Assembly (NCBI GenBank): GCA_012837525.1
Contig: DUQZ01000027.1
Location: forward strand, 1 to 64,000
Direction of reading: 5' to 3'
Source of the DNA: Clostridiales bacterium
GTDB taxonomy: Bacteria; Bacillota; Clostridia; Christensenellales; Aristaeellaceae
DNA: 64,000 nucleotides
The translations under genes and the position numbers were made by a program. This document shows, one piece after another, positions 1-64,000 of the stretch (position 1 is its first letter; every line of letters begins with the position of its first letter). The notes below the pieces were generated by a model that was not told the DNA's origin, searched no databases, and saw nothing but the letters and a program-made list of their open reading frames with translations.

Positions 1-543
1 GTCAAAATAGTCCGCGTACACCTCTTTTAAACTGGGCAGCTGCGCGTCAATCACCGCGCGTTTGGACAAGGCTTTGAAGTTTTTTATCTGATAGGACAAA
101 TTGGGCGCGCCCAGGGTTTCTACATACAGCACAAAGGCGTCAAAATCCCCGGCGATGTATTCGGCGGACAGGGTGGTCCACGCGCCCTTCTTCACGTCGT
201 GCCTGACAATATTGGTGTAGGTCTCGCGGCCGTCCTTGGTGTGCGCGGCGGAGAGGATGATGGTGGCGGTGTCCGCTTCGTCCTGATACACCTCCACCTC
301 CACCTCATACGCCCTGCCGGGAACAAGCTTGAAATCCCGCCCGGGGGAGTTCCAATCCTGCGTGCGGCCGGTAATTTTGATGCTGCCATCCACAACGGCA
401 AGTTCCGCGCCGCCGGTGGAGCGCGGGTACCAGCCGTCAAAATTAACGTCCAAAATGGACATGTGATAATCCTCCTCCTCACCAAGTACAAACACGGGAA
501 CCATCAGGCACAGGGCCAGAATCAGCGGGATGATCCGTTTCAT
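1..543 (-). CDS. Endo-1,4-beta-xylanase, CBM22-GH10 type (partial, C-terminus beyond window)
   Basis: The frame opens at an ATG at 543 and stays open to base 1, giving 181 residues. Residues 1-21 are a hydrophobic signal peptide (starts MKRIIPLILAL, ends near VLGEEE). Residues 25-160 read as a carbohydrate-binding beta-sandwich of the CBM22/CBM4_9 type (ILSAAHTKDGRETY, then LSYQIKNFKAL). The last residues (LPSLKEVYADYFD) match the typical start of a GH10 catalytic barrel. The product is probably a secreted xylanase cleaving beta-1,4-xylan. An AGGAGG site lies just upstream, and the gene follows the GH5 stop by 9 bases, so it is last or near last in the operon. The catalytic glutamates lie outside the window, so GH10 rests on a short match. 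Confidence 0.72.
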   Translation of the reverse strand, partial: MKRIIPLILALCLMVPVFVLGEEEDYHMSILDVNFDGWYPRSTGGAELAVVDGSIKITGRTQDWNSPGRDFKLVPGRAYEVEVEVYQDEADTATIILSAAHTKDGRETYTNIVRHDVKKGAWTTLSAEYIAGDFDAFVLYVETLGAPNLSYQIKNFKALSKRAVIDAQLPSLKEVYADYFD

Positions 544-552
544 GCTGCCCTC

Positions 553-1758
553 CTACCTTGAATACTGCACCAGGGCCTGGGCGATATCGGGGTATGTAAA
601 CGCAAAGGTCTTGCGGTCCAGGATACCAAAGACCTCCCCATCGCCGGAGAAGGCATGGTTGTCCCACCAGAAGCAGCTGAAACCGCGCGCGCGCGCCAGG
701 GCAACATACACGGCCGTAAAGTCCACACGTGATTGCAGGTTGCCGCCCTTGTCACGGCAGCCAAACTCCCCAATCACGATGGGGACGTTCTGCGGGGTGA
801 ACTTGTCATACAGCTGGTTCATGAACTTGGCAATTTCTTCCACATCAAAGGGGTTGTCCGCCTTGAAGTTGTCGCGGCTGCCCTTTTCCTTGGGGCTTTG
901 CAGCGCGAAATCATAGGGGGTATAGGCATGCACAGACAGGAGCAGCCTGTCGTTGACACCGCCGGTGTCCGCGGGCATCAAAAAGTCATCGTGCAGGCAG
1001 CCCTGGACGGAGGCGGCATAGCCAGGCACCAGCAGATAGCGGGAGGTGTTGTTGCCGCCCGTGCCGCGCACGATGTCCACAAACACCTGGTTTAACTCGT
1101 TAATGCACTGCACTGCCTCTGCAGACCGCGGATCGTTTGGGTCCAGGTTCCATTCAATGGGCGTGCCGGTCAGGCGCGGCTCGTTCATGCTTTCCATGAT
1201 CAGGTGCTCGTCATATTCCACAAACACAGGCGCCACCTGCTCCCAAATGGCGGTCAAATAGCGCTTGGAATTGTCCAGATGCGCCTTGTCAGGGTACAGA
1301 TAGTCCTTCTCAATATCGTGATGGGTGTTGATGATGACAAACAGGCTCTCCGCCAGCGCCATGTCAACAACTTCCTTCACCCGGTTGAGCCAGCGCTCGG
1401 AGATGCGGAAGTCATCCCCCGATACATGGTTGTGCCAGGAGATGGGGATGCGCACAGCTTTGAAGCCAGCGTCCTTTAAGGCTTTAAATACCCTGGCGTC
1501 CGTCTTCACGCCCACCCAGGCGCTTTCATAGTCCAGTTCGTCCTTTACATGGTGGGCGTTGCTGGCGTCAAAGGTGTTGCCCAAATTCCAGCCCACGCCC
1601 AGCTCCTCCACAAAGCGGAAGGAGTCCAAATCGGGCAGATCTTTTTTTGCGAATGTCAATTCCGGCAGCATGATTTCCTCCTCAGAAAGACCGGCTGCTA
1701 CCATGCTGGTCAGGAGCATCACAGCCAGCAGCATCAGAACAATGGGTTTGTTTTTCAT
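553..1758 (-). CDS. Secreted GH5 endoglucanase (cellulase)
   Basis: This 401-residue glycoside hydrolase family 5 protein hydrolyses beta-1,4-glucans or related beta-glucans outside the cell. Residues 1-23 form a signal peptide. The catalytic domain begins at GVGWNLGNTFDA (about 55-65). It shows RIPISWH (103-109), the acid/base motif ESMNEPRL with Glu193, HAYTPYDF (277-284) and the nucleophile motif VIGEFGC with Glu331. Both catalytic glutamates are present and the length is normal for a single-domain GH5 enzyme. There is no dockerin or surface-anchor motif, so the enzyme appears freely secreted. The upstream gene is a binding protein and the next is a GH10 xylanase, consistent with plant cell wall breakdown. 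Confidence 0.9.
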   Translation of the reverse strand: MKNKPIVLMLLAVMLLTSMVAAGLSEEEIMLPELTFAKKDLPDLDSFRFVEELGVGWNLGNTFDASNAHHVKDELDYESAWVGVKTDARVFKALKDAGFKAVRIPISWHNHVSGDDFRISERWLNRVKEVVDMALAESLFVIINTHHDIEKDYLYPDKAHLDNSKRYLTAIWEQVAPVFVEYDEHLIMESMNEPRLTGTPIEWNLDPNDPRSAEAVQCINELNQVFVDIVRGTGGNNTSRYLLVPGYAASVQGCLHDDFLMPADTGGVNDRLLLSVHAYTPYDFALQSPKEKGSRDNFKADNPFDVEEIAKFMNQLYDKFTPQNVPIVIGEFGCRDKGGNLQSRVDFTAVYVALARARGFSCFWWDNHAFSGDGEVFGILDRKTFAFTYPDIAQALVQYSR

Positions 1759-1788
1759 AACAGCCTCTCTTCTTTAAATGCTTCTTTT

Positions 1789-1818
1789 AAAAGCGGGATG
1801 GGGAAGTCCCCATCCCGC
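1789..1818 (-). terminator. Hairpin terminator after the binding-protein gene
   Basis: An 11-bp GC-rich stem (arm GCGGGATGGGG at 1793-1803, complement at 1808-1818) has a 4-base loop and is followed on the minus strand by TTTT. It sits between the binding-protein stop and the GH5 start, so it probably gives partial termination and lowers hydrolase expression relative to the transporter. Confidence 0.75.
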
Positions 1819-1839
1819 GGATATGAGTAACAGCTTGGT

Positions 1840-3219
1840 TTATTTCGCGTTCACGGCATCCAGGGCAGCCTGCCAGACGTTCTTGGATTCCTCCAGCTGC
1901 TCGCTGACAGTGCGCCAGCCGCCGCGGCCGTAGGTGTTCCAGTAGAACTGCTCACCCAGGCTGTAGCCGGGCACCAGGTCGCTTAGGAAGAAGGTGCCGT
2001 ATTTGGGATCGCGCATCATTTCGATGGTCTCATCCACCGCGCGGGAGTCGGAGAACATGGTGTAGTAGGTGGACTTCCAGTCGTCCGGATCGTCATAGCC
2101 GGGGGTGGGGTCGGTGTACAGGTCAAAGGCATAGGCGATCTTGTTGGCGCGCTCCGCGTCGTAGTTGGCGGGGATGATATAGCAGTTGTCAGAGTAGACG
2201 TTCTTGTAGGTGTCACCCTTGGGGCCCACGGGGAACATGACAAAGCCATATTCGTCCTTCATATTGTCCCGCAGGGTGGCCTTGAAGTAGTCCTGGTGGA
2301 TGGTCATGGCGACATCCCCGTTGATGAATGCGGCAAAGGTCCAATCCCAGTTGGCGCCTTCGGGCTGCGGCATTTCATAGGTCTGGGACATGTGCACGAT
2401 CCAGTTGGCGGCTTCCATGAAGGCGTCCTCACCAGTCGCGTTGTAGTACTTGCCGTTCTCGTCCTTTTTGACAAAGGCCGCGCCGTTTGAGGCCAGGGCC
2501 ACGTTCATCGCGCCGCCCTGCTGGCTGGCGGTGGCGTACACGTCAATCACGCCGTCGTTGTCGGTGTCACGGGTAATCTTCTTGCACAGCTCTTCATAGG
2601 CTTCCCAGGTCCAGGTGCCGTCCTTCTGCATGTCATACAGGCTCTCCGGGTCAATGCCGGCTTCTTCCAGCAGGCGCTTGTTAAACCAGATGCCGTCGCG
2701 GGGCTCAGAGGCGATGGCGCGCATGCCATAAATGCCGCCGTCCTTCTCCATGATTTCCAGGGTGTTCTTGTTCCATTTTTCCTCGGTGAAGTCAAAGGCG
2801 TCCAGCGTAGACAGGTCATAGAAGAAGCCATTGGCCATGGGGGTGGCCAGCACATCCGGGCGCATGACCAGCACGTAGTTCTCCGGCCCGCCGGTGGTGA
2901 CAAAATTGGCCAGGAAATCCGGGTTGTCGTCCCAGCCGGAGACCGCAATCTCTTTAATCTTGAAGTTGTAGGTCTCCTGAATCCACTCGCGGTATTCCGC
3001 AAGGGCTTCTTCCGCCGCGGTCTGGGGCTCCGCGGGCTCGCCGCTGGACCACCAGTCACCGATGATCACTTCGATGCCGCCAAGGTCCAGCGTGTTGCCG
3101 TCCTTGTCCTTGCGGATCTCGATCGTTTCGCCGGTAGAGAACTCATAGGTCTCTGCGGCAGCTGCCAGCAGGCCAAAGGCCATCGCCAGCGCCAGGAGCA
3201 TTGCCAGGGTCTTTTTCAT
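1840..3219 (-). CDS. Extracellular solute-binding protein, family 1 (sugar ABC importer)
   Basis: This 459-residue periplasmic-binding-protein-like receptor delivers an oligosaccharide to the permease pair encoded just upstream. Residues 1-22 are a signal peptide. The mature part has the two-lobe family 1 pattern (IEVIIGDWW near the N-terminus, SEPRDGIWFNKRLLEEAGID mid-protein, TIHQDYFKATLR later). It has no cysteine at the signal-peptide end (LLAAAAETY), so the usual lipobox is absent. That is unusual for a Gram-positive binding protein unless it is held by partners or the cell has an outer membrane. Position next to GH5 and GH10 genes suggests a beta-glucan or xylan oligomer ligand; the exact sugar cannot be read from sequence. 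Confidence 0.88.
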   Translation of the reverse strand: MKKTLAMLLALAMAFGLLAAAAETYEFSTGETIEIRKDKDGNTLDLGGIEVIIGDWWSSGEPAEPQTAAEEALAEYREWIQETYNFKIKEIAVSGWDDNPDFLANFVTTGGPENYVLVMRPDVLATPMANGFFYDLSTLDAFDFTEEKWNKNTLEIMEKDGGIYGMRAIASEPRDGIWFNKRLLEEAGIDPESLYDMQKDGTWTWEAYEELCKKITRDTDNDGVIDVYATASQQGGAMNVALASNGAAFVKKDENGKYYNATGEDAFMEAANWIVHMSQTYEMPQPEGANWDWTFAAFINGDVAMTIHQDYFKATLRDNMKDEYGFVMFPVGPKGDTYKNVYSDNCYIIPANYDAERANKIAYAFDLYTDPTPGYDDPDDWKSTYYTMFSDSRAVDETIEMMRDPKYGTFFLSDLVPGYSLGEQFYWNTYGRGGWRTVSEQLEESKNVWQAALDAVNAK

Positions 3220-3243
3220 GATGTTTCCTCCTTATTTTATATC

Positions 3244-3260
3244 ACCCATCTTTGATGGGT
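3244..3260 (-). promoter_or_regulatory. Intercistronic hairpin before the binding-protein gene
   Basis: A perfect 7-bp stem (ACCCATC / GATGGGT) with a TTT loop lies between the permease stop and the binding-protein ribosome site, without a downstream T-run. Such hairpins often protect processed mRNA ends and raise binding-protein output; here that is inference. Confidence 0.5.
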
Positions 3261-3272
3261 TAATATTCAAGT

Positions 3273-4280
3273 TTAGTCTTTCAGTCCGGTCGTGGTGATG
3301 GATTCAATGAAGAACCGTTGCGCGAACAAATACAGGATGAGCAGCGGCGTCACCACAATCAACACGCCGGTGGAGATCATCTGCATGGTGTAGCCCACAG
3401 AGGGCGTGGCGATGCCCAGCCGGGTGGAGACATAGGTGCGCAGGCTTTCCGCCAGGCCGGACAGGCGGATGGACAGATACTGCGTGTTGGCGGTGGGCAG
3501 GAACAAACGGGTGTAGAACACGTCCGTCCACTGCCACACAAAGGCAAACAGGAAGCAGCTGACCAAAATGGGCACAGCCTGGGGCAGCAGCACGCGGAAA
3601 AAGGTGCCCAGGGTGGACGCGCCGTCCACATAGGCTGCCTCCTCCAGGGAGTAGGGGATGGAGCGGAAATACTGACGGATCATGAAGATATACAGGCCGT
3701 TTTTCAAGCCCATGGCCGTCATGCTGAGCATCAGATACGGCAGCGATGAGCCCTTGAGGTTCAGCGGCGCGCCGTAGAGTTTGGTAAAGATGCCCAGGAT
3801 GTCAAAATACCGGAAGTGTAAATACAGGGAGGAGGAGATGGTCTGTGGCGGGATGACAATCACCAGCACCACGCAGGCAAACCAGAAGCGTTTAAGCGGG
3901 AACTCAAAGCGCGCGAAGCCGTAACCGGCCAGCGTGCAGGCGGTAATCTGCAAAAGGGCCGTCACCAGGGAGATGATGGTGGTGTTGATCAGGGAGGTGT
4001 CCAAGTTGAGCAGGTAGGCGGCCAGCGTGTAGTTTTCGGTCGTCAGGTTGCGCGGCACCACGATGATGGTGGTGTCATACAGGTCCTTTTCCATCATGAA
4101 GCTGACGGAAATCTTGTCCAATACCGGCTGCAAAATCAGGAAACACAGGCCAAACAGCATCAAAAAGCGCAGAATAGATCCAAACTTTTTCTTGCCCTCC
4201 TGGCGCAGCAGCAATCCGCCGGATTTTCGGTTGCGCGCCCAGAAGCCTTCCTGCTTGATGCCTGTCATGTGCTTATTCAT
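3273..4280 (-). CDS. Carbohydrate ABC transporter permease (UgpE/LplC type)
   Basis: This 335-residue inner-membrane subunit of a CUT1-type sugar importer has about six predicted membrane helices. It carries the conserved EAA loop that docks to the ATPase (EEAAYVDGASTLGTFFRV, then LPQAVPIL). A hydrophilic N-terminal tail of about 35 residues precedes the first helix, somewhat longer than average. Its start overlaps the end of the partner permease by 8 bases, so the two are translationally coupled. No ATP-binding subunit is encoded nearby; a shared MsmX-like ATPase elsewhere in the genome is the likely motor. Confidence 0.92.
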   Translation of the reverse strand: MNKHMTGIKQEGFWARNRKSGGLLLRQEGKKKFGSILRFLMLFGLCFLILQPVLDKISVSFMMEKDLYDTTIIVVPRNLTTENYTLAAYLLNLDTSLINTTIISLVTALLQITACTLAGYGFARFEFPLKRFWFACVVLVIVIPPQTISSSLYLHFRYFDILGIFTKLYGAPLNLKGSSLPYLMLSMTAMGLKNGLYIFMIRQYFRSIPYSLEEAAYVDGASTLGTFFRVLLPQAVPILVSCFLFAFVWQWTDVFYTRLFLPTANTQYLSIRLSGLAESLRTYVSTRLGIATPSVGYTMQMISTGVLIVVTPLLILYLFAQRFFIESITTTGLKD

Positions 4281-5181
4281 AGTGCTTCACCCCCTGCCTG
4301 ATGATGAAGGCGCTGATGGCGATCATGGTGATGGCCACCGCGAAATAAATCCAGGATAGGGCAGAGCTGAAGCCATATTTCAGGTTGATGAACATCTCCT
4401 CGTGAATCTTTTCCATGATCAGGTTGTCCGTCTTCATGAAGAAGTCGATGATGGTATAGATCATGTTGACAATCAGCAGCGGGCTGATGATAGGGAAGGT
4501 GACCATCCAGAAGCTCTCCCAGGCGGAGGAGCCTTCCATCTCCGCGGCCTCGTACATGCTGCGCGGGATGGTTTGCAGGCCTGACAAAAAGACCACAATC
4601 TGGATGCCCGAGGCCATCACGATGTCATACACCGCGGTGATGAGGTTGTTCACCACTTCCAGCGCCGGCGTGCCCACACCGGAGGCGGACAGCAAGCCAA
4701 AGAGGGCATTGCCAAAGTTGATGTTGTTGGATTGGGAAATCAGCTCCTTCATGCCGCTGATGAGGGAGTTGTCCGTCTCAATGCCCACCAGGACGCCGGA
4801 GGACAAAATCACCGGCAGGAAGAAGATGGCCCGCGCCAGCGCCCTGCCCTTGAACTTCTGGTTGAGCAACAGGGCAATCATAAAGGCAAGCACCATGGTG
4901 GCCAGGGAGTGCGTCACCATGCGCACCACCTCATCCACCAGCATCTGGTTAAAATCCGGGTCGATGGTGAAGGCGTAGATGTAGTTGGCCCAGCCTACAT
5001 TGGTTTTTACAATGCCGTGCTGCGCGCTTAAGCTGACGCTTTGAAAGCTCATGATGATGGACTGGATCATGGGCGCGACCATGAAGGCCAAAAAGCCAAT
5101 AATAAAAGGGGAGATGAACAGATAGCCCGAAATCGCGCGCCGTGTCCTGATGGTTCTGCGGCTTTTTCTCTTTATGCTCAC
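4273..5181 (-). CDS. Sugar ABC transporter permease (UgpA/LplB type)
   Basis: This 302-residue protein is the other membrane half of the CUT1 importer. A basic N-terminal stretch (KRKSRRTIRTRRA) precedes a membrane segment beginning GYLFISPFIIGFLAF, followed by five further hydrophobic segments. The EAA loop reads YEAAEMEGSSAWESFWMV. Translation starts at a GTG at 5181, placed 6-8 bases after GGAGGG and overlapping the DUF5696 stop in a GTGA arrangement. It pairs with the permease that follows and the binding protein after that. Confidence 0.92.
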   Translation of the reverse strand: MSIKRKSRRTIRTRRAISGYLFISPFIIGFLAFMVAPMIQSIIMSFQSVSLSAQHGIVKTNVGWANYIYAFTIDPDFNQMLVDEVVRMVTHSLATMVLAFMIALLLNQKFKGRALARAIFFLPVILSSGVLVGIETDNSLISGMKELISQSNNINFGNALFGLLSASGVGTPALEVVNNLITAVYDIVMASGIQIVVFLSGLQTIPRSMYEAAEMEGSSAWESFWMVTFPIISPLLIVNMIYTIIDFFMKTDNLIMEKIHEEMFINLKYGFSSALSWIYFAVAITMIAISAFIIRQGVKHYE

Positions 5182-7757
5182 GGCCTGCTCCCTCCTTCCA
5201 GTACATGATAGCTGCGGGCTGATACCACTTGCCCGTCCACGGTCTGGTCCTCATTGCCAAGGTTTACGGCGACGCGGGTGCCGTCCTCATAGGTGGTGAT
5301 GGTGACTTCGCCCTCCAGGCACTCATAGTTTGTGATGGCCTGGTGGAAGGTATGCCCCAGCGTTTGCTCATACTGTTTGATGATCTCCTTGGCTTCCTTC
5401 TCCCACAAGGCGTAGGAGGCGCCGAAGTATTCAGAATAGGTGGTGTCGTGCAGCACCAGCGGTTCCTCCGCCATGAACACGAAGGACAGCCCCGCGCCGC
5501 GCTGGGCGCTCAGCAAAATTTCCTGCTCCCAGTCGCCGGTTAAGTTGATGGGCTTGCCGGTGTATTCCACCAGGCCATGCAGCGCGATGTGGATGAAGGG
5601 CACGGCCTCGTCCATGATAAAATAAGGGACGCCGCGCAAATCAGTATTGGTGACCAGGTCCGCGTGCTCCAGCGCGTACAGGTTGCCGCCGCGGATCATC
5701 ACGCCCAGGCCCTCCTGCTTCACGCGCGCCTGCTCCGCGGTTTGCAAACCGGCTGCCTCATCCCGTGTGACGGTTTGCTTGGGGTTGTAGTCCGCGCTCA
5801 GCAGCGCGCCCACGTCTTCATAGCTGACGCCGTCCGCCTGATGGCGCTGGGCAGCAGTCGCCAGGTTGCGCATCATGTCAAGGGATACCTCAGGCTTGAG
5901 GAGGTAATACGGCTGGTCCTCCTCTTCCTGGGTGCCATACCAGACGTTGGAATATTTGTATAGACGGATGGCTTCCCGGGTGGTGAAGCGCGCGGCGTCG
6001 CGCAGGGGCAAAAAGCCTTCGATCACGCCGGAATCCAGGGCAAAGCTGGTGACGCCGTTTAAATATAGCCTGGCGCCGGTGTCCTTGACATCCTGTACCA
6101 TCTGCTCAAAATCACTGGCTGTGCCCAACTGGGAGATCAGCTTGTCCTTTTTGAGGATGGTCTGCTTGATGCCGCCGTTCATCCAGCCGGACAGACGTAC
6201 ATGCAGCCGGCTGTCGGTAGCGCTGGCGATATCCTTCACGATCCCGGCAGTCTGCTGGTAATTGGTCAGGGAAATGGGCAGGGAGACCGGCAGTCCGCCG
6301 CGCTGCTGCACCTTGTCAATGGCGCCGATGATTTCAACGGCAAGCGGCAGTCCCTTTGCGGTGAGCGGCACAAGCCCGGGATAGCGTTCCATCAAATAGG
6401 CGCGGTAGGCTTTGGCCAGGGTGACGTAATCATCCGTGGGCAAAAAGCGGTAGCGCTGGGTGATGGCGCCCTGGGGCAGGCCTTGCTCGTACATATAGAT
6501 GGTTTCGATGGTGCGGTCGGTCACATTGAAGGCGTCTGAGTGCAGCAGGTTGAAGCTGGCGCTGGCGGTGTTGTAGCTGTTGCCGCGCCCCGCGATGTCG
6601 GCGGAGAGGGAGGCATTGGCCGCGTGGTCCTCCATCATGCATAAAAAGGCGCTCCCATTGTTGACCATGGCGAACATGGGGAAGCGGGCGTTGGTTTCAT
6701 GCACCACGGCGCTGCGGTAGCTGGCGTAGTCCCAGCCATATACGTTGGCGAAATAGCCGTTTTGCCGGGTCTTGCCGTTGTTGAAGCGGATCAGCCCGCC
6801 GCCGCCCTCGGGCATGAGCATGTATCCCGTATCCTGGGTGCTGCCCGCGCCAAAATTGGGCAGGATACCAAGCCGGATGGGCGGGAAGTCGGCGGTGTAG
6901 TTGATGCTGTCAAAGGGCACTTTTACCAGGAAGTCCGGCCCGTCCAGGCGGTAGATGACGCTCACATTGAAGATGGCGGTCTTGTTGCTCAGGGCAGTGC
7001 CGGTATCCGCCTGGTCCTGCTGGTAGTCCTCATAGGTATAGCCGATGGACTCAAACAGGCCCTCAAACTCCTCCTTCAAGAAGTCCTTCACATTGTCGCG
7101 CAGGGCGTAGACGGCGCCTTCTTCCAGCTTGGGGTATTTATTAAACAACTCCTCCCGCTGGTTTTCCTTGATTTTGGCCGGGTCATACTTGCGGTAGCTG
7201 TCCAGCACCTTGCGGCTTTGCTGACGGGTGAGCCCTGACAAAAACGCGTCCATGCGCTCAACCAGGATGACCTCCGGGATAAAGTAGGCGCGCGTGATGC
7301 GGCCCAGCGTGTAATCCACCCGGATCTCGTCCTCATTGGCTGTGATTTCATAGACCTGGTTTTTGATGGAATATTCAAAATTGTCATACAGCGTGCGCAC
7401 GCCGTTGTCGGTGGAATAGGTGAGCGCCAGGGTGGACTGCAGCAGGTTCTTGCTGCCGGCAAGGGCGATGGGGTCGCGCGCGGCGTCCTCTGGCACCGCG
7501 CGCCAGACGTGGTCATCCGCCTTGGTGGTGATAGTGAAATGCGTGGTGTCCGCATCCAACTCCAGCTTTAAGTGCTCGTTTTCCAGCACATGCACGGCGC
7601 CGGGCTCTTCCTTGTAAAAGGCAGCGGAAATGTCCGTGTCACCGTCTGTGGTATCCGTGCGCCCATACAAAGCCCAGCCGAGCACGGCGATGCTGGCAAT
7701 GACCAGCAGCGCGAACACAGCTTGCAGGATTCGTTTTTTCGCGGACGACTTCTTCAC
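5178..7757 (-). CDS. DUF5696 protein, membrane-anchored, glycosidase-like architecture
   Basis: This 859-residue protein has a single N-terminal membrane anchor (residues 9-30, starting ILQAVFALLVIASIAVLGW) and a large extracellular part. It matches my recollection of the DUF5696 family, whose biochemical role I do not know. Residues about 50-450 look like a beta-sandwich with helical insertions, about 460-760 contain alternating beta/alpha segments suggestive of a barrel (DSRLHVRLSGWMNGG, ARLYLNGVTSFALD, DGVSYEDVGALL), and the last 60 form a beta-rich end. This order resembles large glycoside hydrolases such as GH101-like enzymes, but I cannot name catalytic residues. It lies between the Yip1 protein and a permease pair, with 4- to 8-base spacing or overlap. 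Confidence 0.75.
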   Translation of the reverse strand: MKKSSAKKRILQAVFALLVIASIAVLGWALYGRTDTTDGDTDISAAFYKEEPGAVHVLENEHLKLELDADTTHFTITTKADDHVWRAVPEDAARDPIALAGSKNLLQSTLALTYSTDNGVRTLYDNFEYSIKNQVYEITANEDEIRVDYTLGRITRAYFIPEVILVERMDAFLSGLTRQQSRKVLDSYRKYDPAKIKENQREELFNKYPKLEEGAVYALRDNVKDFLKEEFEGLFESIGYTYEDYQQDQADTGTALSNKTAIFNVSVIYRLDGPDFLVKVPFDSINYTADFPPIRLGILPNFGAGSTQDTGYMLMPEGGGGLIRFNNGKTRQNGYFANVYGWDYASYRSAVVHETNARFPMFAMVNNGSAFLCMMEDHAANASLSADIAGRGNSYNTASASFNLLHSDAFNVTDRTIETIYMYEQGLPQGAITQRYRFLPTDDYVTLAKAYRAYLMERYPGLVPLTAKGLPLAVEIIGAIDKVQQRGGLPVSLPISLTNYQQTAGIVKDIASATDSRLHVRLSGWMNGGIKQTILKKDKLISQLGTASDFEQMVQDVKDTGARLYLNGVTSFALDSGVIEGFLPLRDAARFTTREAIRLYKYSNVWYGTQEEEDQPYYLLKPEVSLDMMRNLATAAQRHQADGVSYEDVGALLSADYNPKQTVTRDEAAGLQTAEQARVKQEGLGVMIRGGNLYALEHADLVTNTDLRGVPYFIMDEAVPFIHIALHGLVEYTGKPINLTGDWEQEILLSAQRGAGLSFVFMAEEPLVLHDTTYSEYFGASYALWEKEAKEIIKQYEQTLGHTFHQAITNYECLEGEVTITTYEDGTRVAVNLGNEDQTVDGQVVSARSYHVLEGGSRP

Positions 7758-7765
7758 AGGGCCTC

Positions 7766-8449
7766 CTAATACAACCTAAAGGATAGTTCTTTATACAGGG
7801 ACACGATGTAGGCAATGCCGTCTGATATCAAGGAGAAGAAGAGCAGCATCAAAAAGATGATGACCAGCATGCCAAACAAACTCATCACCATGAACACCAG
7901 GGTCTTGCCCAGGGAGTAATCATGGATCATCATCATGGCGACCACAATCAACAGGCCGCACCAAAGCAGGGAGATATTGGACAGCACCGTATAAAAGGCG
8001 CCTTCCTCAATAGTGACCACGTTGCTCAGGAGGATGAGAGGCAGTTGAATCAAGACATAGGGGGTGAGGGCATAGGCCGTGCCCGTATAGATATCCTTCA
8101 TGCGCCCTTTGCCCTCAAACAGGGTGGTTAAACTCCAGTTGGCAACACACCAGATCAAAAGCGGCAGCAGGATGGTCAAAAACTCAATAAACACATTCAC
8201 CCGGGCCCAGTACACGCGGATAAACAGGAAGGAGGTGTACTGCAGGCGCAGGATGCGGGTAAACAGCGCCAGAAAGACGATGAAATTGGCGGCGGCCATG
8301 CTGCCGCGGCGCTCCCGCGTCAAATCCCAAAAGCCGTCAAAGGGGTGGATGATCACATGCAGCGCAAAGCGCAGCGTGCGGAAAAATTCCTGCCACCACG
8401 CGCGGCTTTTGATCTTGGCGAGGAAGGAGGTATTCACAAATTCGCTCAT
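7766..8449 (-). CDS. Yip1-domain integral membrane protein
   Basis: This 227-residue protein has five predicted membrane helices in the Yip1 arrangement: a long N-terminal hydrophilic part with FHVIIHPFDGFWDL-like wording (here HPFDGFWDLTRERRGS, residues about 37-52), then helices around 55-75, 88-105, 125-145, 155-180 and 185-210. Bacterial Yip1 proteins are poorly understood, and the family name comes from eukaryotic vesicle-traffic proteins. Its start overlaps the upstream NHL-repeat gene by 4 bases and its stop is 8 bases before the DUF5696 gene. This suggests the three act together at the membrane, possibly as a complex with the flanking ABC permeases. Specific role unknown. Confidence 0.75.
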   Translation of the reverse strand: MSEFVNTSFLAKIKSRAWWQEFFRTLRFALHVIIHPFDGFWDLTRERRGSMAAANFIVFLALFTRILRLQYTSFLFIRVYWARVNVFIEFLTILLPLLIWCVANWSLTTLFEGKGRMKDIYTGTAYALTPYVLIQLPLILLSNVVTIEEGAFYTVLSNISLLWCGLLIVVAMMMIHDYSLGKTLVFMVMSLFGMLVIIFLMLLFFSLISDGIAYIVSLYKELSFRLY

Positions 8450-9957
8450 GCTTCGCGCAGCTCCTCTCTGACTTTTTTAATCCGGCCAATCAACAGCGGC
8501 AGGGCCAGGGCCGCGGCCAGGATCACAAAAATCCAGCCGATGTTCTCCTCAACCCAGATCTTGCGCTGCTCCTGGAATGCCTTGGAATAGTTGACCTCAT
8601 CGTTGGCCAGTTTAAAATACCGCATGGCTTCTTTATAGTTTTCCTCGCGCAAAAGCGCTCTGCCAACGCCAATATAGGCCAGCTCAAAATTGCCGTTTAA
8701 CTGCAGAACCCGCTGCCAGGTGTCCGCCGAGGCCCTGTACTCCCCGCGCTGGTATTGCTCCGTTGCCTGGTAGATCAGGCGTCCGTACTCCGTCGGCTCA
8801 AAAATGGTAACCGAGCCCTCCACCGAGTCCAGCACCATCAGTTCATAGCCGGCATGCTCAATGGACGCGGCGCTTCTGAAGAAGCCGGCCATGTTGCCCG
8901 ATCCGCCAAAGGCCCAGAGGTTTCGCCCCTGGTCGTCATAGGCAAACATGCGCCCGCGCGTTTTGTCCAGCGCCACATAGACCTCGTTGTCCAGCACCGT
9001 GATGTCAGAAAACTTTGACGGGCCGCTATAGCCGCCGGCGGTGCCCCAGAACAGCTCCCCAATTGGCGGGAACTCCCCGTTTTTCACCAGGATATCAGAG
9101 CCAATGGCGTTCAGCTTGCGGATGGGCCGTGCGTTGTCCCACAGCAGGTCATACTCCTGGAAGGTGGTGGTGACGGAGTAGATAAAGCCTTTTTTATCGA
9201 TATAGATGTTGTCAAACTCCGTCGGTACAAAGGAGGCCTGCTGCTCCCGCTGCGCGCGGGTGGACAAAAGGCGCCAGATCTGGTCGGTGATGGAATAGGT
9301 GACGGGCATCGCGCCGATAAAGCCGGTGAACACGCCGTCGTTTTCAAACTTAACCATGCCCTTGTTCACGTTGCGCACCAGCACAAAGGCGCGCCCGGTC
9401 ACATCCGCCACCACCCGGGTGGGCAAAAAAGCCAGGCTTTGGTCAAAGGTCTCATCCGTGGGCTTGGTCAAGGTGAGCAGCAGGTTTAAATCACTGTCCA
9501 GTTTCACCACGCGCTGGTTGGCGGTGTCGCAGATGAAGTAATCGCCCTCACGGGTCACAAAGATGTCGCTGGGGGAGGAGAAGCGCTGCTCCTCGCCATT
9601 TTCCATAAAGTGGTCGATGATGCGCTCCAGCTCATAGCTGCCGCGCGCAGCCTTCAGCTGTAAGATGCGGTGGTTGCCGTTGTCCACAATGTACAGCCTG
9701 CTGCCGTGCATAAACAGGCTGCCAGGTGTCAGCATGCTTTTTTCAAGGCCCAGGCTGCTGGAGTTGATTACCTTCTTAACCCGGTAGGCATCCGGCGCGT
9801 AGCGCAGATCACCCCAGTAGTCAAAGGTATAGGAGTACTGGTACTCATAGCCCACCTTGGCCTGGGCCGCGGGCGCCAGCACGGATAACAGCAGGACGCA
9901 CAAACACAGCGCGGCCAACAAGCGCGCGGGCTTTGTACTTTGCGGTGTCTTTTTCAT
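8446..9957 (-). CDS. NHL-repeat beta-propeller protein with TPR and C-terminal membrane anchor
   Basis: I choose the ATG at 9957 because AGGAGG lies 4-5 bases before it; an ATG 15 bases upstream has no such site. The 503-residue product has a signal peptide (ending PAAQAKVGY). Six or so NHL-like blades follow, for example LYIVDNGNHRILQL, DYFICDTANQRVVKLD and IYIDKKGFIYSV. A short TPR segment (about 400-460, YQRGEYRASADTWQRVL and AYIGVGRALLREENYKEA) comes next, then a C-terminal helix starting WIFVILAAALALPLLIG. Propellers of this type bind glycans or proteins. With the Yip1 and DUF5696 genes it forms the unknown core of the locus. Confidence 0.8.
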   Translation of the reverse strand: MKKTPQSTKPARLLAALCLCVLLLSVLAPAAQAKVGYEYQYSYTFDYWGDLRYAPDAYRVKKVINSSSLGLEKSMLTPGSLFMHGSRLYIVDNGNHRILQLKAARGSYELERIIDHFMENGEEQRFSSPSDIFVTREGDYFICDTANQRVVKLDSDLNLLLTLTKPTDETFDQSLAFLPTRVVADVTGRAFVLVRNVNKGMVKFENDGVFTGFIGAMPVTYSITDQIWRLLSTRAQREQQASFVPTEFDNIYIDKKGFIYSVTTTFQEYDLLWDNARPIRKLNAIGSDILVKNGEFPPIGELFWGTAGGYSGPSKFSDITVLDNEVYVALDKTRGRMFAYDDQGRNLWAFGGSGNMAGFFRSAASIEHAGYELMVLDSVEGSVTIFEPTEYGRLIYQATEQYQRGEYRASADTWQRVLQLNGNFELAYIGVGRALLREENYKEAMRYFKLANDEVNYSKAFQEQRKIWVEENIGWIFVILAAALALPLLIGRIKKVREELREA

Positions 9958-9975
9958 GCGTCCTCCTCTCATGTT

Positions 9976-10863
9976 TTACTCCTTGATGCCGGAGCTGGCC
10001 ATCGTCTCCAGAATCTGCGTCTGGGACAGGATAAAGATGGTGATGGGCACCAGCATCATGATGACCGTGACGGCGGCTGCCTGCCCGGTGCGGGCAATGC
10101 CGCCGGCCTGGATTTGCTGCAGGGCGTAGGTGAGGGTTTTCTTGGCCTCTGAATAAATGACCGTCTGCGCGCGCACGTTCCACAGCCCCTGGACCGAGAA
10201 GATAATCAGGGTAAGCCAGGCGGGCTTCACATTGGGCATCACAATCTGCCAGAAGATACGCCACTCGGACGCGCCGTCCACCTTGGCGGATTCCAGCAGC
10301 GCCATGGGGATGCTTTCCATAAACTGCTTCATCAAAAACAGGCCAATGGGCGCGGCAAACGCGGGCAGGATGACCGACCAGGAGGTGTCCACCAGGTGCA
10401 GGCGCGTAAGCATTAAATAGTTGGGGATGCCGGTCACATAGCCGGAGAACATCAGCGCCACCACCACCAGGCGGAAAAAGGCCTTGCTGCCCGGGAAGTC
10501 ATACTTGGCCAGCACGAAGGCGGCCATGGAGGCCACCATCAAATGCCCCGCCGTGCCCAGCACGGTAATGAGCACCGTATTGGTTAAATAGCGGCCAAAG
10601 GGCACCCAGGACTGGCCCATGGTGACCACCAGGTCCGCGAAATTGTCAAAGGTGGGGTTGACCGGCAGCAGGCGCGGGGGAAAGCGGAACAGTTCATCCA
10701 GCGGCTTGAGGGATGCCGCCAGCGCGAACACCAGCGGGTAGACCATGATGAGGGCGGTCAGCCCCAGCATTAAATAAATCAGGATGTCCCCGCCGCGGGA
10801 ACGGTTGGGCTGGCGGCGGTGGGCAATATTGGTCACCTTTTGTGTCGTCGTCTTTTTCTGCAT
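9976..10863 (-). CDS. Carbohydrate ABC transporter permease (second importer)
   Basis: This is a 295-residue CUT1 permease of the UgpE type. I start at the ATG at 10863, which begins just after the upstream TGA. The TTG at 10875 would lie only a base after the AGGAGG site. Six hydrophobic segments are visible and the EAA loop reads LLESAKVDGASEWRIFWQIV, slightly divergent with Ser for the second Ala. A basic N-terminal region rich in Arg and Thr precedes the first helix. It pairs with the permease gene directly upstream and with the large membrane-anchored binding protein. Confidence 0.9.
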   Translation of the reverse strand: MQKKTTTQKVTNIAHRRQPNRSRGGDILIYLMLGLTALIMVYPLVFALAASLKPLDELFRFPPRLLPVNPTFDNFADLVVTMGQSWVPFGRYLTNTVLITVLGTAGHLMVASMAAFVLAKYDFPGSKAFFRLVVVALMFSGYVTGIPNYLMLTRLHLVDTSWSVILPAFAAPIGLFLMKQFMESIPMALLESAKVDGASEWRIFWQIVMPNVKPAWLTLIIFSVQGLWNVRAQTVIYSEAKKTLTYALQQIQAGGIARTGQAAAVTVIMMLVPITIFILSQTQILETMASSGIKE

Positions 10864-10864
10864 A

Positions 10865-11800
10865 TCAGGTACCAATCCTCCTGAGCATGCTCTGGATGGC
10901 CTTGTTGGTTAAGATCATCGTGAGGAAGAGCAGCGTCGCGATGGCGGAGGCATAGCCCATGTCAAAGCGGGTGTAGCCGTAGTCAAACAAATGCGTCACC
11001 ACTGTGTGCGCGGCGTAATCTGTACTGGGATAGCCGCACAGGGCCATGGTCTGGTCCGCCACAGAGAAGGCGGCGGTGATGGACATGACCGCGCCAAAGA
11101 GCAGCATCGGGCGCATGTTGGGCAAGGTGATGTAATACAGTTCCTGCCAGCGGTTGCGCACGCCGTCCACATAGCCGGCTTCGTACTGCGCCTGGTCCAC
11201 ACCCTTCAGTCCCGCCACAAAGGCTAAAAAGCCTGTGCCCATGCTCATCCACAGCAGCACCAGCACCACGACGGTCATCATGTACTTGGGGTCTGTCAGC
11301 CACAGGATGGGCGCGTTGATGATGCCGGTGCGCACTAAAAAGGAGTTGAGGTAGCCGTAGACATCCCCGCGGAAGATGATGCCAAAGATAAAATAGGCAT
11401 TGCCCGCAATGGACGGCGCGTAGAACACAACCACCGCGACAGAGCGCAGCCAGCGCGGCAGTTCATTGATAAACCAGGCAAACATAAAGGACAGGATATA
11501 GCCAATGGGCCCGGTGATGACCGCGATGATGAAGGTGTTTTTGACCGAAATCAGGAAGATGTCATCCTGCAGCACAAGGTTGATGTAGTTTTTAAGGCCA
11601 ATCCACCTGGCCGGCTCCAGGATGTTGTAATAGGTAAAGCTGTAGCGGATGGAGGTAAACATGGGCAGGATGTAGAAGGTGACAAACAGCACCGCAAAGG
11701 GGAGCAGGAAGAGGTAGCAGACATACATCTGCTTTGCCCTGTACCAGGCGTCTGACAGGTTCCTTTTTCTAAGGTTGATATATTTGTTCATCGTGCTCAT
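10865..11800 (-). CDS. Sugar ABC transporter permease (second importer)
   Basis: This 311-residue UgpA-type permease has a first membrane segment YLFLLPFAVLFVTFYILPMF and five more. The cytoplasmic EAA-like loop reads YEAGYVDGVRNRWQELYYI, with Gly replacing the second Ala of the canonical motif; the same change occurs in many LplB-like permeases. The ATG overlaps the upstream binding-protein TGA by 4 bases. Two complete permease pairs in one operon imply either two importers for related sugars or a larger assembly with the genes between them. Confidence 0.9.
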   Translation of the reverse strand: MSTMNKYINLRKRNLSDAWYRAKQMYVCYLFLLPFAVLFVTFYILPMFTSIRYSFTYYNILEPARWIGLKNYINLVLQDDIFLISVKNTFIIAVITGPIGYILSFMFAWFINELPRWLRSVAVVVFYAPSIAGNAYFIFGIIFRGDVYGYLNSFLVRTGIINAPILWLTDPKYMMTVVVLVLLWMSMGTGFLAFVAGLKGVDQAQYEAGYVDGVRNRWQELYYITLPNMRPMLLFGAVMSITAAFSVADQTMALCGYPSTDYAAHTVVTHLFDYGYTRFDMGYASAIATLLFLTMILTNKAIQSMLRRIGT

Positions 11801-14709
11801 GGTTTTGCTCCTTGGGGTACGGGGAGACCAAACTCAAGCCGTTTGTTGGTGATCTCCTTGTCAATCAGCCGGGCGTAGTCCAGGATGGTCTCCCGCGGGT
11901 CGACCCGGCGGTTGATGACCTTGCGCACAGCATTGGTGATGTTGCGCGCGGTGTAGTAGCCGCCCGCGACCTCAGGGAAGCCGACAGCGTCCTGCATGCC
12001 TTCTTCCAGAATCAGCAGGTGCTCAGCGCTCCAGGACAATTCGCGCAGCGCCTGGATATTGGCAGTCGGGTAGCGCGCGGAGGCGCCCAGGACGGCCTCG
12101 ATCTCCCGGCCAAAGCGCACCTGCGCGTCCTTGGACACCCACCACTTCATAAACTCCCAGGCCTGGTTGCGCACATGCTCATCCGGGTTGGCGATCATCA
12201 TGCAGCTGGCGCCGGCGGAGTGGGCGGAGCGGTCCAGCACCTGCTGGCCCTGCTCGTTGCGGGTATAGGTGCCCGGGATGAGGGCAAAATCCCACAGCCC
12301 GCGGATTTCGGGTGCTGAGACCGTCAGGAAGTTGTAGGTGGTAAAGTCCGCGATGCCAAGGGGCATTTCGCCCGAGCGGAAGCGGCTGATAAAGTCAAAT
12401 TCCTGCGGCAGGCCGTAATCGGTGTACAGCGCGGTGTAAAAATCAAAGGCCAGCACCGCGGGCTCTTCCTTGAGCAGCGTTTCCGTAGCGTCCTCGTTAT
12501 AAATCTTGCCGCCGTTTTGGTAGATCATCGCGTAGAGGGTGTTCTGGTTGGGCGCCGCGATGCTGGGATAGGGGATGCCGACGGACATATTGTTGCCCTG
12601 GATGGTGGGCAGCATGCCAATCAAATCCTGCCAGGTTTGCGGGGCGGTGAGGCCGTATTCGGACAGGATGTCCTCCCGGTAAAACAGCACGCTGATAACC
12701 TGCGTCTCCGGCAGGCCGTATACGCCGCCGTCCCAGGTGAGGGCGGAATAGGCGCTGGGGCGGAACTGGGCAATGACCTCCTCAAAATCGGTGAACTGGG
12801 TCAAATCCTCCGCCGCATTGCGCAGCGCGTAGTTGACCGGGTTCCACGAATCGGTGGAGACCACCAGATCCGGTCCGTTGCCGGCGACCACCGCGCCCAA
12901 CAGGGCGGTCGGGTCCACCAGCTTGATGTTCACCTTGATGCCGCTCATGGGCGTAAAGCTGTCATCCACCATGGTCTTGAGCACCGTGGACTGATCCCGT
13001 CCGGTAAGCAGCCATACATTCAGCGCCGCTTCATCCGTGTACACATCGCCCAGCGCGTCATAATCCACAAAATAAGAAATGGCGGTGGACTTGCCCTCGT
13101 GCAACAGGCCGGTCAAGACGTTCTCCGCCTGGGGCTTGGGCCGCATGTCCGCGCTGTGGATGTACAGGCTGTCAATGTCCAGCTTGATCTCGCTCATCGC
13201 CTGCATGGCGGTGCCAAGGGCGGTGATGTTGTCCTTGAAGTTGACAAAGGAGCTGGTGATGCGGTAGGGGTCCTTGGCAAACTCTTCCAGCTGGGTTGCC
13301 AGGGTCTGCGCGGCGGCAATTTTGTCGGATTTCTGGCCGGTGTAGGCAGTGGCTTCATCCACAATTTTGTACAGCCGGCTGCTTTCCAAGGCCATCGCCT
13401 CAATCACCTCCGGGTACACCTGGTGCAGGTTGTAGTCACGGAAGGTATCCGGGTTCACACCGGTCAAGACCAGAATTTTCCGGTAAATCTGGTTAAGCCG
13501 GAAGACACTGTCATCCAGCTGCGTCAAGATATGGCCCATGCCGCCCAAGGTCGCCTCCAGGCGGATGGTGTGCCTGCCCTTGCTTAAATAGAAGGAATAG
13601 GGCGTGCCTTCCTCATCGCCCAGGGTTTTCATCTCCCAGGCGTTCTGGAACTCAAAGGGGATTTCGGACAGCGCATCAAAGGGCACCTTGCCGTCTATCA
13701 ACAGGATGCGGCTGGATTTGCTGCCGCGCTGGTAGCGCTGACGGCCTTTGATGGTCATTTGATAAAAGCCGTCCTCCTCAATGTCCACATCCCACTGGAT
13801 CCATTGGCCGGGAATGCGCCAGGGGTCGCCGCCAATGTAGTTGAGCACCACACGGCTTAAATCACCCGGCTGGGTGGCGGGGGAGGAGCGGTCATAGCGG
13901 GCATACAGGGAGGGGCTGGAGCGCAGCTGCGCCTGCTCGCCCGGCAGGTCCAGCAAAATGCCGCTGACAGCCGCGCCTTTTTGCTCGTGTTCCGCCTTGT
14001 AGCTTGCGTAATCCGGCAATACCTGCACAGGGTTGACGGACAAGCTGCGCATCAGCACCGGCTCATTGGTGGCCACCAGGCGGATGCGGTTTACGCCTTG
14101 TTGCAGATAAAAGCGGTAGGGCGCGTTCTCATAGCCCATGGCGTCCTTGAAATCCGCCGTCTGCCAGCCAAAGACCTCTGTCTGCGCCGGGCGGATCTGG
14201 TTGCCCTGGTTGTCGGTCCGCACGGGGCCGGCATCCGTCCACATGCGGGTAAAGATAAGGGTGTCCGCGCCCAGGAAGGGCACTTCACCGTTGATGTACA
14301 GCTTGCGCTCAATATCCACCCCGCGGGAGGGCACCGTCAAAAAGGTCATCTCCAGCTGGTACATGCCCGCTTCCTCAACAGACACCGTCCAGGTGATGTC
14401 AGAGCCTTCGCCGGCAAACAGTGCGGGTAAGCCATCCTCCTGGCGCACCTCAACCAGGCCTGTGGCCTCATAGTCCATCAGGTCAATGTCATAGCGCGCG
14501 TTGATATTTTTTTGGTGTTCGTGTTCTTTTAAGTACAGGGCATAGGTGTTTTCACGGCCGATGCCGATGATGGACTGCTCAAAATCCACCCCTTCGTATT
14601 TTTCCGCGAAGGTGCCGCCGCTGCCGGAGAGGGTAACCCAGGCGATGATACCGCCAATAAGAAGGAACGCGATAAGATAACCCGGCCATTTGTCACGGAT
14701 TCTGTACAC
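11797..14709 (-). CDS. Membrane-anchored multidomain solute-binding protein
   Basis: I place the start at the GTG at 14709, nine bases after AGAGGAGG, rather than the GTG 27 bases upstream that precedes that site. The 970-residue product has a basic N-terminus and one membrane segment (YLIAFLLIGGIIAWVTL). Two similar sandwich-like modules follow. Each has an ITWTVSVEEAGMYQLEM or IQWDVDIEEDGFYQMTI strand and a later PYRFYLQQGVNRIRLVA or PYSFYLSKGRHTIRLEA strand. A helical region spans about 400-520, and a family 1 solute-binding domain runs from about 550 to the end (LPETQVISVLFYREDIL, AWEFMKWWVSKDAQVRFG). Fusing carbohydrate-binding-like modules and a membrane helix to a binding protein is uncommon and suggests capture of a polymer or long oligosaccharide at the cell surface. 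It is first in the operon. Confidence 0.82.
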   Translation of the reverse strand: MYRIRDKWPGYLIAFLLIGGIIAWVTLSGSGGTFAEKYEGVDFEQSIIGIGRENTYALYLKEHEHQKNINARYDIDLMDYEATGLVEVRQEDGLPALFAGEGSDITWTVSVEEAGMYQLEMTFLTVPSRGVDIERKLYINGEVPFLGADTLIFTRMWTDAGPVRTDNQGNQIRPAQTEVFGWQTADFKDAMGYENAPYRFYLQQGVNRIRLVATNEPVLMRSLSVNPVQVLPDYASYKAEHEQKGAAVSGILLDLPGEQAQLRSSPSLYARYDRSSPATQPGDLSRVVLNYIGGDPWRIPGQWIQWDVDIEEDGFYQMTIKGRQRYQRGSKSSRILLIDGKVPFDALSEIPFEFQNAWEMKTLGDEEGTPYSFYLSKGRHTIRLEATLGGMGHILTQLDDSVFRLNQIYRKILVLTGVNPDTFRDYNLHQVYPEVIEAMALESSRLYKIVDEATAYTGQKSDKIAAAQTLATQLEEFAKDPYRITSSFVNFKDNITALGTAMQAMSEIKLDIDSLYIHSADMRPKPQAENVLTGLLHEGKSTAISYFVDYDALGDVYTDEAALNVWLLTGRDQSTVLKTMVDDSFTPMSGIKVNIKLVDPTALLGAVVAGNGPDLVVSTDSWNPVNYALRNAAEDLTQFTDFEEVIAQFRPSAYSALTWDGGVYGLPETQVISVLFYREDILSEYGLTAPQTWQDLIGMLPTIQGNNMSVGIPYPSIAAPNQNTLYAMIYQNGGKIYNEDATETLLKEEPAVLAFDFYTALYTDYGLPQEFDFISRFRSGEMPLGIADFTTYNFLTVSAPEIRGLWDFALIPGTYTRNEQGQQVLDRSAHSAGASCMMIANPDEHVRNQAWEFMKWWVSKDAQVRFGREIEAVLGASARYPTANIQALRELSWSAEHLLILEEGMQDAVGFPEVAGGYYTARNITNAVRKVINRRVDPRETILDYARLIDKEITNKRLEFGLPVPQGAKP

Positions 14710-14901
14710 GGATCCCTTCCTCCTCTCTGCGGTCACGACCGTCAGCCTTGTAGTTTACTTGTGAATTTTCATGAATTTGCCAAACGATTATCTGTTGAAT
14801 TTCTTGCGGAAAATCAAGATGAATCATGCCGGAATCATCAGAAACGCCTCAAAATGTAACCTTCAGTCGAACCCGGGACAATTAATCGTTTAATATCACA
14901 T

Positions 14902-14932
14902 ATAATATTCCAAATTTTTTTCGCTTTGTCAA
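14902..14932 (-). promoter_or_regulatory. Sigma-A promoter of the large carbohydrate operon
   Basis: On the minus strand TTGACA (14932-14927) is followed, 19 bases on, by TATTAT (14907-14902); AATATT at 17 bases is an alternative -10. The leader to the GTG at 14709 is nearly 190 bases. It contains copies of AAACGATTA (14782-14790 and, inverted, 14883-14891) that could be operators. No riboswitch fold was recognised in the rest of 14710-14901. Confidence 0.6.
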
Positions 14933-14936
14933 GCAT

Positions 14937-14966
14937 AAAAAACTGGCAGATTTTACAATCTGCCAG
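14937..14966 (-). terminator. Intrinsic terminator after the cyclase-family gene
   Basis: A perfect 10-bp stem (CTGGCAGATT at 14943-14952, complement at 14957-14966) has a 4-base loop and is followed on the minus strand by six T. It ends the GH65-zwf-cyclase unit and insulates the carbohydrate operon promoter just downstream. Confidence 0.92.
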
Positions 14967-14989
14967 CAATACGTAAAAACGAACAAATA

Positions 14990-15625
14990 TTAAATTAAAT
15001 CAGACAAATTATCAATCAGAACGGCGCGGGCGGGGGCGCCTTCCGCGTTGTTGATCAAAATCGGCAGCGCGATCAAGGTGTATTCGCCAGCCGGCACATC
15101 GGCCAGCGCCAGGCCTTCCAGGATGATGATGTCGTTTTTCAAAAAGGCCAAATGGGTGGGGTGGCCGGGTTGGTCACGCTCCACCCCCAAGGCGTCCGTG
15201 CCAATGCCCTTGATGCCAATATCCGCCAGGTACTCAGCTGCATCCTTTCGGATATAGACGAAATCCGCGTCACCCACCCGTCCGGCAGAGTTCTGGCTTC
15301 TCAGCAGGACAAAATCATCTTTGCCAATGGGTAGATTGATTACATCATCCCTGGTGATCGCGTCCTGCGCGTGGCTTAGGTCAAACAGCTTGCACCGGGT
15401 AATCAGTTTCTCAAGCGGCATGTCCTCCATTGTCCAGCCGTCCTGCATCATATGGCGCGGGGTATCCAGGTGGGTGCCGGTGTGCAGGTTCATGGTGATG
15501 CTGGTCTCATTGATGGCGTCCTTTGGCATCTGCTTGTCCAGGTGGTGGGTGGGGCGTTTTCCCTCCCTGCCGCGGTACACCGGCATATCGCGGTGAATGG
15601 GCATGGAGATATCATAAATTGTCAT
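14990..15625 (-). CDS. Cyclase-family metal-dependent hydrolase (kynurenine formamidase-like)
   Basis: This 211-residue protein of the cyclase family (PF04199) carries the metal-binding motif HTGTHLDTPRH, with His48, His52, Asp54 and His58. N-terminal wording TIYDISMPIHRDMPVYRG is typical. Members hydrolyse N-formylkynurenine, isatin or other amides and lactones; the substrate cannot be read here. It overlaps the zwf stop by 4 bases and is last in a unit that also has a GH65 phosphorylase. No tryptophan-degradation partner is nearby, so a lactone or other carbohydrate-linked substrate is possible. Confidence 0.85.
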   Translation of the reverse strand: MTIYDISMPIHRDMPVYRGREGKRPTHHLDKQMPKDAINETSITMNLHTGTHLDTPRHMMQDGWTMEDMPLEKLITRCKLFDLSHAQDAITRDDVINLPIGKDDFVLLRSQNSAGRVGDADFVYIRKDAAEYLADIGIKGIGTDALGVERDQPGHPTHLAFLKNDIIILEGLALADVPAGEYTLIALPILINNAEGAPARAVLIDNLSDLI

Positions 15626-17169
15626 TTTTCTTCCTTTCCGTCTGTCTTGGGCTTGCCCTGGCTCAGGTCAATCTCATGCCAGGCGCGGCCGTCTTCCTTC
15701 AGCAGCCTGTCCGCGCGCGCAGGCCCGCGGGAGCCGGGCTCATAATTGGGGTAGCTGTCCACCTCCGGCGCGCACATCTGCTCCACACTTTCCACAAATT
15801 TCCAGGACTGCTCCAACTCGTCCCAGCGGGTAAACAGGGAGGAGTTGGCGCGGAAGGCCTCCAGGATCAATTGCTCATAGGCTTCGGGCACGTTGCCCTC
15901 AAAGCGGCTGCTTTGCGCGTAGTTCAATTCCACTTGGTCCACCACAAACTCGTTGCCGGGGCGCTTGGCGTTAATCTGGAAATACATGCCCTCATTGGGC
16001 TGCACGGAGATCACCAGCAGGTTGGGCGGCTGGGTCTTGAACTCCTCATAGAAATTGATGCCGGGCAGGCGCTTGAACTCAATCACAATCTGTGTGCGCC
16101 GCCGGTCCAGGCGCTTGCCGGCGCGGATGTAAATGGGCACCCCGCCAAAGCGGAAATTGTCCACGCTTACCCGCAGCGCGATATAGGTGGGGGTGAGGGA
16201 ATGGGGGTCCACCATCTCCTCCTCCCGGTAGGCGGGCACCGGCTTGCCCTTGATCTGGCCCGCGCCGTACTGCCCCAGGGCAATGCCATCACAGGCGCCC
16301 TTGGGCTCATACCGCCGCAGCGCACGCAGGGCCTTGACCTTCTCGTCCCGGATGGACTCGGGCATCAAATCCGCCGGCGGCTCCATGGTAATGAGGGCCA
16401 GCATCTGCAGCAGATGGTTTTGCAGCATGTCCTTTAAAATGCCGGCCTGCTCATAATAGGCGCCCCTGCCCTCAACGCCCAGGTCCTCCGCGGCGGTAAT
16501 CTGGATGTTGTCAATATAGTGGTGGTTCCACAAGGGCTCAAACAGGGTGTTGCCAAAGCGCAGGGCCAGGATGTTGCGGATCATCTCCTTGCCCAGGTAG
16601 TGGTCAATGCGGTACACCTGGCGCTCCAGCAGCGCGGTTGAGAGGGTAGCGTTCAATACCCGCGCGCTTTCAAGGTCCGAGCCAAAGGGTTTTTCAATCA
16701 TCACCCTGTGGTTGATGTCCCCCCGCTTGACTAGGTGGTGCTCACTCAAGTGGGTCACAATGGGGCTGAAATGCTCCGGCCCCACCGCCAAGAAAAAGAT
16801 GCGGATGGCAGGTTTGCTGAAGCCCTGCTCAATGCCCTCCAACCGCTCCTTGAAGCCTTTGTAGCTGTCTGGCTGGCTGATAAACTCCATCTGGTGGTAT
16901 TGCAGCTTGTCCAAAAAGCGTGCCAGGTGTTCTTCAATTACCTGGGTACGGGAATGCTCCTTGATGGATTCTCGCGCCTGGTTGCGGTATTCTTCTTCGC
17001 TCAAGCCGCGCCGGCCAATGGCCAGGAAGCTGGCTTCCTCCGGCAGCTGGCCCTCCGCCACAAGGTGGTATAAGGCTGGCAGCAGCTTGCGGTGGGTCAA
17101 ATCCCCGGTGCCGCCAAAGATCATAAAAGTCAGCGCGTGGTGGTTATTGTTGTTTCCGTTCGTCTTCAT
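15622..17169 (-). CDS. zwf: Glucose-6-phosphate 1-dehydrogenase
   Basis: This enzyme oxidises glucose 6-phosphate to 6-phosphogluconolactone with NAD(P)+, opening the oxidative pentose phosphate route. I use the ATG at 17169 (515 residues), 5 bases after AGGAG; a GTG two codons upstream overlaps the ribosome site. Signatures are the nucleotide-binding GGTGDLTHRKL (19-29), EKPFG (159-163) and the active-site RIDHYLGKE (187-195), with the catalytic His in DHY. The length is normal. It lies between the GH65 phosphorylase and the cyclase-family gene; sugar phosphorylase products could feed it after mutase action. Confidence 0.95.
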   Translation of the reverse strand: MKTNGNNNNHHALTFMIFGGTGDLTHRKLLPALYHLVAEGQLPEEASFLAIGRRGLSEEEYRNQARESIKEHSRTQVIEEHLARFLDKLQYHQMEFISQPDSYKGFKERLEGIEQGFSKPAIRIFFLAVGPEHFSPIVTHLSEHHLVKRGDINHRVMIEKPFGSDLESARVLNATLSTALLERQVYRIDHYLGKEMIRNILALRFGNTLFEPLWNHHYIDNIQITAAEDLGVEGRGAYYEQAGILKDMLQNHLLQMLALITMEPPADLMPESIRDEKVKALRALRRYEPKGACDGIALGQYGAGQIKGKPVPAYREEEMVDPHSLTPTYIALRVSVDNFRFGGVPIYIRAGKRLDRRRTQIVIEFKRLPGINFYEEFKTQPPNLLVISVQPNEGMYFQINAKRPGNEFVVDQVELNYAQSSRFEGNVPEAYEQLILEAFRANSSLFTRWDELEQSWKFVESVEQMCAPEVDSYPNYEPGSRGPARADRLLKEDGRAWHEIDLSQGKPKTDGKEEK

Positions 17170-17205
17170 GTTCACTCCTGATTGTGTGTGGTATACAGCA
17201 ATACC

Positions 17206-19470
17206 TTACCCATTCAGGGGAACACTTAATTTGTCTTTGAGCACATAGCGTGTCCCAAACACTGTGATATCAAGGCCCGCTCCTTCCAACACTTCAAAAC
17301 GCGCGGCAGTTTGGTCAACCGTCACCTTGATTAAACTGCCCTGGTAGGTGAGGGTAAAGGCATAGCCTTCAAGCTCCTTTGGCAGACAGGGCCGGAAGAC
17401 CAGGCCGTCGTGGTGCAGCCGCAAGCCGCCAAAGCCAAACACAATGCCCATCCAGCAGCCGCCCATGTTGGCGGCATGGATGCCGTCCGCCGTATTGCCG
17501 TGGGTGTCCTCCAAATCCAGCACCGCGCTTGCGCGGTAGTAGGAGAAGGCCTTCTCCACCTGCCCGGTTCGCGCCGCCATCATGGAGAACATGCACTCCG
17601 ACAGCGAGGAATCGTGCGTGGTGATCTCTTCATAATAATCATAGGTTTTACGGATGACGTCCTCGCTTTCGCCCTCCTCATACAAAAAGTGCGCCAGCAC
17701 CGTGTCCGCCTGCTTGCAGACCTGGTGGCGGTACAGGTAGAGGGGATGGTAGTGTAATAGCAGCGGGAATTTCTCCTCCGGGATGCTGTCCAGATCCATC
17801 CTGGCCTTTTTCAAAAAGGCGTCATCCTGCGCGCTGATGCCCAGGGTTTCATCAAAGGGCAGGTACATGGACGCGGCTGCTTTTTGGAAGGCGCCCAGTT
17901 CTTCCTGCGTTAGCCCGGTTTTGCGGATGACTGCATCCAGCCTGCCGGCCTTCTTCAAATCCGCGCATAAGCTGACCAGCCCGTTTAGGTGGTCCTGCGC
18001 GGAGCGGTTGGTGTAGTAGTTGTTGTTCACCACACAGCTGTACTCGTCCGGCCCTGTCACGCTGTCAATGCGGAACTGGCCATCATAAAAATGTCCCGCG
18101 TCCATCCACAGCCGCGCGGTTTCAATCAGGATTTCAGCGCCGGTATCCACCATAAAGTTCGCATCACCCGTTGCCTGGTAGTAGGTTAAAAAAGCGCGGG
18201 CCACAGCCCCGTTGATGTGGTACTGCGCGGAGCCGGAGGGGAAATAGGCGGAGCACTCGCTGCCGGTAATGGTGCGCCAGGCGTACAGCGCGCCTGTTTG
18301 GTGGCCCATCTCCCGGGCATGCTCTTTCGCGGAAGGCAGCATCGCGGCGCGGCTTCTCAGCAACTGCAGCGCGATCTCCGGATTGGTCAGCAAAAAGAAG
18401 GGGAACATGTAGATCTCTGTATCCCAGAAATAATGGCCCTCATAGCCTTCGCCGGACAAACCCTTGGAGGCGATGTTGCCAATACCGTCCCGCCCGGCCG
18501 AAGCCAGCAGCGTATACATGGACCAGGTGAGGGAGGCATTCAGCCCCTCGTCCCCGGTGACGCTGGCGCCTGCATGATGCCAGAATTGATTCAAATAGTC
18601 CTGCTGCTTTTGTGCCCAGTCCGCAAAATCTGCGGCGGCAGCCTGCTCAAGCAGTGCCAGCGCGTCTTCCTTTGGATGGTCAAAGCGCCGCGCGTCCGTG
18701 AACACGCAGTACTTCGTCAGGGTGAGCGATTCGTTCTTCTCAACCGCGCCTGTGAATACGGCTTCATTGACCTCGCCCGCTGTTTGATATTCAGCTGGCA
18801 ATTGCGGCACACTGCGGTGGGTAACGGCGCTTGCCATCACCAGATCCGACTGGGTCGTCTGCGCGGTCATCAACAGGACGCCGTCCCTGATGACGGCTTC
18901 CCGCACATCAATCATCTTTTTGCCCACGGAGGCTTTGCGTGGGTCATGCAGGTCAAAATCCTGCACCACATCCCCGTGCTGGGAGGAGGTGATTTGAATG
19001 GAACCGGACCAGTTGATCGGCGTGATCTGAACCTGCATAACGATCAGCTGCTGCACATCAAAGGAGGCCAGCCTGCTAAACAGCAGTTTTGTCTGTTTGC
19101 CCTTGGGCGAGGTCCAGGTGATGTCGCGGGTATAGACGCCGCGCCGCATGTCCAGTTCCTGCTCAAAATGGTCCAAGGTGCCTTCAAAGCAACTGAAGCG
19201 CTCCCCATCCAGCAGGATGTCCATGCCCTGTGTGTCGATGATGTTGACAATGCTCTGCTGTGTCTGCGCAAAGCCGTATAGCTTTTCCTCGTAATGAATG
19301 GGCGCGCTGTCATAAAAGCCGTTGATATAGCTGCCCCGGACGGAGCGCACGCCCGCCGGCACACCTTCCTCGAAGCTGGCGCGCATGCCCAGGTAGCCGT
19401 TGGCAATGTGAAACAAGGTCTCCCGCCGGGCCAGTTCCTTTTGATCAAAGCCTGAAAAACGAATCCGCAT
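17206..19470 (-). CDS. GH65 disaccharide phosphorylase (maltose/kojibiose/trehalose type)
   Basis: This 754-residue glycoside hydrolase family 65 protein cleaves an alpha-linked glucose disaccharide with phosphate to give beta-glucose 1-phosphate and a sugar. The order is an N-terminal super-sandwich (1-270), a linker, an (alpha/alpha)6 barrel with HYFWDTEIYMFPF (347-357), the catalytic acid motif TGPDEYSCVVNNNYYTN with Glu476, and a C-terminal beta domain. No signal peptide is present, so the enzyme is cytoplasmic. The specificity (maltose, kojibiose, nigerose or trehalose) is not decidable from motifs alone. It starts a unit with zwf 36 bases downstream. No beta-phosphoglucomutase gene is in the window. 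Confidence 0.9.
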   Translation of the reverse strand: MRIRFSGFDQKELARRETLFHIANGYLGMRASFEEGVPAGVRSVRGSYINGFYDSAPIHYEEKLYGFAQTQQSIVNIIDTQGMDILLDGERFSCFEGTLDHFEQELDMRRGVYTRDITWTSPKGKQTKLLFSRLASFDVQQLIVMQVQITPINWSGSIQITSSQHGDVVQDFDLHDPRKASVGKKMIDVREAVIRDGVLLMTAQTTQSDLVMASAVTHRSVPQLPAEYQTAGEVNEAVFTGAVEKNESLTLTKYCVFTDARRFDHPKEDALALLEQAAAADFADWAQKQQDYLNQFWHHAGASVTGDEGLNASLTWSMYTLLASAGRDGIGNIASKGLSGEGYEGHYFWDTEIYMFPFFLLTNPEIALQLLRSRAAMLPSAKEHAREMGHQTGALYAWRTITGSECSAYFPSGSAQYHINGAVARAFLTYYQATGDANFMVDTGAEILIETARLWMDAGHFYDGQFRIDSVTGPDEYSCVVNNNYYTNRSAQDHLNGLVSLCADLKKAGRLDAVIRKTGLTQEELGAFQKAAASMYLPFDETLGISAQDDAFLKKARMDLDSIPEEKFPLLLHYHPLYLYRHQVCKQADTVLAHFLYEEGESEDVIRKTYDYYEEITTHDSSLSECMFSMMAARTGQVEKAFSYYRASAVLDLEDTHGNTADGIHAANMGGCWMGIVFGFGGLRLHHDGLVFRPCLPKELEGYAFTLTYQGSLIKVTVDQTAARFEVLEGAGLDITVFGTRYVLKDKLSVPLNG

Positions 19471-19513
19471 ATCTGCTTCCTCTCTTGTTTTATTGATTGT
19501 CTATGCCCAAGTA

Positions 19514-19543
19514 TAACAGAAACCCGGATGCGACGCATCCGGG
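19514..19543 (-). terminator. Intrinsic terminator after the repeat-protein gene
   Basis: An 8-bp stem (CCCGGATG at 19523-19530, complement 19536-19543) with loop CGACG is followed on the minus strand by TTTCTGTTAT. It separates the repeat-protein gene from the GH65 unit downstream. Confidence 0.75.
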
Positions 19544-19562
19544 CTTCTGGTGTCCTGATGGT

Positions 19563-21929
19563 TTAAGGAATGGAGATATTGGAACGTCTGACAAAGCCGC
19601 GGATGGGCTGGCCGTTGTAGGTTGTCTCGATGTAGGCCCACCTGTCATCCAGGTAGGCAAGCAGGGTCACATTGGTGCCGGCGCTCAATTCAAAGATCTT
19701 TTGCGGCTGGATGATGGGGTCATCATTCACCGGGGCGTTCTTTGTGATGGTCGCTGTCTGGCTGCCGAAGTAAATCTCCGGGACACTCAAATCGCCTGGC
19801 AGCGCGGATTTGGAGATGTAGCCAATGCGGTAGAGGTTGTTGGAGAGGCCGTAGCCAATCAAGGCCCAATCGCCTTGCGTGCCCCACACCCTCAGCCGGC
19901 CGCCGCTGACGGCTGCCTTGCCGTTGGAGGCGCGGTAGTAATCAGTGCCCGGGCCGGAGTAAACAGCCTGTGAGCTGCCCCTGAAGGAGAAGGTTTGGTA
20001 ATTGGGCAGCATCTGCGCTTCGGTGATGGTGGCCGGGTCACGGAAGACGAAGACCACCTCATTGGGGCTGGCCACGCCCGAGCTGCTCACCGTCACGGTG
20101 ACGGTGGAGGAACCGGAGAGCACATAGCCGCTGGGCGCCTTGCTTCTGTCCGCGGTGATTTTCTGGGGCGCGGCGGAAGATACGCTGACCGTGGTGGAGT
20201 GCAGGATGGCGCCGTCCTGGTCTTTGTAGACCACCGGCACATTCACGGTGACAGGCGGGGCAGGGGGCGCGTAGGTAAACACCACCTGGGCGGGGTTGGC
20301 CACACCCGCGCTGCTCACGTTCACCTGCACATTGCGCGCGCTTTGCAGCACATAGCCGCTGGGCGCCCTGCCGTCATTGGCGGTCACAGTCGAGGTGCCC
20401 TGGGAGAACGTGACGGTGTGCCGGAAGAATTCCTTGTTGGCGTTGTCCTGGTAGATGACCGTCACATTGGCGCTGACCGGCTTGGCATACAGGAAGACCA
20501 CGCGGTCCTGTGACAGCATGCCGTTTTGGTACACAGTCACGTTGACATTTCTGGCGTTTTGCAGGGTATACCCGCTGCCCACCCTGCCGTCATTGGCCGT
20601 GATGGTGTGGGTGCCCTGGCCCAGGGCGCGCGTCTCGGTGTGTAAGGTCTTGCCATCGGTGTCTCGGTATTCAATGGTCAGCTGCGCGCTCACAGGCATG
20701 GCGTAGGTGAAGATTACCTGGTTTTGGGAGACAGTGCCGTTGGCGTACACGGTCACCTGCACGCTGCGGTTGCCCTGCAATTGGTAGCCGCTGGGCGCGC
20801 GGCTGTCATCCGCGGTGATGGTATGGGTGCCCGGCGCAAGCTGCCGGGTCTCATTAAAGAGGGGGTTGTTGGCCGCGTCGCGGTAGAGAATCTGGATGTT
20901 GGCCTTGACGGCGGCGCGGTAAGTAAAGATGACCGTGCTGGGGAAGGTTACGCCCTGGCTGGACGCGTACACCACAATGCTGCGGGCGGAGGTCAGCTCC
21001 ATCCCGGATGGCACCATGTTGTCATCCGCCGTCACCGTGGTATAGCCCGGCTGGACGGCAGCCTGGGTGGTGCGCAGCACATTGCCCGCCTCATCCCGGT
21101 AGCTGACCGGTACATAGAACAGGCTGGGGGTAGGCGTCGCAGACTGCAGCCGGCTGACGACGAAGTTGGCTTCACGCGGCGCGGTGGTGCGGTCGCTATT
21201 GACAACCACCACCATATCGCTGGCGCCGGATACATAGTAGCCCTGCGGCAGCTTGCTGGCGTCTGCCTTGACAAGCTGGGTGCCGACGTTGAGCAGCCGG
21301 TACTCACTGGCGATGACCTGGTTGTAGATGTCCTTGTAGTAAACGGGGAAATACACCTGCTGCGCAGGCGCCTGGGTGGGGGTGGGCTGGGCATAGGCCA
21401 GCTCGTAGCTGAAGATGACGCCGTTGGGCACGGCACGGCCGGTGTTGTCCACCTGCACATAGATGCTGCGCGTGCTCACCAGCCGGTAACCGGGCACCTG
21501 GCTGTCATCCGCCGTGATGATGTTCTGGCCGGGGGAGACGCGTACATTGACGGTTTTCAAGGTCTGCCCCTGGGTGGTCATGTAGTGCACAGGCACAGTA
21601 AACTGCGCGCCAATGGGGATGGGGTTGGGATAGGCGTAGAAATACACCAGCTTGTTGCTGACATAGGCAAAGCGCTCATCCGGCAGGATAATCTCATACC
21701 AGCCGGATTCCACCTGGCCTGTGGTCTTGAACACCTCGCCGGAATTGCCCCTGCCGATGATGGGATAATCCGTGCTGCCGCCGCTGCGCAGGTTGACGCT
21801 GCCGCTGCCAAGGATGGTCACCTCGCCGACAATCATCATGCCGTCAGCATGCGCGGGAACAGCCATGATGCCAAGCAGCATCATCAGCGCCAGCATCAGG
21901 GAGAGTAATTTTTGCCTGGGATTTTTCAT
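19563..21929 (-). CDS. Secreted SH3-like protein with seven MucBP-like repeats
   Basis: The 788-residue product has a signal peptide (1-28, ending VPAHADG). An N-terminal bacterial SH3-like domain follows (about 35-98, VNLRSGGSTDYPIIGRGNSG), then seven repeats of about 68 residues (110-629) and two C-terminal SH3-like segments (about 645-705 and 725-788). Each repeat has the plan V.YRD..G..L....V..G...ITADDSRAPSGY.L......V.V...G......VIFTY, resembling MucBP-type adhesion repeats. SH3-like ends commonly bind peptidoglycan, so a cell-wall-attached rod or adhesin is likely. There is no LPXTG or S-layer anchor. Proline/threonine linkers (QPTPTQAPAQ, ATPTPS) separate the early repeats. Confidence 0.8.
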   Translation of the reverse strand: MKNPRQKLLSLMLALMMLLGIMAVPAHADGMMIVGEVTILGSGSVNLRSGGSTDYPIIGRGNSGEVFKTTGQVESGWYEIILPDERFAYVSNKLVYFYAYPNPIPIGAQFTVPVHYMTTQGQTLKTVNVRVSPGQNIITADDSQVPGYRLVSTRSIYVQVDNTGRAVPNGVIFSYELAYAQPTPTQAPAQQVYFPVYYKDIYNQVIASEYRLLNVGTQLVKADASKLPQGYYVSGASDMVVVVNSDRTTAPREANFVVSRLQSATPTPSLFYVPVSYRDEAGNVLRTTQAAVQPGYTTVTADDNMVPSGMELTSARSIVVYASSQGVTFPSTVIFTYRAAVKANIQILYRDAANNPLFNETRQLAPGTHTITADDSRAPSGYQLQGNRSVQVTVYANGTVSQNQVIFTYAMPVSAQLTIEYRDTDGKTLHTETRALGQGTHTITANDGRVGSGYTLQNARNVNVTVYQNGMLSQDRVVFLYAKPVSANVTVIYQDNANKEFFRHTVTFSQGTSTVTANDGRAPSGYVLQSARNVQVNVSSAGVANPAQVVFTYAPPAPPVTVNVPVVYKDQDGAILHSTTVSVSSAAPQKITADRSKAPSGYVLSGSSTVTVTVSSSGVASPNEVVFVFRDPATITEAQMLPNYQTFSFRGSSQAVYSGPGTDYYRASNGKAAVSGGRLRVWGTQGDWALIGYGLSNNLYRIGYISKSALPGDLSVPEIYFGSQTATITKNAPVNDDPIIQPQKIFELSAGTNVTLLAYLDDRWAYIETTYNGQPIRGFVRRSNISIP
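20043..21602 (-). repeat. Seven in-gene repeats of about 204 bases
   Basis: The repeats span residues 110-175, 192-259, 271-337, 343-409, 414-481, 486-553 and 560-629 of the secreted SH3 protein. The middle three (343-553) are most alike, sharing HTITANDGR or a close variant, then GSGY or PSGY and a VVF..Y ending. This suggests recent duplication in the centre and older, drifted copies at both ends. Confidence 0.85.
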
Positions 21930-22039
21930 GTTTTACACCTCTTCTAACATGGTCATTCAGAAAGGATCATACACTATTTAGTATACCTTGACTGACTTAC
22001 ATTAAACGATGTGCTATGATGCACACAGGGGGGAGTAAG

Positions 22040-22654
22040 ATGGCAGATCGCAAGAATTACAACACACAGATGGAGCAGATCATCGCCCAGGTGGCGCAAA
22101 GCGGCAGAAAGGCTTCGCTTCTGTTGCATGTCTGCTGCGCGCCCTGCTCCAGCGCGGTGCTGGAGCGCCTGGCGGATGTGTTTGACATCACCCTCTTCTT
22201 TGACAATCCAAACCTGGATACAGCCGGTGAGCATGAGCAGCGCGCGCTGGAAACCGCCCGCCTGGTTCAGGAGATGGGCCTTTTTGCCCGCGTCATCATT
22301 TCGCCGTATGATCCGGATTCCTACCTGCATGCCGTAAAAGGGCTTGAGCGGGAGCCGGAGGGCGGCGCGCGGTGTGTGGCCTGTTTCAACCTGCGGCTGA
22401 CAAACAGCGCACACAAGGCAAAGGAGTTGGGCTGTGACTGGTTTACCACCACCCTGACCATCAGCCCGCGCAAGGACGCTGCCTTGCTCAATGACCTGGG
22501 TCTGGGGATTGGTGAACGCATTGGCGTGCCCTTCTTGCCCAGCGACTTCAAAAAGCGGGGCGGCTATCAGCACTCCATCGCGCTGAGCCGGGCGTTTGAA
22601 TTGTACCGGCAGGATTACTGCGGCTGCGTGTTTTCCAAACGCCACAAGGAGTAA
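22040..22654 (+). CDS. queH: Epoxyqueuosine reductase QueH
   Basis: QueH reduces epoxyqueuosine to queuosine in the wobble base of GUN tRNAs, using an iron-sulfur cluster instead of the cobalamin of QueG. I use the ATG at 22040 behind GGGGGGAGTAAG; an ATG 24 bases upstream lacks a ribosome site. The 204-residue product shows the cysteine cluster LLLHVCCAPCS (Cys32, Cys33, Cys36), RCVACFNLRL mid-protein, SPRKD, and the C-terminal YCGCVFS. This is the full family cysteine set. It stands alone between two minus-strand genes; no other queuosine gene is in the window. Confidence 0.93.
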   Translation: MADRKNYNTQMEQIIAQVAQSGRKASLLLHVCCAPCSSAVLERLADVFDITLFFDNPNLDTAGEHEQRALETARLVQEMGLFARVIISPYDPDSYLHAVKGLEREPEGGARCVACFNLRLTNSAHKAKELGCDWFTTTLTISPRKDAALLNDLGLGIGERIGVPFLPSDFKKRGGYQHSIALSRAFELYRQDYCGCVFSKRHKE

Positions 22655-22722
22655 TCAGGCTTCATCGCCTTTTCAACGCCTTCAGCTATTAAACGGGCTG
22701 GGGCCTTGTTTTCATGCACGGC

Positions 22723-23757
22723 CTACCATCTGTTCTTTACTTTTTCAAGAAACCCAATCAAGTTTTCAATATGAAGCGTCATGCCGTCATCCAGGATGGC
22801 TGTGCCGGTGAAGCGGCCAAACACCTGGTGCTGGTCAGAGGACAGCACAACCGCGTTGATGTGCGCGGCCCGGTCCAAAATCGGCTCAAAGCGCAGGTTG
22901 AGGCGGTTGTCCCCGTCCGTCACCTGCCAGGGGGCCAGATAATCCAGCTTGCCGCTGACACGCGGCACCTCAAAAGAAACCTGGCCCAGTTTGGTTGCCT
23001 TGCCGCCGTAAAACAGCATATTTTCCGTGGCGTTTGAGGTGTCGCCGAAGCCGTGCCCAATGTTGAGCCCAAAGGCGCGGCCATTGACGATGCCGGAGGC
23101 GGAGCCCCAGTACCATTCGTTGCTGTAGGGCCATACCCCGCGTCCCCAGTCCAATACGCCAAAGGCGGTGGCGGGGGAGAAATAGATGTCCTTTTGCCCA
23201 AAGATAACCCTGCCCTGCGCCGGCAGGCAGTTGATCTTTTGATTATAATAAAAATGATGAGGTTTTTTGCGGAAGGGCGTCACAATCACCATGCTGTCCT
23301 GGGGCGGGTTCTTAAGTTCCAAATCAAACAGAAGCTGTGTGCCTTTCTCTTTAAAATCATAGATATGCCCATAGATTTCCCGCTTGCTACCGCTGGTGAC
23401 AAAGTTCAGTTCATAATTCTTGCCGGCGATGCGGCTGTTCCCGCCCGCAGAGGAGGCAGGCAGGTTGAGTTTGCCCATCGGAAACCAGGTGATGAAACTT
23501 TGGGTGTGCTGGGCTTTCTCAGTAAAGTCAAGCAGGCTGACCGAGCACATGCCCATGTAGCCGTTGTCCGCGATGGTAAAGGCAATGCCGGCATGTTCGC
23601 TGCACACCAGGTAATAATCCCATTCCTTTATCCGGTACCGCGGCGCTTTGATCCGCTGCCTGTCATAGGATTTGATCAATGAATAGGCGTAGCCCACTTC
23701 GGTCAACCGCCCGTTGCGGTGATGCAGCGGCCCTTCATTCAACATCCTGGTTTGCAT
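22723..23757 (-). CDS. DUF2804 domain protein
   Basis: This 344-residue soluble protein is recognised as DUF2804 from RIKEWDYYLVCSEHAG near residue 45, FGVLDWGRGVWPYSNEWYWG near 200 and FGLNIGHGFGDTSNATENM near 230. The family has a beta-rich calycin-like appearance and no established activity. It has no signal peptide or membrane helix. It ends beyond the queH gene, which it faces convergently, and is followed upstream by a MocR-type regulator in the same direction with about 50 bases between. Function unknown. Confidence 0.85.
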   Translation of the reverse strand: MQTRMLNEGPLHHRNGRLTEVGYAYSLIKSYDRQRIKAPRYRIKEWDYYLVCSEHAGIAFTIADNGYMGMCSVSLLDFTEKAQHTQSFITWFPMGKLNLPASSAGGNSRIAGKNYELNFVTSGSKREIYGHIYDFKEKGTQLLFDLELKNPPQDSMVIVTPFRKKPHHFYYNQKINCLPAQGRVIFGQKDIYFSPATAFGVLDWGRGVWPYSNEWYWGSASGIVNGRAFGLNIGHGFGDTSNATENMLFYGGKATKLGQVSFEVPRVSGKLDYLAPWQVTDGDNRLNLRFEPILDRAAHINAVVLSSDQHQVFGRFTGTAILDDGMTLHIENLIGFLEKVKNRW

Positions 23758-23811
23758 ACGGTCCTCCTTCTATGCGCTTGGAACTGGTGGTATTATACCA
23801 TGTTTCGATAT

Positions 23812-25194
23812 TCACACAGACCAGGCCGCGCGCAGCCTGCCAACAGCCGCTTCCACCTGGTCATCCTCCAGGCCGCCAAAGCCCATCACCAGGGCAGGCG
23901 GCAGCTTGGCATCCAGGCAAAAATCATGAAGCCCCTGCAAAGGAATCTGCTGCACGGCTGCCTTTTTGATCAATTCTTCTTCTGACCGGCCTTTGATGCC
24001 AAACAAGAAATGAAGCCCTGCCTCCTGCCCAAACAGAAAACTGCCTGGGATTAGTTCAAGCAGCGCGCACAAGCGTTCACAGCGCTTCTGGTATCGGCTT
24101 CCGGCGCGGCGCAGGTGGCGGGTGTAATGCCCTTCTTTGATAAAGCGGGCCATGGTGTGTTGCTCAAACCGGGTCACCGTCTCCCCGCTGCGAAGCGCTG
24201 CGCTGGTAAACCTGCGGCTTAACTCCTGGGGCAGCGCCATATAGGCGATACGCAGCCCCGGGGCCAGGGAGCGGGAGAAGGTGCTCAGGTAAATCACCTT
24301 GCCAGCGGCGTCCAGGCTTTGCAAGGCAGGCAGCGGCCTGGTCGCGTAGCGGAATTCGGAGTCATAGTCGTCCTCAATCACATACCGCCCAGGGTGTTGC
24401 TGCGCCCAATGCAGCAGCTCCGCCCGCCGGCTGGCTGGCATGCTTACCCCGGTGGGAAACTGGTGAGCTGGGGTGATGTAGATCAGGTCCACCTCCGCGC
24501 GGGCAAGCGCGTCCATGCGCAAGCCGTTTTCATCAAGCAGGATGGGGACAGGCGTATGCCCGGCGCGCCGGATGACGCGGGCGGCCTCCAGGTAGCCCGG
24601 ATTCTCACAGGCAATGCGCAAAGGCCGCTCAAACAGCGCGCAGATGGCAAGCAGCAGCTGGTCTACACCCGAGGCGATCACCATGTTGTCAACAGTGGTC
24701 TGCACCCCACGGAACTGATATAAAAATTCTGCCAGCGCCGCGCGCAGGCTGTGTTCGCCCCTGGGGTTGCCGCGGTTCATCAAATCCGGTTCATCCAGCA
24801 GCGTTTCGCGGATCAGCCGCGCCCACAGCTTGCGGGGAAACAGGTTGATATCCGTGGACTGGGGGAGCAGGTCAAACAAGACGGGTGAGTGCGCTTCCGC
24901 TTGATGAACGGGCTGGGTTATGTCAGCCGAAGTCAGGGGCAGCATCTCCTCCACAAACAGGCCGCTTCGCGCTTTTGCGGTGATAAAGCCTTCCGCCTTT
25001 AACAAGGAATAGGCGTTGTTGACCGTTTGCTCGCTGATGCCCAAATGCCGGCTCAGCGCGCGGCGGGAGGGAAGCCTGGTGCCGCCTGCGATTTTGCCCG
25101 CCATAATATCCCGCGAGATGGCGCGGTATAGCTGTTCATACATGGGCAGCGCGCTTGCGATATCCAGGATTGGCGTCAAATCGGTCACGGGCAC
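23812..25194 (-). CDS. MocR/PdxR-type GntR regulator with aminotransferase-like domain
   Basis: This 460-residue regulator has a GntR winged helix (1-85; LPSRRALSRHLGISEQTVNN is the recognition region) joined to a fold-type I aminotransferase domain that normally senses pyridoxal phosphate. The substrate-domain motifs ENPGY, EDDYDSEFRY and APGLRIAYM are present. The position expected to hold the PLP-binding lysine (TFSKSL in many relatives) is Arg308 here (TFSRSL), so Schiff-base formation may be lost or altered. It is divergent from an ECF transporter gene, with TGGTATTTT arms in the shared 97-base gap. Start is a GTG; a second GTG two codons later is possible. Confidence 0.87.
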   Translation of the reverse strand: MPVTDLTPILDIASALPMYEQLYRAISRDIMAGKIAGGTRLPSRRALSRHLGISEQTVNNAYSLLKAEGFITAKARSGLFVEEMLPLTSADITQPVHQAEAHSPVLFDLLPQSTDINLFPRKLWARLIRETLLDEPDLMNRGNPRGEHSLRAALAEFLYQFRGVQTTVDNMVIASGVDQLLLAICALFERPLRIACENPGYLEAARVIRRAGHTPVPILLDENGLRMDALARAEVDLIYITPAHQFPTGVSMPASRRAELLHWAQQHPGRYVIEDDYDSEFRYATRPLPALQSLDAAGKVIYLSTFSRSLAPGLRIAYMALPQELSRRFTSAALRSGETVTRFEQHTMARFIKEGHYTRHLRRAGSRYQKRCERLCALLELIPGSFLFGQEAGLHFLFGIKGRSEEELIKKAAVQQIPLQGLHDFCLDAKLPPALVMGFGGLEDDQVEAAVGRLRAAWSV

Positions 25195-25197
25195 CTC

Positions 25198-25241
25198 TGG
25201 TATTTTAAAATTGATATGTTCTGGTACTTTACAAAATACCA
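25198..25241. promoter_or_regulatory. Inverted repeat in the MocR/ECF divergent region
   Basis: TGGTATTTT (25198-25206) and its complement AAAATACCA (25233-25241) flank a 26-base spacer. Further CTGGTA copies stand at about 25221 and 25269. MocR regulators commonly bind repeated sites between themselves and a divergent target, so this is the likely operator for both genes. Confidence 0.55.
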
Positions 25242-25291
25242 GTTACCTATATCATCATAAGCAATTCCTGGTATCTGTCAAGGAGGACGCA

Positions 25292-25873
25292 ATGCAAGGC
25301 AAGAAAACAAATCAAACGCTCCGGCTGGCGCTGGCCGGTATGATGGTGGCTGTGGTAATGGTATCCAACTACATCAGCATCCCCACCGCCTTTTCCAGGC
25401 TGCACGTGGCCAACGCCATCTGTCTGCTTGCGGGCATGCTGTTTGGCGGGCTGCAGGGCGGCATCATCGCGGGGCTTGGATCCGCGCTGTTTGACCTCAC
25501 CTACCCGGCCTACGCGGCGGAGGCATGGATCACCTTTTTGATGAAGGGCACCATGGCGCTGCTGTGCGGGCTCATTGTGAGCAGCGCCTGGGGCAGACGC
25601 AAGGGCCGCATGGCCTTAATCACCGGCTCCCTGGTTGGCGCTATCACCTATATTGTGCTGTATATCTCAAAAAACTACATCATGCTGCGCTGGGTGCGTC
25701 CGGTTCCGGTGGATACCATCGCCCCGGCACTGATTGGCAAACTTACCTCCTCCTTAATCAACGGCCTGTTCGCAGTCATCGTCGCGCCCATCCTCTTTGC
25801 GGCCTTGCTGCCAGCCCTTAAACGCGCGGGCCTGGCACACCAATTGCCATCCATCAACAACGCGAAGCAATAA
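25292..25873 (+). CDS. ECF transporter S component (vitamin uptake, possibly B6)
   Basis: The ATG at 25292 follows AAGGAGGACGCA; longer frames upstream run through the regulator gene and are not credible. The 193-residue protein has five or six membrane helices and the ECF riboflavin-type S-component pattern (MMVAVVMVSNYISIP, HVANAICLLAGMLFGGLQGG, GLGSALFDLTYPAYAAEAW). S components give substrate specificity and share the EcfAAT module, which is not in this window. Because the divergent regulator belongs to the PdxR/MocR family, pyridoxine or a related vitamin is the best guess, but riboflavin, thiamine precursors or pantothenate are not excluded. Confidence 0.8.
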   Translation: MQGKKTNQTLRLALAGMMVAVVMVSNYISIPTAFSRLHVANAICLLAGMLFGGLQGGIIAGLGSALFDLTYPAYAAEAWITFLMKGTMALLCGLIVSSAWGRRKGRMALITGSLVGAITYIVLYISKNYIMLRWVRPVPVDTIAPALIGKLTSSLINGLFAVIVAPILFAALLPALKRAGLAHQLPSINNAKQ

Positions 25874-25938
25874 TCCTAAAAAACCCGATAAATCCTCCTT
25901 TTCATGTGTATAATCAAGACATGGAAAGGAGTTTTTTT

Positions 25939-26805
25939 ATGAATATCAATGATTTCAGGGTTATTGGAGCTGAATCTGTCAAACTGCGGGACTTCCCCAA
26001 CAAGGCTGACAAATCCATCAGCAAGTCCCACATCAAGGAAGTGAAAATCCCGGACAACATCAAAAAGATGGCTGAGATTCAGGAAAAACTGTACGCGGAG
26101 AACCAGCATTCCCTGCTCATCGTGCTGCAGGCGATGGACGCGGCGGGCAAGGATGGTGTCATCCGCCATGTGATGAGCGGGTTGAACCCGCAGGGCACGC
26201 AGGTGGTCAGCTTCAAGGTGCCCTCCAGCGAGGAGAACGACCACGATTTCCTCTGGCGCATCCACAAGGCGCTGCCGCGGCGCGGGGAGATCGGCATCTT
26301 CAACCGCTCGCATTATGAGGATGTGCTGGTCGCCCGGGTGCACGACTTGGTCCGCTATTCCCAATTGCCGCCTGCCCTGATCACGGATGATTTCTGGGAC
26401 CGCCGCTACCGGCAAATCCGGGATTTTGAGCGCTACCTGCACGAGAACGGCACACGGGTCATCAAGATTTTCCTGAACGTCTCAAAGGAGGAGCAGCGCG
26501 AGCGCCTGCTGGACCGCATCAATGAGCCGGATAAAAATTGGAAGTTCTCATCCGGCGACATCCATGAGCGCACCTATTGGGATGAGTATATGAAAGCGTA
26601 CGAGCAGATGCTGGAGCATACGGCGACAGAGGACGCGCCCTGGTTTGTGGTGCCGGCGGACAACAAATGGTTTGCCCGCTACCTGGTCAGCGAGATTGTG
26701 CTAAACGCCCTGCAGCAGATTGACCCGCAGATTCCGGAGTTGGCGGAGAGCGAGCGGGCAAAATTGGAGGAGTGCAGAAAACTGCTGGAGGAAGATCAAG
26801 GCTAA
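25939..26805 (+). CDS. Polyphosphate kinase 2 family protein
   Basis: PPK2 enzymes transfer phosphate between polyphosphate and nucleotides. The start at 25939 follows AAAGGAG; the product is 288 residues. The P-loop reads LQAMDAAGKDGVI (about 64-76) and the lid/basic region IFNRSHYEDVLVARVH lies near 120-135. The final third has WKFSSGDIHERTYWDEYMKAY, typical of class I or III one-domain PPK2. Whether it favours ADP, AMP or GDP cannot be told. It is monocistronic, closed by a strong terminator facing the rpsI end. Confidence 0.9.
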   Translation: MNINDFRVIGAESVKLRDFPNKADKSISKSHIKEVKIPDNIKKMAEIQEKLYAENQHSLLIVLQAMDAAGKDGVIRHVMSGLNPQGTQVVSFKVPSSEENDHDFLWRIHKALPRRGEIGIFNRSHYEDVLVARVHDLVRYSQLPPALITDDFWDRRYRQIRDFERYLHENGTRVIKIFLNVSKEEQRERLLDRINEPDKNWKFSSGDIHERTYWDEYMKAYEQMLEHTATEDAPWFVVPADNKWFARYLVSEIVLNALQQIDPQIPELAESERAKLEECRKLLEEDQG

Positions 26806-26826
26806 GGCAAGGTTGCACTGCAAAGC

Positions 26827-26853
26827 AAAAACCCCGCGATGGTGCGGGGTTTT
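26827..26853. terminator. Bidirectional terminator between PPK2 and rpsI
   Basis: AAAAACCCCGC (26827-26837) pairs with GCGGGGTTTT (26844-26853) around a 6-base loop. A-run and T-run on opposite sides allow termination from both strands, fitting the convergent PPK2 and rplM-rpsI units. Confidence 0.92.
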
Positions 26854-26873
26854 GACATAGTCTGTGTATACGA

Positions 26874-27257
26874 TTAGCGCTTGGAGAACTGGGGCGCGCG
26901 GCGGGCTCCCTTGAGGCCGTACTTCTTGCGCTCCTTCATCCGCGGGTCGCGGGTTAAGAAACCGGCGCGCTTCAGCTCGCCCCGCAGCTCGGGGTTGGCC
27001 TTGCACAAGGCGCGGCTGATGCCGTGGCGGATGGCGCCGGCCTGGCCGGTCAAACCGCCACCCTTGACGTTGACCAGCACATCAAAGCCGGTCACGTTCA
27101 CCAGCGCCAGGGGCTGGCGGACGGACATCTTCAAGGTCTCCAAACCAAAATAGTCATCCAGCTCACGCTTGTTGATGATGATGTCACCCTTGCCGGGGAC
27201 GAGGCGGACGCGCGCGACAGCTTTCTTGCGGCGGCCTACTGCATTAATATCTGCCAT
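26874..27257 (-). CDS. rpsI: 30S ribosomal protein S9
   Basis: This 127-residue S9 lies in the head of the small subunit, with its C-terminal tail reaching the P-site tRNA. Motifs are [15 protein letters not shown] (8-22), [19 protein letters not shown] (about 66-84) and the basic tail [17 protein letters not shown] ending in the conserved SKR. Length is normal. It follows rplM by 16 bases in the usual L13-S9 pair. Confidence 0.98.
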
Positions 27258-27273
27258 GTTCTTTCACTCCCTC

Positions 27274-27708
27274 TTAGCGTTCAAGAGCAAGCATCTCAGG
27301 CTTCTGGGCCTGCTGCAGGTGCTCGTTTCCGGTGTAGATAAACAGCTTTTTCAGCATCGCGCGGCCAAGGGGACCCTTGGGCAGCATGCCTTTTACCGCG
27401 TGCTTCACCGCGAAGTCTGATTTCTTGGCCATCAGGTCGCGGTACTTGGTTTCTTTCAAGCCGCCGACATAGCCGGAATGATGATAATAAATCTTCTGGT
27501 CCAGCTTCTTGCCAGTCAGAACGACTTTATCGCTGTTGATGATAATCACATAATCCCCGCAATCCACGTGGGGGGTGTAGGTGGGTTTGTGTTTGCCGCG
27601 CAGGATGTTGGCAACCTGGCTGGCAAGACGCCCCAGCACCATGCCGTCCGCGTCAACGACATACCATTTGCGCTCTACGGTCTGCGCATTCGCCATGTAG
27701 GTATTCAA
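27274..27708 (-). CDS. rplM: 50S ribosomal protein L13
   Basis: The start is a TTG at 27708, eight bases after AAGGAGG, giving 144 residues beginning [19 protein letters not shown], the normal L13 N-terminus. A longer frame to 27783 has no ribosome site and would add an unrelated extension. The middle motifs [19 protein letters not shown] and [16 protein letters not shown] and the end [18 protein letters not shown] are fully conserved. L13 is an early-assembly protein of the large subunit. It is first in the rplM-rpsI unit, behind a consensus promoter and a structured leader. Confidence 0.97.
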
Positions 27709-27779
27709 GCGAAACTCCTCCTTAGATGATTCCGAAACTTGGTGTGGCTTGCCTGATGGTCGCAGGTTTGCCGTGAAGT

Positions 27780-27810
27780 TCAATAGTCCCGGGGCTAATG
27801 AGCCTATTGA
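27780..27810 (-). promoter_or_regulatory. Leader hairpin of rplM-rpsI (possible L13 autoregulatory leader)
   Basis: On the minus strand TCAATAG (27810-27804) pairs with CTATTGA (27786-27780), enclosing a second small stem GGCT-catt-AGCC. It begins within a few bases of the predicted transcript start, at the place where Firmicutes carry an L13-binding leader. Identity with that leader was not tested. Confidence 0.5.
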
Positions 27811-27820
27811 CGCAAAAATT

Positions 27821-27849
27821 ATCTTATAAAATCATTTTGCCTTTGTCAA
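27821..27849 (-). promoter_or_regulatory. Promoter of rplM-rpsI
   Basis: TTGACA (27849-27844), a 17-base spacer and TAAGAT (27826-27821) on the minus strand form a near-consensus sigma-A promoter, giving a leader of about 105 bases. Confidence 0.85.
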
Positions 27850-27951
27850 GCAAAAAATTAGGAAAACCCGCGTTTTTTCGCTCAAAACCACCCAGAAGGC
27901 AGGATGAGGGGGTCAAATCCCGCAACCATCGCGTTTTTATGTCCACACAAG

Positions 27952-27979
27952 TTGACCAAACCTCTAACTTTGATAAGAT
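27952..27979 (+). promoter_or_regulatory. Promoter of the cation/proton antiporter gene
   Basis: TTGACC (27952-27957), 16 bases and TAAGAT (27974-27979). Transcription should begin near 27986, almost exactly where the structured leader begins. Confidence 0.7.
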
Positions 27980-27986
27980 AAGATGA

Positions 27987-28035
27987 ACGTCACATGCGGC
28001 GGGACTTACACTGCTTTGGTTCCGCCAGCGGACGT
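27987..28035 (+). promoter_or_regulatory. Compact structured leader before the antiporter gene
   Basis: An inner 8-bp stem (GGCGGGAC 27998-28005 with GTTCCGCC 28019-28026, one G-U pair) carries a 13-base loop. It is nested in an outer 5-bp stem (ACGTC 27987-27991 with GACGT 28031-28035) across an asymmetric internal loop. The outer stem abuts the ribosome site AGAGGAG. It fills nearly the whole 5' UTR, so a small cation- or nucleotide-sensing RNA, or a simple translation-control hairpin, is plausible. I do not recognise a known class. Confidence 0.5.
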
Positions 28036-28049
28036 AGAGGAGAATCAGC

Positions 28050-29678
28050 GTGCAATACCTTATCATTGGCGTTATTTTAATTTTGGCCTTGTTGGCGATC
28101 CGTCTGTCCAACAAGCACGGCATCCCGGCACTGCTTTTGTTTATTGTGCTGGGCATGGGCTTTGGCGTGCTGGGCTTGAAGTTTGATAATTTCGAGTTTG
28201 CCGATGGCCTGGCGACCGTCGCCTTGATGGTCATCATGTTCTACGGCGGCTTTGGCACCAACTGGAACATGGCGCGCCCGGTGGCGAGGGAAGCGATTAT
28301 ATTAAGTTCCCTGGGTGTGGTGACCACCGCCTTGCTCACAGGCTTGTTCTGCCATTTTGTGCTGGGGTTTTCCATGCTGGAGGGCATGCTGATCGGCTCC
28401 ATCGTGGGCTCAACCGACTATGCCAGCGTGTCCAACATTCTGCGCTCCAAAAACCTGAACCTCAAATACAACAGCGCGTCCTTGCTGGAATTGGAAAGCG
28501 GCTCCAACGACCCGACCGCCTACACCATGACCATGGTCTTCCTATCCATCATCATGGGCACGGAACTGTCCATCCCAGTGTTGATTCTCTCCCAGGTTGC
28601 CCTGGGGCTATTGGTTGGCTTTGTCTTTGCCTGGCTGTTTGGCAAATACTTAAGAAGCATGAGCGCGCAAGCCGATGGCCTGTCCGCTGTTTTGATGGCG
28701 GCCGCCATGCTCATCACCTACGCGGTGACCTCCTTGCTTGGCGGCAACGGCTATCTTGCCCTGTATATCCTGGGCATCCGCCTGGGCAATATGGAGTTCC
28801 GTGACAAGCGCGAGGTGGTCTTCTTCTTTGACGGCTTTTCCGAAATCATGCAGATCGCCCTCTTCTTCGTGCTGGGTCTGCTGAGTGATTTCAACAAATT
28901 TTTGCAGGCCTTTCCCATCGCGCTGGCTATTATGCTGTTCATGACCATCCTGGCGCGCCCGCTATCTGTATGGGGATTGATGCTGCCGTTTAAATTAAAG
29001 CGCAATCAGCTCAACATGCTCTCTTTGGCCGGGATCAGAGGGGCCGCGGCTATCGCCTTTGCCATTTTGGTCATCAACAGCAAAGTGCCCTTCTCCATGG
29101 ATATCTACCACATTGTGTTTGGCATCTGCTTGCTCAGCTCCCTTGTGCAGGGCAGCCTGATGCCACCGGCGTCCCGCAAGCTTGACATGCTGGACCCCAA
29201 CGATACCGTACTCAAAACCTTCAATTACTACCAGGACAAGGCCGAGGTGGGTTTTCTGGAAACCCAGATTCACCCCGGCAGCGACCTGGTGGGCAAGCAG
29301 GTGAAGGACCTGCGGCTGGAGTTTGATTTCATCGTCGCCAAGATCGAGCGCGATGGCCATACTGTCGTGCCCCGCGGTCATGTGGTGCTGCAGGAGAACG
29401 ACCGGATCGTCCTGGGCGGGGAGCGGCATTTTGACCAGACTGGTCACGACCTAACCGAGTTCACGATCCCGCACGGGCACAAGTTCGCCAATCAAACTGT
29501 GAAGGACCTTGCCTTGCCTTCTGACACCCTGATTGTCATGGTGCAGCGCCGCGGGGGGGAGATCATCGTGCCCCTGGGCGACACCCAGTTAATGGAAGGG
29601 GATAAGGTAATTCTGCTGAAGGTAGAGCAAGCGGAAAACAATAAAAAAACATTCCTGAAACGGCGTATAAAATTATAA
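28050..29678 (+). CDS. Potassium/sodium-proton antiporter (CPA1) with TrkA-C domain
   Basis: This 542-residue protein has 12-13 membrane helices (residues 2-385) of the cation:proton antiporter family, with the ion-site signature LELESGSNDPTAYTMTM near 145-160. The cytoplasmic C-terminal part contains two RCK-C/TrkA-C-like halves (about 405-470, with IHPGSDLVGKQVKDLRL, and about 475-530, with FANQTVKDLALPSDTLIVMV). Those domains bind nucleotides such as cyclic di-AMP or NAD in relatives and set activity. It exports K+ or Na+ in exchange for protons. The start is a GTG at 28050 behind AGAGGAG. It is a single gene under its own promoter and structured leader. Confidence 0.88.
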   Translation: MQYLIIGVILILALLAIRLSNKHGIPALLLFIVLGMGFGVLGLKFDNFEFADGLATVALMVIMFYGGFGTNWNMARPVAREAIILSSLGVVTTALLTGLFCHFVLGFSMLEGMLIGSIVGSTDYASVSNILRSKNLNLKYNSASLLELESGSNDPTAYTMTMVFLSIIMGTELSIPVLILSQVALGLLVGFVFAWLFGKYLRSMSAQADGLSAVLMAAAMLITYAVTSLLGGNGYLALYILGIRLGNMEFRDKREVVFFFDGFSEIMQIALFFVLGLLSDFNKFLQAFPIALAIMLFMTILARPLSVWGLMLPFKLKRNQLNMLSLAGIRGAAAIAFAILVINSKVPFSMDIYHIVFGICLLSSLVQGSLMPPASRKLDMLDPNDTVLKTFNYYQDKAEVGFLETQIHPGSDLVGKQVKDLRLEFDFIVAKIERDGHTVVPRGHVVLQENDRIVLGGERHFDQTGHDLTEFTIPHGHKFANQTVKDLALPSDTLIVMVQRRGGEIIVPLGDTQLMEGDKVILLKVEQAENNKKTFLKRRIKL

Positions 29679-29768
29679 TCACCTCAGATAAGTCGATTCC
29701 TACCTTCTAACTCAGATGGACTGAAAAGAGCAAACTCTTGGCGGAAGACGGTATCCCAGGAGAACTGT

Positions 29769-30917
29769 ATGAATAAGAAGATTCGCGTTTTAAGTGGCAT
29801 CGACCGAATTTCTGAATTTGACCATCTGCTCAAAGGCAAGCGCATCGGGCTGATGACCAACCCAACGGGCATCAACCGGAATTTTGAGAGCACCATTGAC
29901 ATCCTGCACGGCCGCTATGGCTTGTCCGCGCTGTTTGCCTGTGAGCATGGTGTGCGCGGTGACCGCCAGGCGGGGGAGGAGGTCAGCACTTATATTGATG
30001 AGGAAACCGGCTTGACCGTCTATAGCACCTACGGCAAATCCAACCGGATGAGTGATGAAATGCTGGACGCCTTTGACATCCTCGTCTTTGATATTCAGGA
30101 TGTGGGCGTGCGCTTTTACACCTATTTGTACTCACTGTCCTATGCCATGGAAGCCTGCGCCACGGCCGGCAAGCAGGTATTGGTCCTGGACCGCATCAAC
30201 CCCATCGGCGGGCACAAGGTTGGCGGCACCATCCTGGATTTGCGGTTTTCCTCCTTCGTGGGAGATTATGAATTGCCCACACGCCTTGGTCTAACCATTG
30301 GGGAATACGCTTTGTATATCAAGGACTATTTAAAGCTGGACCTTGATTTGACCGTCGTGCCCTTATCAAGTTGGTCACGTGATTTGTATTTGGATGACAC
30401 AGACTTGCCCTGGGTTGCGCCTTCACCAAACTGCCCGGATCTGGCAGCCGCGCTGTGCTATGTCGGTACCTGTATCTTTGAAGGGGTCAATGTGTCAGAA
30501 GGCCGCGGCACCACCCAGCCTTTCCAGTTTATCGGCGCGCCGTTTATCAACGCCAGAGCGCTCAAGGAGCGCATGAACGCGCACCACTTGCCCGGCGTGC
30601 ACTTCAGACCTACCTCCTTTGTGCCCACTTTTTCCAAACACGCGGGCACGCTGTGCCACGGTGTGCAGATGCATATCCTGGATCGTGAGCAGGCGGACAG
30701 CTTCTATGCAGGGCTTTTGCTGCTGGAAACCATCTGGCAAATGCACCCGGATGAGATCGAGTTTATCTCCTGGGATGGGAGCATGCACTCGCTGGACAAG
30801 CTGCTGGGTACAGACGCCTTCCGCAAGGGGGAGCTTGGCGCCAAAGCGTTGCTTGAAAAGCAAAAGCCAGGCGTCGCCGCCTTCCGCGAAGCCAGCAAGC
30901 CCTATATGATTTATTGA
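29769..30917 (+). CDS. Exo-beta-N-acetylmuramidase NamZ-like (DUF1343, GH171)
   Basis: This 382-residue protein of the DUF1343 family, whose characterised member NamZ releases terminal N-acetylmuramic acid from peptidoglycan fragments (GH171), has family motifs RIGLMTNPTGIN (about 25-36), FACEHGVRGDRQAGE (57-71), FDIQDVGVRFYTYLYSL (110-126) and CIFEGVNVSEGRGTTQPF (236-253). No signal peptide is present, so it should act in the cytoplasm on imported muropeptides, unlike many exported relatives. Start ATG 29769 follows GGAGAACTGT. The preceding 90 bases hold no clear terminator after the antiporter gene. Confidence 0.88.
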   Translation: MNKKIRVLSGIDRISEFDHLLKGKRIGLMTNPTGINRNFESTIDILHGRYGLSALFACEHGVRGDRQAGEEVSTYIDEETGLTVYSTYGKSNRMSDEMLDAFDILVFDIQDVGVRFYTYLYSLSYAMEACATAGKQVLVLDRINPIGGHKVGGTILDLRFSSFVGDYELPTRLGLTIGEYALYIKDYLKLDLDLTVVPLSSWSRDLYLDDTDLPWVAPSPNCPDLAAALCYVGTCIFEGVNVSEGRGTTQPFQFIGAPFINARALKERMNAHHLPGVHFRPTSFVPTFSKHAGTLCHGVQMHILDREQADSFYAGLLLLETIWQMHPDEIEFISWDGSMHSLDKLLGTDAFRKGELGAKALLEKQKPGVAAFREASKPYMIY

Positions 30918-31050
30918 TTTTGCAATCAAAACTGATAATAGGAGATTTTCTTTTGTCTGTTGTCCAGATTCAACTCCAAATTCTCCCTTTTATTCATTGA
31001 CAGGGTGCCTCTTATCTCTTTATCATCAATGGGAAAGCGAGGTACAGCGT

Positions 31051-31518
31051 ATGAATCAGGATGAACAGCAAAAAAGAACCACCATTTCAAAGAACCGTAA
31101 GCTTGCCTATTACCTGGGCATGGGCTTGTCAGGGATTGGCCTTGTCCTCTTTTTATCGGTCTTTGTCAGCATCGCCTCCCGGATATCCTCGCCCACCTTT
31201 GGCATGCCGGATGGCTCGCCCATGTTGCGGGGCATCATCGGGTTCATTTTGATTTTTATCGGTCAAGCCATCGCCAACATTGCCAAAAGGGGTTTGGCGG
31301 GCTCCGGCGTGGTGCTGGATCCGGAAAAAGCGCGGGAGGACCTGGCGCCCTACACCCACATGGCCGGCGGCATGGTGAAGGATGTGGCGGAAGGATTCCG
31401 TGAGGGCGCAGGGGATGAAAAGAAGGCCCCGCCGCATGTGATGCTGCGCTGCCGTTCCTGTGAGACCCTCAACCCGGAGGACGCCAAATACTGTAAACAG
31501 TGCGGCAAATTATTGTAG
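31051..31518 (+). CDS. Small membrane protein with C-terminal zinc ribbon
   Basis: The ATG at 31051 gives 155 residues; a frame extended 54 bases upstream lacks a good site. Two membrane segments lie near 24-45 (YLGMGLSGIGLVLFLSVF) and 66-90 (GIIGFILIFIGQAIANIA). The last 25 residues form a zinc ribbon with two Cys-x-x-Cys pairs (CRSC and CKQC). Such proteins are common in Firmicutes without a known role. A strong terminator follows at once, so it is monocistronic. Confidence 0.75.
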   Translation: MNQDEQQKRTTISKNRKLAYYLGMGLSGIGLVLFLSVFVSIASRISSPTFGMPDGSPMLRGIIGFILIFIGQAIANIAKRGLAGSGVVLDPEKAREDLAPYTHMAGGMVKDVAEGFREGAGDEKKAPPHVMLRCRSCETLNPEDAKYCKQCGKLL

Positions 31519-31538
31519 GTAAATCAATATAAAACAAC

Positions 31539-31571
31539 AGGCGTTTCCGCTCATCCGGAAGCGCCTTTTTT
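31539..31571 (+). terminator. Intrinsic terminator after the zinc-ribbon gene
   Basis: AGGCGTTTCCG pairs with CGGAAGCGCCT (31539-31549 with 31556-31566, loop CTCATC) and is followed by TTTTTT. Confidence 0.92.
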
Positions 31572-31619
31572 AATGTCTGTATACATCGCAGAAAATGTTT
31601 TTATTTTGCATTTATCCCC

Positions 31620-31648
31620 TTGTATTGAGCTGGCGGGTACTGTATGAT
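31620..31648 (+). promoter_or_regulatory. Probable promoter of the BrnQ carrier gene
   Basis: TTGTAT (31620-31625), 17 bases and TATGAT (31643-31648). The leader of about 100 bases contains a 7-bp hairpin CCTGCGC-ctat-GCGCAGG shortly before the ribosome site; no T-box signature is visible. Confidence 0.5.
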
Positions 31649-31752
31649 GAACTTGGAAAGCAAGAAAAACGGTACCCATTATTTGGCAAAATGCTTGATA
31701 TTGAGTGGTTTCCTGCGCCTATGCGCAGGCAGGAATAGGAGAGACAGCCGCC

Positions 31753-33078
31753 ATGCACAGAAGAAGGGATCCCCTGATTGCAGGATTTGCGTTATTCGCG
31801 ATGTTCCTTGGGGCAGGTAACATTATCTTCCCTCCCTATACAGGGGTGCATGCGGGATCCTCCTGGGTGGCTGCGGCCTTCGGTTTTGTGATTACTGGGG
31901 CAGGCCTGCCTATCCTGGGCGCGGTGGCAGTGGCCAAGGTGGGCGGCGACAGCAATGAGTTAAGCCGCCGCTTTTCCATCACCTTTGGCAAGGTGCTCAA
32001 CCTGCTTATCCTCATCATGATCGGTCCGCTCTTCGCCATCCCGCGCACAGCGGCCACCACGACGGAGATGTCAGTCTTGCCTTTCTTGCCGCAGGGTACC
32101 TCCATCACCATCGCGTTTGCCGTCACCTCTGCCATCTTTTTCCTGTTGTCCTATTTGCTGTCCATTTCAGAAGGCAAGGTGCTGGACACCATGGGCGGGC
32201 TGTTAACGCCGGTGATGATCGTGGCGCTGACTTTGCTGGCCATCCTGTCCTTTGTCAACCCCATTGGCACGCCGGTTGAAAGCACCATCACGGAAGCGCC
32301 CTTTTATTATGGTTTTACCTCCGGTTACCAAACCATGGATGGCATCGGCTCGCTGGTTATCAGCGCGTCCATTGCCATGTTGCTGGCCAAAAAGGGCTAT
32401 GAGGGCAAGGAAAAGCACCGCATTCTGCTCATCGCCGCGCTGATCGCAGGCGTTCTATTGGGATTGGTGTATTTTGCCTATACCTGGATTGGCGCGTCAG
32501 GCAGCTCCTTCTTGCAGGGCATTTCAGACCGCACGGTGATGCTGACCACCGCTGCCAACCGCTTGGCCGGCGTCTTTGGGCAGGCCGTGCTGGGCATCAT
32601 CATCTTCTTCGCCTGCCTCACCACGGCATCTGGCCTCACGGTCACCTTCGCGCAATATATCAACAAACTCACCAACAACAGGGTGCCCTACAAGGTGCTG
32701 GTCGCCTTGGTCACCGTGTTCAGCTTTGCCATCTCCCAAATCGGGGTGGAGGGTATTATCTCCCTGGCGGCGCCGGTGCTGGAGGTCATCTATCCCATCT
32801 GCATCGTGCTGATTTTGCTGAATCTGTTCGACCGCTTCATCAAAAGTGACGCATTCTACCGCGGCGCGATGCTGGGCACCATCGTCTTTTCCATCTTTCT
32901 GCTGCTCAAATACATCCCGGGCTTAGCGGATTTCGCCAACAATGTCATCAAATGGATTCCCTTGGGCGGCAAGGGCTTTGGGTATATGACCACGGCTGTC
33001 GCGGGCGCCATCATCGCCTATGTAATAGCCCTCCTGCTGCCAACGCAGACTACAAAAACAAAGCTGAACAGCGTGTAA
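31753..33078 (+). CDS. brnQ: Branched-chain amino acid carrier BrnQ
   Basis: The ATG at 31753 follows AGGAGAG and gives 441 residues with 12 membrane helices. The family start DPLIAGFALFAMFLGAGNIIFPP and the loop GSSFLQGISDRTVML are typical of the LIVCS sodium- or proton-coupled leucine/isoleucine/valine symporters. Uptake of branched-chain amino acids fits an organism with Stickland-type fermentation, in which these amino acids act as electron donors while glycine acts as acceptor. Regulation is not obvious beyond the leader hairpin. Confidence 0.93.
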   Translation: MHRRRDPLIAGFALFAMFLGAGNIIFPPYTGVHAGSSWVAAAFGFVITGAGLPILGAVAVAKVGGDSNELSRRFSITFGKVLNLLILIMIGPLFAIPRTAATTTEMSVLPFLPQGTSITIAFAVTSAIFFLLSYLLSISEGKVLDTMGGLLTPVMIVALTLLAILSFVNPIGTPVESTITEAPFYYGFTSGYQTMDGIGSLVISASIAMLLAKKGYEGKEKHRILLIAALIAGVLLGLVYFAYTWIGASGSSFLQGISDRTVMLTTAANRLAGVFGQAVLGIIIFFACLTTASGLTVTFAQYINKLTNNRVPYKVLVALVTVFSFAISQIGVEGIISLAAPVLEVIYPICIVLILLNLFDRFIKSDAFYRGAMLGTIVFSIFLLLKYIPGLADFANNVIKWIPLGGKGFGYMTTAVAGAIIAYVIALLLPTQTTKTKLNSV

Positions 33079-33110
33079 GCCGTCCAGCCAGTTTCACAAA
33101 TAGCGCCGCG

Positions 33111-34296
33111 CTACGCGGCCTTCTTTTTTTCGTGCTGGTGCAAGAACATCAGCAAGCCCAAACAGGCCAGTTCCGTAAACGGCATGGACAGCCAGACACC
33201 CGTCATCTTAAAGAGGGCGGACAGCGCGAACAGGCTGATCAGCAAAAACAGCAGTCCGCGAAACAGCGATACAAACAGGGAGGTGCCAATGCGGTTTTGG
33301 CTTTGGTATTTCATCGTCCATACGATGTTCATGCCCATCATCGGAAAGGCGATAAAAAACAGCCGCACCCCTGGGATGGCATAGGTCATGACCGCCTCAT
33401 CCTGAATAAACAAGCCAGCCAAAAACCGGGGGAAGAGCAGCCCTAAGCCCAGGAAAAACAGCCCGGCCAGGAAGGCAGCCTGCATGCCCAGGCGGAAAAC
33501 CTTGTCAATCATCGTTTTATTTTGCGCGCCTTCGTGGTAGCTGATCAGCGGCTGAATGCCCAGCGCGATGCCCAAAAACATCGCGGTAATGATCAGCGCC
33601 AGGTTGGCCACAATGCTGTAGCTGGACACGCCAATATCACCCGCCAAGCGCAGTATCACAAAATTGTAGGCAAAAATGATGATGCCGCTGGACAACTCCA
33701 GCACAAAGCCCGGTGGCCAGTGCCGCGCCCCGCATGCCCATACCCAGCTTGAAAATAAAGATATAGTCAAACACAACGTTAAACACAGAACCAGACAGCA
33801 GGGCAATCATCACCAGACGCGCCCCATTGTCATTGCGGATGAGGGCAGTGCCGGCAGAAAACAGGATAAAAGGCAGGGCAAAGGCCAGGAAGGTACTCAG
33901 GTAATCCCGCACCATCAAGAATGCGGCGTCCGACGCGCCCAAAAACCGGCATAAAGGATCCATGAACACCATGAAGAGGATTGTTAATAAGATGCCGGCA
34001 ACAGCAGATAAAATCAGGGATTTTGTAAACAGGCGGTGCGCCTTGTCCTTTTTGCCTTCGCCAAGCGCCTTTGAAATCAACGTGGACCCGCCGATGCCAA
34101 ACAGCAAGCCCACCGCGTTCAACACGTTGATCATGGGGATGGAGATGTTCAGCGCGGTCAGCCCGGCAGCGCCCAACCCACGGCCTACAATCATGGTATC
34201 TCCCAGCACATACAGGGAGACGCCCAGCATCCCGCCAATCCCCGGCAAAATGGCATGCAGCAGGATGTCCTTGCGGCTTGTAATGGTATGAGTCAG
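33111..34296 (-). pseudogene. Broken MATE-family efflux transporter (frameshift with internal loss)
   Basis: Two minus-strand frames encode consecutive parts of one MATE transporter. The upstream frame (34248 to about 33712; possibly from a CTG at 34296, as no ATG fits) runs to GMGMRGAALATG. The sequence then continues in the other frame from FVLELSSGIIIFAYNFVIL to a stop at 33111. Intact relatives have roughly 40 residues (a membrane helix and loop) between those two points. This is therefore a deletion plus frameshift, near 33706-33716. The N-terminus also lacks a standard start codon. Both halves otherwise keep good MATE wording, so decay appears recent. A single-base sequencing error alone would not explain the missing residues. 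Confidence 0.82.
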
Positions 34297-34405
34297 TTTG
34301 TTCGCACACTCCTTTTTTCAAGCAGATTGGCTTTCTATTATAATTCTTGCAAACAAAGGATGGCCTGTCAAGAAAGCCAAAGAACAGCCAAACAGTAAAA
34401 CACAG

Positions 34406-34432
34406 AAAACCCCTTGTAAATCAAGGGGTTTT
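34406..34432 (-). terminator. Terminator after the tRNA-Sec gene
   Basis: AAAACCCCTTG (34406-34416) pairs with CAAGGGGTTTT (34422-34432) around TAAAT. On the minus strand it starts two bases after the tRNA 3' end and closes with TTTT; it could also stop plus-strand transcripts. Confidence 0.92.
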
Positions 34433-34434
34433 GA

Positions 34435-34531
34435 TGGCGAGAGCATGTGGGAATCGAACCCACCCAAGGGGCTACTAACCTCTTACACCGGTTTTGAAGA
34501 CCGGGGGACACACCAGCACCCATCTGCTCCC
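34435..34531 (-). tRNA. selC: tRNA-Sec (anticodon UCA)
   Basis: The 97-base minus-strand gene has acceptor arms GGGAGCA / TGCTCTC, discriminator G and an encoded CCA. The anticodon stem-loop CCGGTCTTCAAAACCGG contains UCA. A long variable arm and a T arm with GGTTCGATTCC complete it. The extended length and the UCA anticodon identify the selenocysteine tRNA, which is charged with serine and converted by SelA. It has its own promoter and terminator and lies just after selB. Confidence 0.97.
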
Positions 34532-34542
34532 ATACGCCTGAT

Positions 34543-34571
34543 AGTTTAGTAATTTCAGGCGGTTTTGTCAA
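34543..34571 (-). promoter_or_regulatory. Promoter of tRNA-Sec
   Basis: On the minus strand TTGACA (34571-34566), 17 bases and TAAACT (34548-34543), placing the start a few bases before the tRNA. A GCCTGA/TCAGGC inverted repeat encloses the -10 and may also act at the selB mRNA end. Confidence 0.85.
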
Positions 34572-34590
34572 TCAAAATAAAGGGTAATGG

Positions 34591-36513
34591 CTAATCAAGC
34601 GCCTCAAAGGGCTTGGCCAGCGTGCGGGATTCCGCGCCCTTTTTGGTGTAGCCCTTCAAGTCCCAGTATTCCAGCAGCGACAAGGCATATTTGCGGGAGG
34701 CGCTGATGGCGTCGCGGAAGTCCGCCAGGGTCACCTCGCCTTTTTCGGCCTGGATGTCTTCAAACAAGGCCTGCGCTTTTATATGGTGTTCCTTCAAAAA
34801 GGCAATTTCGTTGCTCACAGGAATCAAGCGCCCTGTGTCCATCAGGTAATCCAATGCTCTGGGGATATCCTTGTTCTTCGCGTGCTCTGATAGCAGCGCA
34901 GTCTTCTCCGGCGGCGCGAAACCCGCGTTTTCAAACTGGGTCAGCAACTGGTCAACCGCCGCCTGCTGGCTGGGGGAGAAGCGCACCTCAAATCCAGGCA
35001 GCGCGTAACTGGCGTTTGCTTTTGTCAGGCTGTTCCGCGCAACCAGCATATCCAGCAGCTGCTCTGCTACCCCGGCATCCAGCTGCTTCAACAGCTTGCC
35101 GCGGATCTCCTCCGCGCGCATCCCTGTTTTTAGCGGGTTGTCCTGGTGATAGGTTTCAAGCAGTTTGCGTACTTTGTCTGCCAGCGTATTCACATGGCTC
35201 AGGTGCAGCACCAGTTTGTCATTGACGGCCACAGCCTGTCCCTCTGCGATCAATTCCCGCAGGATGACATCGATCTGCTCATCCGTCAGCCCGGTCTGGG
35301 CACGCAGTACACTCATCTGCGCGTAATGCGGGCTATGGTCCATCAGCAGCGCTTCCACCTTGTCTTTCTCACTGCCCTGGTCCATCAGGCGCAGTTTCTC
35401 CAGCGCTTTCTCGCTGTGGGCCTTATGTTTGTAGGGGTTCGGGTCCAGCACAACGCCGCCGCCTACGGTCTCCAGCGGGGAGTAAAAGCGCAGCACAAAG
35501 GCATCCTGCGCCTTCACCGCGACAGGGGTATCAAACCGCAGCTGCGCGTAGGCGCTTTGGCCGGGCAGCAGCTCTTCCACACCGCCTAGCAGGACAGCCT
35601 TGCACAGCACCTCTCCTGATCCGTGGTGGAAGTGCAGCCTGCTGCCGGTACGCATGGAAAAGCGGGCATCCGGTAGCAGCCGCACGGATGCGTCAACCAT
35701 ATAGGTGGGCTGGATGCTGTCGGGCGCTGCCAGGACGCAGCCGCGGGTTAATTCCTCTGTCTTCACCCGCTGCAGGTTGACGGCGACCCGCTGGCCGGCA
35801 AAGGCCTCGGGCACAGTCTGCGCGTGCACCTGCAGGTTGCGCACACGGGTTTGAAGCCCTTCCGGGTAAATGGTCACCTCCTGCCCTTCTTTTAGGCTGC
35901 CTTCAATCAAGGTGCCGGTGACCACGGTGCCAAAGCCGGGCATGGTGAAGACCCGGTCAACGGGCAGGCGGAAGGGCTTGTCAATGTTTTTGCTGGGTGT
36001 TTCTTCAATCAGCGCGATCAAGCGGGTTTTTAACTCCTCAATACCCGCCCCGGTGTGGGAGGATACCGTAATGACGGGTGCGTCCCGCAAGAAGCTGTCC
36101 TGCAGCTCCTCCTTCAATTCCTCCAGCATCAATTCCAGCCAGTCATCCTCTACCATGTCGGTCTTGGTCACCGCGACAATGCCGCGGGTGATGCCCAGCA
36201 GGGAAAGGATGCCCATGTGCTCCCTTGTTTGGGGCATGACGCCTTCATCCGCGGCGACAACCAGCAGCGCCAGGTCAATCCCGCCGGCGCCGGAGAGCAT
36301 ATTGTGCACAAATTTCTCATGCCCGGGCACATCAATGATGCCTGCCTGGCGGCCATCCGGCAGCGGCAGGTAGGTAAAGCCCAGGTCAATGGTGATGCCG
36401 CGGCGCTTCTCCTCATCCAGCCGGTCGGTGTCCGTTCCGGTCAGGGCGCGGATCAAGCAAGTTTTGCCATGGTCCACATGGCCGGCAGTGCCGATGATGA
36501 TATGGTTGTTCAT
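34591..36513 (-). CDS. selB: Selenocysteine-specific elongation factor SelB
   Basis: SelB is a GTPase that carries Sec-tRNA to UGA codons marked by a SECIS hairpin. The 640-residue protein has an EF-Tu-like GTPase domain ([19 protein letters not shown] at 8-26, [17 protein letters not shown]), two beta-barrel domains, and C-terminal winged helices from about 380 on that bind the SECIS RNA. The residue order and length match bacterial SelB. It overlaps the selA stop by 4 bases, so selA-selB are co-translated, and tRNA-Sec follows directly. Confidence 0.97.
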
Positions 36514-37913
36514 GCTTTAGCCTCCCGCGTCAGCGCCTGGTTGAGCGCGTCAGCCAAGGGTTTTATGTCCTCCTCCCGCAGGGTGCGCATGTCCAGCAGC
36601 AGGCTGTCCTGGTGCACCCGCGCAATCACAGGGGTTTCTGCCTGAATCAGGCGCATGTACAAATCGTTTAATCCAATTGTTTCAGGCGTGATGGACAGCG
36701 CGAGGGAAGGCAACATCTCCCCGGGCGCGGACCCGCCGCCCACCTGGGCGTCTGAGGGCACGATACGCGCATTTTTTTGAATGCTGGCGTCCAGTAAGGC
36801 ATGCAGCGCCTCCGCCCGTGCCTTAAGCGCATCCAGGTTTTCTTCCAGCATCCGGTAAAGGGGCAGTTCCCGCCTGGCGAGCTCCTCATCCTGATACAAC
36901 AGCAGCGTGGCTTCAAGCGCGGCCAGGCTCATCTTGTCCGCGCGCAGCGCTCGCATCAGCGGGTGTTTTTTCATGATGGCAATATACTCAGCCTTGCCCA
37001 GGATGATGCCCGCCTGCGGCCCGCCCAGCAGCTTGTCCCCGGAGAAACACACCACATCCGCGCCTTGCGCCAGCGCGTCTTTGACCAGGGGCTCCATCTT
37101 CAGCCCATAGGGCGCCAGCGGCAGCATGGCACCGCTGCCCAGGTCATAGATGGAAATCAAACTGCGCTCACACGCCAAGCGCGCGATGTCTGCCATGTCA
37201 GCGGATTGTGTAAAACCGATGATCTGGTAGTTGCTGGTATGCACCTTCATGAGAGCCGCGGTGTTTTCGCAAATGGCCTGCTCATAATCCGCCAGTTTGG
37301 TTTTGTTGGTGGTGCCCACCTCCACCAATTGGCAGCCGCTTTGCGTCATCACATCCGGCACGCGGAAGGAACCGCCAATCTCTACCAATTCACCGCGGGA
37401 CACAATCACCTGCCGTCCCTTGGCCAAGGCGGACAGCGCCAGCAGCACGGCGGCCGCGTTGTTGTTGACCACCAGGGCGTCCTCCGCCCCCGTTAAAGCT
37501 TTGAGCGCTTTGACGATGGGTACCAGACGGTCCCCGCGCTTGCCGGTCTGGCAATCAAACTCCAGATTGGTGTAGTTGATGGCAGCCTGTTTGGCGGCTT
37601 CGCCTGCCTTTTTTGCCATCAGCGCGCGGCCCAGGTTGGTGTGCAGCAGGATGCCTGTCGCGTTGATGACGGGGCGGTGGCCCATCGTTTGCGCTTGGGC
37701 CAATCTGGCCGCGGTGTTCATCAACATCTCATCCTGCGAAACAGCGCTGACCGTGCCGCTGATGATCCCTTCCCGTAGTTCATCAAGCGCCTCCCGCAGC
37801 GCCTGGGTAACAAGCGCTGGTGAATAGGCTTCTATCAAACTTTGGGCCTGCTCCTGCTTGAGCAGTTGGTCGATGCCGGGAATGGAGCGCAAAAGGGAAG
37901 ATGGCTGATCCAT
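36510..37913 (-). CDS. selA: L-seryl-tRNA(Sec) selenium transferase SelA
   Basis: SelA converts seryl-tRNA(Sec) to selenocysteyl-tRNA(Sec) using selenophosphate. The 467-residue PLP enzyme shows [15 protein letters not shown] (84-98), the glycine-poor loop [13 protein letters not shown] (148-160) and the PLP-lysine motif [14 protein letters not shown] with Lys294, close to Lys295 of E. coli. The ATG follows GAGGAGAGAACC. It is divergent from selD across a 136-base gap. Confidence 0.97.
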
Positions 37914-37977
37914 GGTTCTCTCCTCATGACAATTTGCTGAAATTTATTGTACCATAAGCGACCGCGCGTAACCAACC

Positions 37978-38006
37978 TTGTCCTTAAGGGCGCAAGCCTG
38001 TATGAT
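37978..38006 (+). promoter_or_regulatory. Promoter of selD
   Basis: TTGTCC (37978-37983), 17 bases and TATGAT (38001-38006). Confidence 0.65.
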
Positions 38007-38017
38007 GGCAGGGTACG

Positions 38018-38035
38018 CGCGTGGGTCACCACGCG
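38018..38035 (+). promoter_or_regulatory. Hairpin just before the selD ribosome site
   Basis: A 7-bp stem CGCGTGG-gtca-CCACGCG ends two bases before AAGGAGG. It is close to the predicted start of the transcript and could affect mRNA stability or translation; no known class is recognised. Confidence 0.4.
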
Positions 38036-38049
38036 GGAAGGAGGCTTGT

Positions 38050-39105
38050 ATGAGTGATGGGGATTTGATCCGCTTGACACAGATGACCAGCTGCGGCGGG
38101 TGAGCGGCGAAGATCGGGCCGGGTGCCCTGCAAACCATTCTACAATTGCTGCCAGAAGGCATGCGGGATGACAACCTGCTGGTTGGCTTTGATACCTCTG
38201 ATGACGCAGCGGTCTACCGCATCAACGAGGAGACCGCCATCATCCAGACCGTGGATTTCTTTCCGCCCATGGTGGATGATCCCTACCTCTTTGGCCAGGT
38301 GGCGGCCGCCAACGCCTTAAGCGATGTATACGCCATGGGCGGGCAGCCCAAGCTGGCGCTTAATTTGCTGTGTTTTCCATCTGACAACCTGCCGCCTGAA
38401 GATGTCGCGGCCATCCTGGCAGGCGGCCATCAAAAGGTGGTAGAGGCGGGCGCCATCCTTTGCGGCGGCCATACGGTGGAGGACAAGGAGCCAAAGTATG
38501 GCCTTTCCGTCACAGGCTTTGTGCATCCGGACAAGGTTAAAACCAATGCCGGGGCGAAGGCGGGGGATATGCTCATCCTCACCAAGGCGATCGGCTCCGG
38601 CGTAGTCACCACCGCGGGCAAGGCGGGCTTGTTGACACAGGAGCAGATTGACGCTGTCCACCGCACCATGACCACGCTCAACGCCGCTGCGGCCCGGGTG
38701 ATGGGGGAATATGATGTGCGCGCCTGCACTGACATCACCGGCTTTGGGTTAATCGGCCATGCGTCAGAGATGGCCGCCGCCAGCGGCAAAACACTGCGCA
38801 TCAATGCGAAGAGTGTTCCCTTGCTGCCCGGCGCTTTGGACAGCGCGGAAGAAGGCATCCTGCCCGGTGGCCTGCTGCGCAACCGGGAATACCTGCAGCC
38901 GTCCGTGCGCATCGACAAAGGAGTGCCCATCGCGGTGGCAGACTTGCTGTTTGACCCGCAAACCTCCGGCGGTCTGTTGATGAGTGTTGCGCCAGAGGAT
39001 GCGAACGCAATGTTTGGCCAGCTAAAAGCGGTCTGTCCAGACGCGCGCATCATTGGCAGCGTCGCGGAGGAATCTGCCGCCAAGGTCACCATCATCTGGC
39101 AATAG
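38050..39105 (+). CDS. selD: Selenophosphate synthase SelD, itself a selenoprotein
   Basis: SelD makes selenophosphate from selenide and ATP. The ATG at 38050 lies 5 bases after AAGGAGG and the frame reads LTQMTSCGG, then TGA at 38101-38103 (codon 18), then AAKIGPGALQ. The UGA falls at the catalytic Cys/Sec position of the family, so it is read as selenocysteine; total 351 residues including Sec. The conserved Lys follows in AAKIGPG, and the ATP-binding and metal motifs DDAAVY, GGHTVEDKEPKYGL and TDITGFGLIGHA are intact. A short GGGC/GCCC hairpin 12 bases after the UGA may be the SECIS. Gene callers would wrongly start it at a GTG-like or later codon beyond the UGA. It faces selA divergently. 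Confidence 0.95.
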
Positions 39106-39120
39106 ACAAAACCTCAAATC

Positions 39121-39157
39121 AAAACGCTTCCTGGACATGACGCACAGGAAGCGTTTT
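39121..39157. terminator. Bidirectional terminator between selD and grdD
   Basis: A 13-bp stem (AAAACGCTTCCTG at 39121-39133 with its complement at 39145-39157) has an 11-base loop and A/T runs at both ends, serving the two converging units. Confidence 0.92.
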
Positions 39158-39169
39158 GGTTTGGAAAGT

Positions 39170-40327
39170 TTAACCGATGAATCCGCCTTTGCGCAGAATC
39201 TCTGCCGCACGATCCAGGTTGTTATCAGCAATCAGTACGATGGGGCCGGTGCAGCCCATGCCGGACTCGGCGTAGATGCCGTTTTCCCATAGCAGTTCCA
39301 CCGCGGTTTCCAGGTCCATCACGTCAATGCCCGCGATGTCGCAGGTGACGATCTCCTTGGGCGGCGCTGTCACCTTATTCTCAGGCGCGGCAGCCTTCTT
39401 GGCGGCGGTGATCTCCAAAAGCAGTTCGTTTAAACCCGCTTTCTTTGCCAGCTCAAACTCTTTTTTAACAACCGCCTGGTAGTCATTCTGTACCAGGGTC
39501 GCGGCGTACTGCAATGCGCCTGCGATTACGCTGGTGCCGCTGGCGCGGGACACAATCATCACCAGCCGGTCATACTCTTCCCCGATGCCAGGACCGTAGC
39601 CATAGCCCAGGGCTTCATAGGTGCCGCCGCTGGCGAAACTGGACAGCATCTTGATCACCAGGTTGCCGGTTAAGGTGTCCATCACCATCACATCAGCGGA
39701 GCCGGTGAGCATGTCATTCCCGCGCATGATGCAGCCGCCGTCAGCCCGCCCGGACTGAGCCAGGGTGATGGGGTAGCCGCCGTCAATCAGCTTTTTGAGC
39801 GCGATTTCGGTCTGCCGCGCGCCGTCGATGTTCAAAATGCCAACAGTAGGGTTATCAACCCCGCAGGCTTTGGCCGCGATGATGCCGTAAATAGCGCCCA
39901 GCACCATGCCGGACACCCTGTCCGTTGCCGCGGTGCCAGTGGTGGTGGCCAAGAACATCTCCCGCCCGTTGGCCGGGATGACGGCGCGGCCAACCGTGGC
40001 AACGCCGATGGGGAAGGGGTAGTGCATGGTGACAGCGCCGGCGACTGTGCCTTCATCCAGCAGCTTTTCCATCGCCTGGTGGGCCTCATCCTCATTGCTG
40101 GCGGGCACATGGGTGACGGCGTCATGCTTTAAGGTGCCGATGTAGGTGACATCCACACCCGCTTTGCTGGCCAGTACAGCACCTTTCAGCGCGTTTTCCT
40201 CGCCCAGTTCGCTGCCAATGCCTGTCAGCGCGATTTTGGGGCGTCCGCCCATGCGGCCGCTTTCCAGCGCCTCGGCCATGTCCAGGAAGGTCTCCTTAAT
40301 CAGTGCCTGAACACTTGTCTTAGGCAT
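39170..40327 (-). CDS. grdD: Glycine reductase complex protein C, subunit GrdD
   Basis: GrdC and GrdD form protein C, which releases acetyl phosphate from the selenocarboxymethyl group made by proteins A and B. The 385-residue GrdD has TGIGSELGEENALKGA (35-50), FLATTTGTAATDRVSGMVLG and the near-terminal SGMGCTGPIVLI with Cys359, the residue known in the family as acetyl-thioester carrier. It overlaps the grdC stop by 8 bases and ends at the shared terminator, making it the last gene of the operon. Confidence 0.95.
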   Translation of the reverse strand: MPKTSVQALIKETFLDMAEALESGRMGGRPKIALTGIGSELGEENALKGAVLASKAGVDVTYIGTLKHDAVTHVPASNEDEAHQAMEKLLDEGTVAGAVTMHYPFPIGVATVGRAVIPANGREMFLATTTGTAATDRVSGMVLGAIYGIIAAKACGVDNPTVGILNIDGARQTEIALKKLIDGGYPITLAQSGRADGGCIMRGNDMLTGSADVMVMDTLTGNLVIKMLSSFASGGTYEALGYGYGPGIGEEYDRLVMIVSRASGTSVIAGALQYAATLVQNDYQAVVKKEFELAKKAGLNELLLEITAAKKAAAPENKVTAPPKEIVTCDIAGIDVMDLETAVELLWENGIYAESGMGCTGPIVLIADNNLDRAAEILRKGGFIG

Positions 40328-41873
40328 GGCTGCCTCCTGTGTTGTCCATCATGGTGCCGGCAAACTCCCGCAGCGCTTCCGCGATCAGGCCGCGCACCTC
40401 CTGTTTGGAGATGGCCTGCTCGGGCTCCTTTTTGCCGCGGTTTTTGCGCATCACAAAGGAGATGCCGTCAAACAGGTTGGTCATCCGGCCCAAAAAGAGG
40501 CTGCCTTTGCCCACGATCATCGCGGTTTTGATGCGCTCATCCAGGATATCCTCACGCGCGAAGCCCAGGTAGGGCGCGCCGGAGGGGATATGCCCCTGCG
40601 TGGGCGCCCAGCCCACCATGCCGTGTTCCTCAATAAAGGTGTTCAGCTCCGTGCGGCCGATTTCACCGCTCTTCACGGCCAGGGCCGCGATCATCTTGAA
40701 GTTGGCCTGGGGCACGTCGCCCGCGCCCGCGGGCTTGGTCACATCGGGGTTTTGCATCTCCGCCGCGTATTTGTCCACATCCACGATCTTCATGCCGGCC
40801 TGCTCCAGGGGCTTCAACACCAGGCTGGTGATGACCGCCTGCGGCGAGGAACCAGTGCCCACCACGTGGCGGCCCACCAGGTCCAGGTCGATCTCCGGGT
40901 TGACGCCGTCATCCGCGGTAATCAGCGCCGCGAAGCCGCCCACGGTATCCTCTAAAACGGGAATATCCTTGCGCACATGGTCCTTGGCGTTCATGCCCAG
41001 TTTGGCGGTGGAGCCGCCGGAGGTGACGACTACCTTCTTAAAGGTGCCCGCCTTCACCAGGGAGGCCGCGGTTACCAAAGCATGGGCAGGGGCCGCGCAG
41101 AAGGCGCGCAGGTCGCTGCCGGTGGCACCAGCCATCCCCGCGATCTCCGCCGCTGCCTTGGCGAAATTGCCGCCGCCGCGCTGGTTCATGTCGCCGCAGG
41201 CTTCCTCGCTGCAGTCGATCACATATTCCACCTCATCCGGGTTGATGCCGGCGTTGTGAACCAGGTGCAAAAGGGCCAGCACGCTGGATGCCTTTGAGAC
41301 CAGGTTCTCATGGATTACGTGCGCTGACAGGTTCGCGTCCACGTCATGCGCGCGCTTGACATAGCCCACCAATTGCCCCAGGTGGTACAAGCCCTCCGCG
41401 TGCTCCTCCTCAACATTCTTGCGAATGTTCTCCTCATCCACGCCTTCCTTCACGCGGGCAACGATGTCTTCCCGCATCAAGGGATGTTGTTCAAAAGCAG
41501 GCTTGGTCTTTGCCACAAAGTCTTTGGACAAAAAGGCCAGATCGAATACGTCACAGGCCTGCAGCAGCAGCAAAAACTCATCCTGCGGCATGATCTCGCC
41601 AAATTTGGCGAAGCGCTCCGCCTTTTTAAGCGGGTTGGGATACCAGGGCTGGGGCAGCTTGCCCAGCTCACTGGGGGTCATCCCGCCAATATAGGTCTGG
41701 TTGGGGGCATAACTAAGCGCCTGCTCGTAACTGCGGATATGGTTGGGCAGGGCTTTTAAGTAGTCCGACCCTGGGTTCACCGTCCTTTCGGTGGTTTGGG
41801 TGGTACCGTTGTGCAGCACCATATCAGGGGTGTGCGCCAAAATATAACTCGTTGCGGCCAGGACGCTCTTCAT
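40320..41873 (-). CDS. grdC: Glycine reductase complex protein C, subunit GrdC
   Basis: This 517-residue larger subunit of protein C resembles thiolase/FabH-type condensing enzymes. Motifs include LEDTVGGFAALITADDGVNP (about 320-340), CSEEACGDMNQRGGGNFAKA (about 225-245, with two cysteines) and the C-terminal region GRMTNLFDGISFVMRKNRG. The length matches known GrdC. It follows grdA after a 113-base gap that contains no obvious terminator, and overlaps grdD. Confidence 0.95.
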   Translation of the reverse strand: MKSVLAATSYILAHTPDMVLHNGTTQTTERTVNPGSDYLKALPNHIRSYEQALSYAPNQTYIGGMTPSELGKLPQPWYPNPLKKAERFAKFGEIMPQDEFLLLLQACDVFDLAFLSKDFVAKTKPAFEQHPLMREDIVARVKEGVDEENIRKNVEEEHAEGLYHLGQLVGYVKRAHDVDANLSAHVIHENLVSKASSVLALLHLVHNAGINPDEVEYVIDCSEEACGDMNQRGGGNFAKAAAEIAGMAGATGSDLRAFCAAPAHALVTAASLVKAGTFKKVVVTSGGSTAKLGMNAKDHVRKDIPVLEDTVGGFAALITADDGVNPEIDLDLVGRHVVGTGSSPQAVITSLVLKPLEQAGMKIVDVDKYAAEMQNPDVTKPAGAGDVPQANFKMIAALAVKSGEIGRTELNTFIEEHGMVGWAPTQGHIPSGAPYLGFAREDILDERIKTAMIVGKGSLFLGRMTNLFDGISFVMRKNRGKKEPEQAISKQEVRGLIAEALREFAGTMMDNTGGSHA

Positions 41874-41986
41874 ACTACCTCCAAATGATGATTTATTTTG
41901 ATGAGTTGTCTGCTCATAATCTTCTTAAAAATGAGGGGCGGGGCATATTTCTCTGCTCCGCCCCTGGTTTTAGCAATCTGATTCAA

Positions 41987-42457
41987 TCAGTACTTGCTGT
42001 GTTCGCTTCTGATGGCGGTCATTTCGCTGACGATCTCGTCAACGTCAAACACCATTTCCATCATGCCGATTTGCTCGTCGTAGATGTCTTCGTCGATCAG
42101 GCTTTTGATTTCGTCTTCGCAGACGTGATATACGCTCAGTCCTAACTGGACTCCGGTCAAGGGACCTGCGAACGTCGGGTCACCGGCTGTGACGGTTTCC
42201 GCCGCAAGACCTGCGGCTTCGCCTTCGGCTGCGCCCAGGATCACAACAATGTTCTCCGGGCCATGCTTTTCAGCCAGCTCTTTTACCCGCTTCTGGTTCT
42301 CAAGGTCCATTGCCCCTGCGCTCGTTCAGACAAAGCATTCTGTCGAGGAAAACACGACCTGCGCATCGATGTTCTTGAAGCACTCCTCAATGGCCGGGGC
42401 GGGGATGCCATCCCGGTCACCAATGATGATGAGTTTCTTACCCGTTAGCAAGCTCAA
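41987..42457 (-). CDS. grdA: Glycine reductase complex selenoprotein A, GrdA
   Basis: Protein A is the small selenoprotein that takes the carboxymethyl group from protein B and passes it to protein C. The start is a TTG at 42457 behind GGAGGAAATAGCG. The frame then reads [16 protein letters not shown], continues to STECFV, then TGA at 42328-42326 (codon 44), then [13 protein letters not shown]. Codon 44 is the canonical Sec position, four residues before which lies ECFV. The 156-residue product ends in [16 protein letters not shown], typical of the family. Gene callers would start it at the ATG of MDLENQ, losing the N-terminal 50 residues including the active site. It lies between trxA and grdC. 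Confidence 0.96.
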
Positions 42458-42521
42458 CGCTATTTCCTCCTTTCTTTCATAATAAAGCACCGCAAAGCGG
42501 TTACTTATCTAATTGGTCGGC

Positions 42522-42839
42522 TTACAGATGCCGTTTGATCATGTTTTCGATGTTCTCGTGGGTGCAGTCGTCCTTCACCAACTCTTCCGCCTTCTCGCCA
42601 TTTTTGTAAATGGCCATGACGGGCAGGCCCAGCACCTTCTGGCTGATGGCCAGGCGGCGGGCTTTGGTGGTGTTCAGGCCGGCGAACTTCATGTGCTCGC
42701 CGTATTTTTCGGCCATTTCCTTCACAAAGGGCTCCAGCGCCTTGCAGGGCATGCAGCCGTCAGAATAGAAGTCCACAAACACGGTGCCATCTGCCTTCAG
42801 CACTTCTTCTTCAAAGGTTTCTTTGGTCAGATCAATCAT
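42522..42839 (-). CDS. trxA: Thioredoxin of the glycine reductase operon
   Basis: This 105-residue thioredoxin re-reduces the selenol/thiol pair of protein A. The fold is normal (FVDFYSD, then LGLPVMAIYKNGE with the cis-proline). The active site is Gly-Cys29-Met30-Pro31-Cys32 instead of the usual Trp-Cys-Gly-Pro-Cys, as in other grd-linked thioredoxins that have GCVPC-like sites. Start ATG follows AGGAGGATAGCA. Its partner reductase is the next gene upstream. Confidence 0.93.
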   Translation of the reverse strand: MIDLTKETFEEEVLKADGTVFVDFYSDGCMPCKALEPFVKEMAEKYGEHMKFAGLNTTKARRLAISQKVLGLPVMAIYKNGEKAEELVKDDCTHENIENMIKRHL

Positions 42840-42882
42840 TGCTATCCTCCTGTTGGTCTTTGTGTCAGTCTCTGTTTACAGT

Positions 42883-43839
42883 TTACCCAAGATTGACCAG
42901 GCAGTAGCCTTCGATGTAGGCATTGGCCTCCATCGCGGCAATCGCGCCATCGGCTGCTGCAGTAATCACCTGGCGCAGGCTTTTCTCGCGGATGTCGCCG
43001 GCAGCGAACACGCCCTGGATCTCCGTGTGCATGTTGTCATCCGTCACGATGTAGCCGTTGCGCAGGTTCAGCTGGTCCTTGAAGATCTCGGTCTCCGGGA
43101 TGAAACCCACAAAGCCGAACAGCCCAAAGGTGCCGTCGTCCTCGTTGGCGTTGATCACGGTCTCCTCACCGGTTTTGACGTTCTTCACGGTCATGGATTC
43201 CAAAATCCCATCCCCGCGCAGCTCGGTCACCACGGTGTCCCACATGTAGTTCAGCTTCTTGTTGGCAAAGGCCCTGTCCTGGATGGATTTGATGGCGCGC
43301 AGTTGGTCGCGCCGGTGAATCAGGGTAACCTGGCGGCCAAACTTGGTCAGGTACATGGCTTCCTCCACCGCGGTGTCCCCGCCGCCGACGACATAGATGT
43401 CCATGTCTTCAAAGAAATCGGCGTCGCAGGTGGCGCAGTAGGAGACACCCTTGCCGATGAACTCCTGCTCACCCGTGCAGCCGATGGGCCGCGGGTGCGC
43501 ACCGGCCGCGATGATGACGCTGTGCGCGGTGTACTCTGCCTTTTTGCAGATTACGCGCTTGATGTCGCCCTTTAAATCGCAGGAAATGACGGTGTCATAC
43601 ACCTTTTCCGCGCCGTGGCGCGCGGCCTGGGCCACCATGCGCTCCACCAGGGAGGGGCCGCTTTCGTCCTCAAGGGAGCCTGGATAGTTGTCGATCTCCG
43701 ACGTGATCACGATCTGGCCGCCATCCTTGTCCTTCTCAATAATGAGGGTCTTCAGGCGCGCGCGCCCGGTGTAGATGGCGGCGGAGAGGCCCGCGGGCCC
43801 CGCGCCGATAATGATCACGTCATACATATTCTCTGTCAT
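42883..43839 (-). CDS. trxB: Thioredoxin reductase
   Basis: This 318-residue FAD/NADPH enzyme has the FAD motif IIGAGPAGLSAAIYTGRA (10-27), the redox pair CATC (Cys135-Cys138) and the NADPH motif VVGGGDTAVEEAMYLT (about 149-164). It passes electrons from NAD(P)H to the adjacent unusual thioredoxin and so to glycine reductase. Length and motif spacing are typical. It lies 19 bases after the grdB stop. Confidence 0.96.
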   Translation of the reverse strand: MTENMYDVIIIGAGPAGLSAAIYTGRARLKTLIIEKDKDGGQIVITSEIDNYPGSLEDESGPSLVERMVAQAARHGAEKVYDTVISCDLKGDIKRVICKKAEYTAHSVIIAAGAHPRPIGCTGEQEFIGKGVSYCATCDADFFEDMDIYVVGGGDTAVEEAMYLTKFGRQVTLIHRRDQLRAIKSIQDRAFANKKLNYMWDTVVTELRGDGILESMTVKNVKTGEETVINANEDDGTFGLFGFVGFIPETEIFKDQLNLRNGYIVTDDNMHTEIQGVFAAGDIREKSLRQVITAAADGAIAAMEANAYIEGYCLVNLG

Positions 43840-43857
43840 CAGTATTCCTCTTCCCTG

Positions 43858-45171
43858 TCAGTCTACGTCAAACACGGTCTGCTCGGTGATTTCGGTGGAC
43901 AAGGCTTTGAGCGCGGCATTCATAATCCTGCGCCTGATGGCCCGCTCCTCCTCCAGCGGCAGTGAGGGGTCGCCCAGGGGATGGGGGATGGCGATGGCCG
44001 GGACAATCCGGTTTGCGCCAACGGTCTGGGAGATGGGGGTGACTGTGCATACATGAACCACCGGGATGCCCGCGCGTTCAATTTCTTTTACCATCGTTGC
44101 GCCGCAACGTGTGCAGGTCCCTCATGTGGAGGTCAGGATCACAGCCTGAACATTCTCCTCAATTAATTCCTTGGAAAATTCCTCGGCAAAAGCTTTCGCG
44201 TTTTTGACCGCGGTGCCGTTGCCCACGGTGGAGAAGAAATAGCGGTACAGGGAACCGATTTTACCTTCCTTCTCAAACTCGCGCATCATGTCAACTGGCA
44301 ATACCCGGTCGGCGTCCGCGTTGGCGTAGGAGGGGTCATACCCGCCGTGCGCGGTGGCGTAGCGGTCCTTGGACAGGTAGTTGACGCCTTCCAGGTCATA
44401 GCGGCCGTACTTGGTGGCGCTGGAGGACTCGATGTGGTCGGGGTTGCCCAGGGGCACGATGCCGCCGGAGGTGACCAGCGCGATCTTCGCGTTGCGGATG
44501 TCCTTCACCGCAGGCTGCGGATCAACCCGGTCAAAGGCGGGCATGGGGTATTCCGTCACAAAGGGCTGGCCCTTCAGTTTTTTAAGCAGCATGTCCACCG
44601 CGCGCTTGGAGCCCCTGTCCTTTTCAAACAGGTTCACACGCACGCCCTGGGGGATGTAGTGGTCCTCGCTGGAGGCGCCGATGAGCTCATCCTTCAGCAT
44701 TTTGAGCGCCAGGGCAGACATCTTCTTCACCGCGTCGCGCATGCCCACCGCGCTGTTGCGGGTGGAGATGATATACAAGGCGGATTTGAACATATCAGCG
44801 CCGGGGTTTTCTTCATACATGCCGGTTAAGACGGGGATGCCCAGCTCGTTTTTGACGGCCTCGCAAATCGCGCCGCAGGCCACGCCATAGCGCCCCGCGT
44901 TAAAGGCAGGTCCCGCGATGAACAGGTCCGGCTTCGCTGCCTTGATCATCTGCAGCAGTTCGGCCTTGGCGTCCTCCATGTTCTCGTTAAAATAGGAGTC
45001 ACCGCAAATGACGGTGCCGACAATCTCGGCCTGATCGCCAAAGGCAGGTCCAAAGGCAAGGCCCGGGCCCAGGGGGCCTTCACGGTATTCGGGTTTGACA
45101 TGGGCCATCTCTTCGCCGCCAATTTGCGCGAAGAACTGGTTGATATAATGAACGACCCTTTTCTTGCTCAA
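43858..45171 (-). CDS. grdB: Glycine reductase protein B selenocysteine subunit, GrdB
   Basis: Protein B binds glycine as a Schiff base on a pyruvoyl group and moves its carboxymethyl group to a selenocysteine. The frame starts at a TTG at 45171 (AGGAG ten bases upstream) and reads SKKRVVHYINQFFAQIGGEE. It passes a TGA at 44124-44122 (codon 350, the canonical Sec position) inside VILTST-Sec-GTCTRCGATM, and ends at 43858 after EQTVFDVD, giving 437 residues including Sec. A GC-rich hairpin 12 bases after the UGA is a SECIS candidate. Standard gene callers would split it into a 349-residue and a short second frame. Confidence 0.96.
44095..44109 (-). promoter_or_regulatory. Candidate SECIS hairpin in grdB
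   Basis: On the minus strand CGTTGC-ggc-GCAACG forms a perfect 6-bp stem with a 3-base loop starting 12 bases after the UGA. Bacterial SECIS elements lie in the coding region just after the UGA, so position fits; the loop is smaller than in well-studied examples. Confidence 0.5.
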
Positions 45172-45200
45172 GTGTATCCCTCTCCTTTCTATGTATTAAT

Positions 45201-46481
45201 TTATCTCGCGCTCAAATGCGCGAAGCCTACTTCACTGGTGGCCCCGGTAATGGCCTGGATTTCAACCGTGATGGTGCCGTCCTCGTGCTTGTTCTGGTCC
45301 CAGCCGCCGGCGATGATGCCGACGTATTCCTCAGACCCGATGACCTTGTCCATCTTGGGCAGGGTGACCACCTGGTTGGCGTTGCCACCGGTGACCAGGG
45401 CATCCGCGGACTCATGCGCGTCCGCCAGGGACTGCGACGCGCCGTCCTGGCCGGCGTATTCGTCGGTGATAACAACGGTTTTGATGCCCTTGTCCGTAAT
45501 CTTGCGGCAGTTCATCATCAAGTCGGTATCAGGGTTGCCAAAGCCTTCCTCAGAGATGATGACGCCATCCAGGGACAGGAATCCGCACAGCTTGGCCGTC
45601 CAGTCAGAGGAGCGGATTTTGTCGGCCAGATAGACGTTTTCATTGGTGATGATCATCGCGGCAAAGTTCAAATCCTTGCCGTGGCGGGCAAACAAATCAT
45701 GCACGATGGGGTTGTTCTGGTGCACATAGGTGGGGTTTTTGTCACAGGCGGACACGCAGTTGCCGGAGATAATCGCGCCGTCCATCACCTCGGTGGGGGA
45801 CATGATGGTGGGCAGGATGCGCTTGGCGTCCACGCCGTACACATAGGTGTCATGCAAAAGGCCCTGGCTTTGCAGCATCTGCACATAGCCAACGCGGGGC
45901 AAATCCGGGTACTGCTTCACGCCCTCACTCAGCGGCAGGGTTTCAAACACTTCCGTCTCATCCGGCGTCAATTCGCGCGCCAGTTCACCCAAATACACCG
46001 CGGTTTTAAGGCCTGCTTCGCGCACAGCGTGCTCATGCTCATGGGCGCCCAGGCCCTTGCGCGGGGTGATGACCAGCACCAGGTTAAAGGTCTTGGAGAA
46101 GGGGGTGTACTCCGCCCCAACGCCGCTCATGTCCAGGATGCCTTCCTGGAAACCAACGATGGTGCCGGTGGTAACGACTGCCGCGCCCTTTAGGACATGG
46201 GTCTTGCCGCTGCCCACGGTATCCACCGGGGAGATGACGCCCGGGAACATGCCGCCGGGGCCTTCCACCTTCACGCGCGGCTCAATCACGTCCTTCACCG
46301 GGGTGATGCGGACGCTCTCGCCGGGGCGCGCCATGTCAAGCTTCACGCTGGTGATGCGCTCATCCCGCAGAATCAGCGCCTCCACCTCCTCGGCGTTGAC
46401 GTACAGCACGCCATCCTCCACCTTGGACACCTCGCCAAAGCGGATGTCAGTGATGTGGATGTAGCCAAGTTCTAACTTCAA
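45201..46481 (-). CDS. grdE: Glycine reductase protein B proprotein, GrdE
   Basis: GrdE is a proprotein that cuts itself to two subunits and forms the pyruvoyl group that binds glycine. The 426-residue frame starts at a TTG at 46481, behind AAGGAGG. The cleavage motif SGNCVSACDKNPTY places Asn241-Cys242, exactly the family cleavage site, so Cys242 becomes the pyruvoyl residue. Other motifs: VDTVGSGKTHVLKGAAVVTTG and EEGFGNPDTDLMMNCRKI. It lies 29 bases before grdB, giving the complete protein B pair. Confidence 0.96.
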   Translation of the reverse strand: MKLELGYIHITDIRFGEVSKVEDGVLYVNAEEVEALILRDERITSVKLDMARPGESVRITPVKDVIEPRVKVEGPGGMFPGVISPVDTVGSGKTHVLKGAAVVTTGTIVGFQEGILDMSGVGAEYTPFSKTFNLVLVITPRKGLGAHEHEHAVREAGLKTAVYLGELARELTPDETEVFETLPLSEGVKQYPDLPRVGYVQMLQSQGLLHDTYVYGVDAKRILPTIMSPTEVMDGAIISGNCVSACDKNPTYVHQNNPIVHDLFARHGKDLNFAAMIITNENVYLADKIRSSDWTAKLCGFLSLDGVIISEEGFGNPDTDLMMNCRKITDKGIKTVVITDEYAGQDGASQSLADAHESADALVTGGNANQVVTLPKMDKVIGSEEYVGIIAGGWDQNKHEDGTITVEIQAITGATSEVGFAHLSAR

Positions 46482-46535
46482 ACCGAACTTCCTCCTTTTT
46501 GTAAAATCGTGCTATCTCAAACGGTCTGCCTGAAG

Positions 46536-46961
46536 TCACAGGCAGTCCTTCGGTCCCGGTTGGGAATTTGCCAGCTGCGGCCTGGCCGCAGACAGGCTGG
46601 ACAGGGCAGAATCAATCAAGGTGAAATCCACCAACTGCAAATCCAGTTCGTGCTCTTTTTTGATGTCCTTATCCATCCTGCAAAAGCGCTCAACCGTGCT
46701 GATGCTATGCTCGATGAGGTTGAGGGACTCAAGGCACAGCGCGCCTTCAGGCGCATCCGTGATGCCGATGGATTTGTACAAGGTCTCATTGGGCTTGACG
46801 CTGCCGGAGAGGGGATGGGTGAGGAGCCGGTGGCCGGCATGAACAAAATCACGAACCAATATCATCAGTTCGTGCAGCGATACCGCGCGGTAATCAACCG
46901 TAATGGCGGTCATGGAATTTAGTTGTTCGTGTACCATGGGGTTGTTGGTCAGCACCCGCAC
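46536..46961 (-). CDS. grdX: GrdX family protein
   Basis: This 141-residue GrdX protein is found at the head of many glycine reductase operons and has no known activity. The family signature is plain: LTNNPMV at the N-terminus, LVRDFVHAGHRLLTHPLSG near 35-52 and SVKPNETLYKSIGI following. The start is a GTG at 46961, nine bases after GGAGG. It is the first gene after the glycine riboswitch. Confidence 0.92.
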   Translation of the reverse strand: MRVLTNNPMVHEQLNSMTAITVDYRAVSLHELMILVRDFVHAGHRLLTHPLSGSVKPNETLYKSIGITDAPEGALCLESLNLIEHSISTVERFCRMDKDIKKEHELDLQLVDFTLIDSALSSLSAARPQLANSQPGPKDCL

Positions 46962-46990
46962 CTGCCCGTCCTCCTTTCAAGTCGTTAAAA

Positions 46991-47178
46991 CCAGAGTACC
47001 TTTGCCTCTGTGTAAAACCTGAAAGATTCTCGCGCTGCGCGCGATTGCTTCGCCGGTGACTGTGCTCTCCAGAGTTGCTGTCCCGTTTTCAGTCCTTTTT
47101 CCTGAGATCTTCATGTTAACCCGGTACGGTTAGCACTTATTCCTTCGGCCGCACAATGTGTGCAATCTCCTGAAAACG
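46991..47178 (-). ncRNA. Tandem glycine riboswitch controlling the grd operon
   Basis: The first aptamer has P1 CGTTTTCAG (47178-47170) with CTGAAAACG (47092-47084) and contains GGCCGAAGGAATAAG and GATCTCAGGAAAAAGGAC, the hallmark core. The second has P1 CTCTG (47074-47070) with CAGAG (47010-47006) and contains TCTGGAGAGC, CACCGGCGAAGCAATCGC and AATCTTTCAGG. The P1 3' strand CAGAG can also pair with a CTCTG at 46995-46991, followed by GTTTT. That alternative hairpin would be broken when glycine stabilises P1, implying an ON switch: glycine present, grd expressed. Confidence 0.9.
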
Positions 47179-47207
47179 ATCATCCAGCCTGTATTTAGTT
47201 CATACAA

Positions 47208-47236
47208 AGTATACGGCAAGTCCTACAAATTTTCAA
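47208..47236 (-). promoter_or_regulatory. Promoter of the glycine reductase operon
   Basis: On the minus strand TTGAAA (47236-47231), 17 bases and TATACT (47213-47208). Transcription should begin about 20-25 bases before the first riboswitch stem. Confidence 0.82.
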
Positions 47237-47262
47237 GCCCAAAAAGCGAAAATTACGCGGTT

Positions 47263-48543
47263 TTAGTTCCCGCTGTGAGGGCAGGTGGCCAACATGGTCT
47301 CAAGGATCATGTTGTCCGTCTCCTGCATGCCTTCCCGCGCGATGCGCGCGACGTCACGGATGGTGGCGTTGATGTCGCCTGCATCAAGCCCCTGCCTTGA
47401 GGGCAGGCTGCGGCCCTTCTTGACCATATCCAGCGCCAGCAGCGCGCTGTCCAGGGAGACGGCGATCTTGCTGGCGCAGGAGGCCTTCGCCCCATCGCAG
47501 AAAATGCCGCCGGCAGTCAGCAGCGTGATGCTCAGCACCTGTGTAATCTGCTGCTCATTCAAGCCTTCCAGCCAGGCCAGGCCAGCGCCGGCGGCCGCCG
47601 CCGCGCTGACCACCCCGCAAAAGGCGGACAGCCGGCCGATCAAACGCTTGATGACGAATGCCAGCAGGTTCGACAGCACCAGCCCGCGGCGCAGGGTCTC
47701 CTGGTCAATTCCCTTTTCCTGCGCGTAGATAATCAGGGGCAGGGAGGTGGTAATACCCTGGTTGCCGGAGCCGGAGTTGATGACCACTGGCATCGCGCAG
47801 CCTGCCATGCGCGCGTCAGAGCCAGCGGCGGCGTAGGCGCGGATGCGCTCCCGCAGCGCGTCCGGCGCGCAATCCAGGATGGTCCTGCCCACCATGGCGC
47901 CGTAGCTGTTATCCAGCCCTTCCTGGGCAATGGCCAGGTTCAACTTGATCTGCCGGTCAATCAGGTCACAGATGACCGGTTGGGTGTCACAATCCAGGCC
48001 CTCTGCAAAGCGGATGATCTCCGCCACGTCAAGGTCTTCATCTATTTCTTCGTCTGCGTCTGCCGCTTCGCGGGTGACCTGCAACAAGTGCTCACCATTG
48101 AGCGCCAGCTCAACAAAATGGGTGTGCTCATGCTCAATCACAGCTTCCGCCACCTGGTTGCCCGCAAACAGGCACGTTTTGATGTACAGGCTGTCCACAT
48201 TTTTGGCGCGCAGGATCTTCACCCGGCAATCCGCCACAAACTGTTTGGCCTGCTTGAGGGCTTCATCTGTCAGGGGGGATAAGACCTCCAGCAGCAGCTC
48301 AGCGTCCCCGCCAAAGCAACCGGCAGCCGCGGCGGCTTCGATGCCGCACATGCCCTTCGTGCCCGGCACGGTTACGCTGCGCGCGTTTTTGATGATGTTG
48401 CCGCTGCAGTATACCTCCATCCGCTCCGGGTCCTGCCCCAAAATCGCGCGCGCTTTGGCAGCGCACAGGGCGATGGCGATGGGCTCGGTACAGCCCATGG
48501 CGGGTACCAGCTCCTCCTGTAAGATGCGGGCATAATCCTTCAT
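47263..48543 (-). CDS. L-cysteine desulfidase / UPF0597 family protein
   Basis: This 426-residue member of the UPF0597 family, related to the alpha subunit of iron-sulfur L-serine dehydratase, includes the cysteine-degrading CyuA/CdsB. Motifs are MGCTEPIAIALCAAKAR (16-32), GTKGMCGIEAAAAAGCFGG (about 61-79), INSGSGNQGITTSLP (about 258-272) and the Fe-S cysteines SAFCGV and IFCDGAKASCASK. It would release sulfide, ammonia and pyruvate from cysteine, or deaminate serine. It lies just upstream of the grd promoter, same strand, without a convincing terminator. An inverted repeat TGTAC-N7-GTACA stands at 48609-48625. Confidence 0.85.
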   Translation of the reverse strand: MKDYARILQEELVPAMGCTEPIAIALCAAKARAILGQDPERMEVYCSGNIIKNARSVTVPGTKGMCGIEAAAAAGCFGGDAELLLEVLSPLTDEALKQAKQFVADCRVKILRAKNVDSLYIKTCLFAGNQVAEAVIEHEHTHFVELALNGEHLLQVTREAADADEEIDEDLDVAEIIRFAEGLDCDTQPVICDLIDRQIKLNLAIAQEGLDNSYGAMVGRTILDCAPDALRERIRAYAAAGSDARMAGCAMPVVINSGSGNQGITTSLPLIIYAQEKGIDQETLRRGLVLSNLLAFVIKRLIGRLSAFCGVVSAAAAAGAGLAWLEGLNEQQITQVLSITLLTAGGIFCDGAKASCASKIAVSLDSALLALDMVKKGRSLPSRQGLDAGDINATIRDVARIAREGMQETDNMILETMLATCPHSGN

Positions 48544-48685
48544 GACACACTCCTGCGCAGTTTATTATGGAACAATCCGATCACTCACAGGGGATAGGAT
48601 ACCACGCTTGTACTTTTTTTGTACAGGATTTTAGCGCCGGATATGTTACAAGTTTTTGAACTTCGCGTGCGCTGGCCGTGTTCTA

Positions 48686-48694
48686 TGGTATAAT
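48686..48694 (+). promoter_or_regulatory. Extended -10 promoter of the YesL-hslO-ftsH unit
   Basis: TGGTATAAT is a consensus -10 (TATAAT 48689-48694) with a TGn extension; no good -35 is seen at 17 bases, as is common for extended -10 promoters. Confidence 0.7.
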
Positions 48695-48724
48695 TCAGAA
48701 AACCAGATTGTTGGAGGCGGTAGC

Positions 48725-49705
48725 GTGTTTGGAAAACTGATGAACAATTACTACTACGGGAAGAGCGGCAAGGGGGATTACAAGCGGGATGACCTGCCGC
48801 GCAACCGCTGGCAGCTGTTTTGGGAAATGCTGCGCATCCGGTTTTCCGGCTTGTTCCGTTTGAATTTGATGACAGCCATCGCCTTCATCCCGCTGATGTA
48901 CGTGATGATCCTGCTGGTCAACTCGCTGTTTTCCCACCTGGTGGGCATCACCGAAGCCCTGGCCGACCCTGAGCAGGCGGAGCTGGCCGCGAAACTGGTG
49001 GCAGACAGCCCGCAGCAAATTTACAACATCCTTTTCTCCACCCTGGTATTGGCCATCCCGGCCATTGCCATCACGGGTCCGGTGCAGGCCGGCATGGCCT
49101 ACATCACCCGCAACTGGGCGCGGGATGAGCACGCCTTCATCTGGTCGGATTTTAAAGACGCCGTCAAAGAAAACTGGAAGCAGGCGCTGGCCATTTCCGC
49201 CATCACAGGCCTGGTGCCCCTCATCATGCTGGTGTGCTGGCAGTTTTACGGCGGCATGGCGCAAACCAATGGGATGTTCTTCGTGGTGCCCCAGGTGCTC
49301 ACCATGGCGCTGGGCGTCATCTGGATGATGTCCCTGGTCTTCATGTATCCCATGATGGTCACCTATAAGATGAGCCTGATGACCTTAATCCGCAACTCCC
49401 TGCTGCTGTCCATCGGCCGCCTGCCGCAAACCGTGGGCGTGCGTCTGGTGATGCTGATACCCACCGCGATTGCCGCGCTGGTCGCCTTTTACACGCCCTA
49501 CATGATGTACGCGGTGATGGCGCTGGCGGGCTATTATGTCATGCTGGGCAACGCGCTGGCGCGCTTTGTGCACGCGTCCTTCACCAACGCCACCTTTGAC
49601 CGCTACATCAACCCGCGCATCGCGGGAGTGGAGGTCAACCGCGGCCTGTCCTCAGAGGACGATTATGAGGACGAGGACACGCTTGAGGAAGAAAGCGAAG
49701 TCTAA
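48725..49705 (+). CDS. YesL/DUF624-like integral membrane protein
   Basis: The start is a GTG at 48725, six bases after GGAGGCGG (a frame extended 69 bases upstream covers the promoter). The 326-residue protein has six membrane helices, an N-terminal WQLFWEMLRIRFSGLFRLNLM and the DUF624-like spacing seen in YesL, and an acidic tail SSEDDYEDEDTLEEESEV. YesL is often linked to sugar transport or cell-envelope genes but its role is unknown. The size is above the usual 200-220 residues, so the assignment is tentative. Confidence 0.6.
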   Translation: MFGKLMNNYYYGKSGKGDYKRDDLPRNRWQLFWEMLRIRFSGLFRLNLMTAIAFIPLMYVMILLVNSLFSHLVGITEALADPEQAELAAKLVADSPQQIYNILFSTLVLAIPAIAITGPVQAGMAYITRNWARDEHAFIWSDFKDAVKENWKQALAISAITGLVPLIMLVCWQFYGGMAQTNGMFFVVPQVLTMALGVIWMMSLVFMYPMMVTYKMSLMTLIRNSLLLSIGRLPQTVGVRLVMLIPTAIAALVAFYTPYMMYAVMALAGYYVMLGNALARFVHASFTNATFDRYINPRIAGVEVNRGLSSEDDYEDEDTLEEESEV

Positions 49706-49706
49706 G

Positions 49707-50447
49707 ATGTACGCGGATTTCGCCGCCGTATATGACCGGCTGATGGCGGATGTGGATTATGACACCTGGGCGGCGCACTACAGGCAGTTGCTGTCACAAA
49801 ACGGCGTGAAAGACAACGCGCTGGTGCTGGAGGCCGCCTGCGGCACCGGCAACCTGACCATCCGCCTGGCGCGGGATTTTCGCGTGCTGCCAAGCGATAT
49901 GTCAGAGGAGATGCTCACCATCGCGGCTGCCAAAGCCAGGGCAAACGGCCTGTCCCTTACCTTCTTGAAACAGGACATGCGCGCCTTGAAAGCACATCGC
50001 CTGGCGGATGCCATTGTGTGCGGCTGTGACGGGGTCAACTACCTGCTGGATGACCACTCCCTGAAAGCCTTTTTTTCCAGTGCCCATGCCGCGCTGAAAC
50101 CGGGCGGCGTTTTGGCTTTTGATGTATCAAGCTATGACAAGCTCAGCCGCGTGCTGGGCAACGCGCCCCAGATACTGCGGGAGGAGGACATCTGCTACAT
50201 CTGGGAAAACGCCTTTGACAGCAAAACCAACCTTCTGCATCTGTCCCTTTCCATTTTTGTGAAGGACAAAGCCGTGCGCTACCAGCGCATCGAGGAGGAG
50301 CAGACCCAGCGCGCCTATACCCAGGATGTGCTGCAAGCCGCGCTCACGGAAGCGGGCTTTGGAAACATCCAATGCTTCGGCAATTTCACCCTGAGCAAGC
50401 CCGCAAAAAACGCGCAGCGCCTGCATTTTACAGCCATAAAGGAATGA
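49707..50447 (+). CDS. Class I SAM-dependent methyltransferase
   Basis: The ATG at 49707 begins one base after the upstream stop. The 246-residue product has the Rossmann-like SAM motif VLEAACGTGNLTIRLAR (about 39-55), motif II acidic SDMSEEML, and ADAIVCGCDGVNYLLD (about 97-112), typical of small-molecule methyltransferases of the methyltransf_25 type. Substrate cannot be named. It is coupled to the YesL-like gene and is followed 10 bases later by hslO. Confidence 0.85.
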   Translation: MYADFAAVYDRLMADVDYDTWAAHYRQLLSQNGVKDNALVLEAACGTGNLTIRLARDFRVLPSDMSEEMLTIAAAKARANGLSLTFLKQDMRALKAHRLADAIVCGCDGVNYLLDDHSLKAFFSSAHAALKPGGVLAFDVSSYDKLSRVLGNAPQILREEDICYIWENAFDSKTNLLHLSLSIFVKDKAVRYQRIEEEQTQRAYTQDVLQAALTEAGFGNIQCFGNFTLSKPAKNAQRLHFTAIKE

Positions 50448-50457
50448 AGAAACCACC

Positions 50458-51357
50458 ATGACAAACCAACTGATTCATCCGGACAAGGACAGCCTGCTGC
50501 GGCTGATGTTAAACGACGGCGAAGTCCGCGTGATGATGGTCCGCGCCACCCGCATGACCCAGGAAGCGGGCAATATCCATCAGGCCAGCGACACCGCCAC
50601 CGCGGCCATCGGCCGTGTCTTGCCCGTGTGCGCGATGATGGGAGGCCTCATCAAGGAGGAAGAGGGCCGCTTGACCGTCAGCATCGCGGGGGATGGCGCC
50701 GGTGGGCGGATTACCTGTGGCGTGCAGAACAACCGCTTAAAAATCGCGGTGGAAAACCCGCAGGCAGAGCTGCCCAAACTGCAGGATGACCGCTTTGATG
50801 TGGCGGGCTTCATCGGCCGGGAAGGGCAGATTGTGGTCGTCAAGGACTTTAAGGGCGGCGAGCCGTTTTCCTCCATTTGCCACCTGGTGTCCGGTGAGTT
50901 GGGCGAGGATTTTGCCCACTACTTCACCGTGTCAGAGCAGGTGCCCTCCCTGGTTGCCCTGGGCTGTTTAAACCAGGACGGCGTGGTGCTGTCCGCTGGC
51001 GGCATTTTAATCCAGGCCATGCCCGGCTGCTCGGACAAAACCATCGCGGAGCTGGAGTTGCGCATCCCCTTTTATGCCAACATCAGCCGGGAAATTTATG
51101 ACCGCGGCCTGATGCAGCTGGCGACTGCCTGGTTTGAAGATTTCAAGCCCACGTTTTTGGGCGAGGAAGAGATCGTGCTGCAGTGCGACTGCAGCCGGGA
51201 AAAAATGCGCAGGGCGCTGGCCGCCCTGGGCCAAGAGGACTTGCAGGAGATGTTGCGTGCCAACGAACCCGCCCAGCTTACCTGCCATTTTTGCAGGAAG
51301 GAGCGCAGCTTTACGCCGGAGGACATCAGCGCCATTTTGGAGGAGAACCAGCCTTGA
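50458..51357 (+). CDS. hslO: Redox-regulated chaperone Hsp33
   Basis: Hsp33 is a holdase chaperone activated by oxidation. The 299-residue protein has the N-terminal core (MMVRATRMTQEAGNIHQASDT around 22-42), a linker, and the redox switch with four zinc cysteines: CDC (about 241-243) and CHFC (about 278-281). This matches the Cys-x-Cys...Cys-x-x-Cys pattern. Oxidation protection makes sense in an anaerobe exposed to air. Its stop overlaps the next start (TTGA). Confidence 0.96.
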   Translation: MTNQLIHPDKDSLLRLMLNDGEVRVMMVRATRMTQEAGNIHQASDTATAAIGRVLPVCAMMGGLIKEEEGRLTVSIAGDGAGGRITCGVQNNRLKIAVENPQAELPKLQDDRFDVAGFIGREGQIVVVKDFKGGEPFSSICHLVSGELGEDFAHYFTVSEQVPSLVALGCLNQDGVVLSAGGILIQAMPGCSDKTIAELELRIPFYANISREIYDRGLMQLATAWFEDFKPTFLGEEEIVLQCDCSREKMRRALAALGQEDLQEMLRANEPAQLTCHFCRKERSFTPEDISAILEENQP

Positions 51358-52184
51358 CCTATATCGATTTTGATCAGCATTTTATGGATTTCATGCACGC
51401 CTGGCTGGAGGAGCACCAGGACGAGCTGCTGGACATCGCGCAGGTGGAGCAGATGATGCCCCAGCTGTATGAACTGTTCTCAAACAGCCCAATGCCCTGG
51501 CTGGATATGCAAACCCCGGTCGCGTACTTTGAAGCCATCGGCAGCCCCACCCAGCTCATTGAGATGATGCTGGGCTACTTAGGCGCGGATGTGCCGCTGC
51601 CGGATTTGCTGCTCATGCGCCTTGTAGAACTGGACGCGGAGTCGGAGCAGCCCCTGATGAACCTGCTGTTTGATACGCAAACAGACATGGAAGCCCGGAT
51701 GATCTGTGTACGTCTGCTGCAGGACATCGGCAGCACCAAGCCCATGCGGGCTTATATTGATTGGCAGATCGTGCGGGAAGACCATGACGACTTGGCCGAT
51801 TTCGCGCTGGAAAGCCTGGAGGAGATGGGGGAGCAAGCCGTCCCCGCCATGCTGGAAGCCTTGAACGAAGCCAATGACATCGGGCGCGAGGCGCTGCTGT
51901 CCGTCCTCAGCCGTTATCCGGGCCATCCGCAGGTCTACACCAGTCTTATCCGCCTGTTTGACGCGCTGCCGGAGCGGCAGGCCATCCTGGCTGCCTACCT
52001 GGGCCGGCTGGGGGATGAGCGGGCGCTGCCTGTATTGATGGAGCGCGCGAATGAGGAAGGCCTCAAATACCTTGATTATATAGAGCTGCGCGCGGCGATT
52101 GAAGCCTTGGGTGGCGAAGCGCCGGAGCGCACCTTTGACCACGACCCGGAGTATGACGCCTTAATGGGCCTGAATGAACCATGA
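51354..52184 (+). CDS. HEAT-repeat-like protein of unknown function
   Basis: The start is a TTG at 51354 within TTGA, behind GGAGGAG, giving 276 residues; a longer frame reaches back into hslO and is not credible. The protein is acidic and all-helical, with repeated helix pairs such as LADFALESLEEMGEQAVPAMLEAL and AILAAYLGRLGDERALPVLMERA that read like HEAT or Armadillo units (about 140-250). No enzyme motif is visible. It overlaps both neighbours by 4 bases, so it is tightly co-translated with hslO and the zinc-ribbon/TPR gene. Confidence 0.75.
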   Translation: MTYIDFDQHFMDFMHAWLEEHQDELLDIAQVEQMMPQLYELFSNSPMPWLDMQTPVAYFEAIGSPTQLIEMMLGYLGADVPLPDLLLMRLVELDAESEQPLMNLLFDTQTDMEARMICVRLLQDIGSTKPMRAYIDWQIVREDHDDLADFALESLEEMGEQAVPAMLEALNEANDIGREALLSVLSRYPGHPQVYTSLIRLFDALPERQAILAAYLGRLGDERALPVLMERANEEGLKYLDYIELRAAIEALGGEAPERTFDHDPEYDALMGLNEP

Positions 52185-53950
52185 TTTGCAAATCTTGTAA
52201 CCAGGAATCAAACGCTGCCTCCCGCATGTGTCCTTATTGCGGGCAATACATGGGCGCGGAGCCGGAGCCCGCGGTCACCTATGACGCGGCATCCCCGGAA
52301 TTGACAGATACCCGGGTTCACCTGTACAAGCAGACACCCGGCAACAAGCGCGTGCTGAAAAAAACGCGCCGGAAGCGCTTAAAGCGGCGCCGCCGCAAGG
52401 CCAAAAACACCACCTACCAGGGCGGGATGATCAACTGGCTCAAGGTGGCGGTGATCATGATGGCGCTTGTGATGGCGCTGGGCATTGGCGGGCTCATCTG
52501 GCTGCAGGTGTCGCCCTCCGGCCAGTTGGTGCTGGCGCGCATGGGCAGAAAAGCCAGCTCCGACGCCTACTGGGCCTTGGGGACAGAGCTGCTGGACCAG
52601 GGCTATATCGCCCGGGCGATTGAGACCTACAAAAAAGCGGAAATGCTGGAGCCCGAGCGCAAGGACCTGGATGAAAAGCTGCTGCTGACGGCGGAAGCCT
52701 ATGAGGCTGCTAACCAGATGATGGACGCGGAGGCGGTCTATGAGCGCATTTATACCCAGCTGGCGCCGGAAAAGCCGGAGGCCTACCGCCTGGCCATCAA
52801 CATCATGCTGGATCAAGATCGTGTTTTTCCCGCGGTCAACCTGATGAAGCTGGCACACGAAAAGACAGGGGACGAAGGCTTTTTCAACCAGCGCTCCCAG
52901 TTGGTGCCCCAGCCGCCCAAGGCCTCCCTGGCCGCGGGCAAGCATATGTACAGCAAGGATATCTCCTTCATTTCCTCCCAGGATTATGACATCTACTACA
53001 CCACGGGCGAGGGCCTGCTGCCGGAGACCGGCACCAAGTACACCGGCCCCATCCGCATCACGGAGGGTACCTACAACTTCCGCGCGGTCTGCGTATCCAG
53101 CGAGCTGGTCAGCGATGAAATGTCCGTGCGCTACACCATCACCCTGCCCACCCCCATGGCGCCCAAGGCCAACATGCAGCCCAAAACCTATGAGCGGCAG
53201 TTCAAGGTCTCCCTGCGCATTGTGGATGAGGAGGACAAGGACGTCACGCTGTATTACACCCTGGACGGCACCAAGCCGGATCTGGACTCCCCGCGCTATG
53301 TGGGTGACCCCATCTTAATCCCGCCCGGCAAAAGCCTGCTGCGCGCCATCGCGGTCAACCGCTACGGCAAGATCTCCAGCGAGATGATCCTGGAGTACAA
53401 GGTGAACCAGCCGTTCAAGTTCTTCTTCGGGCGCCGTCCCAAAGAGGACCAGTTCGCGGGCATGACGCTGATGAAGACCACCAGGGAGGCCTTCATCGCC
53501 CAGTATGGTGAGCCGCAAAGCGAAAAACCCATCGAGAACGAGGCCGTACCTGGCCCGGCAACCCAGGCCATCTACCCCTGGGGGGAGGCGCGCTTTACAC
53601 AGTCTGAGGACGGCGTGGTCGTCTACCACGTGTCCACCAACCTGGCCAGCATGAAGGGCCCGCGCAAAACGTCCATTGGCATGACCATGAAGGAAGTGAC
53701 CGACAAGTTCACCGACAAAGGCCAGCCGCCCAATGACCGGGGTGACCGAGGCATCTATTATGACATGAAGGAAGGGTATGCTAATTATAAGATCGCCTCA
53801 GACGATCCCAACACCGGCACCCTGCAATATGTCTATGTCGGCAGCGCCGACGCGTCCACCACCATCCTGACCTATGACATTGTGGATGGCAAGGTTGCCG
53901 GCATCACCATGCGCTACCTCAACTACCGCCAGTCGATGGTTGAGTTATAA
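52181..53950 (+). CDS. Zinc-ribbon, TPR and chitobiase-like domain membrane protein
   Basis: The 589-residue protein begins with a zinc ribbon (Cys3, Cys6, Cys17, Cys20). A very basic stretch follows (KKTRRKRLKRRRRKAK, 60-75), then one membrane helix (about 86-108) and TPR-like repeats (120-230, AYWALGTELLDQGYIARAIETY). Two chitobiase C-terminal-like beta domains come next (about 245-325 and 327-410, each with YYT and GP or GD segments such as VTLYYTLDGTKPDLDSPRY). A C-terminal domain resembling PepSY or SmpA-type folds is also present. It would sit in the membrane with the beta domains outside. No known function; spacing ties it to the HEAT-like protein and to ftsH 30 bases downstream. Confidence 0.75.
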   Translation: MICKSCNQESNAASRMCPYCGQYMGAEPEPAVTYDAASPELTDTRVHLYKQTPGNKRVLKKTRRKRLKRRRRKAKNTTYQGGMINWLKVAVIMMALVMALGIGGLIWLQVSPSGQLVLARMGRKASSDAYWALGTELLDQGYIARAIETYKKAEMLEPERKDLDEKLLLTAEAYEAANQMMDAEAVYERIYTQLAPEKPEAYRLAINIMLDQDRVFPAVNLMKLAHEKTGDEGFFNQRSQLVPQPPKASLAAGKHMYSKDISFISSQDYDIYYTTGEGLLPETGTKYTGPIRITEGTYNFRAVCVSSELVSDEMSVRYTITLPTPMAPKANMQPKTYERQFKVSLRIVDEEDKDVTLYYTLDGTKPDLDSPRYVGDPILIPPGKSLLRAIAVNRYGKISSEMILEYKVNQPFKFFFGRRPKEDQFAGMTLMKTTREAFIAQYGEPQSEKPIENEAVPGPATQAIYPWGEARFTQSEDGVVVYHVSTNLASMKGPRKTSIGMTMKEVTDKFTDKGQPPNDRGDRGIYYDMKEGYANYKIASDDPNTGTLQYVYVGSADASTTILTYDIVDGKVAGITMRYLNYRQSMVEL

Positions 53951-53980
53951 GCCCACAACAGTAAGAACGGAGGCAGTCAC

Positions 53981-55831
53981 ATGAGAGAATTCAAGCCGCC
54001 AAGAAAATCATTCATCTACTACTACGTCATTGTGATGGTCGCCATCATGCTGCTCAACGTCTTTGTCTTCCCGCGTATTTTGCAGCCGCGGGTGACCGAG
54101 GTGCCCTACAACCAGTTTTTGAACATGCTTGAAAAGGGCGAGGTGTCAGAGGTCAGCCGGGATGATGTGCAGATCCTGTTCGCTGATAAGGAGGAGCCGC
54201 CCAAGCTGTACAAAACCGGGCCGATGGACGACCCGGCGCTGCTTGAAAAAATGCACACAGCCGGCATCAAGTTCTATTCACCTATCGTGGAGCCGGCTTC
54301 CCCGATCATGACCTTCCTGCTGTCCTGGATTGTGCCCATCGGCATTTTCATGCTGTTGGGTCGTCTGCTGGGCAACCGCCTGTCCAAGATGGGCAGCATG
54401 AACGCCATGCAGCTGGGCAAGAGCAACGCGAAGATCTACATCGAGTCAGAAACAGGGACATCCTTTGACGATGTCGCCGGGCAGGAGGAGGCCAAGGAAG
54501 CCTTGAGTGAGGTGGTGGATTTTCTCCACAACCCCAAAAAATATACCGAGGTTGGCGCCATCATGCCCAAGGGCGTGCTGCTGGTGGGCCCTCCGGGTAC
54601 CGGTAAAACCCTGCTGGCCAAGGCCGTGGCGGGGGAGGCCAAGGTGCCCTTCTTCTCCATCTCCGGCAGTGAGTTTGTGGAGATGTTTGTGGGGATGGGC
54701 GCTGCCAAGGTGCGCGATTTGTTCAAGCAGGCAAACGAGAAGGCGCCTTGCATCGTCTTCATTGATGAGATTGACACCATCGGCAAGCGCCGCGAATCTG
54801 GCGCCGGCTTTGGTGGCAACGACGAGCGCGAGCAGACCTTGAACCAGCTGCTGAGCGAAATGGACGGCTTTGACGCCAGCAAGGGTGTCATGATCCTGGC
54901 CGCGACCAACAGGCCGGAAATTCTGGACCCGGCCCTCACACGCCCCGGCCGCTTTGACCGCCGCATCCCGGTGGAATTGCCCGATCTGCCAGGTCGCGTC
55001 GCCATTTTAAAGGTGCACGCCAAAAAGGTACGCCTGGCGCCTGATGTGGATCTGGAGCGCGCGGCCCGCGCGGCGGCGGGTGCCTCCGGCGCGGATTTGG
55101 CCAACCTTATTAACGAGGCCGCCCTGCGCGCAGTGCGCCACAACCGCAAGACGGTCACCCAGGAGGATTTGGAGGAGAGCATCGACGTCATCGTCGCCGG
55201 CCACCAGAAGAAGGACCGGGTGATGAGCGACAGGGAAAAGAAGATCGTCGCCTACCACGAGGTGGGCCACGCCATGGTGGCTGCGCTGCAGGCCGGTTCC
55301 GCGCCTGTGCACAAGATCACCATCATCCCGCGCACCTCCGGCGCCCTGGGCTTCACCATGCAGGTGGAGGAGGAAGAGCGCTATTTGATGAGCAAGGAAG
55401 ACATCGAAAACCGCATCTCCAGCATCACCGGCGGCCGCGCTGCGGAAGAGTTGGTGTTTAACTCCATCACCACCGGCGCCGCCAATGACATCGAGCAGGC
55501 CACCAAACTGGCCCGCGCCATGGTCACCCGCTACGGCATGGTGGACGAATTTGGCATGGTCGCCTTTGACCAGCAACAAAGCCAGTATTTGGGCGGTGGC
55601 TTCACCACCAACTGCTCCAGCGAGACCCAGGGCAAGATTGACGCCTTGACGGTTCAGATTGTGCGGGAGCAGTACGACAAAGCTTACCAGGCCTTAAAGG
55701 ACAACGAGCGCAAGCTGCACGAGATCGCCCAGGTGCTCTATGAGCAGGAAACCTTAACAGGCGAGCAGTTTATGGAAATCCTGGGCAGCCCGGCAAACCT
55801 GCCGGAAGCCCAGCCCGCTATAGAGGTATGA
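53981..55831 (+). CDS. ftsH: ATP-dependent zinc metalloprotease FtsH
   Basis: FtsH is a membrane AAA+ protease degrading misassembled membrane proteins and short-lived regulators. The 616-residue protein has two membrane helices (about 12-30 and 109-127). These are followed by Walker A GPPGTGKT (203-210), Walker B CIVFIDEID (257-265), the second region of homology RPGRFDRRI (321-329) and the zinc site HEVGH (426-430). Length is normal. It starts behind GGAGG and ends before a strong terminator, closing the plus-strand proteostasis run. Confidence 0.97.
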   Translation: MREFKPPRKSFIYYYVIVMVAIMLLNVFVFPRILQPRVTEVPYNQFLNMLEKGEVSEVSRDDVQILFADKEEPPKLYKTGPMDDPALLEKMHTAGIKFYSPIVEPASPIMTFLLSWIVPIGIFMLLGRLLGNRLSKMGSMNAMQLGKSNAKIYIESETGTSFDDVAGQEEAKEALSEVVDFLHNPKKYTEVGAIMPKGVLLVGPPGTGKTLLAKAVAGEAKVPFFSISGSEFVEMFVGMGAAKVRDLFKQANEKAPCIVFIDEIDTIGKRRESGAGFGGNDEREQTLNQLLSEMDGFDASKGVMILAATNRPEILDPALTRPGRFDRRIPVELPDLPGRVAILKVHAKKVRLAPDVDLERAARAAAGASGADLANLINEAALRAVRHNRKTVTQEDLEESIDVIVAGHQKKDRVMSDREKKIVAYHEVGHAMVAALQAGSAPVHKITIIPRTSGALGFTMQVEEEERYLMSKEDIENRISSITGGRAAEELVFNSITTGAANDIEQATKLARAMVTRYGMVDEFGMVAFDQQQSQYLGGGFTTNCSSETQGKIDALTVQIVREQYDKAYQALKDNERKLHEIAQVLYEQETLTGEQFMEILGSPANLPEAQPAIEV

Positions 55832-55850
55832 ATTAAAGCATAAACTTGAT

Positions 55851-55876
55851 AAGCCCCGACAACGCGTCGGGGCTTT
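55851..55876 (+). terminator. Intrinsic terminator after ftsH
   Basis: AAGCCCCGAC (55851-55860) pairs with GTCGGGGCTT (55866-55875) around AACGC and is followed by T residues. Confidence 0.9.
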
Positions 55877-55926
55877 AACTAATCCGATTTTCTTCGTGAC
55901 CAGTTGTCACAACAAGGTGCTTTTGA

Positions 55927-55960
55927 TTGACTTGACAAGTCAATTAAACATAGATAGTAT
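55927..55960 (+). promoter_or_regulatory. Promoter with perfect palindromic operator before the sugar/deacetylase operon
   Basis: TTGACA (55932-55937), 17 bases and TAGTAT (55955-55960) form the promoter. The palindrome TTGACTTG-a-CAAGTCAA (55927-55943) has two perfect 8-base arms around one base and covers the -35 box. A dimeric repressor (GntR, LacI or similar) binding here would block polymerase. No regulator gene is adjacent. Confidence 0.8.
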
Positions 55961-56011
55961 ATAAAAAACGGGCGGAAAAACGCCAAAAAAGAAATGAAAA
56001 GGAGAACTACG

Positions 56012-57262
56012 ATGAAACGTATTGTTGCATTCTTGATGGTCGCTGTAATGCTGCTTGCATTTGGTACCACTGCCCTGGCAGAAGCCAAGACAATGGTCAC
56101 CTTTGCCTTGTGGGATGAGAACCAGAAACCAATGTTTGATGAAATTGTTGCCAAATTCCAGGAGGAGAACCCGGGAATTGAGGTTGAGATTCAGCTGACC
56201 CCCTGGAGCCAGTACTGGACCAAACTGGATGCCGCTATGGGCGCGGAAACGGCTGCGGATGTATTCTGGATGAACACCTACTTGCCCAAATACGCAGCGG
56301 CGAAGGTGCTTGAACCGCTAAACAGCTATATCGAACAAGACCAACTGGATATGGATGCTTACGTGGCAGTAGTGAGGGACGCCTATGTAATTGATGGCCA
56401 AAGCTATGCGTTGCCCAAGGGCATGGATACTGTTCAAGTGTTCTTTAACAAAGCCATTTTCGAAAAGCATGGTGTGGATCTGCCTCATGAAGGCTGGACT
56501 TGGGATGACATGGTTAAGCTGGCCACCCAGTTAAAGGAAGGTATCGACAAGGCCGCCAGCGGGGAATACCCCATTGTGATGGAACTGGACCCACAGCCTT
56601 CTTACTTTAACTTTATTCCACAGGATGGCGGTTTCATTATCAATGAGGATCGCACCAAGGCTGGTTTTGATCAGGAAGGCACCGTCAATTCATACAAGAA
56701 GGTGCTTGCTTTGATGGCCGACGGAATCATGCCGGACTTCAAGGTGCTCTCCGACACCAAGGGGACGGACCTGTTCTTGTCCCAGAAGGCAGCCATATTG
56801 TTCATGGGTTCCTGGAAGGCTATGCTGCTGGATGATGCTTCCTTTGCTGAGCATATCGGCCTTGTGCCCATGCCCAAGATGGACAACAGCAATGTATCGG
56901 TATTGGGCGGGCTTGGCTTTGCAATGAACGCCAAAGCCAAAGACAAAGAAGCAGCCTGGAAATTGATAAAATATCTGGCAGGTGAGGAATCCAATAAAAT
57001 GCAAGCGGAAGGCAAGATTGATATGCCTGCCCTCATCAGCGCTCAGCAGTATTATGCCCCCAACTTCAAGCACCTGGACGCCAGCGTGTTCTTCAAAGTT
57101 GCGGAAACCGGCTATTTCTTCCCCACCAGTCAGAAAGTGGCGGAATGGCTGCCGGTGGTGATGGACGTTTCTACACAAATTCTCTCCGGCGCTGTTAGTC
57201 CGGAGGCCGGATGCCAGATGATTCAGGAACAGATGCAGGCCATCCTGGATTCTGAACAATAA
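56012..57262 (+). CDS. Extracellular sugar-binding protein, family 1
   Basis: The ATG at 56012 follows AAAAGGAG and gives 416 residues with a signal peptide (about 1-23, ending TTALAEA). Mature motifs are TFALWDENQKPMFDEIVAKF and WSQYWTKLDAAMGAETAADV near the start and WMNTYLPKYAA, typical of CUT1 receptors. As with the other binding proteins here, there is no lipobox cysteine. The deacetylase in the same operon suggests an acetylated sugar such as an N-acetylhexosamine glycoside. Codon use looks more AT-rich than in the neighbouring ftsH unit. Confidence 0.9.
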   Translation: MKRIVAFLMVAVMLLAFGTTALAEAKTMVTFALWDENQKPMFDEIVAKFQEENPGIEVEIQLTPWSQYWTKLDAAMGAETAADVFWMNTYLPKYAAAKVLEPLNSYIEQDQLDMDAYVAVVRDAYVIDGQSYALPKGMDTVQVFFNKAIFEKHGVDLPHEGWTWDDMVKLATQLKEGIDKAASGEYPIVMELDPQPSYFNFIPQDGGFIINEDRTKAGFDQEGTVNSYKKVLALMADGIMPDFKVLSDTKGTDLFLSQKAAILFMGSWKAMLLDDASFAEHIGLVPMPKMDNSNVSVLGGLGFAMNAKAKDKEAAWKLIKYLAGEESNKMQAEGKIDMPALISAQQYYAPNFKHLDASVFFKVAETGYFFPTSQKVAEWLPVVMDVSTQILSGAVSPEAGCQMIQEQMQAILDSEQ

Positions 57263-57340
57263 CCAACTCGCGCAAACTCCGGGAGGGCTTGCAATCAGAC
57301 CCTCCCGGTATCTATATTAAAACAAAAAAGGGTCAGGCAG

Positions 57341-58243
57341 ATGAAATCACGGGCACGAAATCAGCTTCGCCGCGGGGAAATTCTGGCGGGCTACAGCATG
57401 ATTGCCCCTTTGTATATCGGGTTAATTGTCTTTTATCTATTTGCCTTTGGGCAAAATATATATGATAGCCTCACCAACAAATCCAGCTTTGGGGTGCCGG
57501 ACTTTGTGGGCTTAGCCAACTATATCAAAATGTTCAAGGCGCCTTATTTTTATCAGGCGCTGCAGAATACCCTGATGTACGTTGTAATTTGCGTTCCTTT
57601 GGTCGTGGTGTTTTCGGTGCTGGTAGCAGTGTTGCTCAATGTCGGGGTACGGGGGACAGGGGCATACCGTACATTGAGCTTTTTGCCAGCGGTCACCTTG
57701 CCTGCCGCCATTGCGCTGATGTGGAAGTGGCTGCTCAACTACGAGTTTGGGTTGATCAACGCGCTGCTCAATGCTTTTGGCATCAGCTCTATCGCCTGGT
57801 TGTCAGATCCACAAGTGGTGTTGTTTGCTGTGTCCATGGTATTTGTCTGGAGCAGCGTATCCTATCAGGTGATTGTGCTGCTGGCTGGTTTGCAGGGCAT
57901 TTCCAGCAACTATTATGAAGCGGCAAGGATTGATGGTGCTGGAAGAGTGCAGCAGTTCTTTTCCATTACGCTGCCATTGTTATCTCCATCCATCTTTTTT
58001 GTCATGGTCACCTCCATCATCAATGTGTTCCAGATTTTTGACATCATTTATCTGATTATTCCCCAATATTCCAGCGGTACCGCCGCGTCCCGTTCCTTGG
58101 CTACCTTCTTTTTTGAGGAGGCGTTTATCAAATTTCAGAAGGGCTATGGCGCAGCCATTGCCGTTGCGCTGTTTGTGGTGATTATGGTGGTCACACTGGC
58201 TCAAATGTGGTTCCAGAAGAAGTGGGTGCACTATGATGAATAA
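57341..58243 (+). CDS. Sugar ABC transporter permease
   Basis: This 300-residue CUT1 permease has six membrane helices (first: YSMIAPLYIGLIVFYLFAF) and the EAA loop YYEAARIDGAGRVQQFFSI. It lies 78 bases after the binding-protein gene and overlaps the second permease by 11 bases. No ATPase gene is present in the operon. Confidence 0.93.
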   Translation: MKSRARNQLRRGEILAGYSMIAPLYIGLIVFYLFAFGQNIYDSLTNKSSFGVPDFVGLANYIKMFKAPYFYQALQNTLMYVVICVPLVVVFSVLVAVLLNVGVRGTGAYRTLSFLPAVTLPAAIALMWKWLLNYEFGLINALLNAFGISSIAWLSDPQVVLFAVSMVFVWSSVSYQVIVLLAGLQGISSNYYEAARIDGAGRVQQFFSITLPLLSPSIFFVMVTSIINVFQIFDIIYLIIPQYSSGTAASRSLATFFFEEAFIKFQKGYGAAIAVALFVVIMVVTLAQMWFQKKWVHYDE

Positions 58244-59069
58244 AGCATCACTTCGAAAACAGGGGCGTGTATGGCCTGTGCACCTGGCTTTGGTTCTGCT
58301 ATCCTTTATCACCTTGGCTCCCTTTGTGTGGATGCTGCTCACCTCCTTTAAAACATTTGAGGAAAGTGTGCAGATGCCGCCTGACATCTTGCCTCAGGCA
58401 TGGAATTTGATAAACTACCGGATTGTTTTGAACAAATTTCCCTTTGCCATGTTTTATTGGAACACCTTTGCCATGATGGGAATGACGGTAGCAGTACAGT
58501 TGGTCGTGTGTTCCATGGCAGGTTACGCCTTTGCCAGGCTGCAATTTCCTGGTAAAGAGTTTCTGTTCACCTTGTGCCTTGCGCTGTTGATGGTGCCTGG
58601 ACAAATTTTCCTGGTACCGCACTATGACATTATGGTACGATTAAAACTGACGAACAGCATCACGGCGCTTTGGCTGCCTAAGATTTTCAGCGCATTCGGC
58701 ACTTTTATGCTGCGGCAGTTCTTCCAAGGGTTGCCCAAATCACTGGATGAGGCGGCGATGATTGATGGAAGCGGGTTCTTCGGTATCTATGCGCGCATTT
58801 TGCTGCCGCTGGTAAAGCCAGCTTTAATCTCCCTGGCTATTCTTACTGCGCTGTCTGCTTTTAAGGATCTAATGTGGCCGTTGATTGTGAACAACGCAAT
58901 GGACAAGATGACGTTGTCTGCCGGCCTCGCGATGCTTATTGGTGAGCACACAACCATTTATCCGCAGGTAATGGCTGGCAGCGCCCTGGCCGTATGGCCA
59001 ATGATTCTGCTGTTTTTGATGTTCCAGAAACATTTCGTTGAAGGCATTGCCCTGACAGGTATTAAATGA
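58233..59069 (+). CDS. Carbohydrate ABC transporter permease
   Basis: This 278-residue UgpE-type partner permease has its EAA loop reading LDEAAMIDGSGFFGIYARI, with LPLVKPAL following. The tail KHFVEGIALTGIK is the usual ending of this subfamily. The start overlaps the upstream stop region, with ATGATG offering two possible starts three bases apart. Followed 12 bases later by the PIG-L deacetylase. Confidence 0.93.
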   Translation: MMNKASLRKQGRVWPVHLALVLLSFITLAPFVWMLLTSFKTFEESVQMPPDILPQAWNLINYRIVLNKFPFAMFYWNTFAMMGMTVAVQLVVCSMAGYAFARLQFPGKEFLFTLCLALLMVPGQIFLVPHYDIMVRLKLTNSITALWLPKIFSAFGTFMLRQFFQGLPKSLDEAAMIDGSGFFGIYARILLPLVKPALISLAILTALSAFKDLMWPLIVNNAMDKMTLSAGLAMLIGEHTTIYPQVMAGSALAVWPMILLFLMFQKHFVEGIALTGIK

Positions 59070-59081
59070 TAAGGAGTCAAC

Positions 59082-59747
59082 ATGGTAGATTTATTAGCAG
59101 TATGCGCTCATCCGGATGATCTTGAGGTTTGTGCTGGCGGTATATTTCTAAAGGCAAAACAAGAGGGGCTCAAGACAGGACAGATTATCCTGACAGATGG
59201 GGCAGCCAGCGGCCGGGCTCATGCGCAAGCCAGACGTGAGGAAGCGGCGGAAGGGGGAAAGCGGCTGGGACTTGATTACCTGGTGCATCTGGATTTTCCG
59301 GATGCCGCGCTGGAGTTTAACCAGCAGGCTGTACAAGCTTTGATTCCGCATTTGAGAAAAGCAGCCCCCAGGTTGATTGTGACCCTGCATCCAGCAGATT
59401 ATCACCCCGATCACGTCGCTGCTGCGAAGATTACGGAAGCAGCGGCTTTTTCCGCAGGGCTTCCAAAGTATGCGACTGATGAGAGCGAATGGCATTACGA
59501 TGCGATTCTATATATGTCTGCCGACCCGCGTACCAACCCCTTGCGGCCTCAACTGTTGTTTGATATCAGCGATGTGATTGATGAAAAGCTGCATGCCTGT
59601 GCTGCCCATGTTTCTCAAAAAGTGACAGATTTTGCCAAGGATTATTCAAGAACGCTTGGGCAGATGGCAGGCGTTTCCTACGCAGAAGGCCTTTATTTGG
59701 GTCAAGTACTGGTGTTGGATAAGGTGTCAGGCTTGTTGCGTATTTAA
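59082..59747 (+). CDS. PIG-L family deacetylase (LmbE-like)
   Basis: This 221-residue zinc-dependent N-deacetylase resembles BshB1 and LmbE. It has the metal motif AHPDDLE (His10, Asp12, Asp13) and a later LHPADYHPDHVAAAKI (about 105-120) supplying another His and Asp. Family members remove acetyl from N-acetylglucosamine-linked small molecules. Joined to the sugar importer, it probably deacetylates the imported glycoside; a bacillithiol role is less likely given the operon. RBS AAGGAGTCAAC precedes the ATG. Confidence 0.88.
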   Translation: MVDLLAVCAHPDDLEVCAGGIFLKAKQEGLKTGQIILTDGAASGRAHAQARREEAAEGGKRLGLDYLVHLDFPDAALEFNQQAVQALIPHLRKAAPRLIVTLHPADYHPDHVAAAKITEAAAFSAGLPKYATDESEWHYDAILYMSADPRTNPLRPQLLFDISDVIDEKLHACAAHVSQKVTDFAKDYSRTLGQMAGVSYAEGLYLGQVLVLDKVSGLLRI

Positions 59748-59766
59748 AATTAAGCGGAAGCAAACA

Positions 59767-59800
59767 GGAGCCCATATCAACAGTCAAGGATATGGGCTCC
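59767..59800. terminator. Convergent hairpin after the deacetylase gene
   Basis: A 12-bp stem (GGAGCCCATATC 59767-59778 with its complement 59789-59800) has a 10-base loop. It lies between two converging genes. The T-tracts are short on both strands, so it may act by stem strength. Confidence 0.7.
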
Positions 59801-59836
59801 TGCGTTATGCTGTGTTTTGTGCTTTAGATTATTGCT

Positions 59837-60781
59837 TCAGGACGCGTTTTTACGCCTGGGGCGCAGCCGGCCCATGCGGCTGCGGAAGCGGTTCTTGGGC
59901 TTTTTCACCGGCGGCAGGCTGATGACATGGCCCTCATCAAAATAGACATCCTCCGGCGGCACTTCCAATTCCTGCGGGTTATTGAGCAGGTGCTGGTACA
60001 TGCGCAGGAACTTGCTGTACTCCATCCCGGCGCAGATGCGCTCATCCGCGGTGACACCGGCAGGCAGGATGCGCTTGCGCACTGGCTGACCATTGCTGTC
60101 AATCTCCACCGTGCGCTCGATGTTGCCGATGACCACAAACAGCGAGGTGGAACCAAAGTTATAGATGTGGTGGAACACCGGCGGCAGGCCGATGGACGCG
60201 TTGTTGCTGAAGAACAGCCCGGTATGGAAGGGGCTGGCGTCCAGGATGTACTGGGGCAGGAGGCCGTAGCGGTCCAGAACGCGCGCCATGGATACGATAA
60301 AGTTCGCGATCAGCGGGCGCTTAAGCAGGTTGGCCACCTTCATGGTGCTGTTGTCCGCGTCCGCCTTGCGCGTCTCTTGGATGGCTTCCTTGATGCGCAC
60401 GGCCACGTCAAAGATGGTGTCATGCGGGTCAAACTTGCATTTGGCCACGTTTTCCTTGACCGAGCCATCGGGGGTATCCTGCAGCACCGCGAAGGAGCAC
60501 ACGATGTCCTTGCGGGTGTAGTATCGCTTGTTGATGACAAAGCGGTTTAGGTGCGGCAATTGCGAAATGGTGCGCACATAGGCCGCGATAAACAGCTCCA
60601 TAAAGGTAATGCGGTAGCCGTCACGGCCTTTTTCGGCCATGAAGCGCGCCAGCTTTTCGTAGTCAATTTTGTAGGTCAGCATCACCTGCGCGTCGCAGCG
60701 CATGGGCATCAAATAGGGCATCAACCCGACAACCGGGTCAATCTGCTTGACGAGATATCCGTCTCCACGTTTTCCAAACAT
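59837..60781 (-). CDS. E2-like acyltransferase-fold protein with degenerate active site
   Basis: The 314-residue protein resembles the catalytic domain of 2-oxoacid dehydrogenase E2 / chloramphenicol acetyltransferase. MPMRCDAQVMLTYKID (25-40), ITFMELFIAAYVRTI (58-72) and FFSNNASIGLPPVFHHIYNFG (190-210) align with that fold. The E2 catalytic block DHR-x-x-DG is here D246-E-R-I-C-A-G252, so the active His is Glu and the Asp is Ala. No lipoyl or peripheral-binding domain precedes it. A very basic C-terminal tail (KKPKNRFRSRMGRLRPRRK) is unusual. Enzyme activity is doubtful; a structural, regulatory or RNA/lipid-linked role is possible. Confidence 0.7.
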   Translation of the reverse strand: MFGKRGDGYLVKQIDPVVGLMPYLMPMRCDAQVMLTYKIDYEKLARFMAEKGRDGYRITFMELFIAAYVRTISQLPHLNRFVINKRYYTRKDIVCSFAVLQDTPDGSVKENVAKCKFDPHDTIFDVAVRIKEAIQETRKADADNSTMKVANLLKRPLIANFIVSMARVLDRYGLLPQYILDASPFHTGLFFSNNASIGLPPVFHHIYNFGSTSLFVVIGNIERTVEIDSNGQPVRKRILPAGVTADERICAGMEYSKFLRMYQHLLNNPQELEVPPEDVYFDEGHVISLPPVKKPKNRFRSRMGRLRPRRKNAS

Positions 60782-60863
60782 GGCAAATCCTCACCTTTCA
60801 GTCATTTCCACCTCAAGTTGTCAGAAGTATAGACGCAATGGGCATTTGTGTCAATTTATCGGT

Positions 60864-60892
60864 TTGACACTGTATGTGTCACACGGTATACT
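60864..60892 (+). promoter_or_regulatory. Consensus promoter of fba with an inverted repeat over the -35
   Basis: TTGACA (60864-60869), 17 bases and TATACT (60887-60892). TGACAC (60865-60870) and GTGTCA (60876-60881) form a 6-bp inverted repeat with a 5-base spacer, and another GTGTCA lies at 60848-60853; these could be operator half sites for a glycolysis regulator. Confidence 0.85.
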
Positions 60893-60936
60893 AATGAAAA
60901 AGCCCTGCCCGAATTTTTCGGCAGTTAGGAGGAAGT

Positions 60937-61866
60937 ATGGCACTCGTCAATTCAAGGGAAATGTTCAAAAAGGCATACGAAGGCGGTTACGCGGTTGGCG
61001 CGTTTAACGTGAACAACATGGAGATCATCCAGGGCATCGTGGAAGGCGCGGCTGAGGAAAAAGCCCCCTTAATCCTGCAGGTGTCCGCCGGTGCCCGCAA
61101 GTACGCGAACCATACCTATTTGATGAAGCTCATCGAGGCGGCTGTTGAAACCAGCGATCTGGACATCGTGGTGCATCTGGACCACGGCCCGGATTTTGAA
61201 ACCTGCAAGGCCTGCATCGACGGCGGTTTCACCTCTGTCATGATTGACGGGTCCCACCTGCCCATGCAGGAGAACATCGAGCTCACCCGCCGCGTGGTGG
61301 AATACGCCCACAAGTATGACGTCACCGTCGAGGGCGAACTGGGCCGCCTGGCCGGGGTGGAGGACGACATCAAGGTCTCCGAGGAAGACTCCAGCTACAC
61401 CAAACCCGAAGAGGTGGAAGAGTTCGTCTCCAAGACCGGTGTTGACAGCCTGGCCATCGCCATTGGCACCAGCCACGGCGCCTTCAAATTCAAGGGCGAG
61501 CCCAAGCTGCGCTTTGACATCCTGGAGGAGATCAGCCGCCGTCTGCCCGGCTTCCCCATCGTACTGCACGGCGCGTCCAGCGTCATCCCCGAGTATGTTG
61601 AGATGATCAACAAATTCGGCGGCAAACTGGACGGCGCGCAGGGTGTGCCGGAGGAAATGCTGCGCAAGGCTGCCTCCATGGCCGTTTGCAAAATCAACAT
61701 CGACTCCGACCTGCGCCTCGCCTTCACCGGCGTCATCCGCAAGCATTTCGCGGAGCATCCGGATCATTTTGACCCCCGTCAGTACCTGACGGACGCGCGC
61801 GCCGCTCTCAAGGGCATGGTCCGCCACAAGATCGTCAACGTCTTAGGCTGCAACGGCAAAGGCTAA
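60937..61866 (+). CDS. fba: Class II fructose-bisphosphate aldolase
   Basis: This zinc enzyme interconverts fructose 1,6-bisphosphate with dihydroxyacetone phosphate and glyceraldehyde 3-phosphate. The 309-residue protein shows FNVNNMEIIQGIVEGA (24-39), the zinc/catalytic segment VVHLDHGPDFETC (about 79-91) and VEGELGRLAGVEDD (about 130-143). Further on it shows IAIGTSHGAFKF and IVLHGASSV. Start follows AGGAGGAAGT. It begins a glycolytic run with two phosphofructokinase genes downstream. Confidence 0.96.
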   Translation: MALVNSREMFKKAYEGGYAVGAFNVNNMEIIQGIVEGAAEEKAPLILQVSAGARKYANHTYLMKLIEAAVETSDLDIVVHLDHGPDFETCKACIDGGFTSVMIDGSHLPMQENIELTRRVVEYAHKYDVTVEGELGRLAGVEDDIKVSEEDSSYTKPEEVEEFVSKTGVDSLAIAIGTSHGAFKFKGEPKLRFDILEEISRRLPGFPIVLHGASSVIPEYVEMINKFGGKLDGAQGVPEEMLRKAASMAVCKINIDSDLRLAFTGVIRKHFAEHPDHFDPRQYLTDARAALKGMVRHKIVNVLGCNGKG

Positions 61867-61876
61867 GAATCTTCTT

Positions 61877-61901
61877 GCCCGGTGTTTTTCGCGCACCGGG
61901 C
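61877..61901 (+). terminator. Hairpin between fba and the first phosphofructokinase gene
   Basis: GCCCGGTG (61877-61884) pairs with CACCGGGC (61894-61901). There is no T-run after it, so it may be an RNA-processing or attenuating element rather than a full terminator. Confidence 0.45.
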
Positions 61902-61932
61902 ATTATCATGTTTATTTAAGGAAGGAAACCTC

Positions 61933-63147
61933 ATGGAATTAAAAGGTAAAGTAGTTGTCGCACAGGGCGGCGGGCCAACCGCGGTCATCAACCAGTCCTT
62001 GGTTGGCGCGGTGCTGGAAAGCCGCAAGTTTCCCCAGATTACCAAGGTGTACGGCGCGGTGGGCGGCGTGCGCGGCATTATTGATGAGCGCTTCATGGAC
62101 CTGACCCAGGAGACCACCCACAACCTGGAACGCGTCGCGGTGACGCCTTCTTCCGCGTTGTCCTCCACCCGGGACAAGCCCGATCAGAAATACTGCGAGG
62201 AGATCTTCAAGGTCTTCCGCGCGCATGACGTGCGCTATTTCTTCTATATCGGCGGCAACGACTCCTCCGATACCGTCCGCATCGTCAACGAGCAGGCGGA
62301 GCGCGAGGGCTATGAGTTCCGTGCCATCCATATCCCCAAAACAATCGACAATGACCTGATGGTCAATGACCACACCCCCGGCTATCCGTCCGCGGCCAAG
62401 TTTGTGGCGCAAAGCTTCATCGGCGTCAACCTGGACAACCGCGCGCTGCCGGGCGTGCACATTGTTGTGGCCATGGGCCGCCACGCCGGTTTCTTGACGG
62501 CCGCGGCCGCTGTCGCGAACCAAAGCCCGGAGGACGGCCCGCACCTGGTCTACCTGCCCGAGCGGCCCTTTGATGTGGACAGCTTCGCGGGCGATGTCAA
62601 AACCATGTATGACCGCTATGGCCGCTGCCTGGTGGCAGTATCCGAAGGCATCCAGGATGCCGCGGGTGTGCCCATTCTCGCCAGGTTGATGCAGACGGAG
62701 CGCGATGCGCACGGCAACATCCAGCTGTCCGGCACTGGCGCTCTGGGTGAGCAGCTGGCCAACTATGTGAAGGAAAAGATCGGCCTCAAGCGCGTACGCT
62801 CTGATACCTTGGGCTATCTGCAGCGCTCCTTCTTTGGCTGCGTGTCCGATGTGGACCAGCGCGAAGCCCGCGAGGTGGGTGAGAAGGCCGCCCAGTTTGC
62901 CATCTGGCACAACGTGGACGGCTCCATCGTCATTGAGCGCACGGGCGATTACCACGTCAACTACCGCCTGGTGGAGCTGGAGAAGATCGCCGCGAAAACC
63001 AAACTGATGCCCGATGAGTTCATCAACAAAGAGGGCAACAACGTCACGCCCGAATTTATGCACTATCTGCGGCCCCTGCTGGGCTCCGACATGCCCGAGG
63101 TGGGCAGGCTGCGCGCGCCCATGGTTACCCCACTGCACCTTAAATAA
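61933..63147 (+). CDS. pfp: Phosphofructokinase, pyrophosphate-dependent type
   Basis: This 404-residue PFK-fold enzyme starts at the ATG at 61933 behind AAGGAAGGAAACC. N-terminal VVVAQGGGPTAVINQSLVG (7-25), YIGGNDSSDT (105-114) and IPKTIDNDL (134-142) define the active site. Asp110 and Lys136 occupy the two positions that are Gly in ATP enzymes; Asp and Lys there are the established PPi signature. It should catalyse the reversible PPi-driven phosphorylation of fructose 6-phosphate. Next in line is an ATP-type enzyme, 62 bases downstream. Confidence 0.88.
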   Translation: MELKGKVVVAQGGGPTAVINQSLVGAVLESRKFPQITKVYGAVGGVRGIIDERFMDLTQETTHNLERVAVTPSSALSSTRDKPDQKYCEEIFKVFRAHDVRYFFYIGGNDSSDTVRIVNEQAEREGYEFRAIHIPKTIDNDLMVNDHTPGYPSAAKFVAQSFIGVNLDNRALPGVHIVVAMGRHAGFLTAAAAVANQSPEDGPHLVYLPERPFDVDSFAGDVKTMYDRYGRCLVAVSEGIQDAAGVPILARLMQTERDAHGNIQLSGTGALGEQLANYVKEKIGLKRVRSDTLGYLQRSFFGCVSDVDQREAREVGEKAAQFAIWHNVDGSIVIERTGDYHVNYRLVELEKIAAKTKLMPDEFINKEGNNVTPEFMHYLRPLLGSDMPEVGRLRAPMVTPLHLK

Positions 63148-63209
63148 GATAACGCTAATCCGGCAGGGTGTTCACATCCTGCCGGCAGCATCTGACAGGA
63201 GATAAGGCA

Positions 63210-64000
63210 ATGAAAAAAATCGCGGTGCTCACAAGCGGCGGCGACAGCCCGGGGATGAACGCGGCTGTCATGGAAGTTTCCCGTTTCGCGGCCATGGCCG
63301 GCATGCCGCTCATTGGCATCAAACGGGGATTTAACGGGTTGATCGGCAAATTCAGGCCCCAGGACAGCTATACCGAGATGAGTATGGACCTGGCGCTGGA
63401 TATCGCGGACTTGCCCGGCACCTATTTGCGCACCGCGCGCTGCGAGGAGTTTTTGCTGCCCGAATACCAGGAGATGGCGGTCAACTTCCTGCGCAGGATG
63501 AACGTGGTGGGCCTGGTCGTCATCGGCGGCGATGGCTCCTTCCACGGCGCGCAGGCGATCAGCCGGCTGGGTGTGCCATGCATCGGTATCCCCGGCACCA
63601 TTGACAACGACCTGGAATATTCCGAGACCTCTCTGGGTTTTGATACCGCGGTCAACGTCTGCGTCAACGCTGTGCGCGCAATCCGCGCCACCTCCCGCTC
63701 CCACGACCGGCCCGCTTTGGTTGAGGTCATGGGCCGCAACTGCGGCGATATCGCCATGGCCACCGCCATGTCTACCGGCTCTGAAATTGTCGTGGTGCCA
63801 GAGGTCCAGGGCTGGGATATCGAGGATGTGGTGAACCGGCTGGATGATCTCGTCCGCCGCGGCAACACCCGCGCCACCATCATCGTCGCCGAAGGCGCCT
63901 ACAAAACCATGAAACCCTTCGATTTTATCTCTTTCCTGGAGCCTTATACACAAGTCTTTGAGGGGGAGACCATGAACGCCCGCCGCATGGGCCATGTGCT
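63210..64000 (+). CDS. pfkA: 6-phosphofructokinase, ATP type (partial, runs off window)
   Basis: The start at 63210 follows AGGAGATAAGGCA. The visible 263 residues begin KKIAVLTSGGDSPGMNAA and show VVIGGDGSFHGAQAI (103-117) and GIPGTIDNDLEYSETSLGFD (126-145). Gly109 and Gly129 are the ATP-type residues at the two diagnostic positions, unlike the upstream paralogue. VEVMGRNCGDIAMATA and IIVAEGAYK follow. The C-terminus, about 60-100 residues, lies beyond base 64000. Confidence 0.92.
   Translation, partial: MKKIAVLTSGGDSPGMNAAVMEVSRFAAMAGMPLIGIKRGFNGLIGKFRPQDSYTEMSMDLALDIADLPGTYLRTARCEEFLLPEYQEMAVNFLRRMNVVGLVVIGGDGSFHGAQAISRLGVPCIGIPGTIDNDLEYSETSLGFDTAVNVCVNAVRAIRATSRSHDRPALVEVMGRNCGDIAMATAMSTGSEIVVVPEVQGWDIEDVVNRLDDLVRRGNTRATIIVAEGAYKTMKPFDFISFLEPYTQVFEGETMNARRMGHV

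Follow-up and report, generated by a model that had tools for sequence, protein, structure and literature searches.

A conserved cassette with two sugar-importer modules around an NHL, Yip1 and DUF5696 core in Bacillota

The window analysed here is a 64,000-nucleotide stretch of a Clostridiales bacterium contig (DUQZ01000027.1). One end of it carries a single minus-strand unit that runs from position 14736 down to base 1, where the contig stops, and thus from the gene for the solute-binding protein SBPA to a truncated CBM-GH10 gene. The named genes, including two permease pairs and two binding proteins, all lie on the minus strand where the first-pass annotation had placed them. The features are given below from upstream to downstream.

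14942..14967, minus strand: terminator-like hairpin (consensus match only), dividing the unit from the upstream cyclase gene
14904..14932, minus strand: promoter-like TTGACA-17-AATATT (consensus match only), upstream of SBPA
11797..14736, minus strand: SBPA, 979 aa; TM anchor, two beta-sandwich (CBM-like) domains, helical linker, solute-binding domain
10865..11800, minus strand: PA1, CUT1-type permease with EAA motif
9976..10875, minus strand: PA2, CUT1-type permease with EAA motif
8446..9972, minus strand: NHL-TPR, NHL propeller and TPR; N-terminal signal/anchor, C-terminal TM segment
7766..8449, minus strand: Yip1, Yip1-domain membrane protein with about five TM segments
5178..7757, minus strand: DUF5696, N-terminal membrane anchor and GH129-fold ectodomain
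4273..5181, minus strand: PB1, first gene of the second CUT1-type permease pair, EAA motif kept
3273..4280, minus strand: PB2, second gene of the second CUT1-type permease pair, EAA motif kept
1840..3219, minus strand: SBPB, solute-binding protein with signal peptide, less conserved
553..1758, minus strand: GH5, secreted glycoside hydrolase, in the substrate-variable part
1..543, minus strand: start of the CBM-GH10 gene, first 181 codons, CBM_4_9 domain only, cut by the contig end

Spacing is tight from SBPA to PB2, ranging from an 11-base overlap to an 8-base gap, and widens downstream of PB2, with 53 bases before SBPB and 81 before GH5. The tight spacing or overlap (4 to 18 bases) once described throughout the unit is thus confined to the SBPA-to-PB2 part. 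Two secreted hydrolases, a GH5 and a CBM22-GH10, had also been named. The GH5 is present; of the second enzyme only the CBM_4_9 domain lies in the window, and the GH10 catalytic domain is absent because the contig stops at base 1. The predicted GH10 identity of the cut gene is well supported by a congener (L055), which has an identical gene order and a complete CBM_4_9-GH10 protein at the corresponding place. Upstream on the same strand, beyond the terminator-like hairpin, positions 14990-19470 carry cyclase, glucose-6-phosphate dehydrogenase-like and GH65 genes.

The transporter parts are recognizable throughout. SBPA and SBPB both give Pfam-type matches to SBP_bac_1, and SBPA also matches SBP_bac_8, as solute-binding proteins do. 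In the AlphaFold model of SBPA (pLDDT 88.7), a TM helix at the N terminus is followed by two beta-sandwiches, a helical stretch and the solute-binding domain. The nearest solved binding proteins bind sugars; by profile the nearest is Lin1841, which binds beta-1,2-glucooligosaccharides. All four permeases carry an EAA-type motif, giving each transporter the two BPD_transp_1 permeases of a CUT1 importer; PB1 scores slightly below the Pfam cut-off (24.8 versus 26.4 bits). No ATPase gene is present in the window cassette, and the window genome has two ugpC/msmX-type genes above cut-off elsewhere. By simple hydropathy, NHL-TPR has a hydrophobic stretch at its N terminus and a TM segment at its C terminus, Yip1 crosses the membrane about five times, and DUF5696 has an N-terminal anchor. 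At two other loci (L187 and L168), five tandem SBPB-like genes follow PB2, as if binding proteins had multiplied.

For comparison across genomes, segments of at most 20 kb surrounding DUF5696 genes were taken from 100 relatives, together with 80 named loci that had been located through a motif (Paenibacillus, Cohnella, Amphibacillus, Lederbergia, Halalkalibacter, Butyrivibrio, Acetivibrio and uncultured Clostridia); genome contigs were searched with a family profile built from the motif-rich subset of the DUF5696 alignment. The order SBPA-PA1-PA2-NHL-Yip1-DUF5696-PB1-PB2 is kept, for the genes present, in 138/138 usable DUF5696 loci from relatives, Paenibacillaceae, Lachnospiraceae and others, and this conservation is beyond chance. 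All eight core genes are found in 114 of the 120 loci with enough flank. Core genes missing from the first gene calls had left gene-sized gaps; the absences were artefacts of overlap filtering, and the genes were then rescued. In an even draw of the phylum, a strong DUF5696 match occurs in 37 of 398 genomes, and 20 further loci from such a draw mostly agree with the order. Four loci (L189, L190, L194 and L195) are swapped, with the NHL-DUF5696-PB half ahead of the SBPA-PA half, and the two modules stay together even when permuted. Cassettes occur in several Bacillota classes, their proteins can be as little as about 30% identical, and a single genome of a relative can carry up to four full-length copies. 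Nearly every full-length DUF5696 match whose surroundings were read lies inside a cassette. The neighbourhood of NHL, Yip1 and DUF5696 with both permease pairs, usually beside glycosidases, is thus found in very many genomes, the opposite of the scattered arrangement that would have spoken against the first-pass annotation. A complete cassette with a GH43 gene is also carried by the 243-kb Butyrivibrio fibrisolvens plasmid pNP243 (L196, 6013-22071), so the cassette can sit on an extrachromosomal element.

The association holds when it is approached from the other genes. In a reverse test, the 100 relatives were searched separately with NHL-Yip1 and SBPA profiles. Full DUF5696 matches in these genomes adjoin NHL in 55 of 57 cases and SBPA in 53 of 57; 55 of the 57 strong NHL-Yip1 places and 53 of the 59 strong SBPA places adjoin a full DUF5696 gene. 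Searches seeded with DUF5696, NHL and SBPA converge on nearly the same places, although very distant NHL homologues may be missed because the seed profiles came from loci found with DUF5696. The contig runs out at both NHL exceptions (G022:C78 and G037:C177) and at one SBPA exception (G014:C339); a further exception, G007:C74, is cut close to its end. At L199 (G025:C12, 8491-11993), SBPA is followed directly by a PB1 fragment and PB2, and the locus looks like a decayed cassette with an internal deletion. L198 (G009:C58) is a rare case in which only part of the A module is present; it contains SBPA, a diverged permease, GH43 and GH127, and NHL, Yip1 and DUF5696 were not detected there.

Within the core, NHL and Yip1 are fused into a single protein in 39 of 154 loci. 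The fusions fall into seven separate clades and include the second locus of the window genome itself (L082). No other core fusion was seen among the 154 loci. Large DUF5696 open reading frames (up to 1159 aa) were considered as core-protein fusions and rejected; only NHL-Yip1 fusions exist. Pairwise-identity correlations between core genes are 0.88-0.95, values that are uncorrected for species phylogeny, and such mirror-tree correlations therefore carry little weight alone. Conservation is uneven along the cassette. Over the same 132 loci, mean identity is 56% for PA1 and 54% for PA2 versus 42% for PB1 and 43% for PB2; it is 41% for SBPA (132 loci) versus 30% for SBPB (94 loci), and 37% for NHL and 31% for DUF5696 (132 loci). 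This unevenness suggests a constant A module (SBPA/PA1/PA2) and a B module that may be adapted to substrate.

The three middle genes had been described as lacking known function. The core proteins are indeed without an assigned role, but DUF5696 is not a blank, because it is a GH129-fold protein. Its model (pLDDT 88.9) matches GH129 over the whole length, with Z scores of 28.2 to NagBb (568 residues aligned, rmsd 3.9) and 26.7 to ZgGH129. In a Foldseek search with the model, ranks 1-11 are all GH129 and the next relatives are GH101 and GH36-like enzymes, and the family profile matches GH129 PDB chains with an E-value of 1e-12. Structure matches past GH129 and GH101, mostly GH13-type barrels, were discarded, as only the barrel was covered.

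The catalytic residues are a different matter. In NagBb, we take D435 to be the nucleophile and E478 the acid/base of the catalytic pair; D330 was considered first as nucleophile and dropped. MAFFT and hhalign agree that the window protein has Asp at the D435 position and Arg at the E478 position, so that the GH129 pair is incomplete. Among 155 DUF5696 members, the D435 position is Asp in 99 and the E478 position is Glu in 24. The exact D/E pair occurs in 13 of them and Asp with any acidic residue in 26, which leaves the pair incomplete in at least 129. Both Caldicellulosiruptor-type loci examined have Ser at the nucleophile position, and three GH129-like controls from the same genome set keep both catalytic residues. 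Because the pair is incomplete, DUF5696 is predicted to be mostly a binding protein rather than an enzyme, one that would bind glycan instead of cutting it. Some DUF5696 proteins may be active enzymes, since 26 of the 155 keep Asp and an acidic residue. Three matches to the DUF5696 model outside any cassette (L089, L090 and L091; 565-612 aa) have both GH129 catalytic residues and are probably true glycosidases. In the open literature searched, we found no mention of DUF5696 and nothing useful on Yip1 combined with NHL, permease or Paenibacillus.

CAZyme families were assigned from a single representative of each cluster. On that basis, 78 of 126 loci have one or more typed CAZymes linked to the cassette, in 25 combinations; the 78 is a lower bound because of untyped neighbours and cut loci, and in the remaining 48 the sequence read contained no CAZyme belonging to a typed cluster. 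The typed families are GH43, GH10, GH26, GH5, GH2, GH29, GH51, GH53, GH9, GH38, GH16 and CBM65, and with such variety the cassette is not restricted to xylan or beta-glucan. The tie to those two glycans made in the first-pass annotation was accordingly too narrow, GH26, GH53, GH51, GH38, GH2 and GH29 genes being linked as well. In the window organism, GH10 and GH5 point to xylan together with beta-glucan or mannan oligomers as the probable substrates. An SBPB-like protein is found in 112 of the 126 loci, and a LacI, AraC or histidine kinase gene lies nearby in 43. On a P. cellulosilyticus plasmid (L197, 5879-25199), three LLM-class flavin oxidoreductases and two SBPs follow the cassette, hydrolases are absent, and the gene immediately upstream encodes a ugpC ATPase. 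The substrate there may not be an ordinary glycan.

The best explanation of these observations, on which we are evenly divided, is a membrane-anchored surface platform for capture coupled to double import of polysaccharide fragments. SBPA, NHL-TPR with its TM segment, Yip1 and the TM-anchored DUF5696 would form a membrane-bound extracellular platform that holds oligosaccharides released by the neighbouring secreted hydrolases, DUF5696 serving mainly as a glycan-binding, non-hydrolytic relative of GH129. PA1/PA2 with SBPA and PB1/PB2 with SBPB would carry the oligosaccharides across the membrane, both importers being driven by a common MsmK/MsmX-type ATPase encoded elsewhere. It is in publications on C. 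bescii that induction by xylan and the requirement for a shared ATPase are documented. The earlier proposal of a surface system that handles glycan fragments before import fits both the topology and the xylan induction reported in one of them (PMC8579813). In this model the proteins would touch each other; the conserved order might also reflect co-regulation. A bolder form of the proposal, which we offer only tentatively, would place all eight proteins in one supercomplex, in which NHL-TPR-Yip1 as scaffold and a GH129 receptor without catalysis would physically connect the two ABC importers. Such a complex would pair a constant SBPA/PA1/PA2 with a substrate-adapted DUF5696/PB1/PB2/SBPB and would be a Gram-positive counterpart of SusCD-type capture.

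Another reading is the one published as annotation for C. bescii: two CUT1 transporters that are independent of each other, serving for instance xylo- and arabinoxylo-oligosaccharides, share their operon with an accessory glycosidase (DUF5696 as an active GH129-type exo-enzyme) and an unrelated membrane protein. The labels XloEFG, AxoFGE, GH129 and X of that work (PMC8579813) agree with it, as do the separate SBP for each permease pair and a GH129 fold with the nucleophile Asp in 99 of 155 members. Independent transporters, however, are expected to occur apart, yet modules A and B are nearly always together, and almost all complete loci include the NHL and Yip1 genes. An active enzyme likewise sits poorly with an acid/base Glu in only 24 of 155 members and the Ser at the nucleophile position of two Caldicellulosiruptor-type loci, and we regard this reading as possible but doubtful.

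TPR and NHL are protein-interaction modules, and NHL-Yip1-DUF5696 might instead be an assembly or sensing unit in which NHL-TPR-Yip1 organises or signals to the transporters and DUF5696 is a ligand receptor, with no direct movement of sugar. A receptor-like pseudo-enzyme is compatible with that role, and 43 of 126 loci have a LacI, AraC or histidine kinase gene close by; yet these are dedicated regulators already beside many cassettes, and the analysis of NHL, Yip1 and DUF5696 revealed no cytoplasmic signalling domain. We regard an assembly or sensing unit as unlikely. It is very improbable that the conserved order is simply a block inherited from a common ancestor without shared function. High pairwise-identity correlations, uncorrected for species phylogeny, are expected under simple co-inheritance, but the spread over several Bacillota classes at identities down to about 30%, the up to four full-length copies per relative genome, the recurrent NHL-Yip1 fusion and the permutation of modules all argue otherwise. 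If the core is the capture platform that we favour, it would explain how many Gram-positive plant-fibre degraders of gut, rumen, soil and hot environments retain the oligosaccharides that they release. The cassette is widespread and very conserved; it would represent a poorly understood route for uptake of plant fibre fragments, and it is a genetic target in tractable hosts (C. bescii and Paenibacillus).

The operon itself is not new. It is known from Caldicellulosiruptor: the xylan degradation locus (XDL) of C. bescii is the same cassette, and the earlier label "undescribed" went too far. That operon, xloEFG-X-GH129-axoFGE-xynF-xynE-xynD-xyn10A-xynX-xynB (Athe_0174-0185), is annotated as two CUT1 transporters (XloEFG and AxoFGE) with CAZymes; it is xylan-induced, has XynR and AraR as presumed regulators, and relies on a shared MsmK, whose deletion impairs growth on oligo- and polysaccharides (PMC8579813). 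XynR binds an XDL operator (PMC12285236). In C. saccharolyticus, the counterpart locus Csac_2404-2420, XDL transporter genes included, is biomass-responsive, and Csac_2411 is a 1347-aa GH43-CBM22-GH43-CBM6 protein (PMC5658599). Crystalline cellulose was the only substrate on which Paenibacillus O199 showed GH129 and CBM35 proteins (PMC4867992), and these proteins may be DUF5696 and SBPA. None of the cited Caldicellulosiruptor and Paenibacillus O199 publications, in the parts available, treats the core as one unit. The generality of the cassette, its fixed core across the phylum, its two-module behaviour, the recurrent NHL-Yip1 fusion and the incomplete catalytic pair appear to be new in the open literature searched.

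The window matches the C. bescii locus, mapped by its published description only, both in the order of the genes and in their domain types. The window has the XDL order SBP-perm-perm-X-GH129-perm-perm(-SBP) with downstream xylanases, the GH10 being predicted from the congener. Two loci that look like Caldicellulosiruptor by gene content (L176 and L177) read SBPA-PA1-PA2-NHL+Yip1-DUF5696-PB1-PB2, and in L177 PB2 is followed by a 1347-aa GH43-CBM-GH43-CBM6 enzyme like Csac_2411 and then by a 2 x CBM-GH10 enzyme like Csac_2410. NHL and Yip1 are fused in both of these loci, whereas they are separate in the window, which differs from the C. bescii locus in having GH5 and CBM-GH10 and belongs to a distant member of the phylum. 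DUF5696 shares a whole-length fold with the GH129 alpha-N-acetylgalactosaminidase NagBb and the 3,6-anhydro-D-galactosidase ZgGH129, but identity is about 15%, a membrane anchor is added, and the catalytic pair is mostly not kept. Like CUT1 (MalFGK-type) importers with a shared MsmX/MsmK ATPase, the cassette has EAA permease pairs and SBPs and is without an ATPase gene in the window; unlike them, it sets two permease pairs in fixed order around an extra three-protein core, and its SBPA is membrane-anchored with two added CBM-like domains. With the SusCD systems of Bacteroidetes it shares, by analogy only, surface capture, import and linked hydrolases, whereas its parts are not homologous to theirs, its envelope is Gram-positive, and its import is ATP-driven.
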